A stretch of 64,000 bases of DNA from Sinomonas susongensis (GTDB taxonomy: Bacteria > Actinomycetota > Actinomycetes > Actinomycetales > Micrococcaceae), in NCBI RefSeq assembly GCF_005877005.1, contig NZ_SSNH01000001.1, positions 186,001 through 250,000 on the forward strand. Reading direction: 5' to 3'. The notes beneath the pieces were generated by a model that was not told the origin of the DNA, did no database searches, and was given only the letters and a program-made list of their open reading frames with translations. Within the stretch, counting starts at the first letter, position 1. Every line of letters begins with the position of its first letter. Position numbers and translations under genes: made by a program. This document shows, in pieces, positions 1 through 64,000 of the stretch.

Positions 1-1
1 C

Positions 2-523
2 AAGGTCAACATGGCCGGCGTCATCCCCGTCATCTTCGCCTCGTCGATGCTGTATCTGCCTGCCCTCGTGGCGCAGTTCAACACTCCGAAGGACGGCTCG
101 AACATCCAGCCGTGGGTCGAGTGGATCAACAACAACCTGACCAAGGGCGACCACCCGGTCTACATGATCATCTACTTCCTGCTGATCATCTTCTTCACAT
201 ACTTCTACGTCGCGATCACCTTCAACCCTGAAGAGGTCGCCGACAACATGAAGAAGTACGGCGGCTTCATCCCCGGCATCCGGGCTGGCAAGCCGACTGC
301 GGACTACCTGCAGTACGTACTTTCACGCATCACGCTGCCGGGCTCGCTGTACCTCGGCATCGTGGCGCTGATCCCGCTGATCGCCCTCGTACTGGTCCAG
401 GCCAACACGAATTTCCCCTTCGGTGGAACGTCGATCCTCATCATGGTTGGCGTGGGCCTCGAGACGGTCAAGCAGATCGATGCACAGCTCCAACAGCGAC
501 ACTATGAAGGACTCCTGCGATGA
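2..523 (+). CDS. secY: Protein translocase subunit SecY, C-terminal part
   Basis: C-terminal 173 residues of the SecYEG channel, open at the left edge of the window. Visible hydrophobic segments include IPVIFASSMLYLPALV, the strongly apolar MIIYFLLIIFFTYFYVAI, and two more near the end; the periplasmic loop between the first two and the charged cytoplasmic loop (NPEEVADNMKKYGGFIPGIR) are typical of SecY TM7-10. The short basic tail ends QRHYEGLLR. Its stop overlaps the adk start in ATGA, so the two are translationally coupled as in most actinobacterial spc operons. Confidence 0.97.
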   Translation, partial: KVNMAGVIPVIFASSMLYLPALVAQFNTPKDGSNIQPWVEWINNNLTKGDHPVYMIIYFLLIIFFTYFYVAITFNPEEVADNMKKYGGFIPGIRAGKPTADYLQYVLSRITLPGSLYLGIVALIPLIALVLVQANTNFPFGGTSILIMVGVGLETVKQIDAQLQQRHYEGLLR

Positions 524-1104
524 CGAGAATGCTGCTCATTGGCCCCCCTGGTTCCGGCAAGGGAACGCAGGCCGAACGGATCTCGGAACGGCTCGGCATC
601 GTCGCCATCTCGACCGGGGACATCTTCCGTTTCAACGTCAAGGAGCAGACCCCGCTCGGCATCGAGGCGAAGAAGTACATCGACGCGGGCGACTTCGTCC
701 CTGACAGCGTGACGAACAGCATGGTCCGCGACCGCCTCTCGCAGGATGACGCGCGCGAGGGCTTCCTCCTCGACGGATACCCGCGGACCGTGGCGCAGGT
801 CGAGTACCTCGACGAGATCCTCGCCGAGGAGGGCACCCAGCTCGACGTCGTCCTCCAGCTCACGGCCGACGACGAGGAGCTCGTGCGCCGTCTCCTCGGC
901 CGGGCCAAGGAGACGGGTCGGAGCGACGACAACGAGGGCGTCATCCGCCATCGCCTCGAGCTCTACCACACGCAGACTGAGGCGGTCGTGTCGCGCTACG
1001 ACGAGCGAGGCATCCTCACGAAGGTCGACGGAATCGGCCCCATCGACGAGGTCACCGAGCGCGTGCTTGCCGCCATCAAGAACAACGCCGCGGACCCGGC
1101 CTGA
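520..1104 (+). CDS. adk: Adenylate kinase
   Basis: Interconverts ATP + AMP and 2 ADP in the cytoplasm. The 194-residue protein has the P-loop GPPGSGKGT at residues 8-16, the AMP-binding DGYPRT motif and a short LID (GRAKETGRSDDNEG), so it is a short-lid bacterial form. The ATG overlaps the secY stop by four bases. Length and order (secY-adk-map) are normal for Actinobacteria. Confidence 0.98.
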   Translation: MTRMLLIGPPGSGKGTQAERISERLGIVAISTGDIFRFNVKEQTPLGIEAKKYIDAGDFVPDSVTNSMVRDRLSQDDAREGFLLDGYPRTVAQVEYLDEILAEEGTQLDVVLQLTADDEELVRRLLGRAKETGRSDDNEGVIRHRLELYHTQTEAVVSRYDERGILTKVDGIGPIDEVTERVLAAIKNNAADPA

Positions 1105-1233
1105 GCCGGATCCTGGGCACCGCCTGACAAATGACGACGGCGCCGCCCGTCCCCCTGCTTGGCCCCGCACTCAGCCGGGGCCTGGCATGCGGGTGGGCAG
1201 GCGCCGTCGACCGCTTTCTGTGAGAGGAACCCT

Positions 1234-2061
1234 GTGATCGGGCAGCGGAAGATCGAGTACAAGAACAACGGTCAGCTTCGCATCATGGCGGAGGCCGGGG
1301 TGCTGCTGAGCCGTGCCCTCGACGCCGCCGTCGCTGCCGTGGCGCCGGGTGTCACGACGGACGAGCTGGACGCGGTGTTCGCCGAGGTGGTCGACGCTGC
1401 GGGGGCGCAGTACAACTTCCTGGGCTACTTCGGCTACCCGAAGCACATCTGCGTGTCCGTGAACGAAGAGGTGGTGCACGGCATCCCGGGCCCGAGGACC
1501 CTCAAGGAGGGCGACATCCTCTCTATCGACGGCGGCTGCGTCGTGCGGGGCTGGAACGCGGACTCGGCGCGCACGGTCATCGTCGGCAACGGCGACCCGG
1601 AGGACGAGCGGCTCTCCGAGATGACGCGGCAGGCGATGTGGCACGGCATCGCGGCGTTCGCGAAGGGGACCCACGTGGGCGACATCGGGGACGCGATCGA
1701 CGACTTCGTGACCGCCCAGCCTGGGGCGCCCCTCGGAATCCTCGAGGACTACGTGGGCCATGGCATCGGCTCCGAGATGCACATGGCACCGGATGTCCTG
1801 AACTACCGCACCGGTCACCGCGGGCCCAAGATCAAGCCCGGCCTCGCCCTCGCGATCGAGCCGATGCTCGTGCGCGGATCCATCGAGACCCGCGTGCTCG
1901 ACGACGAGTGGACGGTCGTCACGACCGACGGCACCCGTTCGAGCCAGTGGGAGCACTCCGTGGCCCGGCACGAGCGCGGAATCTGGGTGCTGACAGCCGA
2001 GGACGGCGGAGCCTCGGAGCTCGAGCCCCTCGGCGTGACCCCGGTGCCGATCCCGGCGTAG
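1234..2061 (+). CDS. map: Type I methionine aminopeptidase
   Basis: Removes the initiator methionine from nascent proteins. The 275-residue product carries the pita-bread fold signatures: VSVNEEVVHG near the substrate pocket, metal-ligand aspartates in LSIDGG and NADSART, GHGIG with a ligand histidine, and the glutamates of IEPM and WEHS. I chose GTG 1234, preceded by GAGAGGAAC and giving the usual IGQRKIEYK start; an upstream in-frame start at 1159 would add a non-conserved stretch. The 129-base gap after adk shows no convincing promoter. Confidence 0.95.
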   Translation: MIGQRKIEYKNNGQLRIMAEAGVLLSRALDAAVAAVAPGVTTDELDAVFAEVVDAAGAQYNFLGYFGYPKHICVSVNEEVVHGIPGPRTLKEGDILSIDGGCVVRGWNADSARTVIVGNGDPEDERLSEMTRQAMWHGIAAFAKGTHVGDIGDAIDDFVTAQPGAPLGILEDYVGHGIGSEMHMAPDVLNYRTGHRGPKIKPGLALAIEPMLVRGSIETRVLDDEWTVVTTDGTRSSQWEHSVARHERGIWVLTAEDGGASELEPLGVTPVPIPA

Positions 2062-2121
2062 GCCGGCCCCAAACCGAGCCTGACGGGAATTCCCTGCGCC
2101 CGCGGCACGTTCGGGACAGAC

Positions 2122-3045
2122 GTGAAGGCGATTGCGTACGAACGATTCGGAAATGCAGATGTCCTCGAGCTGACCGAGGTCCCCGACGCCCATCCGGGCT
2201 CGGACTCGGTGCTCGTCGAAGTGAAGGCCGCGAGCCTCAACCCGGTCGACTACAAGGTTCGGCAGGGCTATCTCAAGGGCCTCATCGACACGGTCTTCCC
2301 GGTGATCCCGGCCTGGGACGTGTCGGGGGTCGTGGTCAAGACGGGGCTGGACACGCCCGAATTCAAGGTGGGGGACGAGATCCTCGCCTACGCCCGGAAG
2401 GACGTGATCTCGGGCGGAACCCTCGCGGAGCTCGTTGAGGTTCCGGTGCGGACGGCCGTCCACAAGCCCCGGGAGCTGAGCTTCGAGGAGGCCGCGGCGC
2501 TGCCCCTCGCAGGCCTCACCGCGCTCCAGACGGTGCGGCGTGCCGACGTGTCGGCCGGACAGACTGTGCTCGTCCACGCGGCGGCTGGCGGCGTCGGCTC
2601 GTTCGCGACCCAGCTCGCCATCCTTGCGGGCGCCCGCGTGATCGGGACGGCTTCCGAGCCGAACCACGAGTACCTGCGCACCCTTGGGGCCGAACCGGTC
2701 GCCTACGGCGAGGGCCTCGTCGAGTCGGCCCGGGCTCTCGCCCCGGAGGGGTTCGACGTCATCCTCGATTTCGTGGGCCAGGCTGCGCTCGAGACGGTAC
2801 CCGCGCTCCTTCGGGAGGGCGGTGTCGTCGCGTCCATCACCGACAGCCGCGCGCGCGACGTGTACGGCGGCCAGTACATCTGGGTCCGGCCAGACCGGGC
2901 CAACCTCGCCGAACTCGCGGGACTCGCGGCGCGGGGGAGCCTCAAGATCGAGATCGCCGAGGTCTTCGACCTCCCCGACACCGCTGAGGCGTACCGGAAG
3001 CTCGAGACCGGGCATGTACGCGGGAAGATCGTCGTGCGCATCTGA
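2122..3045 (+). CDS. NADP-dependent zinc-free quinone oxidoreductase-like protein (MDR family)
   Basis: A 307-residue medium-chain dehydrogenase/reductase. The N-terminal GroES-like domain has AASLNPVDYKVRQG; the Rossmann domain has VHAAAGGVGSFATQLA at about residues 152-167, the glycine-rich NADP-binding loop. No cluster of zinc-ligand cysteines is visible, so it fits the quinone oxidoreductase branch; the substrate cannot be told. Start is GTG 2122 with no strong Shine-Dalgarno. Together with the next gene it interrupts the usual map-infA neighbourhood, so it is probably a lineage-specific insertion unrelated to translation. Confidence 0.88.
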   Translation: MKAIAYERFGNADVLELTEVPDAHPGSDSVLVEVKAASLNPVDYKVRQGYLKGLIDTVFPVIPAWDVSGVVVKTGLDTPEFKVGDEILAYARKDVISGGTLAELVEVPVRTAVHKPRELSFEEAAALPLAGLTALQTVRRADVSAGQTVLVHAAAGGVGSFATQLAILAGARVIGTASEPNHEYLRTLGAEPVAYGEGLVESARALAPEGFDVILDFVGQAALETVPALLREGGVVASITDSRARDVYGGQYIWVRPDRANLAELAGLAARGSLKIEIAEVFDLPDTAEAYRKLETGHVRGKIVVRI

Positions 3046-3114
3046 TCCCCGCTCAAGGCAGCTTCCGCGCGTGAGGCCGGCTGTGCTCGGACGGCGGTGC
3101 GGCACAATGTCCAC

Positions 3115-4122
3115 ATGGGATCCCTCCTCGATGTCCCCGGGATGCGCGTGGGCCACGCCCAGCGCGTGGGAGGCGGCTGGCTCACCGGTGTGACCGCAGT
3201 GCTGGCGCCGCCCGGGTCCGCCGGCGGCGTCGACGTGCGCGGCGGGGGCCCCGGAACGAGCGAGACCGACGCGCTCGACCCGTCGACCCTCGCCCAGAAC
3301 GTGGACGGCGTCGCGCTGTGCGGCGGAAGCGCGTACGGCCTGGCTGCGGCGGCAGGCGTCCAGCAGTTCCTCGAATCCGAAGGCCAGGGGTTTCCCGTCG
3401 TCGGCGGCGTCGTGCCGATCGTCCCGGCGGCCGTGATCTTCGACCTCGGGCGCGGGGGCGACTTCTCGAAGCGTCCCGACACGGCGATGGGCTTCGCGGC
3501 CGCGGCCGCCGCCGCGGGTTCGGACGGCGCGGACGACGCCGCGCTGCGCGGCTGCGTGGGCGCCGGAACCGGGGCGGTGTTCGCCCGAGGACGGTACAAG
3601 GGCGGCGTCGGGATGGCCTCGGTGGCCCTCCCCGCCGGACCGGTCCAGGGACCGCCGGGAGCGCCCGAGGTCGTTCTGCCCGAGGGGCTCGTGGTGGGGG
3701 CGCTCGCCGTGGTCAACGCAGCGGGGGCTCCGGTCTTTGGCGGCCCAGCTGTTGCCGGCGACCCGACCCTGGTGGGTGGGGCGGCGCCGTCGTCCGCCAA
3801 CACGACGCTCGCCGTCGTCGCGACGAGCGCCGCCCTCACTCCGGCCGAATGCAAGCGGACGGCTACGGCGGCCCACGCCGGGCTGGCCCGCGCGCTCAAC
3901 CCGAGCCACACGCTCGTGGACGGGGACACGATCTTCGCGCTCTCGACACGGGCGATCGAATTCGAGCGCGAGCCCGATTTCGCACGGCAGCTCGCCCTCT
4001 TCTTCGTCCAGACGGCGGCCGCCGAAGCGGTCCGGCTCGCGATCCTCGACGGGGTCCGTTCCGCGACCGCGGTGACGACGCCGGCTGGGACCTGGGAGCC
4101 GTACCCCGCGCCGGCCGAGTGA
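3115..4122 (+). CDS. P1 (DmpA-like) N-terminal nucleophile peptidase
   Basis: A 335-residue P1/S58-family protein. This family cleaves itself before a Ser/Thr that becomes the nucleophile of an aminopeptidase or amidase. The start GSLLDVPGMRVGHAQ, the GGGPGTSETD segment and VALCGGSAYGLAAA are typical; the probable nucleophile lies in NTTLAVVAT. I prefer ATG 3115 to the in-frame GTG at 3097 because a CACAAT -10-like box ends six bases before it, fitting a leaderless transcript. The substrate is unknown. A long stem-loop with a T tract follows. Confidence 0.88.
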   Translation: MGSLLDVPGMRVGHAQRVGGGWLTGVTAVLAPPGSAGGVDVRGGGPGTSETDALDPSTLAQNVDGVALCGGSAYGLAAAAGVQQFLESEGQGFPVVGGVVPIVPAAVIFDLGRGGDFSKRPDTAMGFAAAAAAAGSDGADDAALRGCVGAGTGAVFARGRYKGGVGMASVALPAGPVQGPPGAPEVVLPEGLVVGALAVVNAAGAPVFGGPAVAGDPTLVGGAAPSSANTTLAVVATSAALTPAECKRTATAAHAGLARALNPSHTLVDGDTIFALSTRAIEFEREPDFARQLALFFVQTAAAEAVRLAILDGVRSATAVTTPAGTWEPYPAPAE

Positions 4123-4134
4123 GCTGTCCGATTC

Positions 4135-4220
4135 CCACCACCTTCTAGGCCACTGCCTCGGCGAGCCTCGCCGCTGCCTCGGCGTGTCGCGTCGTCGGCC
4201 GCTCGAAAGGTGGTGGTTTT
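4135..4220 (+). terminator. Probable intrinsic terminator after the P1 peptidase gene
   Basis: CCACCACCTT at 4135-4144 pairs perfectly with AAGGTGGTGG at 4207-4216 and is followed by TTTT. The 62-base interior can fold on itself (GGCGAG/CTCGCC). The remainder of the gap up to infA (4221-4432) carries the infA promoter candidate and otherwise nothing I recognise. Confidence 0.6.
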
Positions 4221-4287
4221 CCGACGCACAGGGGGCTGACAGGCGTTGCCGTGATCCCGTGGCGGAACGCGTGTACGATAGGCGGAT

Positions 4288-4316
4288 TTAACTTCCCGCC
4301 CGGTCTGGCGTACAGT
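4288..4316 (+). promoter_or_regulatory. Candidate promoter for infA-rpmJ-rpsM-rpsK
   Basis: TTAACT and TACAGT separated by exactly 17 bases, about 115 bases before infA. A second -10-like TACGAT lies at 4274-4279. The spacing is good but the -35 match is partial, so the exact start point is uncertain. Confidence 0.4.
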
Positions 4317-4432
4317 TGTGTGTTGGCTGTCGGCCCAGCTGTGCCCTTTTCGGGGAGCTGCCGCCGGTCGAATCAACCATAGACGACCACCGGGCGCACC
4401 CGTGCCCGGCGGCACAACAGATAGCGGAGGCT

Positions 4433-4654
4433 ATGGCCAAGAAGGACGGTGTCATCGAGATCGAGGGCGTCGTGACTGAAGCGCTGCCCAACGCGATGTT
4501 CCGCGTTGAGCTGACGAACAAGCACGTCGTGCTCGCACACATCTCCGGGAAGATGCGTCAGCACTACATCCGAATCCTCCCGGAGGATCGCGTGGTGGTG
4601 GAGCTCAGCCCTTACGACCTGACCCGCGGCCGGATCGTCTACCGCTACAAGTAA
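4433..4654 (+). CDS. infA: Translation initiation factor IF-1
   Basis: A 73-residue S1/OB-fold protein that binds the ribosomal A site during initiation. [36 protein letters not shown] and [17 protein letters not shown] are near-invariant in bacterial IF-1. Start is ATG 4433 after GCGGAGG. It leads the rpmJ-rpsM-rpsK-rpoA-rplQ block. Confidence 0.98.
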
Positions 4655-4718
4655 GCAGCGCGGCCGGGGGCACCCGGCCGGTCATGCTGACCACCTGCAG
4701 AACACGCAAAGGAATGCC

Positions 4719-4832
4719 ATGAAGGTCAAGCCGAGCGTCAAGCAGATCTGCGACAAGTGCAAGGTGATCCGCCGCAACGGTCGGGTCATGGTGATCTGCG
4801 AGAACCCGCGCCACAAGCAGCGCCAGGGCTGA
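4719..4832 (+). CDS. rpmJ: 50S ribosomal protein L36 (zinc-binding form)
   Basis: A 37-residue protein read directly from the sequence: it begins MKVKPSVKQ and ends NPRHKQRQG. It keeps the zinc ribbon: CDKC at residues 11-14, a further Cys at 27 and His at 32. GAAAGGAATGCC precedes the ATG weakly (AAAGGAA). It sits between infA and rpsM as in most Actinobacteria. Confidence 0.97.
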
Positions 4833-5012
4833 TCTCCTCCGGGAGAACCAGCTCGGGCGGCGCCCACGCAATAAATAGAGAAGGCAGCACAAGCTGCGCT
4901 GGGACGGAACACAGAGCCCGGACAGCTAACCCCCGGCCCGGAGGCTGGGGCCGCACGGACAGTGCGGGTGTACTGCCTACGACCTCCGGACAACACAAGG
5001 AGAACCGCCACT

Positions 5013-5390
5013 ATGGCTCGTCTCGCTGGCGTTGACATTCCCCGCGAAAAGCGGCTGGAAATCGCGCTTACTTACATTTACGGCGTGGGTCGCACCCGTG
5101 CGAAGGAGACGCTCGCTGCCACTGGCATCAGCGCTGACGTCCGCGTTAAGGACCTGACGGACGCCGAGCTGGTCCAGCTGCGCGACTACATCGAGGGCAA
5201 CTACAAGGTTGAGGGTGACCTTCGCCGCGAGGTGGCCGCCGACATTCGCCGCAAGGTTGAGATCGGCAGCTACGAAGGCCTGCGGCACCGCCGCGGCCTT
5301 CCGGTGCGCGGCCAGCGCACCAAGACCAACGCCCGTACCCGCAAGGGTCCGAAGCGGACCGTCGCCGGCAAGAAGAAGGCCGGCCGCTGA
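5013..5390 (+). CDS. rpsM: 30S ribosomal protein S13
   Basis: A 125-residue head protein of the 30S subunit. [13 protein letters not shown] at the start, the helix-two-turns-helix core ([10 protein letters not shown]), [10 protein letters not shown] and the basic tail [16 protein letters not shown] are all standard. AAGGAG lies seven bases before ATG 5013. A 180-base leader separates it from rpmJ; I see no clear promoter or structure there. Confidence 0.98.
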
Positions 5391-5424
5391 TCGCGGCTAG
5401 CGTCACCAAGAAGTAGGAGTACTC

Positions 5425-5829
5425 ATGCCCCCGAAGACTCGTGCGACCTCGGTCCGCAAGCCGCGTCGCAAGGACAAGAAGAACATCGCGCTCGGTCAGG
5501 CGCACATCAAGAGCACGTTCAACAACACGATCGTTTCGATCACGGATCCCTCGGGTGCCGTGATCTCGTGGGCCTCGGCCGGCGAGGTCGGCTTCAAGGG
5601 CTCGCGCAAGTCGACCCCGTACGCGGCCCAGCAGGCCGCCGAGGCCGCCGCGAAGCGTGCGCAGGAGCACGGCCTCCGCAAGGTCGACGTGTTCGTCAAG
5701 GGCCCGGGCTCGGGCCGCGAGACCGCGATCCGCGCCCTTCAGGCCGCGGGCCTCGAGGTCGGCTCCATCCAGGACGTCACCCCGAGCGCACACAACGGCT
5801 GCCGCCCCCCGAAGCGTCGCCGCGTCTAA
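5425..5829 (+). CDS. rpsK: 30S ribosomal protein S11
   Basis: A 134-residue platform protein of the 30S subunit. [34 protein letters not shown] and the C-terminal [10 protein letters not shown] are diagnostic. Start follows AGGAGTACTC. rpoA follows directly without rpsD, as is usual in Micrococcaceae. Confidence 0.98.
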
Positions 5830-5850
5830 CTGGTTGTCGAAGGTCTTGGT

Positions 5851-5876
5851 GCCGGCCGAGGGGAACCTCGGCCGGC
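5851..5876 (+). other. Stem-loop between rpsK and rpoA
   Basis: Perfect 11-bp stem (GCCGGCCGAGG with CCTCGGCCGGC) closed by a GGAA tetraloop of the stable GNRA class. There is no T tract, so it is more likely an RNA processing, stability or partial attenuation element than a full terminator. Confidence 0.55.
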
Positions 5877-5957
5877 CAGAGGCCCGTTACTTAGTCAGAC
5901 CGTTTTCCATCCATCTGTGTTGCGTCATATAGCGGATGCTCGCTGAAAGGAAACTAC

Positions 5958-6968
5958 GTGCTTATTGCACAGCGCCCCACACTGTCTGAAGAAGTGGTGT
6001 CCGACAACCGCAGCCGATTCGTCATCGAGCCGCTGGAGCCCGGTTTCGGATACACGCTCGGCAACTCGCTGCGCCGCACCCTGCTGTCTTCGATCCCGGG
6101 GGCTGCAGTCACCAGCATCCGGATTGACGGCGTGCTGCACGAATTCACCACGGTTCCCGGGGTCAAGGAAGATGTCACTGAGATCATCCTGAACCTCAAG
6201 AGCCTGTCCATCTCCTCGGATCAGGACGAGCCTGTCGTCGCCTACCTGCGCAAGCAGGGCCCGGGCGTCGTCACCGCCGCGGACATCGCTCCGCCGGCCG
6301 GTGTGGAGATCCACAACCCGGATCTGCACATCGCGACGCTCAACTCCAAGGGCAAGTTCGAGCTCGAGCTCACCATCGAGCGTGGCCGCGGCTACGTCTC
6401 GGCGGCTCAGAACAAGTCCGCCGACGCGGAGATCGGTCGCATCCCTGTCGACTCGATCTACTCGCCCGTCCTGAAGGTCACCTTCCGTGTCGAGGCGACC
6501 CGTGTCGAGCAGCGTACCGACTTCGATCGCCTGATCGTGGACGTCGAGACGAAGCCGGCCATCAAGCCGCGCGACGCCGTCGCCTCCGCCGGCACGACGC
6601 TCGTCGAGCTCTTCGGCCTCGCCCGTGAGCTCAACACGGCGGCCGAGGGCATCGAGATCGGCCCGTCGCCGACGGACGCCGCTCTTGCTGCGGACATGGC
6701 CCTCCCGATCGAGGACCTTGACCTGACCGTGCGCTCGTACAACTGCCTCAAGCGCGAAGGCATCCACACCGTGGGTGAGCTCGTGGCGCGCTCCGAGGCC
6801 GATCTGATGGACATCCGGAACTTCGGTGCCAAGTCCATCGACGAGGTCAAGGCCAAGCTCACCGAGCTCGGTCTCTCCCTCAAGGACTCGCCTCCAGGTT
6901 TCGATCTCGCCGCTCGCGCTGCAGCGATCGACGAGGACGAGGCCCCGTTCGGCGACGACGACCTCTAA
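5958..6968 (+). CDS. rpoA: DNA-directed RNA polymerase subunit alpha
   Basis: A 336-residue alpha subunit. The N-terminal assembly domain (about 1-230) has [20 protein letters not shown]; after an acidic linker the C-terminal domain has [17 protein letters not shown] and [13 protein letters not shown], which contact UP elements and activators. GTG 5958 is preceded by AAAGGAAACTAC. The acidic end ([12 protein letters not shown]) is usual in Actinobacteria. Confidence 0.98.
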
Positions 6969-7031
6969 GCCACCATGAATTGACCGCGGCCGGGCAGATC
7001 CCGGCGGCGGCCCACCCGAGGAGAAACTACT

Positions 7032-7640
7032 ATGCCTGCACCCGCCAAGGGTCCGCGTCTGGGCGGTGGCCCGGCGCACGAGCGCCTCATGCTCAACAAC
7101 CTTGCCGCTGCGCTCTTCGAGCACAAGCGGATCACCACGACCGTGACGAAGGCCAAGCGCCTCCGCCCGGTCGCGGAGCGCCTCATCACGTTCGCGAAGC
7201 GTGGCGACCTCGCCTCGCGTCGTCGTGTCCAGGCCGCGATCTCGGCCCGCACGGCCACCAACAAGGGCATCATCCACGAGCTCTTCACGGAGATCGCCCC
7301 GCAGCTCTCTGACCGCGATGGCGGCTACACCCGCATCACCAAGATCGGCAACCGCAAGGGCGACAACGCTCCCATGGCGGTCATCGAGCTCGTGCTCGAG
7401 CCGGTTTCGGCGAAGCAGGCTGTCGTCCGCGAGGCCGAGGGCGCTGCCCAGCGTGCCGCTGCCCCCAAGGCAGAGCCGGCCGTCGAGGCAGAGGCCACCG
7501 AGGCTCCGGCCGAGGAGACCGCTGAGGTCGAGGCCACTGAGGCTCCGGCTGCTGAGGTCGAGGCCACCGAGGCTCCGGCTGCTGAGGCCGAGGCCGCCGA
7601 GGCCCCTGCCGAAGAGGCCGAGGGCGACGACGCCAAGTAA
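7032..7640 (+). CDS. rplQ: 50S ribosomal protein L17 with acidic C-terminal extension
   Basis: The first roughly 125 residues are canonical L17 ([47 protein letters not shown]). The remaining 75 residues are a low-complexity Ala/Glu/Pro tail with recurring EATEAPAAE units. Such tails are common on L17 of Micrococcaceae but are variable; the encoding repeats may change in length between strains. ATG 7032 follows GAGGAGAAACTACT. Confidence 0.97.
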
Positions 7641-7671
7641 GTCCCGCCGTCTGGCGCTCCTGGAGCGCCGA

Positions 7672-7677
7672 TAGACT
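7672..7677 (+). promoter_or_regulatory. -10 box for a leaderless truA transcript
   Basis: TAGACT ends seven bases before ATG 7685. The same layout recurs before glmM, glmS, acpS and others in this window. A compact GGCGCTCC/GGAGCGCC stem at 7653-7669 lies just upstream. Confidence 0.5.
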
Positions 7678-7684
7678 GGGGCGC

Positions 7685-8644
7685 ATGAGCGCAGAGAAGG
7701 CCCCCGTTCCCGATTCCGGGAACGGGGGCCTTTCCGCGTCCGGGGGCGGCCCCGGCCCCGGTGTGCGGGTCCGGCTGGACGTCGCGTACGACGGCGCCCC
7801 CTTCAGCGGGTGGGCCGTACAGCCTGGCCTGCCGACGGTGCAGGGCTCCCTCGAGGAGGCACTCGCCCTCATCCTGCGTCGCCCGGTGCGCGTCGTCGTC
7901 GCGGGCCGCACGGATGCCGGTGTCCACGCCCGCGGCCAGGTGGTCCACCTGGATCTCACGGCCGAGGAATGGGAGCGCCTCCCGCGCCGCTCCGACGCCG
8001 GTCCCGAGGACGTCCTGAGCCGCCGGCTGCGGGGAGCCCTGAGCCGCGTCCTCGGCGAGGAGACGGGCGCGATCGAGGTGCACCGCGCCGTCGTCCCTCC
8101 CGCCGGGTTCGACGCCCGCTTCTCCGCCCTGTGGCGCCGCTACTCCTACCGCATCGCGGACCGGCCCGAGCACTGGGATCCCACGCGGCGCGGGATCACG
8201 CTGTGGCACGGTGCCGCCCTCGACGTGGGGCGGATGAATGGAGCGGCCGCCCAACTGCTCGGCCTCCAGGATTTCCTTGCGTTCTGCAAGCCGCGCGAGG
8301 GCTCTACGACAGTGCGCGAGCTGCAGGATTTCTCGTTCGAGCGGACCCCGGAGGGCATCGTCGTGGCTCACGTGCGGGCGGATGCCTTCTGCCACAACAT
8401 GGTGCGGGCGCTCGTCGGTTCCGTGCTGCGGGTGGGGGAGGGCCTCGAGCGGCCGGAATGGCTCCACGAGAGGATGCTCGCTCGGGTCCGGGACGCGAAG
8501 ACGAAACTGGCCCCGGCCCATCCGCTCGTGCTCGAGGAGGTCGGCTATCCGGAGACGGCGGAGGAGCTCTCGGCCCGTGCCGAGCAGACGCGCGCCCTCA
8601 GGGACCCGGCTCAGCCGGGCCGCATGCCGGCGACGGACGGCTAG
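7685..8644 (+). CDS. truA: tRNA pseudouridine(38-40) synthase TruA
   Basis: Isomerises uridines 38-40 in the tRNA anticodon arm. The core begins VRLDVAYDGAPFSGWAVQPG; the catalytic aspartate is in GRTDAGVHA, followed by FDARFSALWRRYSYRI and the C-terminal SVLRVGEG motif. Length is 319 residues from ATG 7685. About 26 residues before the conserved core are low complexity and are encoded by a perfect 16-bp stem-loop, so GTG 7763 is an alternative start. Its stop shares a palindrome with the stop of the convergent kinase gene. Confidence 0.93.
   Translation: MSAEKAPVPDSGNGGLSASGGGPGPGVRVRLDVAYDGAPFSGWAVQPGLPTVQGSLEEALALILRRPVRVVVAGRTDAGVHARGQVVHLDLTAEEWERLPRRSDAGPEDVLSRRLRGALSRVLGEETGAIEVHRAVVPPAGFDARFSALWRRYSYRIADRPEHWDPTRRGITLWHGAALDVGRMNGAAAQLLGLQDFLAFCKPREGSTTVRELQDFSFERTPEGIVVAHVRADAFCHNMVRALVGSVLRVGEGLERPEWLHERMLARVRDAKTKLAPAHPLVLEEVGYPETAEELSARAEQTRALRDPAQPGRMPATDG
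7697..7735 (+). terminator. Strong terminator-like hairpin at the start of truA
   Basis: AAGGCCCCCGTTCCCG (7697-7712) pairs perfectly with CGGGAACGGGGGCCTT (7717-7732) around an ATTC loop, followed by TTTCC counted into the stem end. It looks like the terminator of the ribosomal operon, yet lies 12 bases inside the longest truA reading frame. Confidence 0.65.
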
Positions 8645-8658
8645 GGGAGCCCCCTAGC
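8639..8658. terminator. Palindrome spanning the two convergent stop codons
   Basis: GGCTAGGGG at 8639-8647 and CCCCTAGCC at 8650-8658 form a 9-bp stem with a two-base gap. It contains the TAG of truA and, on the other strand, the TAG of the kinase gene. It may act as a small bidirectional terminator although neither side has a T tract. Confidence 0.4.
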
Positions 8659-10312
8659 CAGTAGGCCCGGACGCGGGCAGGTACAGCGTGAACACGCTCC
8701 CGCAGCCGGGCTCGCTCGCCACCTCGAGCCGCCCGCCGTGACGTTCGGCGATCCAGCTGCAGAGGGCAAGGCCGAGGCCGACGCCGGGGATGTCCGACCG
8801 CCGCGCCTCAGAGGTCCGGAAGAACCGTTCGAAGATCCGGTCGCGGTCATCCTCGGAGATGCCCATGCCGCTGTCCCGCACCTCGATTGCGATCCAGCCG
8901 TCAGAGCGCAAGGCCCGCAGGGTGATGGTGCCGCCGTCGGGGGAGTACTTGATCGCGTTCGAGAGCAGATTGTCGACAGCCTGCCCCACACGCAGTGGGT
9001 CGATGCAGGCCCAGAGCGAGTCGTCGAGTTCGACGGCGAGCTGCACGCCTGCAGCGACCGCCGCGAGCCGGGCGGCGTCGGCCCGGCCCGCAAGGACGGG
9101 CCGGAGGTCGGCGAAGCCGAGGCGCACGGGTATGGCGTTCGACGACGACGCGACCAGGTCCGCGGCGAGGTCCAGGAGCCGCTCGGCGCTCCGCTCGGCG
9201 ACTTCCAGCCGGAGCCGGTCGCCGGGGTCGAGGTGCTCGGATTCGAGCACGAGGTCGAGGTTTCCGAGGACAGCGGTGAGGGGCGAGCGGAACTCGTGGG
9301 CGACCGTGCGGACGAGTTCGGCCTTGTCGTCGACGGCGGTGGCGAGCGCGGTCACGTCTCCGAAGGCGACGACGGCCCCGCCCTCGGGGCCCTCGACGGG
9401 ACGTGCGACCACGGAGAGGGCCATCGCGTCCGGCCCGGTTCCGAGCCAGAACACCTCACCGTCGATGCGTTCGCCGGCGGCCGCCCGGATGAGCGGCCAC
9501 CGCTCCCGGGGGACCGGTGTGCGCCGGTCCTGCGCGAGGAACGGCAGCTGGCCCTGCCCTTCGCTCATTGCGGGAATCCAGCCGGAGGCGGCCAGGACCT
9601 CACGGAAGCGGCGGTTCGAACGAACCGGTAGGGCGTCCGGCCCGATGGCGACGATCCCCACATTGACGGCGTCGAGGATTGTCGAGAGGAGTCGCTCGGT
9701 GGCCTGTGACTCGGCCAGCAGCGAGCGGAGCTGCTCCTGCTGGGCCCGGAGCATGCGCTCCTGGATCCTGAGTCCCGCGGTCGCGGTGCGGATCGCGACC
9801 GCCACAGTGAGCATGAGGATGGGCAGAAGGAGCGAATAGCTCGCACCGGCCGGGAAGCCCCGCCTGACCGCGTCGTTGAGCGTCGGGGCGGTGATGAGGA
9901 GCGGGCCGAGGAAGCATATGACGAGCGTCCAGAGGATCGACCGCATCGAGACCGCGATCCAGATGACGGGGAAGACGGCGAGTGTGCCGAGGCCCTGGAG
10001 CGTTCCGTCGCCGGCGTTGCGGATGAGGCCGATCGAGACGAGGTCGGCGATCGGGATGAGGAGGGCTGCCTGCTCGGGCAGGCGGTCCCACGGAACCGTG
10101 AGGCACGCAGCCCCGGCCGCGCAGACGAGGAAGAACCCCGCGGCGACGAGCGGCCGTGCGGATTCGCTGTTCCACGGAGCGGGCGCGCTGACCGCGACGA
10201 TGGTGATCGCGGCCACGAGGGGGAGTTGCCACAGGGCGATCCTCGACGTCGAGCGAAGGCGTTTGAGGTATGTTTGCGCGCGTTGGACGACCGCCTGTTC
10301 GCTGGCCGACAC
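8654..10312 (-). CDS. Membrane sensor histidine kinase with PAS domain
   Basis: A 552-residue sensor. Five or six hydrophobic segments at about residues 27-178 are followed by a PAS-like region (ILDAVNVGIVAIGPDALPV, about 211-320), a HisKA dimerisation domain with phospho-acceptor His339 in AHEFRSPL, and an HATPase domain with the N box DNLLSNAIKYSPDGG, DSGMGIS and GVGLGLALC. I chose GTG 10312 because GGAAGGAG precedes it; longer frames add sequence without conserved features. It is transcribed away from the response-regulator gene at 10442, its likely partner. The signal is unknown. Confidence 0.9.
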   Translation of the reverse strand: MSASEQAVVQRAQTYLKRLRSTSRIALWQLPLVAAITIVAVSAPAPWNSESARPLVAAGFFLVCAAGAACLTVPWDRLPEQAALLIPIADLVSIGLIRNAGDGTLQGLGTLAVFPVIWIAVSMRSILWTLVICFLGPLLITAPTLNDAVRRGFPAGASYSLLLPILMLTVAVAIRTATAGLRIQERMLRAQQEQLRSLLAESQATERLLSTILDAVNVGIVAIGPDALPVRSNRRFREVLAASGWIPAMSEGQGQLPFLAQDRRTPVPRERWPLIRAAAGERIDGEVFWLGTGPDAMALSVVARPVEGPEGGAVVAFGDVTALATAVDDKAELVRTVAHEFRSPLTAVLGNLDLVLESEHLDPGDRLRLEVAERSAERLLDLAADLVASSSNAIPVRLGFADLRPVLAGRADAARLAAVAAGVQLAVELDDSLWACIDPLRVGQAVDNLLSNAIKYSPDGGTITLRALRSDGWIAIEVRDSGMGISEDDRDRIFERFFRTSEARRSDIPGVGLGLALCSWIAERHGGRLEVASEPGCGSVFTLYLPASGPTG

Positions 10313-10338
10313 GTGGCTCCTTCCCTCTACGCCCGTTG

Positions 10339-10386
10339 TGACACAGTTGCCAGTGTCATATTTGCCACGGCAATGAGAATATGACA
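10339..10386. promoter_or_regulatory. Inverted repeats in the kinase/regulator divergent promoter region
   Basis: Between the two divergent starts are TGACAC/GTGTCA (10339-10344, 10353-10358), TGTCATA/TATGACA (10354-10360, 10380-10386) and TTGCC/GGCAA (10362-10373). TTGCCA also occurs twice in direct orientation 15 bases apart. This density suggests autoregulatory binding sites, but which protein binds is inference. Confidence 0.4.
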
Positions 10387-10441
10387 TGAGATATACCCTT
10401 AAATGACAAGGGCTGTCGATGCGGGACAGGAGAGACAGCGA

Positions 10442-11269
10442 ATGGACGACTTGGGCGTTGCCTTGGTGGTCGAGGATGACGACGACGTGCGGCATCTCGT
10501 CGAGGACGTCCTGAGGCAGGCGGGATTCGAGGTCTTGAGCGCCTCGACGGGCCGGGAAGGCGCTGAGATCGCACAGCGCGAGGACCCCGCCGTTGTGACC
10601 CTCGACCTCGGCCTGCCGGACATCGACGGCTTCGAGGTCCTCCGGCGGATCAGGACGTCGAGCGATGCCTACGTCGTGATGCTGACCGCGCGCGACGAAG
10701 AGCCCGACACGCTGCTCGCGCTCCAGTCAGGGGCCGACGACTACCTCACGAAGCCCTTCCGGCCGCGCGAGCTGCGTGCCCGCATCGCGGCCATGATGCG
10801 CCGGCCCCGGGTCGGCGTTTCCTCTCGGACCCCGGCCGGGCCATCGCCCGTGGCTCCTGCCGCCGTGGAACCGACCTTGGCCAACACGCACCTCCGCCGG
10901 CCGTTGCCCGTGCGGACGACGACGGCGACGCGCCCCGACCCGCTGTTCCGGCACGGGGGGCTCACGCTCGATCCGCGGACCCGGACGGCAGTACTCGCCG
11001 GCAGGGACCTGGACCTGACCCGCACCGAGTTCGATCTCCTGCACGCCCTCCTGCGCGCTGGCGGCGCGGTGATTCCCCGGGCCGATCTCGTCCGGGTGGC
11101 CCGAGGCGAGCGCTTCCGCGAGGACTCGTACGTGAGCGAGGCGGACGAGCGGGCCGTGGAGGTCCACCTCGGCAACCTGCGGCGCAAGCTGGGAGACGAC
11201 CCGCGGCAGCCGAAGTGGCTCATCACGGTGCGCGGCGTGGGGTACCGGCTCGCGCCCGGGACCACCTGA
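10442..11269 (+). CDS. OmpR/PhoB-family response regulator
   Basis: A 275-residue two-domain regulator. The receiver has the acidic pocket EDDDD, phospho-acceptor Asp55 in VVTLDLGLPD, and a Lys in YLTKPF. An approximately 50-residue Pro/Thr-rich linker separates it from a winged-helix domain (LTRTEFDLLHALLR, VEVHLGNLRRKLGDD, ITVRGVGYRL). ATG 10442 is preceded by CAGGAGAGA; a second in-frame ATG at 10403, five bases after TATACC, could serve a leaderless mRNA and add 13 residues. It is divergent from the kinase gene and convergent with the tad1 locus. Confidence 0.92.
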   Translation: MDDLGVALVVEDDDDVRHLVEDVLRQAGFEVLSASTGREGAEIAQREDPAVVTLDLGLPDIDGFEVLRRIRTSSDAYVVMLTARDEEPDTLLALQSGADDYLTKPFRPRELRARIAAMMRRPRVGVSSRTPAGPSPVAPAAVEPTLANTHLRRPLPVRTTTATRPDPLFRHGGLTLDPRTRTAVLAGRDLDLTRTEFDLLHALLRAGGAVIPRADLVRVARGERFREDSYVSEADERAVEVHLGNLRRKLGDDPRQPKWLITVRGVGYRLAPGTT

Positions 11270-11362
11270 CCGGGAGCACCTGACCGGATCTGCCCTGCTA
11301 CCGCGTCCGCTCCACGGGGCGGCCCCGGACGGGGCGGTCCCGGAAGTGGGGGCCAAGGGCCG

Positions 11363-11773
11363 TCACGCCCTCGGGGAGCTCGCGCCGTCGTCCGCCGCGT
11401 TGTCTTCGACCAGCACTGCGACCGTACGTTCGCCGCACTCGACCACCGCTGGCAGAAGGCGCGCGGCGGCGGCCGTGCCGTCGGCGCGCAGGCGCCGCTC
11501 GAGTTCGCACGCGAGCCCTGCGAGCTGGCTCGCACCGACCATGGTCGAGGAGGTCCGCAGGCTCAGCGCGGCGTCGAGGGCGCCGTCGTAGTCGTCCTGC
11601 TTGAGTGCTGCGGTGAGGTTGTCCCGGCGGCGGGGCCAGATCCGCACGAAGTCGCGTGCGAACGACGCCGCCGACTCCGGGCCCACATCCTCGGCGAGGA
11701 CCCGCAGGGCAGTGGGGTCGACGAGCGGCAGTGCGTTCCCCGTTTCTTCCGACGGGATGCCGGGTGCCGTCAT
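11363..11773 (-). CDS. HPt-domain-like protein lacking the phospho-histidine
   Basis: A 136-residue helical protein that aligns with histidine phosphotransfer domains: DPTALRVLAEDVG, SFARDFVRIWPRR, then ALSLRTSSTMVGASQLAGLACELE. In functional HPt proteins the third segment reads A-H-x-L-K-G-S-S; here the His position is Leu and the Lys-Gly is Arg-Thr, so phosphotransfer should be impossible. Start ATG 11773 follows GGAAGGAGACGGTC; an ATG 21 bases upstream lacks this. It starts 25 bases after tadC, so it is probably the last gene of the tad1 operon. Confidence 0.72.
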   Translation of the reverse strand: MTAPGIPSEETGNALPLVDPTALRVLAEDVGPESAASFARDFVRIWPRRRDNLTAALKQDDYDGALDAALSLRTSSTMVGASQLAGLACELERRLRADGTAAAARLLPAVVECGERTVAVLVEDNAADDGASSPRA

Positions 11774-11797
11774 GACCGTCTCCTTCCGGCTCATACG

Positions 11798-12688
11798 CTA
11801 CCGCCCCGACAACGTGGCGATGGTGTTGATGACGGCGGGCCCGAGGATCGAGATGAACAGCACCGGGAAGATGAAGAAGAGGAGCGGGAAGAGCACCTTG
11901 ACGGGGAGCTTCATGGCCTGTTCTTCGGCCCGCTGGCGCCGTTTGACGCGCATCGCCTTGGCCTGGATGCGGAGCACCCGGGCGATCGCGATGCCGTACG
12001 CGTCGGCCTGGACGATGGCCTGGACGAAGCTGCGCACCTCGGGGGCCGTCGTGCGCTCGGCGAGGCCCAGATAGGCCTCCCGTCGCGAGCGGCCGACCTG
12101 CATGTCCTGCAGCGTCCGCACGATCTCCTCCGCGAGCGGCCCCTTGCCGTTCGCACTCGCCCGCGCGAGGGCGGCCTCGAAGCCGAGGCCAGCCTCGACC
12201 GAGATGAGGAGCTGGTCCAGGGTGTTCGGGAGGTCCCGCTGGATGGTCGTCTGGCGCTCCATGCCGCGGCTCAGCAGCATGAGGTCGGGCACCATGTACC
12301 CGAGGATCACTAGGAACAGTGCGAGGAGCCGGAACGTCGGGGCCCCGTCGAGCGAGAGGAGGAGCATGCCGAGCACAGCGCCGACGACGGCGAGGGCCGG
12401 CTTCGCGGCAAGCAGCCGCCCGAGGGGCAGGGACGCCGGACGCCCCGCGAGGGCGAGGAGCCGGTCGAGGCGGCGCACGTAGGGGGGCGGGGTCAGTCGG
12501 CGGGTGATCCGCTCGAGGACCCCACTCAGCCCGGAGCCGGATTCGGGAGCAGCCGCGAGGGGCACGATGCCTCGCCCCAGGTTGGCCTGGATCGCGCGGG
12601 CCTCGCGCCGGTCCAGGGAGAGCAGTGACCACAGCAGCGCCGCGACGGCGACCCCGACGAGGGCGGCTGCGAAGAGGGGAACGGCCAT
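11798..12688 (-). CDS. tadC: Tad pilus inner-membrane platform protein TadC (tad1)
   Basis: A 296-residue T2SS-F family membrane protein. An N-terminal membrane segment, two central ones (about 95-135) and a C-terminal pair ending in FPLLFFIFPVLFISILGPAV flank the cytoplasmic T2SSF helix bundle (TLDQLLISVEAGLGFEAALA, RTLQDMQVGRSRREAYLGL). With TadB it forms the platform on which the TadA ATPase drives Flp pilin assembly. It starts 27 bases after tadB. Confidence 0.92.
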   Translation of the reverse strand: MAVPLFAAALVGVAVAALLWSLLSLDRREARAIQANLGRGIVPLAAAPESGSGLSGVLERITRRLTPPPYVRRLDRLLALAGRPASLPLGRLLAAKPALAVVGAVLGMLLLSLDGAPTFRLLALFLVILGYMVPDLMLLSRGMERQTTIQRDLPNTLDQLLISVEAGLGFEAALARASANGKGPLAEEIVRTLQDMQVGRSRREAYLGLAERTTAPEVRSFVQAIVQADAYGIAIARVLRIQAKAMRVKRRQRAEEQAMKLPVKVLFPLLFFIFPVLFISILGPAVINTIATLSGR

Positions 12689-12715
12689 CTGTGCCTTCCT
12701 AGAACTTGATCGGGC

Positions 12716-13648
12716 CTAGAACTTGATCGTGATGATCTTGCGGAGCCAGAACGCGCCGATGGCCATGAGGACGACCGAGGCCGCGATCATGGCCCAGCCG
12801 AGCGGACTCGTGAACATGGGTGTCATGTAGCTGGGGTTCACCATCATGAGGAGCATGACGATCCCGACCGGCAGGGCCATGAGGATGTACGCGGAGAACT
12901 TGCCTTCCGCCGCGAGGGCCGAGATGTGGCCCTTGATCTCGCCGCGCTCGCGGATGGTCTCGTTGACCTGGTCGAGCACGTCCGCGAGGTTGCCGCCGAC
13001 CTCGCGGTTGATCTGGATGGCCTGGGCGACCCACACGAAGTCCTGGTTGTCCATGCGCGAGGACGTGTCCTCGAGCGAGGCGAGCAGGTCGCGGCCGAGG
13101 GCCGTCTCGTGCACGACGCGCCGCATTTCGTGCGCCGTCGGCTGCGGGCTCTCCGCGGCGGCTGCGTCGATCGCACGGAGGATGCTGTGCCCGGCGCGGA
13201 GGCCGCCCGCGAGGAGGTTGAGGGTGTCCGCGAGCTGGCCGTCGAACCTCTTCCGCCGGCCGGAGATGCGGAAGCGGACCACGAGCTGCGGAGCGAGCGG
13301 AGCGATGACGGCGAGCAGGAGGCCGAGCGCGAGGCTCCCGCCGAGGAGGCCGAGCGCGACGCCGACCGCCATCCCCGCGATGACCCAGATGAGCAGTTCG
13401 GCCTGGCGGACGTGGAGGCCGGCGACGTCGAGCAGCTCGGGGGAGACCACGTGGAAGCGGCGCTTGGAGATCCACTCCTGGAGGGTGTCCGCGAACCCGG
13501 CCGCGGCACGGCTGAAGGCACCCTGGCTGGCGACGACGGCGGGGCGCCGCCGCGACACGGGCAGGGCCCGGTGCCCGGGGCGGAGTGCGAGCACCGCGGC
13601 GACGAGGCCGCCGGCGAGGATGAGGCCGCAGCCGAGCATCACTTCCAC
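12716..13648 (-). CDS. tadB: Tad pilus inner-membrane platform protein TadB (tad1)
   Basis: A 310-residue T2SS-F protein. N-terminal membrane segment, a pair near 95-130, the helix bundle with QLADTLNLLAGGLRAGHSIL and INREVGGNLADVLDQVNETI, and two C-terminal membrane segments ending in LRKIITIKF. GTG 13648 overlaps the end of the ATPase gene by 10 bases, which sets the start and implies coupling. Confidence 0.92.
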   Translation of the reverse strand: MEVMLGCGLILAGGLVAAVLALRPGHRALPVSRRRPAVVASQGAFSRAAAGFADTLQEWISKRRFHVVSPELLDVAGLHVRQAELLIWVIAGMAVGVALGLLGGSLALGLLLAVIAPLAPQLVVRFRISGRRKRFDGQLADTLNLLAGGLRAGHSILRAIDAAAAESPQPTAHEMRRVVHETALGRDLLASLEDTSSRMDNQDFVWVAQAIQINREVGGNLADVLDQVNETIRERGEIKGHISALAAEGKFSAYILMALPVGIVMLLMMVNPSYMTPMFTSPLGWAMIAASVVLMAIGAFWLRKIITIKF

Positions 13649-15114
13649 GGCTGCTGCTCCTGATCCTGGCGGGGCGGTGTGAAGATGCCCGGGCGGACGT
13701 TGATGCCGAGGTCCTCGAAGCGTTCGAGGAAGCGCGGGCGGACGCCGGTTGCGACGGCGCTCCCGCGGAACCGGCCGTTCGCGTCGACGCCGGCCGCGTA
13801 GTCGAAGACGAACGCGTCTTGGAGCGTGACGATCTCGCCTTCCATGCCCTGCACCTCCGTGATGTGCGTGATCCGCCGCGACCCGTCGCGCATGCGCGAG
13901 ATCTGCACGATGAGGTTCACGGCCGAGGCGATCTGCTCGCGGATCGCCCGGAGCGGGAGGTCCATCCCCGCCATGAGCACGAGGGTCTCGAGTCGTGCGA
14001 TCGCGTCACGCGGGGAGTTCGAGTGAACGGTCGAGAGGGAGCCGTCGTGGCCCGTGTTCATGGCCTGGAGCATGTCGAGCGACTCCCCGCCACGGACCTC
14101 GCCGACCACGATGCGGTCGGGGCGCATACGGAGCGAGTTGCGCACGAGGTCGCGGATCGTGACCTGGCCCTTGCCCTCGGTGTTCGGCGGCCGGCTTTCG
14201 AGCCGAACGACGTGGTCCTGCTGGAGCTGGAGCTCGACTGCGTCCTCGATCGTGACGATGCGCTCGTCGTCGGGGATGAAGGAGGAGAGGACGTTGAGGA
14301 GCGTCGTCTTTCCGGTTCCCGTGCCACCCGAGACGATGATGTTGAGCTTCGCCTTGACGCAGGCCTGCAGGAGTTCGGCCATCTCGAGCGTGAGGCTCCC
14401 GAAGCCGATGAGGTCGCGCACCGTGAGCGGGATCTTGCCGAACTTGCGGATGGTGAGCGAGGAGCCGCCGACGGCGAGGGGCGGGATGACGGCGTTGACA
14501 CGCGAGCCGTCCGCCAGGCGCGCGTCCACGAGCGGCGACGATTCGTCGATGCGGCGGCCGACGCGGGAGACGATGCGCTCGATGACCGTGCGGAGCTGTG
14601 CCTCGGAGGTGAAGCTCAGCCCTGACAGCACGAGGTGGCCCTTGCGCTCGATGTAGATCTGGTCGTGGCGGTTCACCATGATCTCGGTGATGTCGTCGTC
14701 GTCGAGGAGGCGCTGGAGCGGCCCGTAGCCGAGGACGTCGTCCTCGATGTCGCGCAGAAGGCGCGTGCGCTCTGTCGCGCTGAGGGGCACGTGCTCCTCG
14801 TCGATGACGTGGGTGAGCTCGTCGCGGGCGGCGGAGCGCAGCTCCTCCTCCGTGGCGCCCGAGTCGCCGAAGCGCGACCCCATGCGCTCGAACAGGGCCT
14901 CCGCGGCACGCTGCTTGAGTCCGGCCAGGGCGTCCGAGGGGAGCTGCCGGGGCGCGCTCGGCGAGCCGGGCGAGCCGGGGAGTGCGGCGAAGGCGGGGGA
15001 ATCGGGGGTGAGGGCGTCGACCGCGTCCATTGGCCCCGTTGCCGGCGCTGATGGGGCCTGCGCGGCTGGGGCGGCCTGGCCCTCGGCGATGCCGATACGC
15101 TCCGAGAGCTTCAC
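13639..15114 (-). CDS. tadA: Tad pilus assembly ATPase TadA/CpaF (tad1)
   Basis: A 491-residue secretion ATPase of the VirB11/CpaF type that powers pilus assembly. It has a roughly 100-residue Ala/Pro-rich N-terminal region, an N-terminal domain (GYGPLQRLLDDDDITEIMVN), Walker A SGGTGTGKTTLLN, the Asp/His boxes and Walker B-like DRIVVGEVRGGESLDMLQA, then TGHDGSLSTVHSNSP. GTG 15114 overlaps the stop of the upstream ATPase gene in GTGA. Confidence 0.95.
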   Translation of the reverse strand: MKLSERIGIAEGQAAPAAQAPSAPATGPMDAVDALTPDSPAFAALPGSPGSPSAPRQLPSDALAGLKQRAAEALFERMGSRFGDSGATEEELRSAARDELTHVIDEEHVPLSATERTRLLRDIEDDVLGYGPLQRLLDDDDITEIMVNRHDQIYIERKGHLVLSGLSFTSEAQLRTVIERIVSRVGRRIDESSPLVDARLADGSRVNAVIPPLAVGGSSLTIRKFGKIPLTVRDLIGFGSLTLEMAELLQACVKAKLNIIVSGGTGTGKTTLLNVLSSFIPDDERIVTIEDAVELQLQQDHVVRLESRPPNTEGKGQVTIRDLVRNSLRMRPDRIVVGEVRGGESLDMLQAMNTGHDGSLSTVHSNSPRDAIARLETLVLMAGMDLPLRAIREQIASAVNLIVQISRMRDGSRRITHITEVQGMEGEIVTLQDAFVFDYAAGVDANGRFRGSAVATGVRPRFLERFEDLGINVRPGIFTPPRQDQEQQPWK

Positions 15115-16310
15115 GAGACCACAACCCTTCGGTGGAGACGGCGGCGTTCTGCGGCTGAGGTGCCGGGGATGAAGCGGCCTACGACGTCGCCGAGCGCCGC
15201 CGCCGCCTTGTCTCGCCGCTTGGACTGGAGGACGGGCACGCCGCGGTTGGTCGAGTAGGAGACCCAGCGCGAGCGGGGGACGCTCACGTCGACGGGCACG
15301 CCGACGGTCGCTTCGACGTCGCGCACGCTCAGCCCCGCCTTCGCGTCGGCCATGTTGATCACGAGGTGCCGCGTCTCGGGCAGGAGACCGAGGCGGCCCA
15401 GGACGTCGAGGCTCGAGCGGAGGCCGCGGACGCCGGGGACGTCCATCCCGGTGACCCACACGCCGTCGGTGCACTCCTCGAGGGCCGAGAGGGTGCATTC
15501 GCCGAGTCCCGGCGCCGTGTCGACGACGACGTACTCGAACTGGTCGGCGAGCTGGCGGATGAGGCGGGAGACCTGCTCAGGGGTGATGTGGTCGGCCTCG
15601 ACCGGGTCGCGGGGAGCGCACAGCGCGTAGATGCCCGCCGGGTGGAGCGTGAGGAACGCCTTGAGCACGAGCGAGTCCTGGGCGGCCGCGCGGGAGACCC
15701 CGTCCGTGACGGTGTGCTCGGGGTCGAGGTCGAGCCCCGACGCGACGTCGCCGAACTGGAGGTCGAGGTCGACGATCACGACGTTCATGGGGGAGACCTT
15801 GCCGAGGCCCACCGCGATATTCGTGGCGAGCGTCGTCTTGCCGACCCCGCCTTTGGGCGAGAACACGCCGATGACACGCCCCCGGTGGTCGTCTGTGGGC
15901 GTCGGGACCGCAGCCTCGCGGCGGCGCCCCTCCGAGGTCTGCACGGAGCGCTGGAGGACGACCCGCAGCTGCTCGGGCTCGACGCTGGCGGACACCACGT
16001 CGCGGATGCCGGCCCGCATCGCCTGGAGCATGAGCTCCGCGTCCGCCTCGGCCGCCAGCAGCACGGCGACGTCGGGGAAGCGGACGTCGAAGATGGTGGC
16101 GAGCCGGAGCGCGCCGTCGAGCGGCACGCCCGGGCCGAGGACGACGACGGCGGGCCGGACCCCGCCGAGCAGGTCGAAGATCTGCTCGGGCTGTTCGGGG
16201 AGCTCCGCTGTGGCGACGGTGTGCACGCCACCCGGGAGGGCGCCGTCGACCGCTGCCCGCATGCGCTCCGCGAAGTCGGGGCTCGGGGTGATCAGGACGA
16301 AGCGGCTCAT
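15111..16310 (-). CDS. tadZ: TadZ/CpaE-like ParA-family ATPase (tad1)
   Basis: A 399-residue protein with an N-terminal receiver-like domain (about 1-125, without an obvious phosphorylation site) and a ParA/MinD ATPase domain with the deviant Walker A FSPKGGVGKTTLATN and IVDLDLQFGDVAS. CpaE/TadZ proteins position the pilus machine at the membrane. It ends in the basic HRRVVVS. Both of its junctions are four-base overlaps (GTGA, ATGA). Confidence 0.92.
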   Translation of the reverse strand: MSRFVLITPSPDFAERMRAAVDGALPGGVHTVATAELPEQPEQIFDLLGGVRPAVVVLGPGVPLDGALRLATIFDVRFPDVAVLLAAEADAELMLQAMRAGIRDVVSASVEPEQLRVVLQRSVQTSEGRRREAAVPTPTDDHRGRVIGVFSPKGGVGKTTLATNIAVGLGKVSPMNVVIVDLDLQFGDVASGLDLDPEHTVTDGVSRAAAQDSLVLKAFLTLHPAGIYALCAPRDPVEADHITPEQVSRLIRQLADQFEYVVVDTAPGLGECTLSALEECTDGVWVTGMDVPGVRGLRSSLDVLGRLGLLPETRHLVINMADAKAGLSVRDVEATVGVPVDVSVPRSRWVSYSTNRGVPVLQSKRRDKAAAALGDVVGRFIPGTSAAERRRLHRRVVVS

Positions 16311-17026
16311 TGGTACACCTTCGATCGGTCGATCGGGTTCGGGGTGGTCTGCGGCAGGTTGGCCTGTTCCTTGCTGAGCCAGATGGTGCCCCACTGGGCC
16401 GTGAAGACGATCTTGGTGGCCTGAACGTCGTTGACTGCGACGGTCAGCGTGATGGTTCCTGCCGCCGGCTTGGAGTTGTCGGTCGGCTGGGTGACGCCCT
16501 GCACCGAGGTGACAAGCACCGAGTGGTACACGAGCGCGGTGCTCTCGGGGCCGCCAGATGGGATCGCGCCACCCCCGAAGGAGAGGAAGAGGCCCACCGT
16601 GTCGCCGGCCTGGACCTTGCCGCCCACTGCCCGGTCTGCCGTGACGGTGAATGAGACCTCCTGGAGGCCCGCGGGCACCGGCACCGATCCGGGAGCCGCC
16701 AGCGTGCTGGGGTCGGCGAGGTGGTCCGAGAGGAGCTGCTCGCCCGGCTGCATGGCCGTCGAGACGACCTTCCCGGACATCCCGTCGAGGGAGTGCAGGG
16801 CGGTGGGCGCGACTGCGCTCGCAGGGAGGGACTTGAGCTGCACCGAGTCGCTGAGGTTCGCGGCCGAGGTGCCTTGGGGGATCGGCTTCGTGACCACCAG
16901 GACGTCGGTCGGCTTCATTCCCGCCTGAGCGCGCGCGTCGGCGCCGTTGGCGTATGAGATCACCAGCACGACGCCGAGGATGGCCGCGACTAGGGCGGCG
17001 GCGCCGGCAACGAGTCTGGACTTCAC
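16307..17026 (-). CDS. cpaB: Pilus assembly protein CpaB/RcpC (tad1)
   Basis: A 239-residue extracytoplasmic protein: one N-terminal membrane anchor (AAALVAAILGVVLVISYA), then the SAF-like domain (TDVLVVTKPIPQGT) and the CpaB domain with GEQLLSDHLADP, DRAVGGKVQAGDTVGLFLSF. In Gram-negatives RcpC contacts the secretin; here it presumably acts at the cell wall. The end overlaps tadZ by four bases. Confidence 0.9.
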   Translation of the reverse strand: MKSRLVAGAAALVAAILGVVLVISYANGADARAQAGMKPTDVLVVTKPIPQGTSAANLSDSVQLKSLPASAVAPTALHSLDGMSGKVVSTAMQPGEQLLSDHLADPSTLAAPGSVPVPAGLQEVSFTVTADRAVGGKVQAGDTVGLFLSFGGGAIPSGGPESTALVYHSVLVTSVQGVTQPTDNSKPAAGTITLTVAVNDVQATKIVFTAQWGTIWLSKEQANLPQTTPNPIDRSKVYQ

Positions 17027-17074
17027 GATGCTCCTGAGTTCGGTGGTTCGGTGGGGTGGATCTGGGCTGCTGGG

Positions 17075-18121
17075 CTACTGGGTGAGGCGAACGATGGTCG
17101 CGCCGAAGGGCGTTGAAGGGCCGACCTGGTACTTGTTGTCGAGAGCGACGAACGTGACGAACTGGCCGATGATCCCGGTGCAGTTTCCAGTGCAGCTGAG
17201 GGCTGAGGACCCGTTGGGATTCTGGTTGTTGTAGGAATTGTTCGGGTTCGTTGTGCTCGTCGCGCCGAAATTCCAGGCGATGACACTGAACGCAGCGAAG
17301 CCCGCGAGGGTGTAGACGGCGCTCGAACCGGTCCCCGTGACGGCAGTGAAGACCGGCAGGAGGACGATGAGCTTCTGACCGGCGTTGAGGGTGGAGACCC
17401 ACTGTGCCAGGAGGGCGCTGCAGTTGGAGGGTGCGCTGTTTCCCGGGCTGCTGCCGCCCTCGGACTGGGCGATGTTGATCGTGGCCCCGCAAGAGTTCGC
17501 GTCCTGGACGAGCCAACCGAAGCCGCCGGGGACGGCCTGACCGGAGGGACCGTAGTTGCAGCCCGGATTGGCGCTGCTCCCGTGGCTCTCGAGAAGCTGG
17601 AACGCCCCATTGATCTGTCCCGTGACCTGGCAGACAGAGAACGCCAGAGGGAATGGGGCGACACCGGTGCTAGGGCTTCCCCAGGCTGCCGTTGCCGTGG
17701 CTCCAAGCCTCGCGCTCGTGATTCCGAGCGTCTGGGCGAGGAACAGCGAGACCGAGCCCGGCTGCATCCCCGACTGGAGCGGCTGAGTGGCCGCGGTTAC
17801 CGTCTGAGCAGTGGTGTCGATGGTGAGCGAGGCGATGCCAGCCTCGGCTTTCGACATATTCGACTGGGCGAGGGAAGTGGCCAGCGGCGAGGTGCTTGAG
17901 CAATCGCTGTTCTGCAGCGATGCCGCGCACTTCTGGGCGACCGCGATGGCCGCTGCGTCCGCCCCGCTCTGGAGCTGCGCGCGCTTCGCGTAGAGCATCC
18001 CGCCGTCCACCGCCAGGGCGCTCGCGGCGAGCAGCACGGTGAGGAGCAGGGACGTGACGACGGCGACGGCTCCGCGCTCGCGGTCGGCGCCGGCGTCGAA
18101 CTTCGAGATCAGCCGCCGCAC
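17075..18121 (-). CDS. tadG: TadG-like pilus-associated protein (tad1)
   Basis: A 348-residue protein with a class III-type N-terminus: RERGAVAVVTS followed by a single membrane helix and the AVDGGMLYAKRAQLQSGADAAA motif of the TadG/Tad N-terminal family. The rest is Ser/Thr/Asn-rich and outside the membrane, with several cysteines (for example CNYGPSG, SCGATIN, CTGNCTG). GTG 18121 overlaps tadE by 13 bases, the same geometry as in tad2. Confidence 0.85.
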   Translation of the reverse strand: MRRLISKFDAGADRERGAVAVVTSLLLTVLLAASALAVDGGMLYAKRAQLQSGADAAAIAVAQKCAASLQNSDCSSTSPLATSLAQSNMSKAEAGIASLTIDTTAQTVTAATQPLQSGMQPGSVSLFLAQTLGITSARLGATATAAWGSPSTGVAPFPLAFSVCQVTGQINGAFQLLESHGSSANPGCNYGPSGQAVPGGFGWLVQDANSCGATINIAQSEGGSSPGNSAPSNCSALLAQWVSTLNAGQKLIVLLPVFTAVTGTGSSAVYTLAGFAAFSVIAWNFGATSTTNPNNSYNNQNPNGSSALSCTGNCTGIIGQFVTFVALDNKYQVGPSTPFGATIVRLTQ

Positions 18122-18480
18122 AGCATGACCCCCTTCCCTTGCAGGGGGAAGGTGCCGAAGAAGCCTGTGCCGGAGAACGTGTAGTTCACGGTGAAGGTCA
18201 CCTGGGTGCCCGCGCTGCAGGTTGTCGGCGAGGCCGCGAACGACGACGACGGGAGCTGGCCGAGCGGGGACGCCGCGTTCTGCGCGGCCGCGATCGCCGC
18301 GGACTGGCTGTTCTGCAGGACCATGACCCGGGCTCCGGCGCGGGCCGCGTACGTGAGGGTCTGCTGCGCGCTGAAGATCCGGCCGAAGTCGATGATGCCG
18401 AGCACCAGCAGGAGCAGGGCCGGCAGGACGAGCGCGAACTCGACGGCTGCGGCTCCGCGTTCGCGGTGCTGGGCGGACAT
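18109..18480 (-). CDS. tadE: TadE-like minor pseudopilin (tad1)
   Basis: A 123-residue minor pilin-like protein. RERGAAAVEFALVLPALLLLVLGIID is the TadE leader and hydrophobic helix, with probable prepilin peptidase cleavage after the Gly and the conserved Glu at +5. The C-terminal half is Ser/Thr-rich with two cysteines and ends MLCGG. It lies upstream of and overlapping tadG. Confidence 0.87.
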   Translation of the reverse strand: MSAQHRERGAAAVEFALVLPALLLLVLGIIDFGRIFSAQQTLTYAARAGARVMVLQNSQSAAIAAAQNAASPLGQLPSSSFAASPTTCSAGTQVTFTVNYTFSGTGFFGTFPLQGKGVMLCGG

Positions 18481-18532
18481 GTGGGCTCCTCCGGTGCTGG
18501 ATGCGGTTGCTGGGTGAGGCTGCGGACACGTT

Positions 18533-18575
18533 GAGGCCGCCCGGCCCCGGCGCTGTGCCAGATCCGGGCGGCCTC
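18533..18575 (-). terminator. Hairpin between the tad1 pilin genes and tadE
   Basis: GAGGCCGCCCGG (18533-18544) and CCGGGCGGCCTC (18564-18575) form a perfect 12-bp stem with a 19-base loop just after the flp stop. There is no T run. It is well placed to attenuate or stabilise so that pilin mRNA exceeds machinery mRNA. Confidence 0.55.
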
Positions 18576-18581
18576 AACGGA

Positions 18582-18749
18582 TCACGGGTTGGTGGTGGGA
18601 ACCTGCCCGGCGACGTTGGTGAACATCGTCTGGAGATTGCCGCCAAGGAGGCTGACGGCAACGATGATGACGACGGCGATGAGGGCGACCATGATGCCGT
18701 ACTCGACGGCGGTTGCGCCCTTCTCGCCGGAGAAGAGGCGGCGAATCAT
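18582..18749 (-). CDS. Flp-type pilin, 55 residues (tad1)
   Basis: Begins MIRRLFSGEKG and continues ATAVEYGIMVALIAVVIIVA, the Flp prepilin signature G/ATAVEY with Glu at +5 of the mature helix; ends GQVPTTNP. It starts eight bases after the upstream pilin gene and shares the mature C-terminus with it, so the pair is a recent duplication. The mature pilin would be about 45 residues. Confidence 0.93.
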   Translation of the reverse strand: MIRRLFSGEKGATAVEYGIMVALIAVVIIVAVSLLGGNLQTMFTNVAGQVPTTNP

Positions 18750-18757
18750 CGGGCGGC

Positions 18758-18967
18758 TCACGGGTTGGTGGTGGGGACCTGGCCGGCGACGTTGGTGAAC
18801 ATCTTGGTCAGGTTGCCGCCGAGGAGGGTCACAGCGACGATGATGACGACGGCGATGAGGGCGACCATGATGCCGTACTCGACGGCGGTAGCACCCTTCT
18901 CGTCGGAGAGGAAGCGCTCCTTGGCCTTGAGGCCGAGGACGTGCAGGGAAGCGATGAGAGAAAGCAT
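18758..18967 (-). CDS. Flp-type pilin, 69 residues (tad1)
   Basis: First gene of tad1. It has a longer leader (MLSLIASLHVLGLKAKERFL, then SDEKG) before ATAVEYGIMVALIAVVIIVA. The mature part is almost identical to its neighbour (LLGGNLTKMFTNVAGQ versus LLGGNLQTMFTNVAGQ). ATG 18967 follows CAGGAGCCAGAC. The 170 bases upstream, to the acyltransferase stop, must hold the tad1 promoter. Confidence 0.94.
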   Translation of the reverse strand: MLSLIASLHVLGLKAKERFLSDEKGATAVEYGIMVALIAVVIIVAVTLLGGNLTKMFTNVAGQVPTTNP

Positions 18968-19081
18968 GTCTGGCTCCTGTTGGGGGATGGTTCCGCTGGC
19001 GGTTACCAGCTCCACCATCGACGTTAGGAGCGGAGACACGGGTTGGCTGCGAATCTTGCGTGAAGCTGGGGGAAGGCTTGC

Positions 19082-19106
19082 GGAACCCGAGGGATGTGAG
19101 GGTTCC
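19082..19106 (-). terminator. Weak stem-loop after the acyltransferase gene
   Basis: GGAACCC at 19082-19088 pairs with GGGTTCC at 19100-19106 around 11 bases, downstream of the tad2 operon's last gene. No T tract follows, so termination here is only a suggestion. Confidence 0.3.
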
Positions 19107-19137
19107 CTGCGTTTTCCTTGGGTTGGAGCTTGGGCCT

Positions 19138-20340
19138 CTAGTGGGTTGCGGCGAGCTCGATCCGGTTGTTCCGGCGCGGTTGCCGGTGCCGCCGCCAGCG
19201 CTGCGCGGGTTGCTCCACCAAGATGCAGCTCAGGAAGGCGACGGGCCACACCGCGATGAGCGCTACGGCCGCGTAGGCGAGCGGCGGCATGAAAGCCGGG
19301 AGGTGGAGCGCCGCGAGCAGCTGCTGCACCGGCCAACCGTAGAGGTAGACGCCGTAGGAGATGTCGCGCCTGAGCGCGGTCCCGGCAATGCGGTGGGACC
19401 CGGCCGCGAGGACCAGATAGGTCGTCGGGAGGGCGGTGAGGACCGGCCCAAGGCCCGTGACGAGGAATGCGAACGAGAGTGCTGCGGCCAGGACCGCCGG
19501 GAGGAATTCGACGCGGACCCGGTCACGGTAGAAGGCGAGGAGCGAGCCGGCCAAGAAGAACGCGATCAACGGAAGTACCAGGGCGGTCCGCTCTGGCTCG
19601 AACCCGCTCGCGAACATCTGGCTGCTGTCGACGGCGGTTGTCGCGGCCAGGAGGAGAGCCACCACCACGGGCGCGTGCCGCTCCGCCGCTCTGCGCCGCA
19701 GCAGGAACACGACAGAGGCGACGACGACGTAGCAGAGGACCGCCCACGTCAGCGTCCAGAGGATCCCGTTCCAGTCGAGGTGGTCGGCATTCCCCTGGAG
19801 CGAGGTGCCGATCGAGGGGGCGCTCGACGCCCCGTTGAGCACTACGAGCCCAACAGCCAGGTACGTGAGGGCGGCGTGCGGGTCGTAGTGGCCGCCCGTC
19901 AGCAACGCGCCCACCGGCGCCCCACCCAAGGCCACGACGAGAGCCGCGACGACCAGGCCCGCGTAGAGGGGCACGAGATGCGCGGCTGCGAATGCTCGGA
20001 AGGACGGCGAACGCCGGGCGCTCGCAGTGGCGAGGTAGCCCGAGATGGCGAAGAAGCCCAGCATTCCCGCCGTGCCGAGTCTGATTCCGTAGAAGGCCGG
20101 CTGCGGGCCGTACCCGCCAACCCACCAGGCGTTGGAGACGATCACCGCGGCGGCGCAGAGGAGCCGGAGCAGGTTGAGGGAATGGAGGGAGGGGTCGAGC
20201 ACCGTTGTGCGGCCGAGCTCGCTCGGCTGGCTGACGGTCCGGAGGTCGGAGCCCTCTCCCGGTTCTGGGTGCCGGGAGAGGACTCCGGATCGTGGGGCGC
20301 GTGCCGGCTTGGCCACGCGCGGTTGTGATGAGGAGATCAT
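19138..20340 (-). CDS. Acyltransferase-3 family membrane protein (OafA-like)
   Basis: A 400-residue polytopic protein. LLRLLCAAAVIVSNAWWVGG resembles the catalytic first helix of acyltransferase-3 proteins, but an Asn stands where many members have His. About ten hydrophobic segments follow (for example LTWAVLCYVVVASVVFLL) and a basic tail. ATG 20340 overlaps the stop of the upstream pilin-like gene in ATGA, so it is translationally coupled to tad2. It might O-acylate a surface glycan or a pilus component; that is inference. The first 70 residues are polar and could be shorter. Confidence 0.82.
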   Translation of the reverse strand: MISSSQPRVAKPARAPRSGVLSRHPEPGEGSDLRTVSQPSELGRTTVLDPSLHSLNLLRLLCAAAVIVSNAWWVGGYGPQPAFYGIRLGTAGMLGFFAISGYLATASARRSPSFRAFAAAHLVPLYAGLVVAALVVALGGAPVGALLTGGHYDPHAALTYLAVGLVVLNGASSAPSIGTSLQGNADHLDWNGILWTLTWAVLCYVVVASVVFLLRRRAAERHAPVVVALLLAATTAVDSSQMFASGFEPERTALVLPLIAFFLAGSLLAFYRDRVRVEFLPAVLAAALSFAFLVTGLGPVLTALPTTYLVLAAGSHRIAGTALRRDISYGVYLYGWPVQQLLAALHLPAFMPPLAYAAVALIAVWPVAFLSCILVEQPAQRWRRHRQPRRNNRIELAATH

Positions 20341-20537
20341 GGAAGGTGGAGTCCGGACCTCAAGAGGTCCACGAGGTGGTTGTAGTAGTCGCCGAGCGCG
20401 GCGCCGAAGAGCGCCAGTCCGGCGATGATCACCATGGCGATGGACCCGCAGAGGATGGCGTATTCCGTGGCGGTGGCGCCGCGCTCGCACTGATCCGAAC
20501 CGGCGGATTTCGGCTCTTCCATGACCTCACCCTTCAC
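20337..20537 (-). CDS. Additional Flp/TadE-like pilin at the 3' end of tad2
   Basis: A 66-residue protein (61 from the internal ATG 20522). CERGATATEYAILCGSIAMV carries the prepilin site G/ATATEY; the C-terminal half (DYYNHLVDLLRSGLHLP) is unlike the other pilins, and a Cys lies inside the helix. The GTG at 20537 overlaps the tadC stop; ATG 20522 has AAGGG seven bases upstream, and both are possible. Its position after tadC suggests a minor or specialised pilin. Confidence 0.85.
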   Translation of the reverse strand: MKGEVMEEPKSAGSDQCERGATATEYAILCGSIAMVIIAGLALFGAALGDYYNHLVDLLRSGLHLP

Positions 20538-21412
20538 GAGAAGACCTTGACGATGTTCATCACCGTCGGGCCCAAAATGATGACGAAGAGAGCCGGAAGG
20601 ATGGAGAAGACCAAAGGAAAGAGGATCTTCACCGGGATCTTCATGGCGTGCTCCTCGGCTCTCTGCCGGCGCTTGAGCCGCATCTCCATGGCTTGTGCCC
20701 GGAGGACGTTGGCGATCGCGATGCCGTACTGGTCCGCTTGGACGATCGAGCGGACAAATGACCGGAGTTCTGGAAACGCGGCTCGTTGGGACAGATCCAG
20801 ATAGGCGTCGCGACGCGCGCGGCCAACCTGGATGTCCTGCAGAGTTCGCACGAATTCATCCGCTAGGGGACCGGTGCTGTTCTGAGCAGCGCGGTCCATC
20901 GCGCCCTCGAAGCCGATACCGGCCTCGACCGAGATGAGCATTTGGTCCAGCATGTTGGGCAGCGCGATCTGCATCGCACTCCTGCGCTTCTGGGCCGTGT
21001 TGTTCAGCAGGATGTCCGGCACGAAGTAGAGAAGCGCCGTGGCGGCGATCAGGATGAGGAAGGACTGGATTCCCGGTTGCTTGAGGACGACGAGCAGTCC
21101 GAAGGCAAATGTCGCCAAGGCTAGCAATGGTTTGACGACAAGAACTCGGTTCAGCGGCCACGCCTTGGGGCGTCCGGCTCCGGCCAGCTTTTGGTCGAGC
21201 CAGGCCGTGTACCGTTTCGACGTCAAGCGCCGCGCCGCCGCGGTGAGTGCCTCGGGCACTGATGACGGTGAGGCCTTCTGAGTGGCTTGGGCGAGGCCCA
21301 GGTTTCGCTCGATGCTCCGGCGGGTGGACCTGTCTGCGCCTACGAAGGACCACGTCAGGTAGGTGATCGGAATGACGATGGCCGCGATGGATCCGATGAC
21401 GATGATGGGCAT
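20534..21412 (-). CDS. tadC: Tad pilus platform protein TadC (tad2)
   Basis: A 292-residue T2SS-F protein homologous to the tad1 copy: MLDQMLISVEAGIGFEGAMD, RTLQDIQVGRARRDAYLDL, KRRQRAEEHAMKIPVKILFP. Membrane segments at the N-terminus, about 90-130, and the last 30 residues. It starts seven bases after tadB. Codons use more A/T in third position than the tad1 copy. Confidence 0.92.
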   Translation of the reverse strand: MPIIVIGSIAAIVIPITYLTWSFVGADRSTRRSIERNLGLAQATQKASPSSVPEALTAAARRLTSKRYTAWLDQKLAGAGRPKAWPLNRVLVVKPLLALATFAFGLLVVLKQPGIQSFLILIAATALLYFVPDILLNNTAQKRRSAMQIALPNMLDQMLISVEAGIGFEGAMDRAAQNSTGPLADEFVRTLQDIQVGRARRDAYLDLSQRAAFPELRSFVRSIVQADQYGIAIANVLRAQAMEMRLKRRQRAEEHAMKIPVKILFPLVFSILPALFVIILGPTVMNIVKVFS

Positions 21413-21419
21413 GGTTTCC

Positions 21420-22361
21420 TCAGAACTTCGGCTTGATGATCCGCAGGAGCCAGAACGTGCCTGCCGTCAGCATGAGAGCAACGGCCGCGAGCATGAGCCA
21501 ACCGGGCACAGTGCCGAAGAAGATGCCCGCATAGCTCGGATTGATGAAGCAGATGACGACGAGCATGAAGATCGGGAGAGCGACCAGGACGCCTGCGGAC
21601 ATACGTCCCTCAGCGCTGAGTGCCTTGACCTGTCGGGCTAGTTTCGCGCGATCCAGGATCGTCTCGTTGACGTTGACGAGCAGTTCGGCGAGGTTGCCGC
21701 CGACCTCTCGCTGCGTATCGATGGCCTGGGCCACCCAGAGGAAGTCCTGGCTCTTCATCCGTGCTGCTGTGTCGAGGAGCGACTCCACGAGGTCGCGGCC
21801 GATGCGATTCTCGTTGACAACTCGACGGAGTTCCTCGCCCATTGGAGCCTCAGATTCGTCGGCAGCTCCGTCCACAGCGCGGAGCAGGCTGTGGCCTGCT
21901 CGCATGCTCCCCGCGAGCATGGTGAGCGTGTCAGGGAGCTGTTCGGCGAACTTCGATTGCCGTCGGGAGGCTCTGATGTTCAGCCACATCAGCATCCCCA
22001 CGGGACCAGCAAACGCGAGCAGGATCCCCATCCCAAGGCCGCCGAGCATGAAGCCGATGACGCCCAGCGCGAAGAACGATGCTCCGCACATGAGCAGGAA
22101 GTCGGCCGCACGGATCCTCAGGCCAGCCTGCTCGAACTTGTCCGCTCCGAGGACTCGGAGCTGGCGACCCTGCAGCCCCTTGTTGATGGCCCCCACTGCA
22201 CCCTGCGTCACTTTTGAAAGTGCCGACTCGGAGTCCTGCAGCTCGGGCCGCCTACGGTCGAGAGGCACCACCCGGTGGGATTTTGCGACAAAGAAAACCA
22301 ACACGAAAATCGCTGCGTAAACCGCGATCAGGCCAGTGAAGAGAATGGCGGGCGAGTCCAT
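21420..22361 (-). CDS. tadB: Tad pilus platform protein TadB (tad2)
   Basis: A 313-residue T2SS-F protein. QLPDTLTMLAGSMRAGHSLL, TQREVGGNLAELLVNVNETI and the tail LLRIIKPKF match the tad1 TadB closely, in the same gene position. It starts nine bases after the ATPase gene. Confidence 0.92.
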   Translation of the reverse strand: MDSPAILFTGLIAVYAAIFVLVFFVAKSHRVVPLDRRRPELQDSESALSKVTQGAVGAINKGLQGRQLRVLGADKFEQAGLRIRAADFLLMCGASFFALGVIGFMLGGLGMGILLAFAGPVGMLMWLNIRASRRQSKFAEQLPDTLTMLAGSMRAGHSLLRAVDGAADESEAPMGEELRRVVNENRIGRDLVESLLDTAARMKSQDFLWVAQAIDTQREVGGNLAELLVNVNETILDRAKLARQVKALSAEGRMSAGVLVALPIFMLVVICFINPSYAGIFFGTVPGWLMLAAVALMLTAGTFWLLRIIKPKF

Positions 22362-22370
22362 GGCGCTGCC

Positions 22371-23885
22371 TCACACCCTTCCTGGCTGCTGGCCGAAGAT
22401 GTTCCCGCTGATCTTGATGCCCAGATCCGCAAAGCGTTCGGTGAACCGAGGCCGTACTCCTGTCGGAATTGGCTTGCCACGGAATCGGCCATTCGCATCG
22501 ACCCCTGCACTGAAGTCGAAGAGGAAGGCGTCTTGCAGCGTGACGATGTCGCCTTCCATTCCTTGGACTTCCGTCACATGGGTGACCCTGCGCGTCCCAT
22601 CCCTGAGGCGGCTCAAGTGGACGATGAGGTTTACTGCCGACGCCACCTGCTCGCGGATGGCTCGGAGGGGGAGATCCATTCCGGCCATCAGGACCAGCGT
22701 TTCGAGACGTGCGACCGCATCGCGGGGGGAGTTGGCGTGAACTGTCGACAACGAGCCGTCGTGGCCGGTGTTCATCGCTTGGAGCATGTCCAAGGTCTCG
22801 CCTCCGCGCACCTCGCCAACGACAATTCGGTCTGGACGCATACGAAGCGAGTTCCTCACGAGGTCACGAATAGTAATCGCGCCCTGGCCCTCGATGTTCG
22901 GCGGCCTGCTTTCCAACCGGACCACGTGGTCCTGCTGGAGCTGCAGTTCCACAGCGTCCTCAATCGTGACGATGCGTTCCGAGGCCGGGATGAACGAAGA
23001 GAGCACGTTGAGCAGCGTCGTCTTTCCGGTGCCTGTGCCGCCCGACACGATGATGTTCATCCTGGCCTCGACGCATGCTCGCAACAGTTCAGCCATTTCC
23101 GGGCTGAGCGAGCCGAGCTCGATGAGTCGCTGGACCGTGAGTGCGTCCCTTGAGAACTTGCGGATAGTGAGGGCAGCGCCATTCACCGCAAGCGGCGGGA
23201 TGATCGCGTTGACTCGGGACCCGTCTGCGAGTCGCGCATCCACCAGAGGCGACGACTCGTCGACTCGCCGGCCGATTCGCGAGACGATGCGGTCGATCAC
23301 TCTGCGCAACTGCTCCTCTGAGACGAAGGTCGTCTCGGTGGCTTGCAGGCGGCCGGCTCGCTCTACGTAGACTTGGTCGGCGCGATTGACCATGACCTCG
23401 GTGACACTTGGGTCGTCCAAGTACCGCTGGAGCGGCCCGAGGCCGAGCACATCATCCATGACCTCATTGATGAGGCGCTCCCGTTCCCCGGAAGTCAGAG
23501 GAACGTCCTGCTCCGCGACAACGTCCCTGAGCTCGGTTCTGACGTAGTCATGGAGCGCTTCTTCGCTCAGCGAGGAATCGGTGATGCGGCTGCCGACCCG
23601 CTCATAGAGCTCAGCAGTTGCCTTCTCCTTGAGCTCACGGAGAGCTTGGCTGCTTCGAACGCTGCCAAGAGACGAATGGCCCGAGAGCCGTGCTTCAGCC
23701 TCTGCTGCCACGAGGGCGTCCCGTCGAACGCTCAACGTGGAGCCGGGCAATTCCGGACTTCCAGCCAGAGGTACGCCAGGCGCCGATGTGAGGATCGCTG
23801 CAGTACTAGCTGGAGTCGCCTCGTCTGGCGAGTCGGAAGGGTATCGGGGATTCCTGGCTGCATTGAGACGATCGCTCAGGCTCAC
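22371..23885 (-). CDS. tadA: Tad pilus assembly ATPase TadA/CpaF (tad2)
   Basis: A 504-residue CpaF-type ATPase. The N-terminal 110 residues are variable, then GLGPLQRYLDDPSVTEVMVN, Walker A SGGTGTGKTTLLN, DRIVVGEVRGGETLDMLQA and TGHDGSLSTVHANSP. The motor domain is nearly the same as tad1 TadA, while the N-terminal part differs. GTG 23885 overlaps the tadZ stop in GTGA. Confidence 0.95.
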   Translation of the reverse strand: MSLSDRLNAARNPRYPSDSPDEATPASTAAILTSAPGVPLAGSPELPGSTLSVRRDALVAAEAEARLSGHSSLGSVRSSQALRELKEKATAELYERVGSRITDSSLSEEALHDYVRTELRDVVAEQDVPLTSGERERLINEVMDDVLGLGPLQRYLDDPSVTEVMVNRADQVYVERAGRLQATETTFVSEEQLRRVIDRIVSRIGRRVDESSPLVDARLADGSRVNAIIPPLAVNGAALTIRKFSRDALTVQRLIELGSLSPEMAELLRACVEARMNIIVSGGTGTGKTTLLNVLSSFIPASERIVTIEDAVELQLQQDHVVRLESRPPNIEGQGAITIRDLVRNSLRMRPDRIVVGEVRGGETLDMLQAMNTGHDGSLSTVHANSPRDAVARLETLVLMAGMDLPLRAIREQVASAVNLIVHLSRLRDGTRRVTHVTEVQGMEGDIVTLQDAFLFDFSAGVDANGRFRGKPIPTGVRPRFTERFADLGIKISGNIFGQQPGRV

Positions 23886-25087
23886 TGGAACACCACCCGT
23901 CGATGCGCCTGACGACGGTTCTTTTCCTCCCACGAGGGGTGGAACCGTTCGACCAGCTTCCGCAGGCCCTTGACGGTCGCGTCGCGCATCCCATCCTGGA
24001 GGGCAGGCACCCCTCGGTTGGTCGCCAACGGCATGCTCTTCGACCGTGCAAGGATCACGTCTACCGGAACGCTGATAGTCGCTTCGATGTCCTGGACGGT
24101 GATGCCGGACTTGCGGTCGGCCATGTTCACGACTACATGCCTGTGCTCTGGAAGCATGTCGAGCTCACTGAGGATCTCGAGGCCCGACTTGAGACCCCTG
24201 ACGCTCGGGAGATCCATACCGCAGACCCACACGACATCGGTCGCCTGATCCAAGGCCGCGAGCACGTGCTCCCCCAAGCCGGGGGAAGTGTCGACGACGA
24301 CGTATTGGAATTCCGCAGCGAGCTGCGAGATGAGTTCCCCGACCTTCTCTGTCGAGACTCGGTCGGCGTCTGCCGGATTGAGAGGCGCACAGAGGGCGTA
24401 CAGCTTCGTCGAATGCGGAACCAGATAGGTCTTGAGCGAGAGCGAATCCATCGGACCATTGACCGCATCCGCGATCGAGCGGTCGGGCTTCATCATGAGG
24501 CCGCTTGCTACGTCGCCGAACTGGAGGTCGAGATCGACGATAACGACCGACATCGGAGAGTTCTTGGCTAGACCGACGGCGATGTTAGTCGCAATCGTCG
24601 TCTTGCCCACGCCGCCTTTGGGCGACATGACGGTGATGACCCGACCGTGGCCCTGCCCGGCCGATTCCATTTCTCCCGGATGCGCGGCGGCGGAGCTGGA
24701 CAGGCGATACGCCGCCGCCGTCGCCGCTTGTTCCAAGTGCACGCGGAGTGTGTCGACATCGGCTTCCGGTGTGACCAGATCCCTAACTCCCGAGCGCATG
24801 GCAGCTAGGGCCAACTCCGGCGATGCCTCGGCCGCGTACATCACGCTCACGTGCGGCGAGCGCACGTCTACGGCGGCGGCAAAATTGAGGACCTCGGCAG
24901 ACGGAAGATCCGGTCCCAGGACCAATACCTCGAGCGGCTCGCCGACGAGCTGTCCGAACATGTCATCGATCGTCGAAGGCAGGAAATCGGCACGGAAGGC
25001 CTGAAGGCTTCCCGGCAGTCCGGCGGCTGCGAGTCGTACTCGTTCGTCGAATTCGGGATGGGCAGTGACTAGTGCGAAGCGGCTCAT
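23882..25087 (-). CDS. tadZ: TadZ/CpaE-like ParA-family ATPase (tad2)
   Basis: A 401-residue paralogue of the tad1 TadZ: receiver-like N-terminal domain, deviant Walker A MSPKGGVGKTTIATN, IVDLDLQFGDVASG. It also starts MSRFALVT and ends in a basic HRRVVFQ. Four-base overlaps at both ends. Confidence 0.92.
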   Translation of the reverse strand: MSRFALVTAHPEFDERVRLAAAGLPGSLQAFRADFLPSTIDDMFGQLVGEPLEVLVLGPDLPSAEVLNFAAAVDVRSPHVSVMYAAEASPELALAAMRSGVRDLVTPEADVDTLRVHLEQAATAAAYRLSSSAAAHPGEMESAGQGHGRVITVMSPKGGVGKTTIATNIAVGLAKNSPMSVVIVDLDLQFGDVASGLMMKPDRSIADAVNGPMDSLSLKTYLVPHSTKLYALCAPLNPADADRVSTEKVGELISQLAAEFQYVVVDTSPGLGEHVLAALDQATDVVWVCGMDLPSVRGLKSGLEILSELDMLPEHRHVVVNMADRKSGITVQDIEATISVPVDVILARSKSMPLATNRGVPALQDGMRDATVKGLRKLVERFHPSWEEKNRRQAHRRVVFQ

Positions 25088-25857
25088 CGCAGTACCTTCG
25101 TCCGATCGATGGGAGCAGAGTTGCTGTCCGTCGCGGATGCGGGGTCCTTCGTCAGGTAGATCTGCCCGTAGAGGTCCGCGTGAACGATGCGTTCGACGTC
25201 GCTGGCGGGCCGGGCCAACGTGACCAGATAGTCTCCGCCACTCGAGCTTGAGCTCGAGCTGCCTCCGCCCAGACTGCCCCCCTGGCTCGACTGAGGGCTC
25301 GGGGAGTTGGAATTCTGTGCGAGCGCGCCGCTCGGCAGCTGGACCGCCGTGACCAGAACCTTGTTGAAGGTCATCTGGGTCTGCGCGGGCAGGGTGTCTT
25401 CCTTCGCGAAGGAGATGATGATGCCTACGGTGTCCCCAGCCGCGATGTCGCCTCCAACAACCCGGTCGGCGGACAGCTTGAGGGTCACCTCCTGCATCCC
25501 TGCGGGAACAGCGACGCGGCCTGGCGTAGTGACGGCTGCCGGGTTGATGAACCGGCTGGTGAGGAGCTGCTCGCCTGGCTGAAGCGCGACGGAAGCGACC
25601 TTGCCCTGCAGCGACGCGAGGTCGGTAACGGGATCGGCAGGAATCGCAGCCTTCGGCATCGGCTTCTTGCTCACGTAATCGCCGACGCTCGTAGCCGGCG
25701 TACCGGCCGGTATGGCCTTCTGGACGACGTAGACGTCCTCGGTTTGCACGCCCGCGAGGGCGCGGCTATCTGCGGCATTGACGTAGGTGATGAGAAGGAC
25801 GGTGCCGATGATTGCGACAATCAGAGCAGCCACGCCTCCCAGTAGGCGGGTTCTCAT
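25084..25857 (-). CDS. cpaB: Pilus assembly protein CpaB/RcpC (tad2)
   Basis: A 257-residue protein: membrane anchor LLGGVAALIVAIIGTVLLIT, EDVYVVQKAIPAGTPATSV (SAF-like), GEQLLTSRFINP, and DRVVGGDIAAGDTVGIIISF. A Ser/Gly-rich insert (about 195-215) is absent from the tad1 copy. ATG 25857 is preceded by AAGGAGTCAAC; an ATG 30 bases upstream lacks such a site. Confidence 0.9.
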   Translation of the reverse strand: MRTRLLGGVAALIVAIIGTVLLITYVNAADSRALAGVQTEDVYVVQKAIPAGTPATSVGDYVSKKPMPKAAIPADPVTDLASLQGKVASVALQPGEQLLTSRFINPAAVTTPGRVAVPAGMQEVTLKLSADRVVGGDIAAGDTVGIIISFAKEDTLPAQTQMTFNKVLVTAVQLPSGALAQNSNSPSPQSSQGGSLGGGSSSSSSSGGDYLVTLARPASDVERIVHADLYGQIYLTKDPASATDSNSAPIDRTKVLR

Positions 25858-25895
25858 GTTGACTCCTTGGTATGGCGGATGAGGCATTGACGTGA

Positions 25896-26960
25896 CTACT
25901 TGAGGAGCTTCACGACGTACAGATCGCCCTTCCCATTCGGGTCGGTCGTGAAGTTGCTAAATAGGGATGGGTCGGCGGAGAAGCCGACGAAGTAGCCGTA
26001 GATGCCCTTCTCCGACTTGTTCCAGACGGCCGGTCCGGCCGTGCTGCCCGGGAAGTTCCAGCCCAATACATGGAAGCCGGCCCATTTGGCAATGTGGTAC
26101 CAGGTGTTGTTTCCGTTGGCGTTGGGGTTCGAAACTGGCGGCGAGCTAGACAAGTCGTCGTACACGGGAACCGCGACGGTTTGGCCGAGCACGTAGTTCG
26201 GATCGCCCGCCGTGAACAGGGAGCCACAGCCGTTGGGAAGGGAGGCTCCATTACTTGTCTGGATCCATGTAGAAAGGACTGATTCGGGACCTGCAGTTGC
26301 CGTCACCTGGCACGGTCCGGGACCGGTCGGTGACAGCCAGGCGAACCCCCCGGGGAAGTTTTGGTTCGAAGGGTTCGTGCCATTGCAGTCGGCACCGCCT
26401 CCTCCCTGGGTGATGACCTTTTGAGGGATCGGAGTCGCCGAAGAACTGTTGACATTGAGCTCGCACGCCTCCATGGCCAGAGGGAGAATCGACTGCCCCT
26501 TGGTGGGATAGCCCCAGCTCGCTGTTGCTGTCGCACCCACCTGAGCTGACGAGAAGCCGAGCGCATTGGCGAGAGTGAGGGAGAGCGAATTACTGCCGGA
26601 AGGCTCCTTGACCGTCGCTGTAACCGTCACGGTTCCTGCCACAGTGTCGATGATCGGATCCGAGACATTCGCTGTGGAGGTCAATGAGTTGTCTTTCGCA
26701 TATTGCAGCGCCAAGCTCGTCGTAGAGACCCCCGTGCTGCACCCGGTCGAGCTTGCGTAGCGAGCACAGTTGTCAGCCACGGCAAGGGCGGCCGCATCCG
26801 CGCCGTTCTGAAGTTCCCCTCGCTTGCTGTAGATACGTCCCACGTCGACGGCGATGGCTCCCACGCCGATGAGCACCAGCGCGAGGATGGCGACCATCAC
26901 AGCGATTGCTCCCCGCTCTCGCTCTTCCCGGTCAGTCAGAAGCCTCCTCATCCGCCGCAT
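25896..26960 (-). CDS. tadG: TadG-like pilus-associated protein (tad2)
   Basis: A 354-residue TadG-like protein: RERGAIAVMVAILALVLIGV, then AIAVDVGRIYSKRGELQNGADAAALA. The extracytoplasmic part contains scattered cysteines (CARYASSTGC, CQVTATAG) and aligns with tad1 TadG (both have a GWxFxG-type motif before the C-terminus: LGWNFPGS versus IAWNFGAT). Its start overlaps tadE by 13 bases. Confidence 0.85.
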   Translation of the reverse strand: MRRMRRLLTDREERERGAIAVMVAILALVLIGVGAIAVDVGRIYSKRGELQNGADAAALAVADNCARYASSTGCSTGVSTTSLALQYAKDNSLTSTANVSDPIIDTVAGTVTVTATVKEPSGSNSLSLTLANALGFSSAQVGATATASWGYPTKGQSILPLAMEACELNVNSSSATPIPQKVITQGGGGADCNGTNPSNQNFPGGFAWLSPTGPGPCQVTATAGPESVLSTWIQTSNGASLPNGCGSLFTAGDPNYVLGQTVAVPVYDDLSSSPPVSNPNANGNNTWYHIAKWAGFHVLGWNFPGSTAGPAVWNKSEKGIYGYFVGFSADPSLFSNFTTDPNGKGDLYVVKLLK

Positions 26961-27340
26961 CGCATGGCCCCCTTGCCGGTCAGAGTCACGGACTGCCCGA
27001 AGAAGCCGGTCAATGTCGTAAGCGTGTAGGTGATGGTGGCGTTAGCCTCGCTGCCGCCGGTGCATGTCCCCGTGGTGGGAGTGATGGCCACGTTGGACGC
27101 TGACAATGCCGGGGACAGGCCTGGTGCGGCAGTCACCGCCTGACTCTGGGCGGTCGTGACGCTATTGGAAATCGCCATTGACCTCGCCCCTTCACGAGCG
27201 GCCTGGTTGAGCGTGATCTGGACGTTGTAGATCCTGGAGAACTCGATGATGCCCACGACGATCAGGAGAAGAATCGGAACGACGAGTGCGAACTCGACTG
27301 CGACGGCTCCGCGCTCTCTGCGGGATGACTTCATGGACAT
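26948..27340 (-). CDS. tadE: TadE-like minor pseudopilin (tad2)
   Basis: A 130-residue protein. RRERGAVAVEFALVVPILLL is the TadE leader and helix; IIEFSRIYNVQITLNQAARE follows, and it ends TGKGAMRCGG like its tad1 counterpart (QGKGVMLCGG). ATG 27340 has AGGAGG six bases upstream, which decides the start. Confidence 0.87.
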   Translation of the reverse strand: MSMKSSRRERGAVAVEFALVVPILLLIVVGIIEFSRIYNVQITLNQAAREGARSMAISNSVTTAQSQAVTAAPGLSPALSASNVAITPTTGTCTGGSEANATITYTLTTLTGFFGQSVTLTGKGAMRCGG

Positions 27341-27374
27341 TCGTGTCCTCCTCATGGATGAAGGAGACTGAAGG

Positions 27375-27412
27375 GGTGAGCGCCGGCCGGGCGCCCACCC
27401 CCGCAGCTCACC
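27375..27412 (-). terminator. Hairpin between the tad2 pilin genes and tadE
   Basis: GGTGAGC and GCTCACC bound a structure with an inner GCGCC/GGCGC stem; it overlaps the stop of the pilin gene. It occupies the same position as the tad1 hairpin at 18533-18575 but is unrelated in sequence. Confidence 0.45.
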
Positions 27413-27593
27413 AGCCCCCGACGGTGACGCCGAGATTGCTGAAGAAGGTCTGGAGGTTGTTGCCGAAAAGGGTGACGCCTCCGATGATGACAAGGGCGAT
27501 GAGGCCAACCAGCAGGGCATATTCCGTTGCTGTCGCCCCCCGTTCCCGTCCGGCTTGCTCTTCCTCTGCCGCGAGATCGACTTCCGGGTTCAC
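27408..27593 (-). CDS. Flp-type pilin, 61 residues (tad2)
   Basis: RERGATATEYALLVGLIALV is the prepilin site and helix; the mature part (LFGNNLQTFFSNLGVTVGGW) is almost identical to the neighbouring pilin. Its leader is acidic (DLAAEEEQ). The GTG at 27593 overlaps the stop of the upstream pilin gene. Confidence 0.92.
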   Translation of the reverse strand: MNPEVDLAAEEEQAGRERGATATEYALLVGLIALVIIGGVTLFGNNLQTFFSNLGVTVGGW

Positions 27594-27790
27594 CAGTTGC
27601 CGACCTTCACGCCGAGGTTGCTGAAGAAGGTCTGAAGGTTGTTGCCGAAAAGGGTGACGCCGCCAATGATTACCAACGCGATCAGGCCGACGAGGAGAGC
27701 GTATTCAGTTGCCGTGGCGCCCTTTTCGCCTTTTGCCCTGTCGGTGATGTCGTTCCAGAGCGCTACGAGGGAGGTCAGAAGAGCGTTCAT
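27590..27790 (-). CDS. Flp-type pilin, 66 residues (tad2)
   Basis: First gene of tad2. Leader MNALLTSLVALWNDITDRAK, then GEKGATATEYALLVGLIALV and the tail FFSNLGVKVGNW. ATG 27790 is preceded by AAAGGAAATACC. Confidence 0.93.
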   Translation of the reverse strand: MNALLTSLVALWNDITDRAKGEKGATATEYALLVGLIALVIIGGVTLFGNNLQTFFSNLGVKVGNW

Positions 27791-27962
27791 GATGGTATTT
27801 CCTTTGCCAGAGAAGCGCGCCGGCTCCAAGGCAACGACCCCAGGTATCAAGTGCCGTCGGGAGCTGGCTAAACAAAAATCCCATCAGCAGTGCGCGTTGA
27901 TCATCCGTAATCGGTACTCGTCTTTTCTCGCCCCGTCTTTGATGTCGGTACCTGCCTTGCTG

Positions 27963-27986
27963 ACCAGTACTTGGTTTGGTACTGGT
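27963..27986. promoter_or_regulatory. Perfect 8+8 palindrome upstream of tad2 and rplM
   Basis: ACCAGTAC and GTACTGGT, separated by TTGGTTTG, in the 466-base gap between the divergent tad2 and rplM operons. It is operator-like and nearer the tad2 side of the rplM promoter. The gap holds this, the rplM promoter and no gene that I can support. Confidence 0.45.
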
Positions 27987-28032
27987 GCGGGCGATCGGGT
28001 ACCCGGCCAGTCCCCGCGCGTTTGGAGCCACT

Positions 28033-28061
28033 TTGACCCTTCAGCCGGCGACAGGTACGCT
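28033..28061 (+). promoter_or_regulatory. Promoter for rplM-rpsI
   Basis: TTGACC and TACGCT separated by 17 bases, a good housekeeping-sigma match. It would leave a 5' leader of about 190 bases before rplM, long enough for autoregulation by a ribosomal protein. Confidence 0.6.
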
Positions 28062-28256
28062 TGATAGCTGTTGTGCGTGTCCTACCTCGATGGCACGTGT
28101 CCCGCCGGTGTCCAGTTGCAGGACTCACCAGCCTGCGGGCGCATTCGAGGCTCAGGGATGACTGGTCGGTAGAGCCCTCACCTCTTCTCCGGTAGCGCAC
28201 GAAGTAACAGGTGCATCTCACGGCGCCTACCAAGACCGAGAACGAAGGCAATAACT

Positions 28257-28700
28257 GTGCGTACGTACACTCCGAAGCCCGGCGACGCCGATCGTCAGTG
28301 GCACGTCATCGACGCGACTGACGTCGTCCTTGGTCGTCTTGCCAGCCAGACCGCAACACTGCTGCGCGGGAAGCACAAGCCGACCTACGCCCCTCACATG
28401 GACATGGGCGATTTCGTCATCATCATCAACGCCGACAAGGTTGCCCTGACCGGCGCCAAGCTCGACCAGAAGCGCGCTTACCGCCACTCCGGGTTCCCGG
28501 GTGGACTGACCAGCGTGACCTACGCGGAACTCCTCGAGAAGAACCCGGTTCGCGCCGTCGAGAAGGCCATCAAGGGCATGCTTCCCAAGAACAAGCTGGC
28601 GGCCCAGCAGCTGTCCAAGCTCAAGGTCTACGCGGGTCCGAACCACCCGCACCAGGCGCAGCAGCCGAAGACCTTTGAGATCAACCAGGTTGCCCAGTAG
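28257..28700 (+). CDS. rplM: 50S ribosomal protein L13
   Basis: A 147-residue L13: [56 protein letters not shown] and the KGMLPKNKL motif. GTG 28257, with GAAGG about ten bases upstream. It forms an operon with rpsI, the usual pair. Confidence 0.98.
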
Positions 28701-28738
28701 TCCTGGCCACTACCCAAGAATTCACCAAGGAGAACACT

Positions 28739-29242
28739 GTGGCTCAGAACGAAGAGCTGAACACGGCCGCTGAGGCCGAGGAGAACCTGACCAGCTACAC
28801 GTCGGAGAGCGCTCCGGCAACCGAGACGGCCAAGCGCGAGCGCCCGGCGCTCACGGTTGCAGGTGCCGCTGTCGGCCGTCGCAAGCAGGCTGTCGCCCGC
28901 GTCCGCGTCGTCCCCGGCTCGGGCCAGTGGACGATCAATGGCCGCACGCTCGAGAACTACTTCCCGAACAAGCTGCATCAGCAGGAAGTCAACGATCCGT
29001 TCAAGCTCCTCGACCTCGAGGGTGCCTACGACGTCATCGTCCGCATCCACGGCGGGGGCCCCTCGGGCCAGGCCGGCGCAGTGCGCCTCGGGGTTTCTCG
29101 TGCGCTCAACGGCATTGACCTCGAGAACAACCGTCCGGCCCTCAAGAAGGCGGGCTTCCTGACCCGCGATGCTCGCGTGGTCGAGCGCAAGAAGGCCGGT
29201 CTCAAGAAGGCTCGCCGCGCACCGCAGTACTCGAAGCGCTGA
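28739..29242 (+). CDS. rpsI: 30S ribosomal protein S9
   Basis: A 167-residue S9. The first 40 residues are an acidic actinobacterial extension; the core is [51 protein letters not shown] and ends with the P-site-contacting QYSKR. GTG 28739 follows AAGGAGAACACT. Confidence 0.98.
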
Positions 29243-29257
29243 TTTCAGCTTCTTCCG

Positions 29258-29292
29258 AAGGCCCGTCCCGCTTCTGCGGGGCGGGCCTTTCT
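29258..29292 (+). terminator. Intrinsic terminator of rplM-rpsI
   Basis: AAGGCCCGTCCCGC and GCGGGGCGGGCCTT form a 14-bp stem with one G-T pair and a TTCT loop, followed by TTTCT. Confidence 0.85.
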
Positions 29293-29312
29293 GGTTAGTG
29301 TGGCGAGTCCGC

Positions 29313-31196
29313 TTAGAGCGGCGAGCTGAGATCGTAGATGGTGATGCCGTCTACGATGCGATCACGGTAATTTGTGCGAACCCAAGCCACGATTGAAGAA
29401 ATTTCAGGTTGGTTACTGAGTATTGGATTCATCTCCGGGTAGTCGATCAGGTCGCAGACCTCTCCGTTTCGTGCGAGTTCTTTGAAGCGTTCGACCGTCG
29501 GGGATGGGTCAATGGCTGAGAATCCGCCGAGCGGCATGACTGGCGCATTAAGGGCGAGCTGCCAGTTGGCTGCCGATTGAGCTGGAAATGTGGCTGCCGC
29601 CCACTTGCATGACCGCCTATCCATGCCGAGCTGAGCGGTGAGCGAAGGTGGCGGTAATGCGCCGAGCGCGAGATCACTGGCCCATCTCGGATTGCCAGCC
29701 TCTAGTCCTCGCATAAATTGGCTCATGGAATTCCGACTGATCGTGACTTGCCCCGAGAGGGGACTCGATCCAGTCTGGGGGCGACTCACTGTCGCGAGAT
29801 CGGTTGCGAGCGGTCCAATTGTGAGCCCCGTAATTGTTGCTCCGGCCGCGATTCTGTTGATCCAGGTCTTCGGAGGAGGTACGGCCGTCAGCAGGGCTCC
29901 CATTAGTCCGAGGACCAGTGCGGTCGAGCCGAGGGTCTGACTCGTGCCCTCCGTGTCCAGCGAACCTAGGGTGAGCCACGCAACGAGGGCTGAGAGCCCT
30001 AGACCCAAGGCGATGGTGTTCCTCCTCCCGACTGAGCTACTTGAAGCAAGAAGTGCTTCGGCGCCTAGTCCGATAGCGAGCGACAGAGGAGGTGCGAGAT
30101 TCATGGTGTAGTAGGTGTGTATGTCATGACCCATGAACGACAGCAAGATGTACGCGGTGACGAGCCATGTGAGTGCCACGAGACTGACTCCTCCGGCCCT
30201 CGTGCCGCGGAGGCTCCAAGCGGCGGTTACGCCGCAGAGGAACGCAAGGGCCAGGAGCCATGATGCTTCTTGATTGAAGTTGGCGTTGAACAGCCGCAGC
30301 CACCCGCTATCGTCGCCGCCACTCCCGGCGAACTGCGGGGGGATGAGCCCGCTGACAAGGTCATCGGTGCTCGTGATTCGGTTCAAGCCGTTGTAGCCGA
30401 GTGTGAGTTCGGTCAGGCTGTTCGACGCCGAACCTCCCGCATATGGACGCATCGCGGCCGGCGTGAGGTCGACGAATGCTAGCCATCCTCCCGCGACAGC
30501 AACGAATGCAGCTGTGGCGGCGAGTGCTGACCGCATCATCCAGAGCCTTCCCGAGCCGAGGCTGGAAAGACACGCGATAGCCAATGCGGGTACGACGAGA
30601 AGCACCTGGAATTGCTTCGTGAGGAAGCCGAGTCCGAGCAGGAGTCCAGCTATGGCGAACTGTCGTACGCTACGGAGTTCCAGTCCTCGAAGCGTAGCTT
30701 CCAGAGCGAGCACCGTGAGGAAGATGAGTAGCGGATCGGGATTGTTGTAGCGTGACAAGAGCACGACTACGGGGGTCGTCGCGTAGGTGAATGCGCTAGC
30801 GAGAGCAGCTGCAGGGCGAGCTCGTCGTCGCACCACCCAGTAAATCAAGGCAGTCGTGGCCACGCCCAGGAGAGCTTGGGGAACGAGAATTCCCCAACTA
30901 TTGAAACCCAAGACTCGCACGGACAGCCCCATGAGCCAGAGACTGAGGGGTGGTTTGTCGACAGAGATTGAGTTACCCCAGTCGCTGGATCCGAAGAGGA
31001 GAGCTTCGCCGTTGTGGAGCCCCGACTGCACCGCTGCTGTATAGAAGGCGTTCGCCCAGCCGTTGGCGCCGAGATTCCAAAAGTTCAGGCCAGCGTTGGC
31101 AGCTAGGACCCCCGCCAGGAGGAGTAGCTCCCTTCGGCGAGGGTGGCTCGCGTCGTCAGCGGCGATGCCCGGCGTCAAGGCGGTAGACAACGGCAC
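29313..31196 (-). CDS. GT39/ArnT-like membrane glycosyltransferase (copy 3)
   Basis: A 627-residue polytopic glycosyltransferase that should use a polyprenyl-phosphate sugar donor on the outer face of the membrane. It has the family's first-loop pattern (GWANAFYTAAVQSG), SSDWGNSISVDKPPLSLW, LSRYNNPDPLLIFL and FMGHDIHTYYT, about 11 membrane segments and a soluble C-terminal domain. GTG 31196 overlaps the upstream gene by about 40 bases. It is the most diverged of three tandem copies; similar to YkcB-type proteins. Acceptor unknown. Confidence 0.85.
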   Translation of the reverse strand: MPLSTALTPGIAADDASHPRRRELLLLAGVLAANAGLNFWNLGANGWANAFYTAAVQSGLHNGEALLFGSSDWGNSISVDKPPLSLWLMGLSVRVLGFNSWGILVPQALLGVATTALIYWVVRRRARPAAALASAFTYATTPVVVLLSRYNNPDPLLIFLTVLALEATLRGLELRSVRQFAIAGLLLGLGFLTKQFQVLLVVPALAIACLSSLGSGRLWMMRSALAATAAFVAVAGGWLAFVDLTPAAMRPYAGGSASNSLTELTLGYNGLNRITSTDDLVSGLIPPQFAGSGGDDSGWLRLFNANFNQEASWLLALAFLCGVTAAWSLRGTRAGGVSLVALTWLVTAYILLSFMGHDIHTYYTMNLAPPLSLAIGLGAEALLASSSSVGRRNTIALGLGLSALVAWLTLGSLDTEGTSQTLGSTALVLGLMGALLTAVPPPKTWINRIAAGATITGLTIGPLATDLATVSRPQTGSSPLSGQVTISRNSMSQFMRGLEAGNPRWASDLALGALPPPSLTAQLGMDRRSCKWAAATFPAQSAANWQLALNAPVMPLGGFSAIDPSPTVERFKELARNGEVCDLIDYPEMNPILSNQPEISSIVAWVRTNYRDRIVDGITIYDLSSPL

Positions 31197-33081
31197 CGTC
31201 CACCTCCTGCCCGCGGTACGTAGCAGAGACCCAGTCTGAAATTGCCTTCGCCTGCGGCCCTATGCCATAGGTCTTGATCGCCGGTTCATCCACGAAGAAC
31301 TCGACGTCCCCGTCTTCGGCCCATGCCTTGAACTGCTCCAGAGTTGGTGCTGGATCAAGCCCGAGCCACCCACCCACCGAGAGAACCGCGCGTCCCGTGC
31401 TCAACTGCGTCAGAGCTGCGTCCTGGGCTGGGTATGTCGCCGCCAGCCAGCGCCCTGTGCCGCTTCCCTGCGTGGCGAAGAGGTGCAGCAGCTCCGGGGA
31501 GGGGGCTACACCGTACGCGATATGGGGGGCCCATGCGGGCTGCCCCGTGGTTCGAATGTCTAGAAGGTGGCGTGACATTGCGTTCGGATCATTGCTTATA
31601 GGGCCTGAGATGGGTTGTGTCCCCTGGTTGGAGGAAGCCGCGGTAAATGCGTCTGTTCCGATCTGCCCTGCGGCGAGCGCTAGGACGACGACGGCCCAGA
31701 AGACCTTCGCGGGAATGCGCTGCGCTGCCCTGGTGACCCACAACGCGGAAGCCAAAGTCGCGAGGATGATGAGGACTGCAGGTCCCCACCAACCCCAGAC
31801 ATCGCTGTACTGCATGATCCGAACCCCCATAAAGGCGGTTGCCGCGATCAGGAATGTTCCGAACAGGCGGCCGATGAGGAGATCGGACCGAAGCCAAGCG
31901 GCTCGCAAACCCAATGCGACCACCAGAGCCATGGGGACAGCAACCGAGTAGACGTAGTAGGTGTGGACCATCGAACCCATGAAGCTGATGAGAAACCATG
32001 TCGAGACGAACCAGATCACACTCATGAGAATGAAGGCTCGCTGTAAGCGTCCTCCGAGCAGCCGCCCGTAGACGAGGAGGATGACCACGGACACGACTCC
32101 GGTGCCCAGAAGCCAAGCGATTTCCGGTGCAAAATTTCCGTTGAAGAGGCGGGATAGCCCTCCGTCATAGGAGGTCGATTGGGCTGCTCCGGTCGCCAGG
32201 CCGGCGCTCTGCCCGACGGGCAGCTGGATCAATCGGGCGGCACCGTTGTAGTCCAAGGTCAGTTCTACAGCGCTGTTGCCGATGGATCCACCGATGTAGG
32301 GGCGTGCCGAAGCTGGGATCAGTTCGACGATCGCGACCCACCAACCGCCCGCAACAATCATTGCGGCAGTGGCAGCAGCAAGGCGAGCCACACGCCCTCG
32401 GAGATGGCCTGGCCCGAGCATGAGAAGTCCGAGGCCGATGGCTGGAACAGGTACAAGTCCTTGAACCTGCTTGGCCAAGAAGGCAAGACCGAAGGATGCG
32501 CCCATGAGGAGGTACCAACGCCAGCGAACGTCTTCTGCGGCGCGCACGGCGAAGTAGAGGCCTGCGGCGATGAGTAGTCCCATCAACGGCTCTGGATTGT
32601 TGTAACGGCTCATGAGAAAGAAGACAGGAGCGGACGCACAGAGGACTGCGGCAGTGAACGCCACTGCGGCAGGGAAGAGCCGTCTCACCGATGCGTACGT
32701 GAGCCAGACGGTTGCTGAACCCATCACCGCCTCAGGAACGAGGACAGACCACGAGCTGAGACCGAAGAACCGGATTGAAAGAGCTGCAGGCCAGATCGAC
32801 AGGGGCAGCTTGTCGATGGTGATCGCGTTGTTCCAGTCCTGCGAACCAAAGAAGAATGCCTCCCAATCGCGGGCCCCAGCCTGTGCTGCCGCAGCATAGA
32901 ACGGGTTGCCCCAAGCATTCTGATCAAGACCCCACGTATATGCGAGAAGGCACGCGAGGACCAGAGCGGCCACTCCCCACTTTTCGCCACCCGAGCGCCG
33001 CCGGGTGACGAGGTCACGGGAGGGGCTGGCGGAGATCGTAGACGATGATGCCGTTGGCCGTAGTGTGTCGGAAATGCTCAT
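31156..33081 (-). CDS. GT39/ArnT-like membrane glycosyltransferase (copy 2)
   Basis: A 641-residue paralogue: AWGNPFYAAAAQAGARDWEA, SQDWNNAITIDKLPLSIWP, LMSRYNNPEPLMGLL, SFMGSMVHTYYVYS. The N-terminal 35 residues are polar and Ser/Thr-rich, so the true start may be a little downstream; ATG 33081 overlaps the preceding gene by 68 bases. Many A/T-ending codons relative to the neighbours. Confidence 0.85.
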   Translation of the reverse strand: MSISDTLRPTASSSTISASPSRDLVTRRRSGGEKWGVAALVLACLLAYTWGLDQNAWGNPFYAAAAQAGARDWEAFFFGSQDWNNAITIDKLPLSIWPAALSIRFFGLSSWSVLVPEAVMGSATVWLTYASVRRLFPAAVAFTAAVLCASAPVFFLMSRYNNPEPLMGLLIAAGLYFAVRAAEDVRWRWYLLMGASFGLAFLAKQVQGLVPVPAIGLGLLMLGPGHLRGRVARLAAATAAMIVAGGWWVAIVELIPASARPYIGGSIGNSAVELTLDYNGAARLIQLPVGQSAGLATGAAQSTSYDGGLSRLFNGNFAPEIAWLLGTGVVSVVILLVYGRLLGGRLQRAFILMSVIWFVSTWFLISFMGSMVHTYYVYSVAVPMALVVALGLRAAWLRSDLLIGRLFGTFLIAATAFMGVRIMQYSDVWGWWGPAVLIILATLASALWVTRAAQRIPAKVFWAVVVLALAAGQIGTDAFTAASSNQGTQPISGPISNDPNAMSRHLLDIRTTGQPAWAPHIAYGVAPSPELLHLFATQGSGTGRWLAATYPAQDAALTQLSTGRAVLSVGGWLGLDPAPTLEQFKAWAEDGDVEFFVDEPAIKTYGIGPQAKAISDWVSATYRGQEVDGAVVYRLDAGHRR

Positions 33082-34876
33082 CTGTCCAGCTTTCGATGCG
33101 GCCGATCTCAGGGAAGTAGGACCGGATCTGGGTGTAGCTGACGAAGTAGTCGATGCGATGTGAGGTCACAAGTTCCTGAAACTGGTTGAGGTTGAAGGAC
33201 GGGTCTACTCCACTCCAACCACCGAGAGCCAAGCTCGGCTGTCCCGTCTCGAGTTGATACAGTGCCGCATTCTGGGCGGGATATGTTGCCACGAGCCAGG
33301 AACCGGCCGAGAGCTCGGGGTCCGGTCGAACCAAGGGGCTGGGCGGCGCGCCGTTCTCCTGCACAACGAGAGAGCTTGGATCGTTCGTCCGCATTTCGTC
33401 CACGATGTGGGCGATGGCATTAGCATCCCTAGGCGTCAGGCCAGAGATCGGAAAGACGCGGCTTTGCGGAATTCCGAAGGTAATTGAGTCGGTCGCGATC
33501 GGAGCGAGGGCGAAGAAGCCGCACGCCGTCAGCAGAAGAACTTGAGCCGGAAGCCGGGTGAATCGCGAGCGACCATGTGGCACTGACATCGAGGCAAGCA
33601 CAACGGCGCCCACCACGCCTACTGCCCAAGGCCACATTCCCCAGCCGTCGGCGTATCCCATGATCCTGAGGTCGCCATACACCGTTGCGCCGACGACGAG
33701 ACCCGCCAGAGCGCGTGCCACCCACCGGGCAGTCGGCGCGGAGAGTGCGGCGTGAATGCCGAGCGCGACCACGAGCGAAGCGGGAACTGCCAGTGAATAG
33801 GTGTAGTAAGTATGGATGCGATCCGCCATGAAGCTGAGGACCGTCCAAGTCGTCGCAAGACTGCCTCCGGCAATCCCAGCGACAATCCTCTGGGGGCGGG
33901 AGAGGCTTCGAAAATACACGGCCAGGATCGCGAGGCAGAGGAGAGCCGGAGCGAGCGTCCAGCCGATTTCCTGCGCGAAGTTGGCGTTGAAGAGTCTTCC
34001 AATTCCGCCTTCATATGGGACTGTCTCTGTTGGGCCGATGTTCGTCGGAACCAGCCGGGCCAGACCGTTGTAGCCGATCGCTAGGTCCCAGGGGTTGTTA
34101 ACTGGGGAGCTCCCGACGTATGGGCGGCCTGCTGATGGAATGAGACTCACGATTGCCATCCACCATGCCGCACAAGCGGCCATGACCGCTCCGGCCGCGA
34201 CTGATCGGGCTAGCCGGCGCTTCAGGCTCCCTGGTGCCCACAGCAAGATCGATGTGGCCACCGCTGGAAGCCACAACAGGCCTTGGAACCCCTTCGCCAT
34301 GAAGGCAGTGCCGAATGCCACTCCAAATGCGAGGTACCAGCGCCATGCTCCGGATTCGATCGTTCTCAGAGCGGAATACACGCCCAACAGTCCGAGGAGA
34401 CCCATCAGAGGTTCCGGATTGTTGTACCGGGACATCAGGAACACCACAGGGGTAGCGGCATAGACGGCAGCCGCGGAAAACGCGACTGTACTTGGGAAAG
34501 CGCGCCGCACGATTGCGAAGAGGACCCAAACGCCTGCGGTCCCTTCAAGGGCTTGGGGGAGCAGGATCGACCACGGACTCAGTCCGAAAATGCGGACTGA
34601 AAGCGCCATCGGCCACACCGCGAGCGGGGTCTTGTCGACAGTAATGGCGTTGTTCCAGTCGAGCGATCCGAAGAAGAATGCCTTCCAGTCCTGGGCACCG
34701 GCCTGCGCGGCGGCCGAGTAGTAGGGATTGGCCCAGCCACTTCGATCCAGCCCCCACACATAGGCGGCCAACACCAGAACCAGCATGCCCCGCAGCGCCC
34801 ACCCTTCCCGGACGTGCGCCTTCCGCACTGCCTCCCGCTCGGCGACGAGACGGGGGAGCTCTGCGACCGCAACCAT
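33014..34876 (-). CDS. GT39/ArnT-like membrane glycosyltransferase (copy 1)
   Basis: A 620-residue paralogue with GWANPYYSAAAQAGAQDWKA, SLDWNNAITVDKTPLAVWP, LMSRYNNPEPLMGLL, SFMADRIHTYYTYSLAVP. ATG 34876 overlaps the last base of the GT2-GtrA stop (TGATG), so it is coupled to the presumed donor-lipid synthase. Confidence 0.87.
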   Translation of the reverse strand: MVAVAELPRLVAEREAVRKAHVREGWALRGMLVLVLAAYVWGLDRSGWANPYYSAAAQAGAQDWKAFFFGSLDWNNAITVDKTPLAVWPMALSVRIFGLSPWSILLPQALEGTAGVWVLFAIVRRAFPSTVAFSAAAVYAATPVVFLMSRYNNPEPLMGLLGLLGVYSALRTIESGAWRWYLAFGVAFGTAFMAKGFQGLLWLPAVATSILLWAPGSLKRRLARSVAAGAVMAACAAWWMAIVSLIPSAGRPYVGSSPVNNPWDLAIGYNGLARLVPTNIGPTETVPYEGGIGRLFNANFAQEIGWTLAPALLCLAILAVYFRSLSRPQRIVAGIAGGSLATTWTVLSFMADRIHTYYTYSLAVPASLVVALGIHAALSAPTARWVARALAGLVVGATVYGDLRIMGYADGWGMWPWAVGVVGAVVLASMSVPHGRSRFTRLPAQVLLLTACGFFALAPIATDSITFGIPQSRVFPISGLTPRDANAIAHIVDEMRTNDPSSLVVQENGAPPSPLVRPDPELSAGSWLVATYPAQNAALYQLETGQPSLALGGWSGVDPSFNLNQFQELVTSHRIDYFVSYTQIRSYFPEIGRIESWTDEHFRHTTANGIIVYDLRQPLP

Positions 34877-36120
34877 CACGCCGCGTCCCTCAGGGCGACG
34901 CCCTTGGCGACATTCGCACGGCCCCCGCGCACCGTCGTCGTCCGCGATCTGAAGACCCATGCCTTGAGGAGGGCGAAGCGCAGGACGGTCGCGAGGATGT
35001 TGGCCGCCATGAGGGTGACGAGCTCAGCGGTCGCGCCGGGCTTGACCGTGGCCGCATGGAGAACGAGGAGTGACGACGACGTCAGCCCCCACGCGAGACC
35101 GAACACGATGAGCCCCTGGAACTGCTGGATCCCGTAGTGCTCCGGCCCGCTGATGCCGAAGGTGAACCGCCGGTTCGCGGCGGTGTTCAGGACCGCCGTG
35201 ATGAGCAGCGCCGCGAAGTTCGCGGCCTGCGCCCCCGCCATCGGCTGGATCATCAGGTACAGCACCGCGAACGCAAGGGTTGAGAAGACGCCGACAGCCC
35301 CGAAGCGGAGCACCTGCCCGAAGAACGACGGTGTCGCCGACGGCAGGAGGGGGCGTCGGCCGAGCTCGGCGTAGATCGCGGCGAGCGGGACCTTGCCACG
35401 GGTGAGCGACGATGCGACCCGGAGGACGCCTCGCATGTCGTCGAGCGCGGTCTGCTTGATGTTGACGCTGCTCGTCGGATCATCCGTCCAGTCGACCGGG
35501 ATCTCGTGGATCCGCAGGCCGGACCGTTCGGCCAGGACGAGCAGCTCGGTGTCGAAGAACCAGGAGTTGTCCTCGACGTGGGGGAGCAGCGCCCGTGCGA
35601 CGTCCGCTCGCACAGCCTTGAACCCGCACTGGGCGTCGGAGAACTTCACGCCGAGTGCCCCGTGGAGCATTGCGTTGTACGTCCGGGAGATGAATTCCCT
35701 CTTGGGGCCTCGGATCACCCGCGAGCCGCGCCGGAGCCGGGTCCCGATCGAGATGTCCGAATGGCCCGAGAGGAGCGGTGCGATCAGCGGCGGGAGGGCG
35801 GCGAGGTCCGTGGAGAGGTCGACGTCGAGGTACGCCACGACCTCCGCGGGTGACGCCTCCCAGGCGTCCCGCAGAGCGTAGCCGCGCCCCTTCGTCGCGA
35901 GGCGGCGGTAGACGACGGCGTCATACCGCGCGGCGAGTTCCTCGGCGATCGCAGGGGTGCGGTCGGTGCTCGCGTTGTCCGCGATCGTGACGCGCCACGG
36001 AACGTGGAACGCCTCGCCGAGGTACGCGACGAGAGTGGTGACGCACTTCTCGAGGCTGAGCTCTTCGTTGAAGACTGGAACGACGATGTCGATTGCCAGG
36101 CCCCCAGTGACTCTGGTCAT
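34876..36120 (-). CDS. GT2 polyprenyl-phosphate glycosyltransferase fused to a GtrA flippase-like domain
   Basis: A 414-residue fusion. The N-terminal GT2 domain (IDIVVPVFNEELSLEKCVTT, DNASTDRT, YLDVDLSTD with the DxD motif, GTRLRRGSRV, DAQCGFKAV) resembles dolichyl-phosphate mannose synthase; from about residue 265 a GtrA domain with four membrane helices follows (FGAVGVFSTLAFAVLYLMIQ, LNTAANRRFTFG, LRFALLKAWVFR). It probably makes and flips the polyprenyl-phosphate sugar used by the three GT39 enzymes downstream. ATG 36120 is the first start giving the conserved N-terminus. Confidence 0.9.
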   Translation of the reverse strand: MTRVTGGLAIDIVVPVFNEELSLEKCVTTLVAYLGEAFHVPWRVTIADNASTDRTPAIAEELAARYDAVVYRRLATKGRGYALRDAWEASPAEVVAYLDVDLSTDLAALPPLIAPLLSGHSDISIGTRLRRGSRVIRGPKREFISRTYNAMLHGALGVKFSDAQCGFKAVRADVARALLPHVEDNSWFFDTELLVLAERSGLRIHEIPVDWTDDPTSSVNIKQTALDDMRGVLRVASSLTRGKVPLAAIYAELGRRPLLPSATPSFFGQVLRFGAVGVFSTLAFAVLYLMIQPMAGAQAANFAALLITAVLNTAANRRFTFGISGPEHYGIQQFQGLIVFGLAWGLTSSSLLVLHAATVKPGATAELVTLMAANILATVLRFALLKAWVFRSRTTTVRGGRANVAKGVALRDAA

Positions 36121-36367
36121 GGCGACCAACCTAGGGCCCCGTCGGGGCAGCACACCATACGCTTCAACAAATTCGAGTACCACCTGACAAAAGCCAAGTA
36201 GCGGGCGCGGCCTCCCACTCGGAACCGCGGAAATACGCGGAAAAATCGAGTACTCGGTACCGCTCTCCAAGTGGTGCGGAGGAGTCCGGCGGCGACCGCG
36301 GACGACGGGCGCCGGGCGCACCCAGCGCCCCCGTGACGACGGCTTGTAGGGGATAGGTCCGAGGTGG

Positions 36368-37189
36368 CTATCTGGGGGAGTTGAGAGCGGAGAGCGCCTG
36401 CCATGCGAGCGCTTGGTGGACGACCGTGCCGGTATCGACGCTTTCTGCGACGTGCTCGAGGAGCACTCGTGATGGCACGCCCTCGCAGTAGAGCGCAGCG
36501 GCGTCGTCCGGGCGGACATCGGAGAAGCTGAACGCCAGGCCGTCCCGGCACCGGTTCCGGACGCTCACCCTCCCCTCGCCGCAGCGAACGGGTGCGAGTG
36601 CCCGCGTGGCGGTGATGGCGAAGGCCTTCATGAATTCGTCCGTGATGTACCGCGGCTCAATCGAGGCGTGGCGGGCTAGGCCCTCGCTGATCTGCTCGAG
36701 ACGCCTCCCCACAGCGCAGCGAGGCATCGCGACTTCGCACGATCCGTCACCTCCCACGGTGACTCCCAGCTCGAACTCGCACCGGCGAGCCGCCCGGAGC
36801 GCCGCTCGGGACTTTGAGGTGATGTCCGATTGTCGCAGTGCTGCCTGGAGGACCTCAGGTCCCAGCATCTCCCGGGCAAAGAGCCTGTCGAATTCGTCAC
36901 CGCTGCCCTCGATGCTCGCGAGGACTTCGGTCGCACCGGAACCCGACCGGCAGTCTCTCGTGGTGGCCCCTCGGATGGTGAGACCGGACCGAGCAGGCAC
37001 AGCTAGGTGGCAGATCCGCTTCGCCACAAGTTCCTTCATCCCGTTCTGGATCGCGACCAGCTCGTCGTGGCTCGCGGCGAGATCCGCCAGGGCCTTGGCG
37101 ACTGCTTCATCGACCGGCCCAGTGGGAATCACGGTTTCGAAGACCTGGCCTTCAGGGTGAAGTCTGCCAGTTGATTCTTGGAGTGACAT
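36368..37189 (-). CDS. Conserved-looking hypothetical protein, cysteine-containing
   Basis: A 273-residue soluble protein I do not recognise. It has no signal peptide or membrane segment. Notable parts are LTIRGATTRDCRSGSGATEV near residue 70, SKSRAALRAARRCEFELGV with VGGDGSCEVAMPRC in the middle, and ITATRALAPVRCGEGRVSV; seven cysteines are scattered through it. It starts eight bases after the HTH gene stop, and the pair lies behind a SARP-type operator. A RES-type toxin fold was considered, but its key residues are not evident. Confidence 0.6.
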   Translation of the reverse strand: MSLQESTGRLHPEGQVFETVIPTGPVDEAVAKALADLAASHDELVAIQNGMKELVAKRICHLAVPARSGLTIRGATTRDCRSGSGATEVLASIEGSGDEFDRLFAREMLGPEVLQAALRQSDITSKSRAALRAARRCEFELGVTVGGDGSCEVAMPRCAVGRRLEQISEGLARHASIEPRYITDEFMKAFAITATRALAPVRCGEGRVSVRNRCRDGLAFSFSDVRPDDAAALYCEGVPSRVLLEHVAESVDTGTVVHQALAWQALSALNSPR

Positions 37190-37196
37190 GTTGGCC

Positions 37197-37580
37197 TCAT
37201 TCCGAAACGAAGGCGCGGGCGGCATTGAGCACGCGGTGCGCTATCTCGGCTGAATCGTTGTCGCGCAGCAGCCGAGCCGGCGGCGCGTCGTCGAGCAGGG
37301 GGTTCATGCCTTGGAACCAGGCTTGAACCACCTCCGGCGGATGCGTGCTGCTGAGGAGCCGGGCGATGTGGTATGCATCACGAAGTCGTTTGACGACGGC
37401 GCGCGAGGGGCCCCGTTCTCCGGAGACCCACTGCCGGACGGCGCGGGTTTCCTTCACAGAGCCGAGATAGGCCACAAGCTTCGGCCCGAGGATTTCAACC
37501 AGTCCGGCGGTGAGGGCGGGGACATCGAGGCTCATCGCCTCGCGGTAAGCGGACATCGCCGGGTCGGACGGTGAGCTCAT
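37197..37580 (-). CDS. HTH protein resembling Xre/MbcA/ParS (DUF2384) antitoxins
   Basis: A 127-residue protein. The N-terminal half (LVEILGPKLVAYLG, TRAVRQWVSGERGPSRAVVK) is an HTH with the recognition region at about 45-65; the C-terminal half AWFQGMNPLLDDAPPARLLR matches the toxin-binding domain of the Xre/MbcA/ParS family. ATG 37580 has GGAG six bases upstream. It could be an antitoxin for the adjacent gene or a regulator of the peptide cluster. Confidence 0.65.
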   Translation of the reverse strand: MSSPSDPAMSAYREAMSLDVPALTAGLVEILGPKLVAYLGSVKETRAVRQWVSGERGPSRAVVKRLRDAYHIARLLSSTHPPEVVQAWFQGMNPLLDDAPPARLLRDNDSAEIAHRVLNAARAFVSE

Positions 37581-37620
37581 CTACATCTCCATCCCCTGTG
37601 ATTTCTGCCGGCAATCACAA

Positions 37621-37662
37621 GATTTAGCGACGGCCGTTACTGGGGCGTTACCGGTGGGTTGC
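37621..37662 (-). promoter_or_regulatory. SARP-type operator (third, weaker copy), facing the HTH gene
   Basis: Read on the minus strand, CAACCC, TAACGC and TAACGG are spaced exactly 11 bases apart; CCGTCGC and TAAATC (a -10 candidate) follow. It resembles the two sites before peptide genes 1 and 4. It lies about 40 bases before the HTH start. The rest of the gap to the SARP gene (37663-37960) has two GAGTA(T/C)CGGA motifs 21 bases apart at 37708 and 37729 and no gene. Confidence 0.55.
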
Positions 37663-37960
37663 CCTGGCTTTTGACCTGCGAAGACGTTGGTTCGGCACGT
37701 AGTTTCCGAGTATCGGACGCGGGGACCTGAGTACCGGATCGGCTCTTCCCTAGGTGTGCTCACCCCATGGGACGCGTAGCGGTTACTGGGGACAGACTCA
37801 CTGGTCTACCGCTGTACTGTTCGTGGATCCGCTGCCGGACCGTTGCACGGTTCGGCGGCCAGTTCGAGCAGAGGACGACCTACGGCGGACCGGGAGCGGT
37901 GGCCGCTGGCCGTCCGCTCATTGGACCGGATGAATTGCGGCAATTTCGGGGGGTCGAAGG

Positions 37961-38725
37961 ATGTCGAGATGGGAACTACGGCTTCTGGGGTGTTGGCAGC
38001 TTTTGGACCGGGGCGAGCCCGTGCCGGTGGGAATCCGCCAGCAACGGCTCATCACGGTGCTGGCACTCTCCGGACCCAGGCCACGCTCGTATCTTGCCGG
38101 CCTCCTGTGGCCTGAGAGCAGCCAGCGGCAGGCCGCTGGCAGCGTCCGCACGGCCGTCTTCAAGCTGCGGCACGAGCTCCCCGGCCTGCTGACCGATGAG
38201 ATCGAGCCGGTGAGCCTGTGCAGCGGTGTCCGCGTGGACGTGCACGAACTGCGGCGCCGCGTAGATCCCGAGCTCGTCGACGACGCCGTCGATCCCGGTA
38301 TCGAGGAGATGCTGGCCGGCGTCGAACTCCTTCCTGGCTGGTACGACGACTGGGTGCTCTACCAGCAGGAGCGCTGGCGGTCCTTCCGCATCGCCGCGCT
38401 TGAGGCGATGGCGCGTCAGCGGCTCGAGAGCGGAAACCCCGAGGGGGCCGTGATTGCAGCCCGCCACGCGGCCGAGCTCGAACCGCTGCGCGAGCGGTCA
38501 CAGGCCTTGTTGATCCGTGCGCAGGTCCTGGCCGGCGATCCGGCCGCGGCACTGCGAACCCACGAGCATTTCCGCCGACGCCTTTGGGAGGAAATGGGAC
38601 TCCACCCTTCCCCGCGTCTCAAGTCCGAGCTCGGGGAGGTCCTGGTGTCGGATGACGTCCGCCGCCCGGTCGCCTTGGCCAAGGCCCCCAAGTCAGCCGC
38701 AGCTGTCTATCTCACCAGGTCCTAG
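37961..38725 (+). CDS. Small SARP-type (BTAD) transcriptional activator
   Basis: A 254-residue regulator. Residues 1-90 form an OmpR-like winged helix (ELRLLGCWQLLDRGEPVPVG, RQQRLITVLALSG, LAGLLWPESSQRQAAGSVRT); about 95-235 is the bacterial transcriptional activation domain (ELLPGWYDDWVLYQQERWRS, RHAAELEPLRERSQALLIRA). This is the size of pathway-specific SARPs such as ActII-ORF4. No ATPase or TPR extension. ATG 37961 follows a G-rich stretch. The following gene begins 15 bases after its stop. SARPs bind 11-bp-phased direct repeats, which are found at three places nearby. Confidence 0.88.
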   Translation: MSRWELRLLGCWQLLDRGEPVPVGIRQQRLITVLALSGPRPRSYLAGLLWPESSQRQAAGSVRTAVFKLRHELPGLLTDEIEPVSLCSGVRVDVHELRRRVDPELVDDAVDPGIEEMLAGVELLPGWYDDWVLYQQERWRSFRIAALEAMARQRLESGNPEGAVIAARHAAELEPLRERSQALLIRAQVLAGDPAAALRTHEHFRRRLWEEMGLHPSPRLKSELGEVLVSDDVRRPVALAKAPKSAAAVYLTRS

Positions 38726-38740
38726 AAGGAGCGCACCGTC

Positions 38741-39490
38741 ATGGCATCTCGCCGCAGCTGGAGAATTCCGGCCCTCATCCTTTCGCTGGTCGCAACGGTG
38801 TTCCTCGCGGCCTCAGTTCCTGCGTCCGCTGAGGGCCGCGGTCCGAGCGACGATTCACGTGCCTCCGTGTCGCTGGACGCGGCCTCGTCGGCCATTCCCA
38901 CGGTCGCCCAGCCCCTCGTCACGGACTCGGCGAATGCCCGGTCGGTCCTTCAGGGCTCGGGACGGAAGGCCGTCGCGACCGCTGTCGCCACCAGCGGGTG
39001 CGGTGGCTGCTCGGGAACGGCCACGACGCTGCAGACCGTTTCGGTCCAGCCGGGAGGCGCCGCAATCGCTGACAATGTCGCTACTGCCTGGTCGAGCTGC
39101 GCCAGCTGCTCATCGTCCGCCATCTCGGTGCAGATCGTCACCGGGCCCAGCGTCAGCACGGTCCAGGTCAACAACCGTTCGCTCGCCTTGAACGCGGGCT
39201 GCTCAGCATGCACCACGACGGCGGTCGCCCTCCAGTTCGTCGTCGTCGGCGGCACCCAGCGGGAGCTGACCGCGACGACGAAGTCCATCATCCAGCAGAT
39301 CGAGCATGACCTCGGGGTCAAGCTGACGAGCCCCGCCGCTCAGAAGGCTGCCGCTTCCATGGGGCCGAGCGCCCGGCGCGAAGCAGCACAGCACGACGCC
39401 GACGACGCCGCGGCCCGCGCGAAGTCCGCAATCTCCTCTGACCTTCGGCCGGCTCAGGTCGGAGTGCGGGTTGAGGTGCAGGCCGGGTGA
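38741..39490 (+). CDS. Secreted protein with three CxxC repeats
   Basis: A 249-residue exported protein: a Sec signal peptide (residues 1-30, ending VPASA) then three repeats with CxxC at 87-90, 110-113 and 134-137. Each repeat has Gln 11 residues after the first Cys, giving C-x2-C-x7-Q-x-V (LQTVSV, VQIVTG, LQFVVV). The segment before the third repeat, SLALNA, recurs in the 63-residue peptides. The C-terminal third is charged and helical. It may bind metal through the CxxC pairs or form disulfides; function is unknown. AAGGAG precedes the ATG. Confidence 0.85.
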   Translation: MASRRSWRIPALILSLVATVFLAASVPASAEGRGPSDDSRASVSLDAASSAIPTVAQPLVTDSANARSVLQGSGRKAVATAVATSGCGGCSGTATTLQTVSVQPGGAAIADNVATAWSSCASCSSSAISVQIVTGPSVSTVQVNNRSLALNAGCSACTTTAVALQFVVVGGTQRELTATTKSIIQQIEHDLGVKLTSPAAQKAAASMGPSARREAAQHDADDAAARAKSAISSDLRPAQVGVRVEVQAG

Positions 39491-39570
39491 TCGGAGACTC
39501 GTGACGGGGGGCCTCGAGCCCCGAGGGGACTCGAGCCTGTTCGGCTTCCAGGGGTCAGCACCGCCGAACT

Positions 39571-39843
39571 CCCCAGCTTCCAGCGGTCCGGGCAGCCGAA
39601 CTCCCCAGCTTCACCGCCGGGTTCCCCAGCTTCACGGCCGGGTTCCCCAGCTTCACGGCCGGGTTCCCCAGCTTCCAACCGGATCCCCCAGCTTCACGGC
39701 CGGGTTCCCCAGCTTCGCCGCCGGGTTCCCCAGCTTCCAGCGGTCCGGGCAGCCGAACTCCCCAGCTTCGCCGCCGGGTTCCCCAGCTTCGCCGCCGGGT
39801 TCCCCAGCTTCCAGCGGTCCGGGCAGCCGAACTCCCCAGCTTT
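39571..39843 (+). repeat. Left arm of a large interrupted palindrome: 12 units around CCCCAGCTTC
   Basis: Twelve copies of CCCCAGCTT(C/T) in the same direction. Most units are 21 bases (for example GTTCCCCAGCTTCACGGCCG), some are 33 bases and carry a TCCGGGCAGCCGAACT block. It is mirrored by the array at 39943-40133. Open frames through it are low complexity and I do not regard them as genes. Confidence 0.85.
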
Positions 39844-39942
39844 GCCACCGATGACGGCGGAGGGAGCCTTGCGACTCCTACCTCGCCACGTACGGGACCG
39901 GCCAGAGGTCTGGGAGTCGGGGCTATGAGCAGGGGAGTTCGG

Positions 39943-40133
39943 CCTGGAGGCTGGGGAGTCGGGTCTAAAAGCTGGGGGATCCGGTTTGGAAGCTGGGGGA
40001 GCCGGTTTGGAAGCTGGCGAGTTCGGCTGCTTGAACCGATGAAAGCTGGGGGATCCGGTTTGGAAGCTGGGGAGTTCGGCTGCCCGAATCGCTGGAAAGC
40101 CGGGGGAGCCGGTCTGGAAGCTGGGGAGCCCGG
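39943..40133 (-). repeat. Right arm of the palindrome: about 8 units around GAAGCTGGGG
   Basis: The same 21- and 33-base units in inverted orientation; for example AGCTTCCAAACCGGATCC on the minus strand matches AGCTTCCAACCGGATCC in the left arm. About 100 bases of unique sequence separate the arms. The gap from 39491 to 40334 holds these arrays and nothing else that I can support. Confidence 0.82.
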
Positions 40134-40334
40134 TTGCGGGAGACGGCAGCGTCGCTCAGAGAAGCGGTCCGCACTCAGGAGACTGCCGGGCCCCTTGCAG
40201 GATCTGTCAAGAAATTGTCATTCCATGGCATGCTCTCGTCGTTCGTTCCGGCGTCACTATTGGAGAAGGGTGATTCAAGCAGAAGGGCGCCATTCTCTTC
40301 GCGGGCATCGGCGCCCGTCAGGACCGGAAGCACG

Positions 40335-40571
40335 ATGAGCAGCAGAGCTGATGACAGTTTGCGGGCATTCCTTCGGCGGGAGCATGCGGCGACTCCAGTC
40401 GGTCGTCTGGGTGAACACCTGCCGTCCCAGACGCGGATGGGCCTCAGGGACAAGGGGGCGTCCCGCATGCGAGAGCATCTGCTCGGGAACCTGAGGGAGG
40501 CTGGCCTCAGCGAGGACCAAGCCCGGGCCGAGGCGGAACGGATCCTGGCCGGCGACGTCTGGAGCGGCTGA
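40335..40571 (+). CDS. Small hypothetical protein
   Basis: A 78-residue hydrophilic protein, rich in Arg and Glu (DDSLRAFLRREH, MREHLLGNLREAGLSEDQAR). It begins at ATG 40335 (GGAAG four bases upstream); a longer frame reaches back to 40134 inside the repeat array. No family recognised; coding status rests on length and charged helical character. Confidence 0.4.
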   Translation: MSSRADDSLRAFLRREHAATPVGRLGEHLPSQTRMGLRDKGASRMREHLLGNLREAGLSEDQARAEAERILAGDVWSG

Positions 40572-40656
40572 CAGCACGGCTGCGGGACACAGCACGGCTG
40601 CGGCTGACCGGCTGGACTTGGCCGGCGTTAGGCAAGTCTCGAGGCGACAGGGACGT

Positions 40657-40938
40657 CTAGAGAGGGCCGAGTCCTTCGCGCGCGAGGTCGTGGAGCAGTT
40701 GGTGGTAGCTGGCCAGGGCCAGCGGGGGCGCCTGATGCAGGTCTGCGAACGTGGCCCGGGGCCGGTCGACTCGATACAGGGCGAGGATGACGCGGTCTTC
40801 CTCGTCGTCGGCGAGCGCGTGGTAGGCCCCGATCCGACTTCCGGACGCTAGGGCCCGGGCGTACTGGTCGAGACGTTTGTCTGGCATCGGGTTCCCTGCC
40901 CTGTTCCAGACTCGGACCACGTCCTCGGTGCCCAACAT
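40657..40938 (-). CDS. Small hypothetical protein
   Basis: A 93-residue soluble protein: MLGTEDVVRVWNRAGNPM, DQYARALASGSRIGAYHAL, DRVILALYRVDRP, QLLHDLAREGLGPL. Start ATG 40938 has a very good AGGAGG eight bases upstream, supporting it as a gene. Upstream on its strand are two GGATT(G)CGAGTAC-like repeats 23 bases apart (40990-41019). Function unknown. Confidence 0.6.
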   Translation of the reverse strand: MLGTEDVVRVWNRAGNPMPDKRLDQYARALASGSRIGAYHALADDEEDRVILALYRVDRPRATFADLHQAPPLALASYHQLLHDLAREGLGPL

Positions 40939-41094
40939 TGCCCTGCCCTCCTGAGTCCTGCCGTTCTCCCTACACTTTGGCAAGCCCCCGTACTCGCAAT
41001 CCACACTTGTCTGTACTCGAATCCGCGAGACGACTCTCACTCGAGCCCCCGACGCGTCGAGTTCTCCGGGGAACTGCAGGGAACCAGTCGGCCA

Positions 41095-41137
41095 TAACGC
41101 AGCCGTAACGCCTCAATAACACAGCCTTCGCTTGACT
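41095..41137 (+). promoter_or_regulatory. SARP-type operator and promoter of peptide gene 1
   Basis: TAACGC, TAACGC and TAACAC begin at 41095, 41106 and 41117, exactly 11 bases apart. Nine bases later (ending CTTCGC) comes TTGACT at 41132-41137, which fits a -10 box. The same arrangement is found at 43500-43542. Confidence 0.75.
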
Positions 41138-41199
41138 CTCTTCAGCGATCGGTTTTCGACCGCGAAACCAAAACCCACTTCACCAAGGAGATGAGTCTC

Positions 41200-41391
41200 A
41201 TGACGAAGCTGACCCTCACCGAAATCGCCACCGAGTCCGTCGAGCTGCTCCCGAGCCGCGACACGCTCTTCCTCAACTTCAACTTCGCGCAGGTCATGGC
41301 CTCGAACAGCTCCCTCGCCCTGAACGCCGTCACGTGGGGCTCCGTCGCCAACAGCGCGGCTCTCCAGAGCGTCTCGGTCTACCAGCACTGA
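41200..41391 (+). CDS. 63-residue precursor-like peptide 1
   Basis: Leader-like half MTKLTLTEIATESVELLPSR, then DTLFLNFN and an Asn/Ala/Ser-rich half with SLALNA and LQSVSVYQH. All four peptides here are 63 residues and align without gaps; conserved are L4, T5, ELLP (15-18), R20, TL (22-23), N26, N28, N36, A40, N42, T45, S48, AN (50-51), LQ (55-56), V60 and Q62. ATG 41200 has AAGGAG nine bases upstream; ATG 41191 abuts it and is less likely. Peptide 1 has no Cys. Confidence 0.85.
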   Translation: MTKLTLTEIATESVELLPSRDTLFLNFNFAQVMASNSSLALNAVTWGSVANSAALQSVSVYQH

Positions 41392-41408
41392 GTTGTCCTG
41401 ATCCCCTT

Positions 41409-41444
41409 CCGGGGCGGCCGGTCCTTCCGGGCCGGCCGCCCCGG
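41409..41444 (+). terminator. Hairpin between peptide gene 1 and the protease gene
   Basis: CCGGGGCGGCCGG and CCGGCCGCCCCGG form a perfect 13-bp stem with a 10-base loop, 18 bases after the peptide stop. No T tract follows. It may attenuate transcription or protect the peptide mRNA 3' end. Confidence 0.65.
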
Positions 41445-41502
41445 AAAGCCCCCATCCCGCAGACACGGCCGGGACCGGGGACCGAGTCGAAGGAAGGGCA
41501 CC

Positions 41503-42882
41503 ATGACGGAGGACCTCGCAGTCGCGGAGACAGGGTGGCAACGGGCGGCCGGCGTAGAACTGCTCGGCCAGGTCTCCGGCTCCGGCCTCAACCACACCAC
41601 TTACCTCGCCCGGCGTGCGGATGGGCAGGTGGTCCAGTTGAGCGAGCTCCTGCACCACATCGTCTATTTCGCCGAGGGCCCCCTCCTTTCCGACGAGCTT
41701 GCCCGGCGCGTGAGCGACGCGTATGGCCGTGAGCTGGACGTCGAGGGACTGAACCTCCTCGCGAAATCGAAGCTCCATCCGCTCGGCCTCCTCGAGGTCC
41801 CAGGAACGGTGACCGTCACGGAAGCGCCGAGCGCGACGCCCCTTCTCGCATTGCGAGCGAAGGCGACAGTGGTGCCGCGCAGCGCCGTCGAGCGCCTGTC
41901 GCTCATCTTCAAGCCCCTCTACGCGACCCCGGTCGTGATCCTCGCCTGCCTGGGTCTCGTGGCGCTCGACGTCCGACTCTTCCTCGGTTCAGACCCCACT
42001 GCGGCGCTCAACGACGTCCTCATGACGCCCACGATGCTCCTCACCCTCTTCCTGCTCATGACGGTCGGGGCCCTGTTCCACGAGCTTGGCCATGCCACCG
42101 CGTGCCGGTATGGCGGGGCGACGCCGGGGGTGATCGGCGTCGGCCTCTATGTCGTCTTCCCGGCCTTCTACACGGACGTCACCGATTCCTACCGCCTCAG
42201 CCGAGCCGGACGCATCCGGACTGACCTGGGCGGCCTGTACTTCCATGTGTGGTGGGTCCTCGCCGCCGGAATCGGCTACCTCCTGACAGGCAGCCCGTTG
42301 CTGCTCCTTGCCGTGATCGTGACCCAGCTCCAGATGGCCCAGCAGCTCCCGCCCACCATCCGTCTCGACGGCTATTTCGTCCTTGCGGACCTGGCTGGCG
42401 TCCCCGATCTGTTCGGCCGCGTCGGCCCCGTCTTCAGGAGCCTCATTCCAGGGCGGCCCGTAGACCCCCGCGTGAGCGAGCTCAAGCCGCTTTCCCGCCG
42501 GATCGTCAAGGGCTGGGTCCTCGTCGTCGTGCCCTTCCTCGCAGGCGTCCTCGTCTGGGCGGCAGTGAGCCTGCCCTACGTCCTGATGTCGGCGTCCGCC
42601 GCGGTGACGGTCCACGCCGAGAACCTCTCCACCGCGCTCGCCACGGGGCAGATCCCCGAGGCGCTGGTTTCCTTCCTCGGGATCCTGCTGCTCGCGCTCC
42701 CCGCCGTCGGCTCGGTCCTCATCCTCGGCCAGGTCGCGACGAGCTTGGGCAAGGCGGTCACCCGCCGTCTCACTGCCGACAAGCGGACGACGACGACGCG
42801 GGCCCGCCACGTGGCGACGTCGCCTTCACGGCGGCACATCCAGGCCATCCGGGCCAGCCGGCGCCACACGCCGGCCCATTAG
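41503..42882 (+). CDS. M50-family membrane peptide metalloprotease with possible PqqD-like N-terminal domain
   Basis: A 459-residue protein. Residues 18-97 (DGQVVQLSELLHHIVYFAEG, LSDELARRVS, GLNLLAKSKLHPLGLL) look like a winged-helix PqqD/RRE-type domain. The membrane part has five or more helices; HELGH at 183-187 is the zinc-binding HExxH, and LDG at 288-290 supplies the third-ligand Asp. FPAFYTDVTDSYRLSRAGRI is typical of the putative peptide zinc metalloprotease (YydH-like) group. The tail is basic. It lies between peptide genes 1 and 2, which suggests that it cleaves those peptides. GAAGGAAGGG precedes ATG 41503. Confidence 0.85.
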   Translation: MTEDLAVAETGWQRAAGVELLGQVSGSGLNHTTYLARRADGQVVQLSELLHHIVYFAEGPLLSDELARRVSDAYGRELDVEGLNLLAKSKLHPLGLLEVPGTVTVTEAPSATPLLALRAKATVVPRSAVERLSLIFKPLYATPVVILACLGLVALDVRLFLGSDPTAALNDVLMTPTMLLTLFLLMTVGALFHELGHATACRYGGATPGVIGVGLYVVFPAFYTDVTDSYRLSRAGRIRTDLGGLYFHVWWVLAAGIGYLLTGSPLLLLAVIVTQLQMAQQLPPTIRLDGYFVLADLAGVPDLFGRVGPVFRSLIPGRPVDPRVSELKPLSRRIVKGWVLVVVPFLAGVLVWAAVSLPYVLMSASAAVTVHAENLSTALATGQIPEALVSFLGILLLALPAVGSVLILGQVATSLGKAVTRRLTADKRTTTTRARHVATSPSRRHIQAIRASRRHTPAH

Positions 42883-42934
42883 ACCGCTCTCAGCTGAGAG
42901 GAAACGACGAGCCTCTTGGAAGGAGGTGACCATC

Positions 42935-43126
42935 ATGCAGAAGCTCACCCTGGCCGAACTGGGCGCCGAAGACGTTGAGCTGCTCCCGCGCCGGGAGACG
43001 CTCTTCTGGAACTTCAACGCAGCCCTCGTGGGTGCGACGAACTCCTCGCTCGCGCTCAATGTCGCGACCATCTGTTCGCAGGCGAACAGCGCCGCACTCC
43101 AGCAGATCGTGGTCTCGCAGCACTAG
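42935..43126 (+). CDS. 63-residue precursor-like peptide 2
   Basis: MQKLTLAELGAEDVELLPRR, then ETLFWNFN, NSSLALN, ICSQANSAALQ and the end VVSQH. It begins 52 bases after the protease gene; AAGGAGG lies eight bases before ATG 42935. It carries one Cys at position 47, shared with peptide 4, where peptides 1 and 3 have Gly. Confidence 0.86.
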   Translation: MQKLTLAELGAEDVELLPRRETLFWNFNAALVGATNSSLALNVATICSQANSAALQQIVVSQH

Positions 43127-43162
43127 GACCCGATTCCCGAGTACGGGATATATCCCGCGGAG

Positions 43163-43201
43163 CGTGCCCGGCACCGCCCCTGTCTGGGCGGGCCGGGCAC
43201 G
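43163..43201 (+). terminator. Hairpin between peptide genes 2 and 3
   Basis: Outer stem CGTGCCCGG/CCGGGCACG and inner stem CCGCCC/GGGCGG. It is followed by CCTATATC rather than a T run. Just upstream are the motif CCCGAGTACGGG and palindrome GGGATATATCCC (43137-43156). Confidence 0.55.
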
Positions 43202-43224
43202 CCTATATCTAGGAGGAAATCATC

Positions 43225-43416
43225 ATGAACGCACTCACGATTGCAGAACTCGGCGGAGAGCACGCGGAACTCCTTCCGCGGCGGGACACCCTGCTCTTCA
43301 ACATCAACATCGCACCGGTCGTTGCGGTCAACCTCGGCTTCGCCATCAACGCGGCGACCATCGGTTCCACGGCGAATGCGAACGTCCTCCAGTGGGTGGG
43401 CGTCCTGCAGCACTGA
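43225..43416 (+). CDS. 63-residue precursor-like peptide 3
   Basis: The most diverged member: MNALTIAELGGEHAELLPRR, DTLLFNINIA, then VNLGFAINAATIG and VLQWVGVLQH. It keeps all invariant positions of the family including ELLP, the N26/N28 pair, N36, N42 and LQ. AGGAGG lies eight bases before ATG 43225. No Cys. Confidence 0.85.
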   Translation: MNALTIAELGGEHAELLPRRDTLLFNINIAPVVAVNLGFAINAATIGSTANANVLQWVGVLQH

Positions 43417-43429
43417 TCCGGGTGGAATG

Positions 43430-43466
43430 GCCCCGGGCACGATTCGCATTCTGGCCCGGGGCTTTT
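43430..43466 (+). terminator. Intrinsic terminator after peptide gene 3
   Basis: GCCCCGGGC and GCCCGGGGC form a 9-bp stem with a 15-base loop, followed by TTTTCC. It closes the first peptide/protease transcript; a new SARP-type promoter begins 34 bases later. Confidence 0.75.
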
Positions 43467-43499
43467 CCATGTCCAGGTACATCGCCCTGCTCCGGCCTG

Positions 43500-43542
43500 T
43501 AACGCGCGAATAACACCGGCATAACACGCGCTTCGCTTGACT
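43500..43542 (+). promoter_or_regulatory. SARP-type operator and promoter of peptide gene 4
   Basis: TAACGC, TAACAC and TAACAC begin at 43500, 43511 and 43522; CTTCGC and TTGACT (43537-43542) follow at the same distance as in the first copy. The leader then shares TCCACCAAGGAG with that of peptide gene 1, giving about 60 bases to the start codon. Confidence 0.75.
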
Positions 43543-43600
43543 GCTTTCACCGGCCCGCAAATGGGGCCGTCCAATCATTTCCACCAAGGAGTTGAGTCTC

Positions 43601-43792
43601 ATGACCAAGCTGACCATCGCAGACCTCGCCGCCGAGTCCGTCGAACTGCTGCCGAGCCGCGACACGCTCTTCTTCAACTTCAACGCGGCGCTCATCAATG
43701 CGACGAACGTCTCCTACGCGGTCAACGCGGCGACGATCTGCTCGAGCGCCAACAGCGCCGCGCTTCAGAGCATCGTCGTCTCGCAGCGCTAA
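43601..43792 (+). CDS. 63-residue precursor-like peptide 4
   Basis: MTKLTIADLAAESVELLPSR, DTLFFNFN, then NATNVSYAVNAATICSSANS and SIVVSQR. Closest to peptide 1 in the first half and to peptide 2 in the second half, with Cys47. ATG 43601 lies nine bases after AAGGAG. It has its own SARP-type promoter and may be cotranscribed with the sortase-like gene 126 bases downstream. Confidence 0.86.
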   Translation: MTKLTIADLAAESVELLPSRDTLFFNFNAALINATNVSYAVNAATICSSANSAALQSIVVSQR

Positions 43793-43918
43793 CGCCGGTA
43801 CCGCCGTCGTCGCCTTCCTGCCGTCCGGCAGCTAAAGCAGGAGCGGCTGGAGGGGGACGACGGCGGCCGCCACTGGGAATCCGGGTCCTCAGGGACGCCA
43901 CGGCGAGGGGGAGAACAC

Positions 43919-44704
43919 GTGGGAAAGCGAGTAGCGAGCCAGCGCTGGCGCCGTTCACGCGTCATCATCCTCGCCCTCGCTGCGGGCATGGCGCTCGCCG
44001 GCGGAGGCTTCCAACTGGACGCGGAGGCGCGGCAGCAGAGCCGCGAGGCTGAGGCGCAGCAGCTGGCGAGCACCGCTTCCTCGCCAGCTTCGCCGACCCC
44101 CGCCGCTTCAGCCTCGTCGGCCCAGCCGAGCGCACTCTCTGCCGCCCTCGGGGGCTCGCTGAGCACGCCTTCGGCAGCAGCGAGCCCCAAGGGTGCCACG
44201 GCGCCCGGGACACCGGCTGCCAAGGCTCCCGCGCACACGAGCCTCACGATGCCGTTGACCAAGTTCAGCTGGCCCGCGGCGGGACTGTCCGTGAACGTCG
44301 TCCCCCTCGCCTGGACTCCGGGGGAGACGGTCGACCCGCCGCTCGACGGCAACGGATTCGACCCGGTGGCCCATTGGCTTGAAGGCACCGGCGGAACAGG
44401 AGCGATCCGACCGGCCGTCATCGCCGCTCACGCCTGCCACCAATCGGTGCCCCTGTGCAACGACTCGACATTCCCCTTCAACATGCTCAGCTATTCCGGC
44501 TGGGCGGTTGGGCAGCAGGCGACCGTGACGGATTCCCGCGGGATGACGGCGCCCTGCACCCTTGCGGACCGGAAGCTCGTGGACAAGTCCAAGGCCTTCT
44601 CGTTCGCCAACGATCCCTGCGACGTCGTGGTGTTCTCGTGCAATTTCGAGAATCCCGACGGCCAGGTCGTACTCCTGACATTCCGATGCGGACAGTGCAC
44701 CTGA
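43919..44704 (+). CDS. Exported sortase-like protein, cysteine-rich
   Basis: A 261-residue protein with an N-terminal membrane anchor (RVIILALAAGMALAGGG), a Ser/Ala/Pro linker to about residue 105, and a sortase-like barrel: PAVIAAHACH with the candidate catalytic His171, FPFNMLSYSGWAVGQQATVT, CTLADRKLVDKSKAF and VVLLTFRCGQCT with candidate Cys257. It ends four residues after that Cys, so the Arg that normally follows in sortases is missing; seven cysteines are present in the domain. It may be a variant sortase or a redox-structured relative. GTG 43919 follows GGGGGAG. Confidence 0.7.
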   Translation: MGKRVASQRWRRSRVIILALAAGMALAGGGFQLDAEARQQSREAEAQQLASTASSPASPTPAASASSAQPSALSAALGGSLSTPSAAASPKGATAPGTPAAKAPAHTSLTMPLTKFSWPAAGLSVNVVPLAWTPGETVDPPLDGNGFDPVAHWLEGTGGTGAIRPAVIAAHACHQSVPLCNDSTFPFNMLSYSGWAVGQQATVTDSRGMTAPCTLADRKLVDKSKAFSFANDPCDVVVFSCNFENPDGQVVLLTFRCGQCT

Positions 44705-44774
44705 ATGCCAGGCCAGTTCTCCTTGTCACCTCGTTGAGGGCGCCGAGCGCCCGCGTTGAAAGGAGGCGGCCAGC

Positions 44775-45974
44775 ATGCCGCTAATCTCGAAGCCCCGTAA
44801 GAAGGGCGTGAGGATGGTCTTCACGTTCACTGCCTGTGCTCTCATGAGCGCGGGCGTCGCCACGAGCCCGGCTTGGGCCGGCTCGGGCAATGTCGGTGGA
44901 TTGCCCGACACTGGAACAAGCACATTGCCTTCGACGATGTCCGGCGTGCCCGGCAGCGGCGCGGGTGGCTCAACGAACCTCGGCGCCGGGCTGGGCGCAG
45001 GTGGCTCAACGAACCTCGGCGCCGGGCTGGGCGCGGGCGTTGACCTCGGCTCGCTCACGGGCGGCCTGGGCGGCGCCGGTGGTGTGGGCGGCGCTGGCGG
45101 CCTCGGTGGCACCGGTGGCGTGGGCGGTGCCGGCGGCCTCGGCGGTGCTGGCGGTGTTGGAGGCTCCACTGATCTTGGCGCCGGGCTGGGCGGGGGCATC
45201 GACCTCGGCTCGCTCACGGGCGGCCTGGGCGGTGCTGGCGGCCTCGGCGGTGCTGGCGGCGGGCTCCCGAGCGACATGCCCGGTCTCCCTGGCGGTACCT
45301 CCGGCAACACCGGAACGCCTGGCGGCTGTGGTTGCGAGCAGGGCGGGGGCGGCCCGACTTCGGTTCCCACCGTGCCGACGCCCTCGATCCCGGTTCCGGT
45401 CCCGACCAGCAGCACGCCCGAAGAGTGCGGCTGCCAGCCGAGCCCGTCGCCGACCTCCACAGAGACCGGGACGCCGTCGCCGACTCCGAGCGAGACGCAC
45501 AGCGGGACGCCGTCGCCGACTCCGAGCGAGACGCACAGCGGGACGCCGTCGCCGACTCCGAGCGAGACGCACAGCGGGACGCCGTCGCCGACTCCGAGCG
45601 AGACGCACAGCGGGACGCCGAAGCCCGGCGTCGGTGGTGCGACGGGTGGTCCGACATCCTCGGCCAAGACGACTCCGAGCGGGGCCGCCGCAGCCGGTGG
45701 CACGACGTCCTCGGTCGTCGTAGCCCAAGGTGCAGCTGTGGGCACTGGCGGTGGCGCCGGGGCCGGTGCTGCAGGTGTCGGCGCTGCCGGTGCTGGCGCG
45801 GCTGCCGGTCAGGGCTCCGTGAGCATGACGGCGCAGACCGGCGTCGGGGCTCCCGCGGCCGACTACACCGTCTCGACGACGTTCTTCGCGTCGGGACTCC
45901 TGCTGCTCCTGTGGGTGCTCTTCTCGCCGAAGGGTGCTGCCCGGCGCGGCATGAAGGCGCACCGCGCGCACTGA
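44775..45974 (+). CDS. Gly-rich, repeat-containing surface protein with sorting-like C-terminus
   Basis: A 399-residue exported protein. Signal peptide to about AWA (residue 35), LPDTG at 43-47, then Gly/Ala/Leu-rich repeats (GAGGLGGAGG-like), two CGC motifs (GGCGCEQ, ECGCQ), four perfect copies of a 12-residue PSPTPSETHSGT-type repeat, a Gly/Ala stretch, TAQTG, and a C-terminal hydrophobic helix (FFASGLLLLLWVLF) with a basic tail. This is the shape of a cell-wall-anchored protein; the adjacent sortase-like gene may process it. AAAGGAGGCGG precedes ATG 44775. Confidence 0.8.
   Translation: MPLISKPRKKGVRMVFTFTACALMSAGVATSPAWAGSGNVGGLPDTGTSTLPSTMSGVPGSGAGGSTNLGAGLGAGGSTNLGAGLGAGVDLGSLTGGLGGAGGVGGAGGLGGTGGVGGAGGLGGAGGVGGSTDLGAGLGGGIDLGSLTGGLGGAGGLGGAGGGLPSDMPGLPGGTSGNTGTPGGCGCEQGGGGPTSVPTVPTPSIPVPVPTSSTPEECGCQPSPSPTSTETGTPSPTPSETHSGTPSPTPSETHSGTPSPTPSETHSGTPSPTPSETHSGTPKPGVGGATGGPTSSAKTTPSGAAAAGGTTSSVVVAQGAAVGTGGGAGAGAAGVGAAGAGAAAGQGSVSMTAQTGVGAPAADYTVSTTFFASGLLLLLWVLFSPKGAARRGMKAHRAH
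45468..45611 (+). repeat. Four perfect 36-bp tandem repeats in the surface-protein gene
   Basis: Units start at 45468, 45504, 45540 and 45576, each GGGACGCCGTCGCCGACT followed by CCGAGCGAGACGCACAGC, encoding GTPSPTPSETHS. Identity between units suggests recent slippage and probable copy-number variation among strains. Confidence 0.92.
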
Positions 45975-45984
45975 GCGAGTCTGC

Positions 45985-46026
45985 ACGGGAGGGATGGCTG
46001 CCGAGTGTGGCAGCCATCCCTCCCGT
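45985..46026 (+). terminator. Hairpin closing the accessory cluster
   Basis: ACGGGAGGGATGGCTGCC and GGCAGCCATCCCTCCCGT form a perfect 18-bp stem with a six-base loop shortly after the surface-protein stop. There is no clear T tract, but the stem is very strong. Confidence 0.7.
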
Positions 46027-46094
46027 CTGTGACGGCCAGCCGATCCGCGAAGGCCTGAACACCTCCGAGGCGCCACTCCCTTGCCCGTGCCCCT

Positions 46095-46100
46095 TAGACT
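46095..46100 (+). promoter_or_regulatory. -10 box for leaderless glmM
   Basis: TAGACT ends seven bases before ATG 46108 and no Shine-Dalgarno is present. Confidence 0.55.
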
Positions 46101-46107
46101 GGTCCCG

Positions 46108-47487
46108 ATGACTAGGCTCTTCGGAACGGACGGCGTCCGTGGGCTGGCCAATGGCCTGCTGGACGCGCAGCTCGCACTCAGGCTGTCCCAGGCGGCAGCC
46201 GTGGTGCTCGGGCACCGAGAGGTCCCCGACGGTGCGAGGCCCCGCGCCGTCGTCGCCCGGGACCCTCGTGCAAGCGGTGAGTTCCTGAGCGCGGCGGTCG
46301 AAGCCGGCCTCGCGAGCGCAGGTGTGGACGTCTACAATGCGGGAGTCCTGCCGACCCCGGCCGCGGCGTATCTCGTGGCGGATCTCAAGGCCGACTTCGG
46401 CGTCATGATCTCTGCCTCCCACAATCCCGCCCCGGACAACGGCATCAAGTTCTTCGCGCGCGGGGGCCACAAGCTTCCCGACGAGGTCGAGGACGCCATC
46501 GAGGCGGAGCTCGCCCAGGAGCCCGTCCGGCCGACAGGCGACGGCGTGGGCCGCGTGCGCCGCTTCGCCGACGCCGAGGACCGCTACGTCGTGCACCTCC
46601 TCACGACCCTCCCGCATCGCCTCGACGGGCTCACCGTCGTCGTCGACTGCGCGCACGGCGCCGCGTCCGGCTGCTCACCGCAGGTCTTCAAGGATGCCGG
46701 GGCAAACGTGATCGTGATCGGCGCCGAGCCGGATGGGATCAACATCAACGAAGGTGTCGGCTCCACCCACCTCGAGGCGCTTCAGGCCGCGGTGGTCGCC
46801 CACGGTGCCGACCTGGGCGTGGCGCACGACGGCGACGCGGACCGCTGCCTCGCCGTGGACCACGAGGGCAGCATCGTCGACGGGGACCAGATCATGGCCA
46901 TCCTCGGGATCGCGCTCAAGCAGGACGGCCGCCTGCGCGACGACGTGCTCGTCGCCACCGTCATGAGCAACCTCGGCCTCAAGATCGCGCTGCGCGAGGC
47001 CGGCATCACGGTCCGCGAGACAGCCGTCGGCGACCGCTACGTCCTCGAGGAGATGCGGGCGCACGGCTACTCGCTCGGGGGCGAGCAGAGCGGCCACGTC
47101 ATCTTCCTCGACTACGCGACGACGGGCGACGGCGTCCTCACGGGCCTCCAGCTCGCAGCCCAGATCGCGAAGACGGGCAAGCCGCTCAAGGAGCTGGCCT
47201 CCGTCATGACCCGGCTTCCGCAGGTGCTCATCAACGTGAAGGGCGTGGACAAGTCGCGCGTCCGGGAGGACGACGGCGTGAACCTCGCCGTGGCCGAGGC
47301 CGAGGCTGAGCTCGGGGAGACAGGACGCGTCCTCCTTCGCCCGTCGGGCACGGAGCCCGTCGTTCGGGTCATGGTCGAGGCCGCCGACGAGGACACGGCG
47401 CAGGCGATCGCCCAGCGGCTCGCCGCCGTCGTCGAACGCCGGCTCTCCCTCGCGCTCGACAACTCCGGATCGGTCCGCCCGGCCTAG
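46108..47487 (+). CDS. glmM: Phosphoglucosamine mutase
   Basis: A 459-residue alpha-D-phosphohexomutase converting glucosamine-6-phosphate to glucosamine-1-phosphate for UDP-GlcNAc and peptidoglycan. LFGTDGVRG at the start, the phospho-serine in [12 protein letters not shown], magnesium loop DGDADRC, sugar-binding GGEQSGH and the phosphate loop RPSGTEP are all present. glmS, the preceding pathway step, lies 5 kb downstream. Confidence 0.97.
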
Positions 47488-47496
47488 GCTGGGTGC

Positions 47497-48603
47497 ATGC
47501 GCCAGCTGCCGCCCGCCGTCGTCCGTCAGGCCCTTCTCCGTCCCAGCCTCGTCCGGGCCGTCCAGCGGTTGAGTGCAGCCCTCGGACGCGCGGGCAGCGC
47601 GCTTCAACCGCCCCAGGCGCGGTTCCTTCAGCTGACTGGAGGGGTCGCCCCGATCATGCTCATGCGAGCGGTCGTGCAGACCCGCCTCGTCGAGCCGCTC
47701 GCGCAGGGGCCGCTCACCGCCGAGGCGATCGCGGGGCGGCTGGGCCTCCACGCAGACACCGTCCATAGGGTGCTCCGCGGGCTGGCCGTGTACGGGCTGG
47801 CGCGCCTCGACCGGAGCGGCCGGTTCTCGCTCACGTCCACCGGGCGCCTGCTCCTCGACGACCATCAGCACACAATGGCCGGCTGGATCCGCTACATGAC
47901 CTCGCCCATGGTCATCGAGGGGTGGTCCCGGCTTCCCGAGTCGCTCCACGACGGGCTTCCCGCGTTCAACGCGGCGACGGGCACCACCATCTGGGAGCAC
48001 CTCGCGCAGCATCCCGACGAGGAGGAGGGCTTCGCCCGGACCATGCGCGAACTGACGCTCATGGCCGCACCGCTCATCGTCGCCGCCTATCCGTGGCCCG
48101 AGGAGGGGACGGTCTGCGACGTGGGCGGCGGGGTGGGCTCGATGCTCGCGGAGGTCCTCCGTGCTCGGCCGAAGCTCTCAGGCGTGCTCGTCGACCAGGC
48201 CGGACCGCTCGCGGGTGCAGGGGAGTACCTCGCATCGCGAGGCGTGGAAGCGCGCGTGACAGCCGTCGAGGGCGACCTGTTCAAGGGCTTCTCCGCGGCC
48301 GCGGACGTCTACCTCCTCAAGGATGTCCTGCACGACTGGGACGACGACCAGTGCGCTCAGATCCTGCGCACAGTCCGCGCCGCCGCACCGTCGGGGGCCC
48401 GGCTGCTCGTGCTCGAGTGGCTGCAGGAGCCGAACCGCGCCGAGTTCCCCGTCTCGATCTCGGACATCATGATGCTCGCGCAGACCGAGGGCAGGCAGCG
48501 TTCGGCGGCCGAGTTCGCCGCCCTCGCCGCAGGAGCCGGGTTCGCGCCCGGCCGCGTCATCGACACGGGCGCCTATGGAATCGTCGAACTCGTCGCTGTG
48601 TGA
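47497..48603 (+). CDS. SAM-dependent O-methyltransferase with dimerisation winged helix
   Basis: A 368-residue class II (plant COMT/acetylserotonin type) methyltransferase. The N-terminal winged-helix dimerisation domain (AEAIAGRLGLHADTVHRVLR, RFSLTSTGRLL) is followed by the Rossmann fold with VCDVGGGVGSMLAEVL (SAM loop), DVYLLKDVLHDWDDDQC (catalytic His in LHDWDD) and LVLEWLQEPN. TAGGCT (47485-47490) ends six bases before the ATG and overlaps the glmM stop, so it is probably leaderless. Substrate unknown. Confidence 0.88.
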   Translation: MRQLPPAVVRQALLRPSLVRAVQRLSAALGRAGSALQPPQARFLQLTGGVAPIMLMRAVVQTRLVEPLAQGPLTAEAIAGRLGLHADTVHRVLRGLAVYGLARLDRSGRFSLTSTGRLLLDDHQHTMAGWIRYMTSPMVIEGWSRLPESLHDGLPAFNAATGTTIWEHLAQHPDEEEGFARTMRELTLMAAPLIVAAYPWPEEGTVCDVGGGVGSMLAEVLRARPKLSGVLVDQAGPLAGAGEYLASRGVEARVTAVEGDLFKGFSAAADVYLLKDVLHDWDDDQCAQILRTVRAAAPSGARLLVLEWLQEPNRAEFPVSISDIMMLAQTEGRQRSAAEFAALAAGAGFAPGRVIDTGAYGIVELVAV

Positions 48604-48606
48604 GGC

Positions 48607-49683
48607 CTAGCCGACGCCCTCGGACTGCAGCCGCTTGGCGACGTCCTGCGGCATCGTCGAACAGCCGTCCGGATTGCCCTCGGTCGCCGCGTGGTCTGCC
48701 GCGGTATCCGTGATCCCGATGGTCTTGACGGCGGCCTGCCAGCCGCCCATCCCCGCGAGCTGCCGCGGGACCCACACGTTCGCCGCACCGTTGATGAGGT
48801 CGACCGCCTCCGGATTCGCGCTCGCGCTGATGTCGAGGCCACCGCCGGGCGCGCGCCGCACGTTGTCCGGGTCCGGGAGCACGCCCATGAGCTGTTCCGA
48901 CTTGTACTGGTTGAGCTGCGACGGGGGCGCGTTGAAGTAGTACCAGCTCGCCGCACAGATCCCGAACAGCTTCGGCCCGAACTGCGCGTAGTTGAGGTAC
49001 AGCTCCATGATCCGGGTCTTCGGCATGAGGAAGTCGAACTCCTCGGAGAGCCCGGCCTCGATGCCCTTCCGCAGCGGGTCCTGGCTCGGCCACAGGAAGA
49101 TGTTCTTCACGAGCTGCTGGGGGACGGTCGAGCCGCTCGGATCGGGCTGCCCCGACGCGAAGGCCTGCGCGCGGGCTGTGAAGTCGTTCACGGAGAACGC
49201 GCCCACGCGCGTTCCGAGCTCCTCGTCCTCGTGCGCGATGACCGACGCGATCGTGTAGCGGCTGATGTGGTCCAGCGAGACATATTGGTAAACGGTCGGC
49301 CCGCCAGCCTCGAGCATGAACGCGGTGCGCGGAGGGGTGATCCAGTTGTAGGCGATCGATGTGACGAGGCTCGCGATGATCGCGACGACGCTGATGATCG
49401 CCGTGATCCGCAGGGCTCGCCGGAAGCGTCCCCGAGGCTTCCTGTCCTTGCCCCTCCTGCGCTTCGGCGGCCGCGGGAGGCGGGGGAGGCGGCCTCGCGG
49501 ACGCCGCTCGCGGGGCGCCCGGTCCTCCTGATCGGGCGGAGTCAGGGCCGGCGGGCGACGGCGGTCCCTCCACCCCTGCGGTGGCGGCGCGGAGGGCTCG
49601 GCGTCCACCGGGCCCAACGGGGTGACCCCGCGCCCATGGAGGCGGGGAGGTGGCAGAGGCGTCGTGTCGGCCTGATAGTCCAT
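48607..49683 (-). CDS. mtgA: Monofunctional peptidoglycan glycosyltransferase (GT51)
   Basis: A 358-residue GT51 enzyme polymerising lipid II. A roughly 90-residue Pro/Arg-rich cytoplasmic tail and one membrane helix precede the catalytic domain: VIAHEDEELG (catalytic Glu), GSTVPQQLVKNIFLWPSQD, EFDFLMPKTRIMELYLNYAQ and the ending region. No transpeptidase domain follows. Length is longer than typical MtgA because of the N-terminal tail. Convergent with the methyltransferase gene, three bases apart. Confidence 0.88.
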   Translation of the reverse strand: MDYQADTTPLPPPRLHGRGVTPLGPVDAEPSAPPPQGWRDRRRPPALTPPDQEDRAPRERRPRGRLPRLPRPPKRRRGKDRKPRGRFRRALRITAIISVVAIIASLVTSIAYNWITPPRTAFMLEAGGPTVYQYVSLDHISRYTIASVIAHEDEELGTRVGAFSVNDFTARAQAFASGQPDPSGSTVPQQLVKNIFLWPSQDPLRKGIEAGLSEEFDFLMPKTRIMELYLNYAQFGPKLFGICAASWYYFNAPPSQLNQYKSEQLMGVLPDPDNVRRAPGGGLDISASANPEAVDLINGAANVWVPRQLAGMGGWQAAVKTIGITDTAADHAATEGNPDGCSTMPQDVAKRLQSEGVG

Positions 49684-49766
49684 GGTGAGCGGGCTCCTGA
49701 GGTTAGCGAGGTGGTCCCATGGAGAGGGCGGGTCGGGTCAGTCTAGGCGACGAACCTCAATGCAAA

Positions 49767-49796
49767 CGGCCGCCCACCTCGGGAGGTGGGCGGCCG
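49767..49796 (-). terminator. Terminator of mscL
   Basis: CGGCCGCCCACCTC and GAGGTGGGCGGCCG form a 14-bp stem; on the minus strand TTTGCATT follows, so it should end leftward transcription from mscL. Confidence 0.75.
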
Positions 49797-49825
49797 GCGT
49801 CGTGCGTCAGGCCGGGCGGAGCGGC

Positions 49826-50215
49826 CTAGCCCTCACGTGCCCTGAGGGAGTCGCGGATCTCGGTGAGCAGGGCAATCTGGGGGTCGACGGGCTCCTCCGC
49901 CGCATGGTCGCGGATGCCGAGGCGGCGATTGCGACGCTCGATCAGGTGGTTCATGGGCATGACCACCAGGAAGTAGATCGCTGCGGCGACGATGAGGAAA
50001 TTCACAACGGCGGTGAGGAACACTCCGATCTTCACGGGCCCGAAGACGAGGAAGCTGTCGAAGTTCGGCTGCCCGACGATGAGCGAGATGACGGGCATGA
50101 GGACGTTCTGGACGAGAGCGGTCACGACCGCGTTGAACGCGGCCCCGATGATGACGGCAACGGCAAGGTCGAGGACGTTGCCCTTCATGATGAAGGCTTT
50201 GAATCCGTTGAGCAT
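49826..50215 (-). CDS. mscL: Large-conductance mechanosensitive channel
   Basis: A 129-residue MscL. MLNGFKAFIMKGNVLDLAVA, VIIGAAFNAVVTALVQNVLM and the second helix VVNFLIVAAAIYFLVVMPM are diagnostic; the C-terminal bundle ends IRDSLRAREG. It releases solutes on osmotic downshock. TACCCT at 50223-50228 on the minus strand ends seven bases before the ATG, fitting a leaderless transcript. Confidence 0.97.
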   Translation of the reverse strand: MLNGFKAFIMKGNVLDLAVAVIIGAAFNAVVTALVQNVLMPVISLIVGQPNFDSFLVFGPVKIGVFLTAVVNFLIVAAAIYFLVVMPMNHLIERRNRRLGIRDHAAEEPVDPQIALLTEIRDSLRAREG

Positions 50216-50278
50216 GGCCCCAAGGGTAGCGTGGGCATAGCGGATGTTATGTGAACTGCGGGTGACGAGCCGCGCGTG

Positions 50279-51244
50279 TCAGACCTTGCGCAGGAGCATC
50301 CGTCGGATGGAGTGATCCGCATCCTTGCTCAGCACGAGCTGGGCCCGGCCGCGGGTCGGCAGGACGTTCTGGATGAGGTTCGGCTCGTTGATCGACTTCC
50401 AGATGCGACGCGCCGTCGTGATCGCCTCCTGGTCGGAGAGCGAGGCGTAGCGGTGGAAGTAGCTCTCGGGCTGTGCGAACGCGCCGGAACGGAGCTTGAG
50501 GAACCGCTGCACGTACCACTCCTCGATCGAGCTCGTCTTCGCGTCGACGTAGATCGAGAAGTCGAAGAAGTCGCTGAGGGCCAGGCCGGTGGTGCCGTCG
50601 AGGCGCGGGCGCGCGGGGGCGAGGACGTTGAGGCCCTCGACGATGAGCACGTCAGGCCGGTGCACCACGACCTCGCGGCCCGGCACGATGTCGTACGTGA
50701 GGTGCGAGTACCAGGGCGCGCGCACTTCCTCCGCCCCCGACTTGATCTCGGCGACAAACCGCAGGAGCGCGCGGCGGTCATACGATTCGGGGAAGCCCTT
50801 GCGCTCGAGGAGCCCGCGGCGGGTGAGCTCGGCGAGGGGGTAGAGGAAGCCGTCGGTCGTGATGAGCTGGACGTCCGGGGTCGAGGGCCAGCGGCGCAGC
50901 ATCTCGCGCAGCACTCGGGCAATCGTGGACTTCCCGACCGCGACCGAGCCTGCCACGCCAATCACGAACGGCGTGCGCTGCGTCTTCTCGCCGAGGAACG
51001 TCTGGGTCGCCCGGTGCAGCTGGCCCGAAGCTTCGACATAGAGGGAGAGCAGCCGGCTGAGCGGGAGGTAGACCTCGCGGATCTCGCGGAGGTCCAGAGG
51101 GTCGCCGAGGCCGCGGAGCCGGTCGATGTCCTCCTGGTTGAGCGGCTGCTCCATTCGGTTCGCGAGCTGGGACCAGCGGGCGCGGTCGAGCTCGACGAAG
51201 GGGGTGGCGCCGTCGCCGTCGAACTCGTTCCTGTCCAGACTCAC
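50279..51244 (-). CDS. coaA: Type I pantothenate kinase
   Basis: A 321-residue CoaA catalysing the first step of coenzyme A synthesis. P-loop [39 protein letters not shown] and FDFSIYVDA are characteristic. GTG 51244, with CAGAAT at 51252-51257 on the minus strand placed like a leaderless -10 box. Divergent from glmS. Confidence 0.96.
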
Positions 51245-51304
51245 TCAGGTGATTCTGCCAACGCCGCCGCCCGGAGCGAAATACGCCCTGAAATGAGACC
51301 CCGG

Positions 51305-51310
51305 TAGGAT
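51305..51310 (+). promoter_or_regulatory. -10 box for leaderless glmS
   Basis: TAGGAT ends seven bases before ATG 51318, the start that places the catalytic Cys at position 2. Confidence 0.55.
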
Positions 51311-51317
51311 GATCGGC

Positions 51318-53195
51318 ATGTGTGGAATCGTCGGCTACGTCGGTAGTGCAACTGCGCGCCGAAACGGAGACTACAGCGCCCTTGACGTCGTGATCGAGGG
51401 ACTGCGCCGCCTCGAGTACCGGGGCTACGACTCCGCGGGCGTCGCCGTCGTGGCCGACGGCGCCGTGGAGTCTCGGAAGAAGGCCGGCAAGCTAGCCAAC
51501 CTCATCGGCGAACTCGAAGTGCACCCGCTGCCCACGAGCGTCACGGGCATCGGCCACACGCGCTGGGCCACCCATGGGGGCCCCACGGACGCGAACGCCC
51601 ACCCGCACCTCGCCGATCAGGGGCGCCTCGCCGTCATCCACAACGGCATCATCGAGAACTACGCCGAGCTCAAGCATGAGCTCATCGCGAAGGGCGTGAC
51701 CTTCGAGTCGGAGACCGACACCGAGGTCGCGGCAGCGCTCATCGGCGACTACTACCGCGGAGCGGCCGACGGCGACATCACCAAGGCGATGCAGCTCGCC
51801 GCCCAGCGGCTCGAGGGAGCGTTCACGCTCCTCGCCGTGCACGCGGAGCAGCCCGGCGTCGTCGTTGCCGCGCGCCGGAACTCGCCGCTCGTCGTCGGAC
51901 TCGGCGAGGGGGAGAACTTCCTCGGCTCGGACGTCTCGGGCTTCATCGACCACACGCGCCGGGCCGTCGAGCTGGGCCAGGACCAGATCGTGACGATCAC
52001 CCCCGATTCCTTCGTGATCACCGACTTCTACGGCCGTCCCGCCCAAGGCAAGGAGTTCGAGGTCTCGTGGGACGCCGCGTCGGCCGAGAAGGGCGGCTTC
52101 CCCTCCTTCATGGAGAAGGAGATCCACGACCAGCCGGCCGCCGTGCACGACACGCTCCTCGGCCGTTCCGACACCCGAGGCCGTCTCATCCTCGACGAGC
52201 TCCGCATCGACCCGGCCGAGCTCAAGCAGGTCAACAAGATCATCGTGCTCGCGTGTGGAACGGCGTCGTACGCCGGCATGGTGGCGAAGTACGCGATCGA
52301 GAACTGGTGCCGGATCCCCACCGAGGTCGAGCTCGCGCACGAGTTCCGCTACCGGGACCCGATCGTGGACAAGAACACCCTCGTCGTCTCGATCAGCCAG
52401 TCCGGCGAGACGATGGACACGCTCATGGCCGTCAGGTACGCCCGCGAGCAGGGGGCCAAGACGGTCTCCATCTGCAACACAAACGGCTCGACGATCCCCC
52501 GCGAGTCCGACGCTGTGCTGTACACGCACGCCGGGCCCGAGATCGCCGTCGCCTCGACGAAGGCGTTCCTCGCCCAGATCACCGCGGCCTACCTGCTCGG
52601 CCTCTACCTGGCCCAGCTGCGAGGCAACATCTTCTCCGGCCAGATCAAGGACGTCCTTGCCGACCTCAACAAGATCCCCGAGAAGATCCAGCAGGTCCTC
52701 GACACGACGGGTCCGCTCCGCGAGCTCGCCCGGAGCATGAAGGACGAGACGTCCGTGCTCTTCCTCGGTCGCAACGTCGGCTACCCGGTCGCGCTCGAGG
52801 GCGCGCTCAAGCTCAAGGAGATCGCCTACCTGCACGCCGAGGGGTTCGCCGCGGGCGAGCTCAAGCACGGTCCGATCGCGCTGATCGACGAAGGCCAGCC
52901 CGTGTTCGTCGTCGTGCCCTCGCCGCGTGGCCGCGACTCCCTGCACTCGAAGGTCGTCTCCAACATCCAGGAGGTGCGGGCCCGCGGGGCGCGCACGCTT
53001 GTGATCGCGGAGGAGGGCGACGAGGCGGTGCGCGAGTACGCCGAGCACGTGGTCTACGTGCCCGAGACGCCGCCGCTGCTCATGCCGCTGCTCACGACCG
53101 TCCCGCTGCAGATCTTCGCCGCCGAGCTCGCGGCCGCGAAGGGCTACGACGTGGACCAGCCGCGCAACCTCGCCAAGTCGGTCACGGTAGAGTAG
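51318..53195 (+). CDS. glmS: Glutamine-fructose-6-phosphate aminotransferase (isomerising)
   Basis: A 625-residue GlmS making glucosamine-6-phosphate from fructose-6-phosphate and glutamine. Start MCGIVGYVG puts the nucleophilic Cys immediately after Met; an ATG nine bases upstream would block it. Glutaminase domain: RRLEYRGYDSAGV, GHTRWATHG. Two SIS domains: ACGTASYAGMV, SQSGETMDTLMA, then EGALKLKEIAYLHAEGF, AGELKHGPIALI, and the C-terminal QPRNLAKSVTVE. Confidence 0.98.
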   Translation: MCGIVGYVGSATARRNGDYSALDVVIEGLRRLEYRGYDSAGVAVVADGAVESRKKAGKLANLIGELEVHPLPTSVTGIGHTRWATHGGPTDANAHPHLADQGRLAVIHNGIIENYAELKHELIAKGVTFESETDTEVAAALIGDYYRGAADGDITKAMQLAAQRLEGAFTLLAVHAEQPGVVVAARRNSPLVVGLGEGENFLGSDVSGFIDHTRRAVELGQDQIVTITPDSFVITDFYGRPAQGKEFEVSWDAASAEKGGFPSFMEKEIHDQPAAVHDTLLGRSDTRGRLILDELRIDPAELKQVNKIIVLACGTASYAGMVAKYAIENWCRIPTEVELAHEFRYRDPIVDKNTLVVSISQSGETMDTLMAVRYAREQGAKTVSICNTNGSTIPRESDAVLYTHAGPEIAVASTKAFLAQITAAYLLGLYLAQLRGNIFSGQIKDVLADLNKIPEKIQQVLDTTGPLRELARSMKDETSVLFLGRNVGYPVALEGALKLKEIAYLHAEGFAAGELKHGPIALIDEGQPVFVVVPSPRGRDSLHSKVVSNIQEVRARGARTLVIAEEGDEAVREYAEHVVYVPETPPLLMPLLTTVPLQIFAAELAAAKGYDVDQPRNLAKSVTVE

Positions 53196-53216
53196 CCGCC
53201 CCCCACCCCCACCACC

Positions 53217-53375
53217 CGTTTCGGGTACGGCTAATCGCGCCCTTCTGGCGTTTCGGGTACGGCAACTCGCGCCCTTCTGGCGTTTCGGGTACAGCAACTC
53301 GACCTCCGGCCCGGCAGGGTGGAGTTGGTGTACCCGAGACGGGTTCGGGGTGGGAGTTGGTGTACCCGAGTCGGG
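53217..53375. repeat. 32-bp periodic repeats, three direct and two inverted
   Basis: CGTTTCGGGTACGGC-type units start at 53217, 53249 and 53281 (32-bp period; the first two share a CGCGCCCTTCTGG tail). Two inverted units GGAGTTGGTGTACCCGAG start at 53321 and 53353, again 32 bp apart. They occupy the gap between the convergent glmS and dinB-like genes and could form a long hairpin. Confidence 0.82.
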
Positions 53376-53378
53376 GGG

Positions 53379-53945
53379 TCAGCGGGAGGCGAGCAGCCCC
53401 TTCACGTAGGCGGCCTGCCCGACGTGCTGGGTCGAGTCGTTGAGGATGCTCACGAGCCGCACAGCAGCGGTGACGGGCGGGTTCCACCGCCGGTCCACGA
53501 CCTTCCCGAGGTCCTCAGCCGAGAGTCCGCGGAGGACCTCGACCGCCCGCTCGTGGACAGCGTCGTGATAGTCCGCAAGGAGCTGCGGCTCGATCTGCGG
53601 GAAGGCCGCGACGTCCTCCGGGCCGTGCCCATAGCCCGTGCTCTGCTCCGGGTACGGCGTGCCGAGGCGCCGGCGCCATTCCGTCCAGAGCTGCCCCGGC
53701 GGCATGGGGTGTTCCCGCCTCGCTGCCGCTTCCGCTCCGCCGAGAACATCGGCGAGCGCCGCGAAATGGTCGTCAATGATCCGGGTGAGGTGCCATAGGA
53801 TCCACCCGGCCGAGTTCGTCTCGGGCGAGGGCTGCTCGACGAGCCGCTCCGACGAGAGGCCGAACACGACGCGTTCGACGCTCTCGCGGACCCTGCCGAA
53901 GCCATCTTCGAGGATGCTGATCGCCCAGTTCTGCTCCGCTGTCAT
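53379..53945 (-). CDS. DinB/DUF664-family putative thiol-dependent enzyme
   Basis: A 188-residue four-helix DinB-like protein. [20 protein letters not shown] has the first metal-ligand His; [16 protein letters not shown] the last. Actinobacterial members of this family are often mycothiol-dependent transferases, which is the best guess. TAGGGT on the minus strand (53952-53957) ends six bases before the ATG, again leaderless in style. Confidence 0.82.
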
Positions 53946-53995
53946 GGGGCCACCCTAGCCCCGGCCGGCCGCCCAGGTGGAGGGCATGTGAACGA

Positions 53996-54001
53996 TACAG
54001 T
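53996..54001 (+). promoter_or_regulatory. -10 box for leaderless acpS
   Basis: TACAGT ends six bases before ATG 54008; no Shine-Dalgarno is present. Confidence 0.5.
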
Positions 54002-54007
54002 AGGCCC

Positions 54008-54358
54008 ATGGCTATCATCGGCATCGGCGTGGACGTCGTGGACATCGACCGGTTCGAGCGGCAGCTCGAGCGCACTCCCGGCCTGAGGGATCGGCTCTTC
54101 GTCCCTGCCGAGCGCGAGCTCAACGCCCGCTCGCTTGCCGCCCGGTTCGCCGCGAAGGAGGCTGTCGCGAAGGTGCTTGGCGCTCCAGCCGGCATGAACT
54201 GGCAGGACTGCTGGATCGGGCTCGACGCCTCCGGCCCGACGATCCAGATCAAGGGCACGGTGCTCGCCGTCGCGAAGGACCGGGGGGTCCGCACCTGGCA
54301 CCTCAGCATGTCGCACGACGGCGGGATCGCCACCGCGATGGTCGTCGCAGAAGGCTGA
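54008..54358 (+). CDS. acpS: Holo-[acyl-carrier-protein] synthase
   Basis: A 116-residue AcpS transferring 4'-phosphopantetheine from CoA to acyl carrier proteins. The magnesium-binding [15 protein letters not shown] and [15 protein letters not shown] motifs and [16 protein letters not shown] are standard. It precedes the NAD(P)HX repair gene by four bases, a common pairing. Confidence 0.96.
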
Positions 54359-54362
54359 GCGA

Positions 54363-55811
54363 ATGCTCACGGCGTTCACCGGCAGCCAGATCCGTGAGGC
54401 CGAGCGCCCCCTTCTCGAGCGGGGCCTGGGCCCCGAACTCATGGCCCGTGCCGCCCACGGTCTGTACCGGTCGCTCGTCGCAGAAGTGCGCCGCCTTCGG
54501 GGCGCCCTCTACGGGGGCCGGGTCACCGCCGTCGTCGGCAAGGGCAACAACGGCGGTGACGCGCTCTTCGCGCTCGCTGAGCTTGCCGGTCGCGGGGTGC
54601 GGACGACGGCGGTCCTCACCTCGGGTGCGGCCCATCCCGCTGGCCTTGCCGCGTTCGAGGCGGCCGGGGGCGTGGTGGAGCGGACGCTCGGGGAGGCGGA
54701 CGTCGTCGTCGACGCCGTCCTCGGCACGGGCTCGAGCGGGGACTACCGCCCGCCCTTCCCACGGCCTGCAGCGACCGTCGTCGCCTGTGACCTCCCCTCG
54801 GGCGTGGACGCGGACTCCGGGAGTGCGTCGCAGGAGGTGTGGCGGGCTGATGTGACCGTGACGTTCGGGGCGCTCAAGACCGGGCTCCTCGCGGGGCGCG
54901 GCCGCGAGCTCGCAGGCCGTGTCGAAGTCGTCGACATCGGACTCGGGGAATACCTGCCGCGCCCGGACGCCTACGTCCTCGAGGCGGAGGACGTCAGGGC
55001 GGTCCTTCCGGAGCCCCGCGACGACTGGCAGAAGTACACGCGCGGAGTCCTGGGCGTCATCGCCGGCTCTGACGAGTATCCCGGAGCGGCCGTCCTCACT
55101 ACTGCCGCGGCCCTCGCGACCGGCGTCGGGATGGTCCGCCACATCGCGCCTGAGAGCGTGCGCCGTGCGGTCCTCGCTGCACATCCCGAGGTGGTCGCGT
55201 CCGGCACTCCTGAGGGGCGGGTGCAGGCCTGGGCGGTCGGTCCGGGCATCGGCGACGACGCCGCCCAGCACCGGGCCTTCGAGGTTGCCCTGGACTCGGG
55301 ACTTCCGATTGTCGTCGACGCCTCGGGACTCGATCGGGTCCCGGGGCCGAGGTTCGACGGCCGTGCCGTCCTCACTCCGCATGCAGGTGAGCTGGCCCGC
55401 ATCCTGTCTCGGCTCGGTGTCGAGGTAGGACGCCCAGAGGTCGAGGAACGACCAGTGGTGTGGGCCCGTCGCGCCGCAGAGCGGGTCGGCGCGACGGTAC
55501 TGCTCAAGGGGCCCGCGACCGTGTGTGCGGCGCCCGACGGCACGGTGTGCATTCAGGCCGTGGCACATCCGTACCTCGCGACCGCGGGTTCCGGTGACAC
55601 CTTGACGGGAATCGTGGGAGCCCTCCTCGCAACGACCTCCGACGTGCGGCCGGTGCACGCGGCCGCCGCTGCGGCGATGATCCACGGGAGAGCAGGGCGA
55701 ATCGCAGCCGAGAGCGGTCCGTTCGGCGCCGGTCAACTTGCGCCGGCCGTACGGCAAGCGGTTGCGGCGTTCCAAGGAGGCTTCACAGAGCCTCCCTCGG
55801 GGCTTCGATAG
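54363..55811 (+). CDS. nnr: Bifunctional NAD(P)H-hydrate epimerase / ADP-dependent dehydratase
   Basis: A 482-residue fusion repairing hydrated NAD(P)H. Residues 1-205 are the NnrE/YjeF-N epimerase (VVGKGNNGGDALFALAEL, VVDAVLGTGSSGDYRPPF, DLPSGVDADSG); about 220-482 the NnrD/YjeF-C kinase-like dehydratase (RGVLGVIAGSDEYPGAAVL, AWAVGPGIGDDA, LTPHAGELARIL, ATAGSGDTLTGIVGALL). Operonic with acpS. Confidence 0.95.
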   Translation: MLTAFTGSQIREAERPLLERGLGPELMARAAHGLYRSLVAEVRRLRGALYGGRVTAVVGKGNNGGDALFALAELAGRGVRTTAVLTSGAAHPAGLAAFEAAGGVVERTLGEADVVVDAVLGTGSSGDYRPPFPRPAATVVACDLPSGVDADSGSASQEVWRADVTVTFGALKTGLLAGRGRELAGRVEVVDIGLGEYLPRPDAYVLEAEDVRAVLPEPRDDWQKYTRGVLGVIAGSDEYPGAAVLTTAAALATGVGMVRHIAPESVRRAVLAAHPEVVASGTPEGRVQAWAVGPGIGDDAAQHRAFEVALDSGLPIVVDASGLDRVPGPRFDGRAVLTPHAGELARILSRLGVEVGRPEVEERPVVWARRAAERVGATVLLKGPATVCAAPDGTVCIQAVAHPYLATAGSGDTLTGIVGALLATTSDVRPVHAAAAAAMIHGRAGRIAAESGPFGAGQLAPAVRQAVAAFQGGFTEPPSGLR

Positions 55812-55890
55812 ACCCGCGGCCGGCCCGCCGGTAGAACTGGGGGCGGGCATGCAGCAGCATGCTCACTACTTCAGGAAGGTCGGGGGACCA

Positions 55891-56445
55891 ATGGAAAAAA
55901 CAAGGGGCAGCGAAGTGCTGCCCGAAATCGAGCGACGTCAGGTGGTCAAGACGGCGGCGTGGGCCGCGCCGGTGATCGCCGCTGCAGTCACCGTGCCGAT
56001 GGCGGCGGCGTCGCAAGGGTTCTGGGATGTCGGGATTACGGGGAGGTGTTCGACCGGACTCCTCGGAATCCTTGGGCAGTCGCGCCTGGACTTCATGATC
56101 ACCGCAGTGCAGGGGACGATCCCGGCAGGGACAGCCTTCACGCTCTCGTCGAGCGCGCTGCTCAACGTCGCGGCCCTCGGGGCGAGCCCGAACGGGCTCC
56201 TCTCGATCTCACTGCTGAGCGGCTCGTCAGCGCTTCTGACTCTCACCTCGCCGCTCGTGCAGGGAAGCTCCGTGGGCATCAACCTGCTAGGTCAGCTCGT
56301 GACCGTCGGGCTCGTCTATACGTACACGCTCCAGCTCAACGGGAATGACCACCCCTCGAGCCCAACGACGGCGGCGCCCAACTCGGCCTCGCTGTCGGTT
56401 CTCGCCCAGATTAACCTCGGGGTCAGTTCAGTGGTCTGCCTCTGA
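55891..56445 (+). CDS. Tat-signal secreted protein of unknown function
   Basis: A 184-residue protein. The N-terminus EIERRQVVKTAAWAAPVIAA resembles a twin-arginine signal, with cleavage near PMAAASQ. The mature part is Ser/Leu/Ala/Gly-rich, probably beta-structured, with two cysteines (GRCSTG and the last-but-one residue). Similar RR-x-VK-x-AAWA leaders are common on Arthrobacter secreted proteins. ATG 55891 follows GGAAGGTCGGGGG. Function unknown. Confidence 0.78.
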   Translation: MEKTRGSEVLPEIERRQVVKTAAWAAPVIAAAVTVPMAAASQGFWDVGITGRCSTGLLGILGQSRLDFMITAVQGTIPAGTAFTLSSSALLNVAALGASPNGLLSISLLSGSSALLTLTSPLVQGSSVGINLLGQLVTVGLVYTYTLQLNGNDHPSSPTTAAPNSASLSVLAQINLGVSSVVCL

Positions 56446-56461
56446 CGGCGGGTTGATCGAT

Positions 56462-56490
56462 CCGGGCGGCTACACTCCGTAGCCGCCCGG
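56462..56490. terminator. Bidirectional stem-loop between the secreted-protein gene and galE
   Basis: CCGGGCGGCTAC and GTAGCCGCCCGG form a perfect 12-bp stem with a five-base loop. It overlaps the last codons of galE, so it serves both convergent genes. Confidence 0.65.
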
Positions 56491-57498
56491 ATTGAGGCGC
56501 TGCCAGCGCCAATGGTCGGCGACCATCTCGGGGAGCCCATGACGCGCCTTCCAGCCGAGCTCCTGCTCGGCCTTGGAGGTGTCGGCGAACGAAGCCGGAA
56601 TGTCTCCGGGGCGCCGCTCGACGAAGCGGTAGGGGATGTCCCGGCCGACAGCTTCGGAGTAGGCGCTCAGCACCTCGAGGACGCTGTACCCGCGCCCGGT
56701 TCCAAGATTCCATGCACGGGCTCCCGTCTTCGAGACGATCCAGTCGAGGGCCGCGACATGGCCTTTGGCGAGATCGAGCACGTGGATGAAGTCCCGGATC
56801 CCGGTCCCGTCGGGTGTGTCGTAGTCAGACCCGAAGATTCGGACGAAGGGGCGCAGGCCGACGGCCACCTGCCCCACGAGCGGAATGAGGTTCGTCGGGG
56901 TGCCCCGCGGATCTTCACCGAGCCGACCGGATGGATGCGCCCCGACGGGGTTGAAGTAGCGCAGGATGCCTATAGACCATCGGTCGTCGGCGGCCGCGAG
57001 ATCGCCGAGCATCTGCTCGATCATGAGTTTCGTGCGACCGTACGGATTCGTAGCGGAGAGTGGTTCGTCCTCGGGGACGGGTATGGTGCGCGGGGCGCCG
57101 TACACGGTCGCTGAAGACGAGAACAGGAGGCGCCTTGCGCCGCCTTCCTCCATCGCCTCGAGGAGGTTGAGCGCGCCACCTACGTTTCCGAGGAAGTAGG
57201 GCAGCGGGTCCATGGTCGAGTCGCCGACGGACTTGAGGCCCGCGAAATGCACGACGGCGTCCGGAGCGGTGGCGGCCAGAGCGCGCCTGACGGCGATGGA
57301 GTCCGAAAGGTCGGCGGCGAGGCAGGGGACAGGCATGCCTGAGAGCTCCTCGATACGTCTTATCGCCACAGGAGACGAGTTCTGGAAGTTGTCCAGCACG
57401 GTGACCTCATGCCCGGTTTCCAGAAGCGTCAGGACAGTGTGGGATCCGAGATAGCCGGCGCCGCCGGTGACCAGAATTCGCACGTCAGTATGCACCAT
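56470..57498 (-). CDS. galE: UDP-glucose 4-epimerase
   Basis: A 342-residue short-chain dehydrogenase fold. LVTGGAGYLGSHTVLTLLE binds NAD; SSSATVYG and NPYGRTKLMIEQ provide the catalytic Ser/Tyr-x3-Lys; IRDFIHVLDLAKGHV and AWNLGTGRGYSVLEV are typical GalE motifs. Supplies UDP-galactose for the surface polysaccharide. Start overlaps the sugar-transferase gene by 14 bases. Confidence 0.94.
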   Translation of the reverse strand: MVHTDVRILVTGGAGYLGSHTVLTLLETGHEVTVLDNFQNSSPVAIRRIEELSGMPVPCLAADLSDSIAVRRALAATAPDAVVHFAGLKSVGDSTMDPLPYFLGNVGGALNLLEAMEEGGARRLLFSSSATVYGAPRTIPVPEDEPLSATNPYGRTKLMIEQMLGDLAAADDRWSIGILRYFNPVGAHPSGRLGEDPRGTPTNLIPLVGQVAVGLRPFVRIFGSDYDTPDGTGIRDFIHVLDLAKGHVAALDWIVSKTGARAWNLGTGRGYSVLEVLSAYSEAVGRDIPYRFVERRPGDIPASFADTSKAEQELGWKARHGLPEMVADHWRWQRLNPGGYGV

Positions 57499-59062
57499 TC
57501 TTGGCGGCGACGGCTCCCACGGTGCGAAACAGGATGATGACGTCCTGAATCATGGACCAATTCTCAACATAGTAGAGGTCCAATTTGATGGCATCGTCCC
57601 ATGAAAGGTCACTCCTGCCGCTCACCTGCCACAGCCCCGTGATTCCCGGTTTGATGAGCAGCCGGCGGTGCGCGAACTTGTCGTACCGTTCGACCTCTTG
57701 GGGGAGCGGCGGTCTCGGACCGATGAGGCTCATGCTGCCCCCCAGCACGTTGAAAAGCTGCGGTAGTTCATCCAGCGAATGACGCCGGATAAACCGCCCG
57801 AATCGCGTGACGCGCGGGTCCGCGCGGAGTTTGAAGAGGGGTCCGCTTCCTTCATTTTTGTCGTGGAGCCCAGTGAGCTGCCTTTCCGCCCCGACCACCA
57901 TGGAGCGGAACTTCAGCATTCGGAACGGCTCACCGGCGCGCCCGATCCGGGTCTGGCGAAAGATCACCGGACCTGGGCTGTCGAGCTTCACCCAGATGGC
58001 GATCAGGAGCATGGGCACGGCCAGCAGAGCGAGGAGGACGACGGCCGCGATGATGTCGAAGCCCCGCTTCGCGAGGCCCTTCGGACCGTCGAGCCGTGGG
58101 GTGGTGACGTGAATGAGCGGGAGCCCCGCGACTGGCTGGGTGTGGATGCGAGGCCCTGCGACGTCCGTGAGCGCCGGTGCCATGACCAAGCCCACGTCGC
58201 GCGTGGCGAGGGCCCAGCCGAGCTGCCGCAGGGCTGACGGGTCGAGGCTCGCGCCGCCCGAGACGACGACGGTGTCCGCACCTGAAGCCTCCACGGCGGC
58301 GAGAACGCCGTCGAGGTCCGGACTCCGGCGGGCGACGGGCATGCTCAAGCCGTGCTGCGCGCCCCCCGTACCCTCGCCTTCCCCAGCGGTGTCGGGATCC
58401 GTGACGTAGGCAGCGACGGGGCGGTACCCGGCCTCTGGATGCCGGCCCAACTGAACGTGCAGGTGCCGCACGCTCTTCGATGCTCCAACGAGCAGGACCC
58501 GTCGGAGCGCGTTCCCCGACTGCCGGTCCCGGATGAGGGCGCTGCGCAGCAGCCGACGACCGAAGAGCAGGCAGGCCAGGCCGAGAGGCAGGGCGACCGC
58601 GACGTAGCCGCGCGCGGTCTCGAGCTGCAGGACGTAGGAGAGGACCGCTATGCCGCCGAAGAGCCAGAGTGACGCCGAAGTGACTCGCTTGTACTCCTCA
58701 GGACCATAGCCGAGGACCCGCACGTCCCGGGAACCCGAGAGCCCGAGGGCCGCCCACCACGAAAGGCCGAGCACGAGGCTGACGAGCCCGTACGGGATGG
58801 ATCCTTGGCCGAGGTCGGCGGAGGACCCCTCCGGGCCGAAGCGGAGCAGCTGTGCCCCCGCCATAGCGACGCCCACGCTCGCGAGGTCGGCCAGTGCGAG
58901 GTGCGCGGCGCGGCGGCTGCGGGCTCTGGTCGCCGTGCTGGTCTGGTCGGCCTCAGCCGTTCCGGTCACAGCCGTTGCGGTCACATTTGTGTCCGGATTC
59001 GGTGCGACATTGTCCGGAGGCTTAATTCGACCCGTCACATCTGCGAATAGCGCTGGTGTCAT
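57485..59062 (-). CDS. Polyprenyl-phosphate sugar-1-phosphate transferase (initiating, WbaP/WcaJ-like)
   Basis: A 525-residue enzyme starting exopolysaccharide units on undecaprenyl phosphate. The N-terminal half has four or five membrane segments and a CoA-binding-like domain; the C-terminal bacterial sugar transferase domain begins KRGFDIIAAVVLLALLAVPM and has FRQTRIGRAGEPFRMLKFRS, LDELPQLFNVLGGSMSLIGP and KPGITGLWQVSGRS. ATG 59062 is preferred to a TTG 21 bases upstream. First gene of the leftward operon with galE. Confidence 0.92.
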   Translation of the reverse strand: MTPALFADVTGRIKPPDNVAPNPDTNVTATAVTGTAEADQTSTATRARSRRAAHLALADLASVGVAMAGAQLLRFGPEGSSADLGQGSIPYGLVSLVLGLSWWAALGLSGSRDVRVLGYGPEEYKRVTSASLWLFGGIAVLSYVLQLETARGYVAVALPLGLACLLFGRRLLRSALIRDRQSGNALRRVLLVGASKSVRHLHVQLGRHPEAGYRPVAAYVTDPDTAGEGEGTGGAQHGLSMPVARRSPDLDGVLAAVEASGADTVVVSGGASLDPSALRQLGWALATRDVGLVMAPALTDVAGPRIHTQPVAGLPLIHVTTPRLDGPKGLAKRGFDIIAAVVLLALLAVPMLLIAIWVKLDSPGPVIFRQTRIGRAGEPFRMLKFRSMVVGAERQLTGLHDKNEGSGPLFKLRADPRVTRFGRFIRRHSLDELPQLFNVLGGSMSLIGPRPPLPQEVERYDKFAHRRLLIKPGITGLWQVSGRSDLSWDDAIKLDLYYVENWSMIQDVIILFRTVGAVAAKNGAY

Positions 59063-59086
59063 TTGTTCCGCGCACTCTCCCAATCC

Positions 59087-59109
59087 GTCACATTCGTGAC
59101 TTTGTCACG
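59087..59109. promoter_or_regulatory. GTCAC/GTGAC inverted repeats upstream of the sugar-transferase gene
   Basis: GTCAC (59087), GTGAC (59096) and GTCAC (59104) form two overlapping inverted repeats 25-47 bases before the leftward start. This is operator-like. The gap 59063-59491 otherwise contains a 20-bp tandem repeat (59378-59417) and no gene that I can support. Confidence 0.4.
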
Positions 59110-59377
59110 ATCGCTATTGTCCCGTCCCCTGAATAAGAGGCCAGTCTCTGCAGCACTCTTGCTCATCCTGCCCCCATGAATGCAGCCGACATGTGTGTTC
59201 GAGCCCGTCTGAGCTGCGCCGCCGCGAGCATATCCGAGGCCCAAAGCCGGCGATCAAGTCGGACCATTCCAGGCGCAGTCCGAGCCCTCGGCGAATGCGC
59301 AGCCGGATTGGCTGGATGCTCGGGGAATTCCGAGCGGACTGTGTCCCGCGGCTACGCTGTTCCGAGCACATTGATCC

Positions 59378-59417
59378 ATGGGGGAAATATGCGTTTTATG
59401 GGGGAATTATGCGTCCG
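59378..59417 (+). repeat. Two 20-bp tandem repeats before the ABC exporter gene
   Basis: ATGGGGGAAATATGCG and ATGGGGGAATTATGCG start 20 bases apart, about 80-115 bases before the likely start of the ABC transporter. They are unusually AT-rich for this region and may be a promoter or regulator site. Confidence 0.4.
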
Positions 59418-59491
59418 TCCATGGTCCGGGCGGTGGGTCCGACGGTGAGCCGCGGCCGCCCGACAGTGCGTCCGGCGACGGCGGAGGCACT

Positions 59492-61276
59492 GTGATCGAA
59501 AAGCTGAAGACCGTCCGGGGGCTCGTGCCAGGCCCAGTTGCCGGGCGAACGGTCTTCTCGATTGCCGGTTCCTGTCTCGTGGCGGTGCTCGACATGCTCG
59601 GCGTCGCGGCCGTGCTGCCGCTCATGCAGATCGTCACGGGAGCCTCATCCGGGACCGCCGGGACCGCCGGGGCCGGCTGGGCGGCTCGCCTTGTCGGTTC
59701 CGCTGAGCCGGCCGTCCTGATCCCTACGATGGCGAGCCTCATCGCAGGAGCCTTCGTCCTCAAGAGCCTCGTCACCATCGGCTTCCGGTGGTGGCAGCTC
59801 GGCTTCACGACGCGTCTAGAGTCCGAGGCGTCGGTTGAGCTCATGCGCCGGTACGTTCAATCGCCCTATGGGAAGCACCGACTCCGCAACGTGGGCGAGA
59901 TCAGTCGTTGCCTCGAATCCTTCGTGCCCCAGACGTTCTCGCAAGTCGTCCAAGGCCTGCTCAACTGGATCACGGACGCGATCACGCTGCTCGCGCTAGT
60001 CGTCGTGCTCCTCTTCATCTCGCCCTTGGCGACGCTGCTCGCCGCCGTCGTCTTCGCTGGCTCGGGCTGGGCCGTCCAGCGGGCGCTGCGTCCCCGGTTC
60101 GGAAGAGTCGGGGAAACGATGGCCAGAGTCGATCTCGATTCATGGTCCGCCCTCATGCCTGCCCTCAACGGCTTCCGCGAAGTGCGGCTCGCAGGAGCTG
60201 CGGAACTCTTCCTCGCGAGACTCGCCCGGGCCAAGCGCGAGCGGGCGCACGCTCAGCGCGAGCTGTCCCTCATCTCGGAGCTTCCGAAATACGTTCTCGA
60301 AGTGGCCTTCGTGCTCGGCATCGGTGCTGTCGCCGCGCTGCTCTTTGCGACTCAGACACCAGGAGAGGCGGCCTCTGCCATCGGCGTCTTCGCGGTGGCT
60401 GCAACCCGCATCCTCCCTACCGTCAACCGACTCATCGCGACGACTGGGCTCATCCGTTCCGGGGAGAAGGCCCTCGTGGTCCTGGCCGCCGAAGTCCGAG
60501 AGCTGGACCGCACCGACCGCCATCCATCGGCCCCGCCGGGCAGGGAGTACGACGGCGACATCCGCCTTGAGAGCGTGACGTTCGCCTTCCCGGACGCCGA
60601 CGCACCAGTGATCAGCAGCGTCTCCACCACGATCGAGCATGGGCGGACCACGGCCTTCGTCGGAGCGAGCGGCGCCGGGAAGAGCACTCTTCTCGATCTC
60701 GTCCTCGGGCTTTTGGCACCGACGAGCGGGTTGATCACGTGCGGCGGCGTTGACACGAGGGCCGACCTCAACGCCTGGTACAAGGGGCTGGGCGTTGTGC
60801 CGCAGGAGGTCTTCCTCCTCGACGACACGCTTGAAGCCAACATCACCCTCGGCGCGCGTCACACGGACTCCCAGCTGCTCGACGAGGCCGTCCGCCTCGC
60901 TCAGCTCGGCCCCGTGATCGCGGATCTCCCGGAGGGACTCGGAACCCGCCTCGGTGAACGCGGCGTGAGGCTCTCCGGAGGCCAGAGGCAGCGGGTCGGG
61001 ATTGCACGTGCCCTGTACCGGCGGCCCAAAGTCCTGGTCCTCGACGAGGCGACGTCCGCATTGGACGGCGCAACGGAGTACCGGATCACGGAAACCGTCG
61101 AACGCCTGAGCGGGACCATGACGGTCATCGTGGTTGCGCATCGGCTCTCTACCGTCCGCCACGCCGACAAGATCGTCTTCCTCTCCTCTGGCTCTGTCAC
61201 CGCACAGGGCACCTTCGAAGAAGTGCGCGCGCTGAGTCCGGAATTCTCGGAGCTCGTCTCCTTGGGGCAGGTGTGA
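59492..61276 (+). CDS. ABC transporter, fused permease and ATPase (polysaccharide/lipid exporter type)
   Basis: A 594-residue half-transporter. About six membrane helices in the first 330 residues, then an ATPase: Walker A GASGAGKSTLLD, Q loop VVPQEVFLL, signature LSGGQRQRVGIARAL, Walker B VLVLDEATSALD, and H loop VVAHRLSTV. GTG 59492 has GGAGG five bases upstream. The architecture matches MsbA/PglK-like exporters; with the neighbouring glycosyltransferases it probably flips a lipid-linked glycan. Confidence 0.9.
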   Translation: MIEKLKTVRGLVPGPVAGRTVFSIAGSCLVAVLDMLGVAAVLPLMQIVTGASSGTAGTAGAGWAARLVGSAEPAVLIPTMASLIAGAFVLKSLVTIGFRWWQLGFTTRLESEASVELMRRYVQSPYGKHRLRNVGEISRCLESFVPQTFSQVVQGLLNWITDAITLLALVVVLLFISPLATLLAAVVFAGSGWAVQRALRPRFGRVGETMARVDLDSWSALMPALNGFREVRLAGAAELFLARLARAKRERAHAQRELSLISELPKYVLEVAFVLGIGAVAALLFATQTPGEAASAIGVFAVAATRILPTVNRLIATTGLIRSGEKALVVLAAEVRELDRTDRHPSAPPGREYDGDIRLESVTFAFPDADAPVISSVSTTIEHGRTTAFVGASGAGKSTLLDLVLGLLAPTSGLITCGGVDTRADLNAWYKGLGVVPQEVFLLDDTLEANITLGARHTDSQLLDEAVRLAQLGPVIADLPEGLGTRLGERGVRLSGGQRQRVGIARALYRRPKVLVLDEATSALDGATEYRITETVERLSGTMTVIVVAHRLSTVRHADKIVFLSSGSVTAQGTFEEVRALSPEFSELVSLGQV

Positions 61277-62235
61277 AGGTGGCATCAACGGGTCCGGGAG
61301 CGCTCCGGACAGACACTCCATGCCCACAGGGGAGACGCGACGGCCCTCGGGTCTCCGTGGTGATTCCCCACTACGGCGAGGCGGCACCCACCCTGCGGCT
61401 TGTCGCAGCCCTGAGAGCTCAGGAGCCTACGCGCCCGGAACGGATCATCGTGAGCGACGACGCCTCGCCGGCTCCCTTTCCTCCAACCGCGGGTGTCGAG
61501 GTTGTCCGCCGCACTAAGAACGGAGGCTTCGGCAGCGCCGTCAATTCGGGGATGGAACTCGTCGAGACGCCGTTGGCGCTCGTGCTCAACAGCGACCTCA
61601 CTGTGGGGCCCACCTTCGTGCACGATCTCGTCGCCGCCGCGATGCCCTGGCAGCCCGCCGTCGTCAGCCCACAGCTGCACGATCCCAGCGGCGTCCCCCA
61701 ATGGGTCGGGCGCCATTTCCCGACCGTCGCCCACCAGACCGCAGAGTGGCTCACTCCTCTCGCCCGCTTCCGGCATTTCACCGCCGTCCACGAAGCGGTC
61801 GGGCACAACTCCAACTGTGTGGACGGCACGGTTGTCCCCGTCGACTGGGTTGTCGGCGCAGCCATGCTGCTGCCGGTTGACGAGTTCCGCGCAGTTGGCG
61901 GATTCGACGAGACCTTCTTCATGAACGCCGAGGAGGTCGACCTCCAGCGGCGCCTTCGCGCCCGGGGCGTGCTGTCGGTGTTCGTCGGCACCGTCACAGC
62001 CCTGCACGCGGGCGGCGCTTCCTCCGACCCAGCCCTCCGGCGTCAGTGGCTCGTTGCCGGGCGCCAGATGTACGCCCGGAAGTGGGGTAGTGAACGCAGG
62101 CTCCAAGCGGCCCTTGCCGTGGCCTCGGTCGCCAATGCCGCGGCCAACGCCGTCCGACAGCTCATGGGCCGGGATGTGAGCGCACTCGGCACCCTTCGCC
62201 GCGAACTCGCATATCTTGCTCGGAAGGAAGCATGA
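61273..62235 (+). CDS. GT2-family glycosyltransferase
   Basis: A 320-residue GT2 (rhamnosyl/galactosyltransferase-like). VSVVIPHYGEAAPTLRLVAA, IIVSDDASPAPF, KNGGFGSAVNSGM, LVLNSDLTVG (DxD-like) and GGFDETFFMNAEEVDLQRR (catalytic ED motif). GTG 61273 overlaps the ABC gene stop in GTGA. Confidence 0.92.
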   Translation: MKVASTGPGALRTDTPCPQGRRDGPRVSVVIPHYGEAAPTLRLVAALRAQEPTRPERIIVSDDASPAPFPPTAGVEVVRRTKNGGFGSAVNSGMELVETPLALVLNSDLTVGPTFVHDLVAAAMPWQPAVVSPQLHDPSGVPQWVGRHFPTVAHQTAEWLTPLARFRHFTAVHEAVGHNSNCVDGTVVPVDWVVGAAMLLPVDEFRAVGGFDETFFMNAEEVDLQRRLRARGVLSVFVGTVTALHAGGASSDPALRRQWLVAGRQMYARKWGSERRLQAALAVASVANAAANAVRQLMGRDVSALGTLRRELAYLARKEA

Positions 62236-63242
62236 GAAGCCGTCTGCTCCTTCTGGTCACCCCGGCATTCCACGGCTACCACCGTTCGATTGCCCGGGCC
62301 TTCGCAGGCCGGGCCTACGACGTTGTGACCCACTGCTACGACGCGTTCGAAACGTTCGCCGACAAGCTCCGCAACAAGGCATGCTTCGAACTCCCCGCTC
62401 GGTTCGGACGTGAAGAAAGCGGCCAAGCCGAGGCATGGGCAACGCGCCGCGCCCTTGCTGTCCTTCGCGAGGTGCGGCCCGACCGCGTCGTGGTGATAAA
62501 AGGTGACACCCTTGGCGCTGAGTTCTGGCAGGAACTCGACCGGCGCAGCATTCCCCGCATCCTCTGGCTCTACGACGACCTGGCGCGCCACCGTTACACA
62601 GAAGCGTTCCTCCGGGGTGTCGGGCCGGTCGTCACGTATGCCCGAGCCGAGGCTCGGCAACTGTCCGAGCGCGGCATCGCGTCGACGTTCGTGCCCAATG
62701 CCTTCGATCCTGAGCTCGCCTTGCCGTCGCCCCGGCGCAATGGGGAGGTTGTGTTTGTCGGGGCCCGCTATCCCAATCGGGTGGACTTGCTCACGCAGCT
62801 ATCGGAGGCGGGTGTCCCGGTGAGGGCGTACGGGCGTCAGTGGTCCCATCACCCTTTCGACCGACTGCGCACGTGGGAGCTCGTGCGGCCCTCCGTTCCC
62901 TCCGAACGCGACATTCCCCTCGACCGCGCCTACGCCGTCCAAGCCGAGGCTGCGGCCGCTGTGAATATTCACGGCCCCCAAGCCGGCTTGGCCATGCGGA
63001 CGTTCGAGGTCCCGGGGATGGGCGGACTTCAGCTCGCAGACCGTCCGGACATCGGCGAGTTCTACGACATAGGCAAGGAAACCCTCGTCTTCGAGTCAGC
63101 CGCCGAGCTCGTGGAACTGGCCACGCGCGCACAGCGCGACCGCGTCTGGTCCGAACGCATCCGCGAGGCCGGGCGCCGTCGAAGCCTCGCCAAGCACACT
63201 TTCGCCCACCGGGTCGCCGAGGTGGATGCGCTGTGGGCGTGA
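62232..63242 (+). CDS. CgeB-like GT-B glycosyltransferase
   Basis: A 336-residue protein. N-terminal domain with LVTPAFHGYHRSIARAF; PDRVVVIKGDTLG, ILWLYDDLARHRYTEAF and TYARAEARQLSERGI in the linker; the C-terminal domain has VVFVGARYPNRVDLL, AVNIHGPQAGLAMRTFEVPG and MGGLQLADRPDIGEFYD, as in CgeB-type glycosyltransferases that act on DUF3880-like neighbours. ATGA overlap with the GT2 gene. Confidence 0.85.
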   Translation: MRSRLLLLVTPAFHGYHRSIARAFAGRAYDVVTHCYDAFETFADKLRNKACFELPARFGREESGQAEAWATRRALAVLREVRPDRVVVIKGDTLGAEFWQELDRRSIPRILWLYDDLARHRYTEAFLRGVGPVVTYARAEARQLSERGIASTFVPNAFDPELALPSPRRNGEVVFVGARYPNRVDLLTQLSEAGVPVRAYGRQWSHHPFDRLRTWELVRPSVPSERDIPLDRAYAVQAEAAAAVNIHGPQAGLAMRTFEVPGMGGLQLADRPDIGEFYDIGKETLVFESAAELVELATRAQRDRVWSERIREAGRRRSLAKHTFAHRVAEVDALWA

Positions 63243-64000
63243 CGGGGCAGGGACTCCTCTTCCCGCGCGACATCGAGGCTTGGCACGCGTGGCAGGGGCG
63301 CCAGCGCGGGCTTCAGGGCATCCGTGCGGCCTTCTTCCGCCAGACCCCGGCCAGCCTGTGGCTCGCGCTTCGCGGGACGGCTCCGGCGGTCCTGATCGGC
63401 CTCGACGCCGAGACTCCAACCCAATTGGCGTCCCTCGTTCGTCCGCTTGCGCTGCTCCCCGATCTCGATGCGGCTGTGCTCATGCCTGCACGACGTCCGG
63501 GCGTCCTCCCCGGAGGCGGTTGGCGCTGGCTAGAGGTGACTTCGGTCGCCACCCGCAGGCCCGACAGCGGCGCGGCCTGCGCTGACGCGCGCGAAGCACC
63601 AGCCGTCTTGGGCTCTGTCCGGGCGGTGGTGACGGTCGGTCACTTCTTGCGCGCCGGCGCCCTGGCCAACCACTGGGCGGGGCATCTGGGAGCGGAAAGG
63701 GTCGTCGTCCAGCACGGTCTCCTCACCCCGCACGCACCCCCCTTGCCGCCGGAATCGCGTTTCCTCGCCTTCACCGACCAGGACGGCGAGTTCGCGGCTG
63801 CGGGACGAGACGACGTCGTGTATTCGAGCATCGGCTCCCAACTCCTGTGGACGGCCGGGAACGATCGGTCGAGGTCGATGCCGTGTGAAGGGCAGCGACC
63901 GTTGTACCTCGGGCAGCTTCATGGGGCGGAGCTTCCGCGCGGCATCAAACGCCGAGTTGCCGCGGACTTCTGCCGCGCAACGGGGGCGGTGTATCGGCCG
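63239..64000 (+). CDS. Putative polysaccharide biosynthesis protein, 3' truncated by the window
   Basis: Open from GTG 63239 (GTGA overlap with the preceding gene) to the right edge: 254 codons with no stop. Visible parts: LLFPRDIEAWHAWQGRQRGL, VLIGLDAETPTQLASLVRPL, AVVTVGHFLRAGALANHWAG and RVVVQHGLLTPHAPPLPPES. The QHG-type segment and the repeated Rossmann-like pattern suggest a GT-B capsule or teichoic acid-type transferase, but I cannot name the family. Confidence 0.7.
   Translation, partial: MTGQGLLFPRDIEAWHAWQGRQRGLQGIRAAFFRQTPASLWLALRGTAPAVLIGLDAETPTQLASLVRPLALLPDLDAAVLMPARRPGVLPGGGWRWLEVTSVATRRPDSGAACADAREAPAVLGSVRAVVTVGHFLRAGALANHWAGHLGAERVVVQHGLLTPHAPPLPPESRFLAFTDQDGEFAAAGRDDVVYSSIGSQLLWTAGNDRSRSMPCEGQRPLYLGQLHGAELPRGIKRRVAADFCRATGAVYRP

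Follow-up and report, generated by a model that had tools for sequence, protein, structure and literature searches.

The window, a stretch of 64,000 nucleotides from the genome of Sinomonas susongensis, contains four mutually homologous peptide genes that flank an M50 HExxH membrane protease and lie behind the genes of a SARP-type regulator and a secreted CxxC protein. The peptide, the protease with its RRE-like domain and the CxxC protein form a conserved block, which recurs in Actinomycetota and in some bins labelled Chloroflexi. We propose, at about even confidence, that this is a leader-directed system making self-assembling surface peptides, curli-like, with a RiPP-style protease and no modifying enzyme. 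No description of the peptide/M50/CxxC gene set was found in the openly licensed literature searched, and within that reach it is undescribed, as an earlier note on this DNA had supposed. The SARP gene, the four peptide genes, the protease gene and the CxxC gene all lie where that note had placed them, in the following layout:

37636..37662 (contig 223636-223662), minus strand: weaker operator-like site (2 mismatches) in the space separating the SARP gene from the divergent gene 37197-37580
37961..38725, plus strand: small SARP-type activator, 254 aa; Pfam BTAD, E 3.2e-16
38741..39490, plus strand: secreted CxxC protein, 249 aa; signal-peptide-like N-terminus (by eye), three CxxC repeats
41094..41122, plus strand: SARP-type operator of three RTAACRC heptamers with an 11-bp period, upstream of pepA
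41200..41391, plus strand: pepA, 63 aa; longest ORF from 41191
41503..42882, plus strand: membrane protease with RRE-like and M50 HExxH domains, 459 aa; NF041824, E 1.5e-22
42935..43126, plus strand: pepB, 63 aa; longest ORF from 42926
43225..43416, plus strand: pepC, 63 aa, second subtype (INxAPVxxVN)
43499..43527, plus strand: SARP-type operator, upstream of pepD
43601..43792, plus strand: pepD, 63 aa; longest ORF from 43592
43919..44704, plus strand: secreted protein, sortase-like by eye; local neighbour
44775..45974, plus strand: Gly/Pro/Ser-rich surface protein with a C-terminal hydrophobic stretch, local neighbour paired with the sortase-like gene

The peptide start codons were chosen by eye from the ribosome-binding sites, which gives exactly 63 residues each, and the third-codon-position GC of the four genes is 0.83-0.95. 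The family occupies seven places in this genome, the four of the window and three more, and was found in 10 of the other 14 Sinomonas genomes; this recurrence within and across genomes argues against a chance occurrence. Each peptide is divided into a leader half and a core half, as had been read from the sequence before, with 24% charged residues in the leader and 2.4% in the core. The leader motif of the 49 aligned peptides is LPxR[DE]T, an invariance that follows from their collection by the pattern [LMV]PxR[DE]T, and relatives found by profile vary downstream of LPx[RK]. In the core, every second residue is kept, with a conservation of 0.63 bits at odd versus 2.47 bits at even positions, compared to 1.21 and 1.38 bits in the leader of the same alignment. 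None of 20,000 permutations was as extreme as the core contrast, which holds when the rows are filtered to less than 65% identity (n=17). Four further clades show the alternation as well (0 of 5,000 permutations in each), the Frankia-like f36 group, with 4 peptides after filtering, being left out of this test. By eye, many clusters combine two peptide subtypes, a pepA/B/D type and a pepC type. Neither the four window peptides nor the three outside it match any Pfam or NCBIfam model, and AlphaFold2 on pepD alone gave no fold (pTM 0.33, no strands), a result that is neutral as to assembly. TMcin was considered and rejected: its precursor has a transmembrane helix (PMC13252029), and the present peptides have none by eye.

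Profile comparison revealed that the CxxC protein is homologous to the peptide core. Its profile aligns to the core with hhalign at an E of 1.8e-5 over 33 columns without gaps, and the core-only score of 33.9 compares with maxima of 16.9 in 200 column shuffles and 21.2 in 200 parity-keeping shuffles, and with 16.0 for the reversed profile. Against CxxC rows of other families only, the peptides give an E of 3.6e-4, but a probability of 37%. The two versions of the module differ at A53, which is invariant among the peptides and not conserved in the CxxC protein. Pfam and NCBIfam gave nothing above cut-off for relatives of either the peptides or the CxxC protein, the best match below it being DUF7351 (2.8e-4) in one CxxC protein. 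The AlphaFold2 model of the CxxC protein, built from 12 sequences (pLDDT 76.5, pTM 0.73), has seven strands of 10-12 residues each between residues 59 and 169, stacked in a β-solenoid-like manner. Sequence searches for solved structures found none at E<=1 for the peptides or the CxxC protein, and Foldseek found nothing in the PDB at E<=0.001 for the model. Superposition on the CsgA fibril (PDB 8enq) with VIA-align gave a Z of 4.7 and an RMSD of 8.4 over 90 residues, which is below match level and level with unrelated proteins; FapC was also a weak match. The signal peptide suggests that the CxxC protein is extracellular.

The protease was called an HExxH membrane protease in the earlier note, and family matches bear this out: daptide_HExxH (NCBIfam NF041824) at residues 35-306, with 80 bits against a curated cut-off of 300, and YydH/LiaK (NF058609, E 1.3e-12). 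Pfam Peptidase_M50 is matched by 4 of 20 protease rows (best E 0.036). In the 20-row alignment A4, H193, E194 and D289 are invariant and H197 is nearly so. The zinc motif was taken from this alignment only; a regular-expression census gave odd matches at nine f36 loci and at one locus outside that group, taken as the pattern falling elsewhere in the protein. The N-terminal RRE-like domain spans approximately residues 12-100. Among 38 relatives, this domain matches PqqD in five (best 7.9e-4) and ApyI in four (best 2.7e-5); that of the window protease itself matches neither, and its PDB profile search ranks PqqD 3g2b first at an E of 0.87. The Sinomonas genome also encodes a paralogue of 796 aa in which the RRE, the M50 domain and a CxxC domain (E 5e-26) form a single chain, and chains 774-795 residues long that combine HExxH with two CxxC pairs at the C-terminus are encoded in three congeners. 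In one of these three, a precursor of roughly 212 residues, whose start is uncertain, contains two core-like modules similar to each other, resembling the repeats of CsgA. The earlier note mentioned neither the RRE-like domain nor the core module common to the CxxC protein and the peptides.

Comparison with known peptide systems showed partial similarities. The epipeptide system yydFGHIJ/LiaK also joins a peptide to an M50 protease, as reflected in the NF058609 match; however, its radical SAM epimerase and ABC exporter are not recurrent near the 80 loci described below. Daptides of Microbacterium (MpaA/MpaP; PMC10036551) share several similar precursors per cluster and an RRE-type domain fused to an HExxH intramembrane peptidase, the NF041824 match here being below cut-off. 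They differ in the leader, ELExMEAP compared to LPxR[DE]T, and in an invariant C-terminal Thr, which occurs in none of the 49 aligned peptides, whose C-terminus is mostly Q plus one or no residue. Moreover, none of the daptide oxidative decarboxylase, aminotransferase, methyltransferase and exporter is a recurrent neighbour across the 80 loci. Membership of the daptides was rejected on the C-terminus, the leader motif and the missing enzymes. Proteins annotated as MpaP on plasmids give only partial matches, at 28-40% identity.

The block was followed through 80 named loci chosen by M50 similarity, in which the protease is present by construction (80/80) and some of which come from genomes already used in building the peptide, CxxC and SARP models. 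A peptide gene lies within 6 kb of the M50 gene in 76 of them at E<1e-6 and in 78 at E<1e-3. Within the stretch fetched around each locus, the CxxC gene is found in 58 and the SARP gene in 51. A nearby CxxC match is missing in 22 loci, including all six named Pseudarthrobacter, so the locus does not invariably include this partner. In the converse direction, the protease is present in 37 of 42 loci from order and class searches, which were chosen for holding the peptide; two of the five misses fall where a contig ends, and the other three are in genomes with a second, M50-bearing locus. Two first-set loci, L039 and L050, have a lone peptide with the M50 gene elsewhere in their genomes. Within Sinomonas, 11 of 15 genomes have the peptides, a protease orthologue (at least 54% identity) and a full-length CxxC protein, and the other four lack all three; two of these four have only a protease paralogue of 42-43% identity, one with a weak internal CxxC match. 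The Frankia-like f36 genomes keep the leader and the protease and have different cores; the CxxC gene was not found nearby. Named carriers are Sinomonas, Nocardioides, Arthrobacter-group and Streptomyces strains, and in the one annotated copy examined, on a Streptomyces plasmid, the peptide, the protease and the CxxC protein are each labelled "hypothetical protein". Homologues without an M50 or SARP neighbour had been named in advance as evidence against the system: SARP-less ones do exist (29 of 80 loci), which counts against it by that rule, though M50-less ones are few. Altogether, the idea of an undescribed peptide system is partly supported, in that the protease belongs with the peptides and neither a universal SARP nor sortase and surface membership holds.

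The regulator is of the SARP type by its BTAD match, and 13 other loci encode SARPs 43-63% identical to it. The repeated operators that had been noticed, three RTAACRC heptamers with an 11-bp period, are present at 41094 and 43499. Throughout the 3.77 Mb genome the pattern has four sites at up to two mismatches, of which three are exact and just upstream of a peptide gene each, and the fourth, weaker one adjoins the SARP gene; a reversed control pattern has none. A TTGACT hexamer starts 9 nt past the last heptamer. Compared to SARP-controlled operons, the repeats and the 11-bp spacing are present in the window, and this distance is near the 8 bp given as spacing to the -10 element in PMC10936776; SARP binding to the repeats is predicted. 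A scan of 80 sources (the window, 17 first-set loci, 12 order and class loci and 50 named loci, L150-L199, with some DNA counted twice) gave 51 matches, against two shuffle controls that preserve base composition alone. The operator was present in 14 of 17 first-set and in 26 of 50 named loci, so that, at the scan threshold, it is missing from roughly half of the named loci with a SARP gene.

Neighbouring genes were surveyed with a simple gene caller for proteins of at least 90 residues in the 6 kb flanks of the 80 loci. Besides M50, SARP and CxxC, no family occurs in more than 12 loci; one ABC ATPase cluster is found in 11, the example shown being FtsE-like by eye. Radical SAM enzymes and exporters, neither of which the earlier note had seen in the cluster, are not recurrent neighbours, and tailoring-enzyme, immunity and receptor-like genes are not recurrent either. 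These results bear on what the peptides might otherwise be. An unlikely alternative is a bacteriocin, in which the pepA/B/D and pepC types form a multi-component antimicrobial, protease-released and switched by the SARP; SARP control, found in 51 of 80 loci, is commoner for antibiotics than for surface fibres, and the two subtypes in many clusters would suit it. The closest characterised protease, MpaP, matures the daptides, described as synergistic hemolysins in PMC10036551. However, neither an immunity nor an export gene recurs and the core is near-uncharged. Bacteriocins also diversify in sequence, whereas the core face is nearly invariant across families, and an antimicrobial would leave the module common to the secreted CxxC partner unexplained.

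A RiPP with its tailoring enzyme elsewhere in the genome, the leader being removed by the protease after modification in trans, is decidedly improbable. The leader/RRE logic is compatible with it, and unclustered RiPP enzymes are reported (PMC8960859). Nevertheless, no candidate enzyme recurs in the surveyed flanks, and the core is conserved as a strand face and not as isolated reactive residues. In epipeptide clusters, moreover, the protease gene sits beside its enzymes. The daptide protease gene likewise adjoins its modifying enzymes (PMC10036551). Of the two options left by the earlier note, an unmodified or self-assembling peptide is better than a RiPP with a distant enzyme. A secreted signal peptide, sensed via the CxxC protein or feeding back on the SARP, is very improbable: it could draw on the placing of the genomic operator sites, three of the four on peptide operons and the remaining, weaker one next to the SARP gene, and on the presence of the peptide module in a second protein, but receptor-like proteins are not recurrent, the SARP match is missing in 29 of 80 loci, and several slightly differing peptides per cluster are unlike pheromone systems.

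We therefore return to self-assembling surface peptides, for which the following mechanism is proposed. The SARP would switch on the peptide operons through the 11-bp direct repeats. The RRE-like domain of the protease would bind the charged leader of the precursor (typically ExxxELLPxR[DE]T), and the M50 site would cut shortly past the leader motif, so that, by a presumed export route, a near-uncharged core of about 35-38 residues would be freed on the outer side. Each core would form a two-strand β-arch with one conserved face of N/A/S/Q/I/V at alternate positions. These cores might then stack rung upon rung into a cross-β polymer at the cell surface. The secreted CxxC protein would serve as its template or anchor, and the repeats of this protein would be core modules in which a CxxC pair staples the turn. 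The alternating conservation is a sequence signature that would fit a functional amyloid.

In curli, the subunit CsgA and the nucleator CsgB have a common module in which N, S, A and Q recur at regular spacing and which forms strand-turn-strand rungs. On this reading the proposed system would be similar in its subunit and partner with one common module, in its spaced N/S/A/Q and in its strand-turn-strand rungs, and might have reached this working by convergence, fed by a leader/RRE protease. It differs in the leader-bearing precursor, the RRE protease, the single rung per peptide and the weak structural match to the CsgA fibril. Chaplins of Streptomyces carry a Sec signal peptide and a Pfam domain of their own, unlike the tested peptides, which match no Pfam or NCBIfam model and whose leader is charged, with no hydrophobic stretch by eye. 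They are alike as short, secreted, β-rich actinobacterial peptides with several per genome (PMC3079736). Amyloid signalling motifs (PMC7889193) also place a β-arch-like motif in two proteins of one locus, there a receptor and an effector; the signal peptide here points to an extracellular location, and no receptor-like gene recurs.

Taken at its widest, with somewhat less than even confidence, the proposal is of a widespread actinomycetotal surface polymer, in which unmodified, leader-bearing precursors would be selected by the RRE of a membrane protease and cut into single-rung β-arch peptides; these, in several nearly identical kinds, would co-assemble on a secreted, disulfide-stapled nucleator built from the module of the peptides. 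If true, leader/RRE recognition, so far known as an entry to peptide modification, would also yield plain structural peptides; Gram-positive soil bacteria would possess a polymer resembling curli, nucleator included; and a large group of daptide-protease relatives would gain a function.

The sortase-like and surface genes of the cluster as first described are present in the window but fall outside the conserved block. Family searches within the window covered the cluster genes and three neighbours; the sortase-like call rests on a His...Cys...Arg arrangement seen by eye, no Pfam or NCBIfam sortase model matching at E<=10 and the sole Pfam match being DUF6082 (0.52). A relative occurs in one of 17 other loci of Sinomonas and near relatives (L050). 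The gene is found in 10 of 15 Sinomonas genomes, and 10 of 11 examined copies, with two further copies left out, have no adjoining peptide gene. Both genes were rejected as block members on these counts, and the sortase-like gene is perhaps read from the pepD promoter. Farther downstream, beyond glmM, a methyltransferase-like gene (by eye) lies at 47497-48603; it is taken as a glmM neighbour because it also follows glmM in L050.

The interval between rpsI and glmM holds, in order, the SARP gene, the gene of a secreted CxxC protein, pepA, the M50 protease gene, pepB, pepC, pepD, a sortase-like gene and a surface-protein gene. With starts set by eye from the ribosome-binding sites, pepA-D each encode 63 residues. 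Outside this locus the genome has three further peptide copies: contig C23 carries two, within a second SARP-peptide-M50-peptide cluster, and the third lies in a separate locus (L039). The remaining features are as follows (L-numbers denote loci fetched from relatives or from elsewhere in this genome):

Window 36368-37580, minus strand: a pair of small genes, oriented divergently to the SARP gene
Window 39544-40128: GC-rich tandem repeats with units of 21 and 32 bases, then of a complementary kind
Window 40657-41040, minus strand: a 127-residue gene between the CxxC gene and pepA
Window 43919-45974: the sortase-like gene and the surface-protein gene (relatives L235-L245)
L039 9974-10183 (G000:C34): the orphan peptide gene, third of the extra copies

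Within about 10 kb of the orphan there is no relative of the M50, SARP or CxxC genes, and the operator scan found no site there. The tandem repeats take up some of the space separating the CxxC gene from pepA; the 127-residue product encoded in that space has no match whatever in Pfam or NCBIfam. The divergent pair gave no convincing Pfam match, and a relative 43% identical to its 285-residue product adjoins pepD in L050, probably from Sinomonas gamaensis. Ten of 15 Sinomonas genomes have the sortase-like gene, with an internal stop in one copy, and a surface-protein gene often follows it.

Profile searches (E<=0.001) found the peptide in 9/396 genomes of the order and 32/394 of the class, and it occurs in 13/98 near relatives, this genome included; the three sets share a few genomes. 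The peptide, the protease (at least 54% identity) and the full CxxC protein occur all together in 11 of 15 Sinomonas genomes and are all missing from the other four, one of which has a weak CxxC match inside a protease paralogue. A protease profile scan returned 477 relatives, and the best 80 came from Sinomonas, the Arthrobacter group, Nocardioides, Georgenia, Intrasporangium, Streptomyces, Streptacidiphilus, Actinospica, Blastococcus, Acidimicrobiia and others, together with three bins labelled Chloroflexi. Among these 80 loci, a peptide gene lies near the protease in 76 at E<1e-6 (78 at 1e-3); 58 have a CxxC gene (E<1e-10) and 51 a SARP gene (E<1e-20). Clustering of 838 neighbour proteins revealed no further family in more than 12. 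In a Streptomyces plasmid copy, the peptide, protease and CxxC protein are all annotated as "hypothetical protein". One more small gene stands 5' of the peptide in L249 and, by eye, in other Streptomyces-type loci; Pfam gave no useful match for it:

L249 2299-2538, also L117 and L220: small gene (VVRSSTGEAVVLLSG...) upstream of the peptide

The 49 first-set peptides, from Sinomonas and near relatives, share L-P-x-R-[DE]-T, the motif by which they were collected, and beyond it charged residues fall from 24% to 2.4%. Conservation in the core alternates strictly, with an entropy of 0.63 bits at odd and 2.47 at even positions (0/20,000 permutations as extreme), and does so separately in the Streptomycetaceae-type, Nocardioides, Pseudarthrobacter-type and "INANLA" peptides. 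Such position-by-position alternation marks a putative extended strand, one face conserved and the other free, that is interrupted by a turn near residues 46-48. In L112 (8918-9715) and L113 (9457-10236), a similar leader (ESVEMLPTRETL) beside an M50 gene precedes a quite different core, Asn/Asp/Gly/Ser-rich and partly repetitive. Loci L132-L149, probably Frankia-like, keep the leader, and the protease in 15/18, with cores that are N/S/G/Q-rich or short and hydrophobic; no CxxC gene lies nearby.

The CxxC protein contains, as judged by alignment, the same module as the peptide core. Peptide N39, N45, A57 and Q59 align without gaps to N145, N151, A163 and Q165, invariant in 12/12 CxxC proteins; A43 pairs with a position occupied by Ala or Ser, T48 and S51 with both cysteines of the third CxxC pair, and A53 is not conserved in the module. 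Comparison by hhalign gave an E-value of 1.8e-5 (probability 78%), and the core-only alignment scored 33.9 versus a maximum of 21.2 in 400 shuffles. In the AlphaFold prediction, residues 59-169 of the CxxC protein form a ladder of strands, each 10-12 residues long. Structure comparison shows this model to be weakly similar to the curli fibril, and therefore a likeness of principle is claimed, not homology.

In 20 protease relatives, H193, E194 and D289 never vary; H197 differs only in an HExxR paralogue. The first 90 residues of the protease resemble an RRE, since PqqD matched in 5/38 and ApyI, a RiPP-binding protein, in 4/38 relatives (neither in the window protease itself), PqqD ranks first in a PDB profile search, weakly (E 0.87), and the model of the daptide protease, described as RRE-dependent in PMC10036551, aligns from residue 35. 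Translations of four relatives from the order and class searches (L108, L109, L114 and L116) show the protease ending in a MinD/ParA-like ATPase domain with a KGGVGKTT/KGGAGKTT loop (family match run on L114 only), which could possibly energise export.

pepA, pepD and the C23 peptide are each preceded by three RTAACRC copies at an 11-bp period; between the SARP gene and the divergent pair there is a fourth site, which has two mismatches. Scanning the genome with up to two mismatches revealed no others. Similar repeats occur in 14/17 first-set loci and 26/50 of the named loci scanned, and one precedes the L050 pepD, which sits beside glmM and away from the SARP gene of that genome. The arrangement appears to match the SARP-site layout published in PMC10936776.

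The gene set is firm, as are the division of the peptides into leader and core, the alternating conservation, the module shared with the CxxC protein and the operator repeats; we infer the cleavage, export, assembly and function of the peptides. SARP would activate transcription of the peptide genes, the RRE-like domain would bind the leader, M50 cleavage would release the core, and released cores would stack on the CxxC protein, a chain that fits all observations. No transporter gene for peptide export was found at the loci. It is also possible that the locus encodes a bacteriocin system, a RiPP whose tailoring enzyme is encoded elsewhere, or a signal peptide. The system lacks features that define daptides, epipeptides and chaplins; the tested peptides and CxxC proteins matched no Pfam or NCBIfam model above cut-off, and the open-licence papers searched held no account of the gene set. 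We rate the system as a whole as new in kind, its regulator and protease being of known kinds.

Sinomonas also has a paralogous system in which the RRE, the M50 domain and the CxxC pairs form one chain of 774-796 residues:

L041 (G000:C31) 9396-11966: fused paralogue system of the window genome

The CxxC domain was matched on this copy (E 5e-26) and, at genome level, in one congener. In one relative the precursor, about 212 residues long, has a leader and a pair of similar core-like modules. HEFGH is retained in three congeners, whose precursors are also longer. The L041 system looks decayed, because its precursor is shortened to the last module and its protease reads HEFGR, not HExxH.
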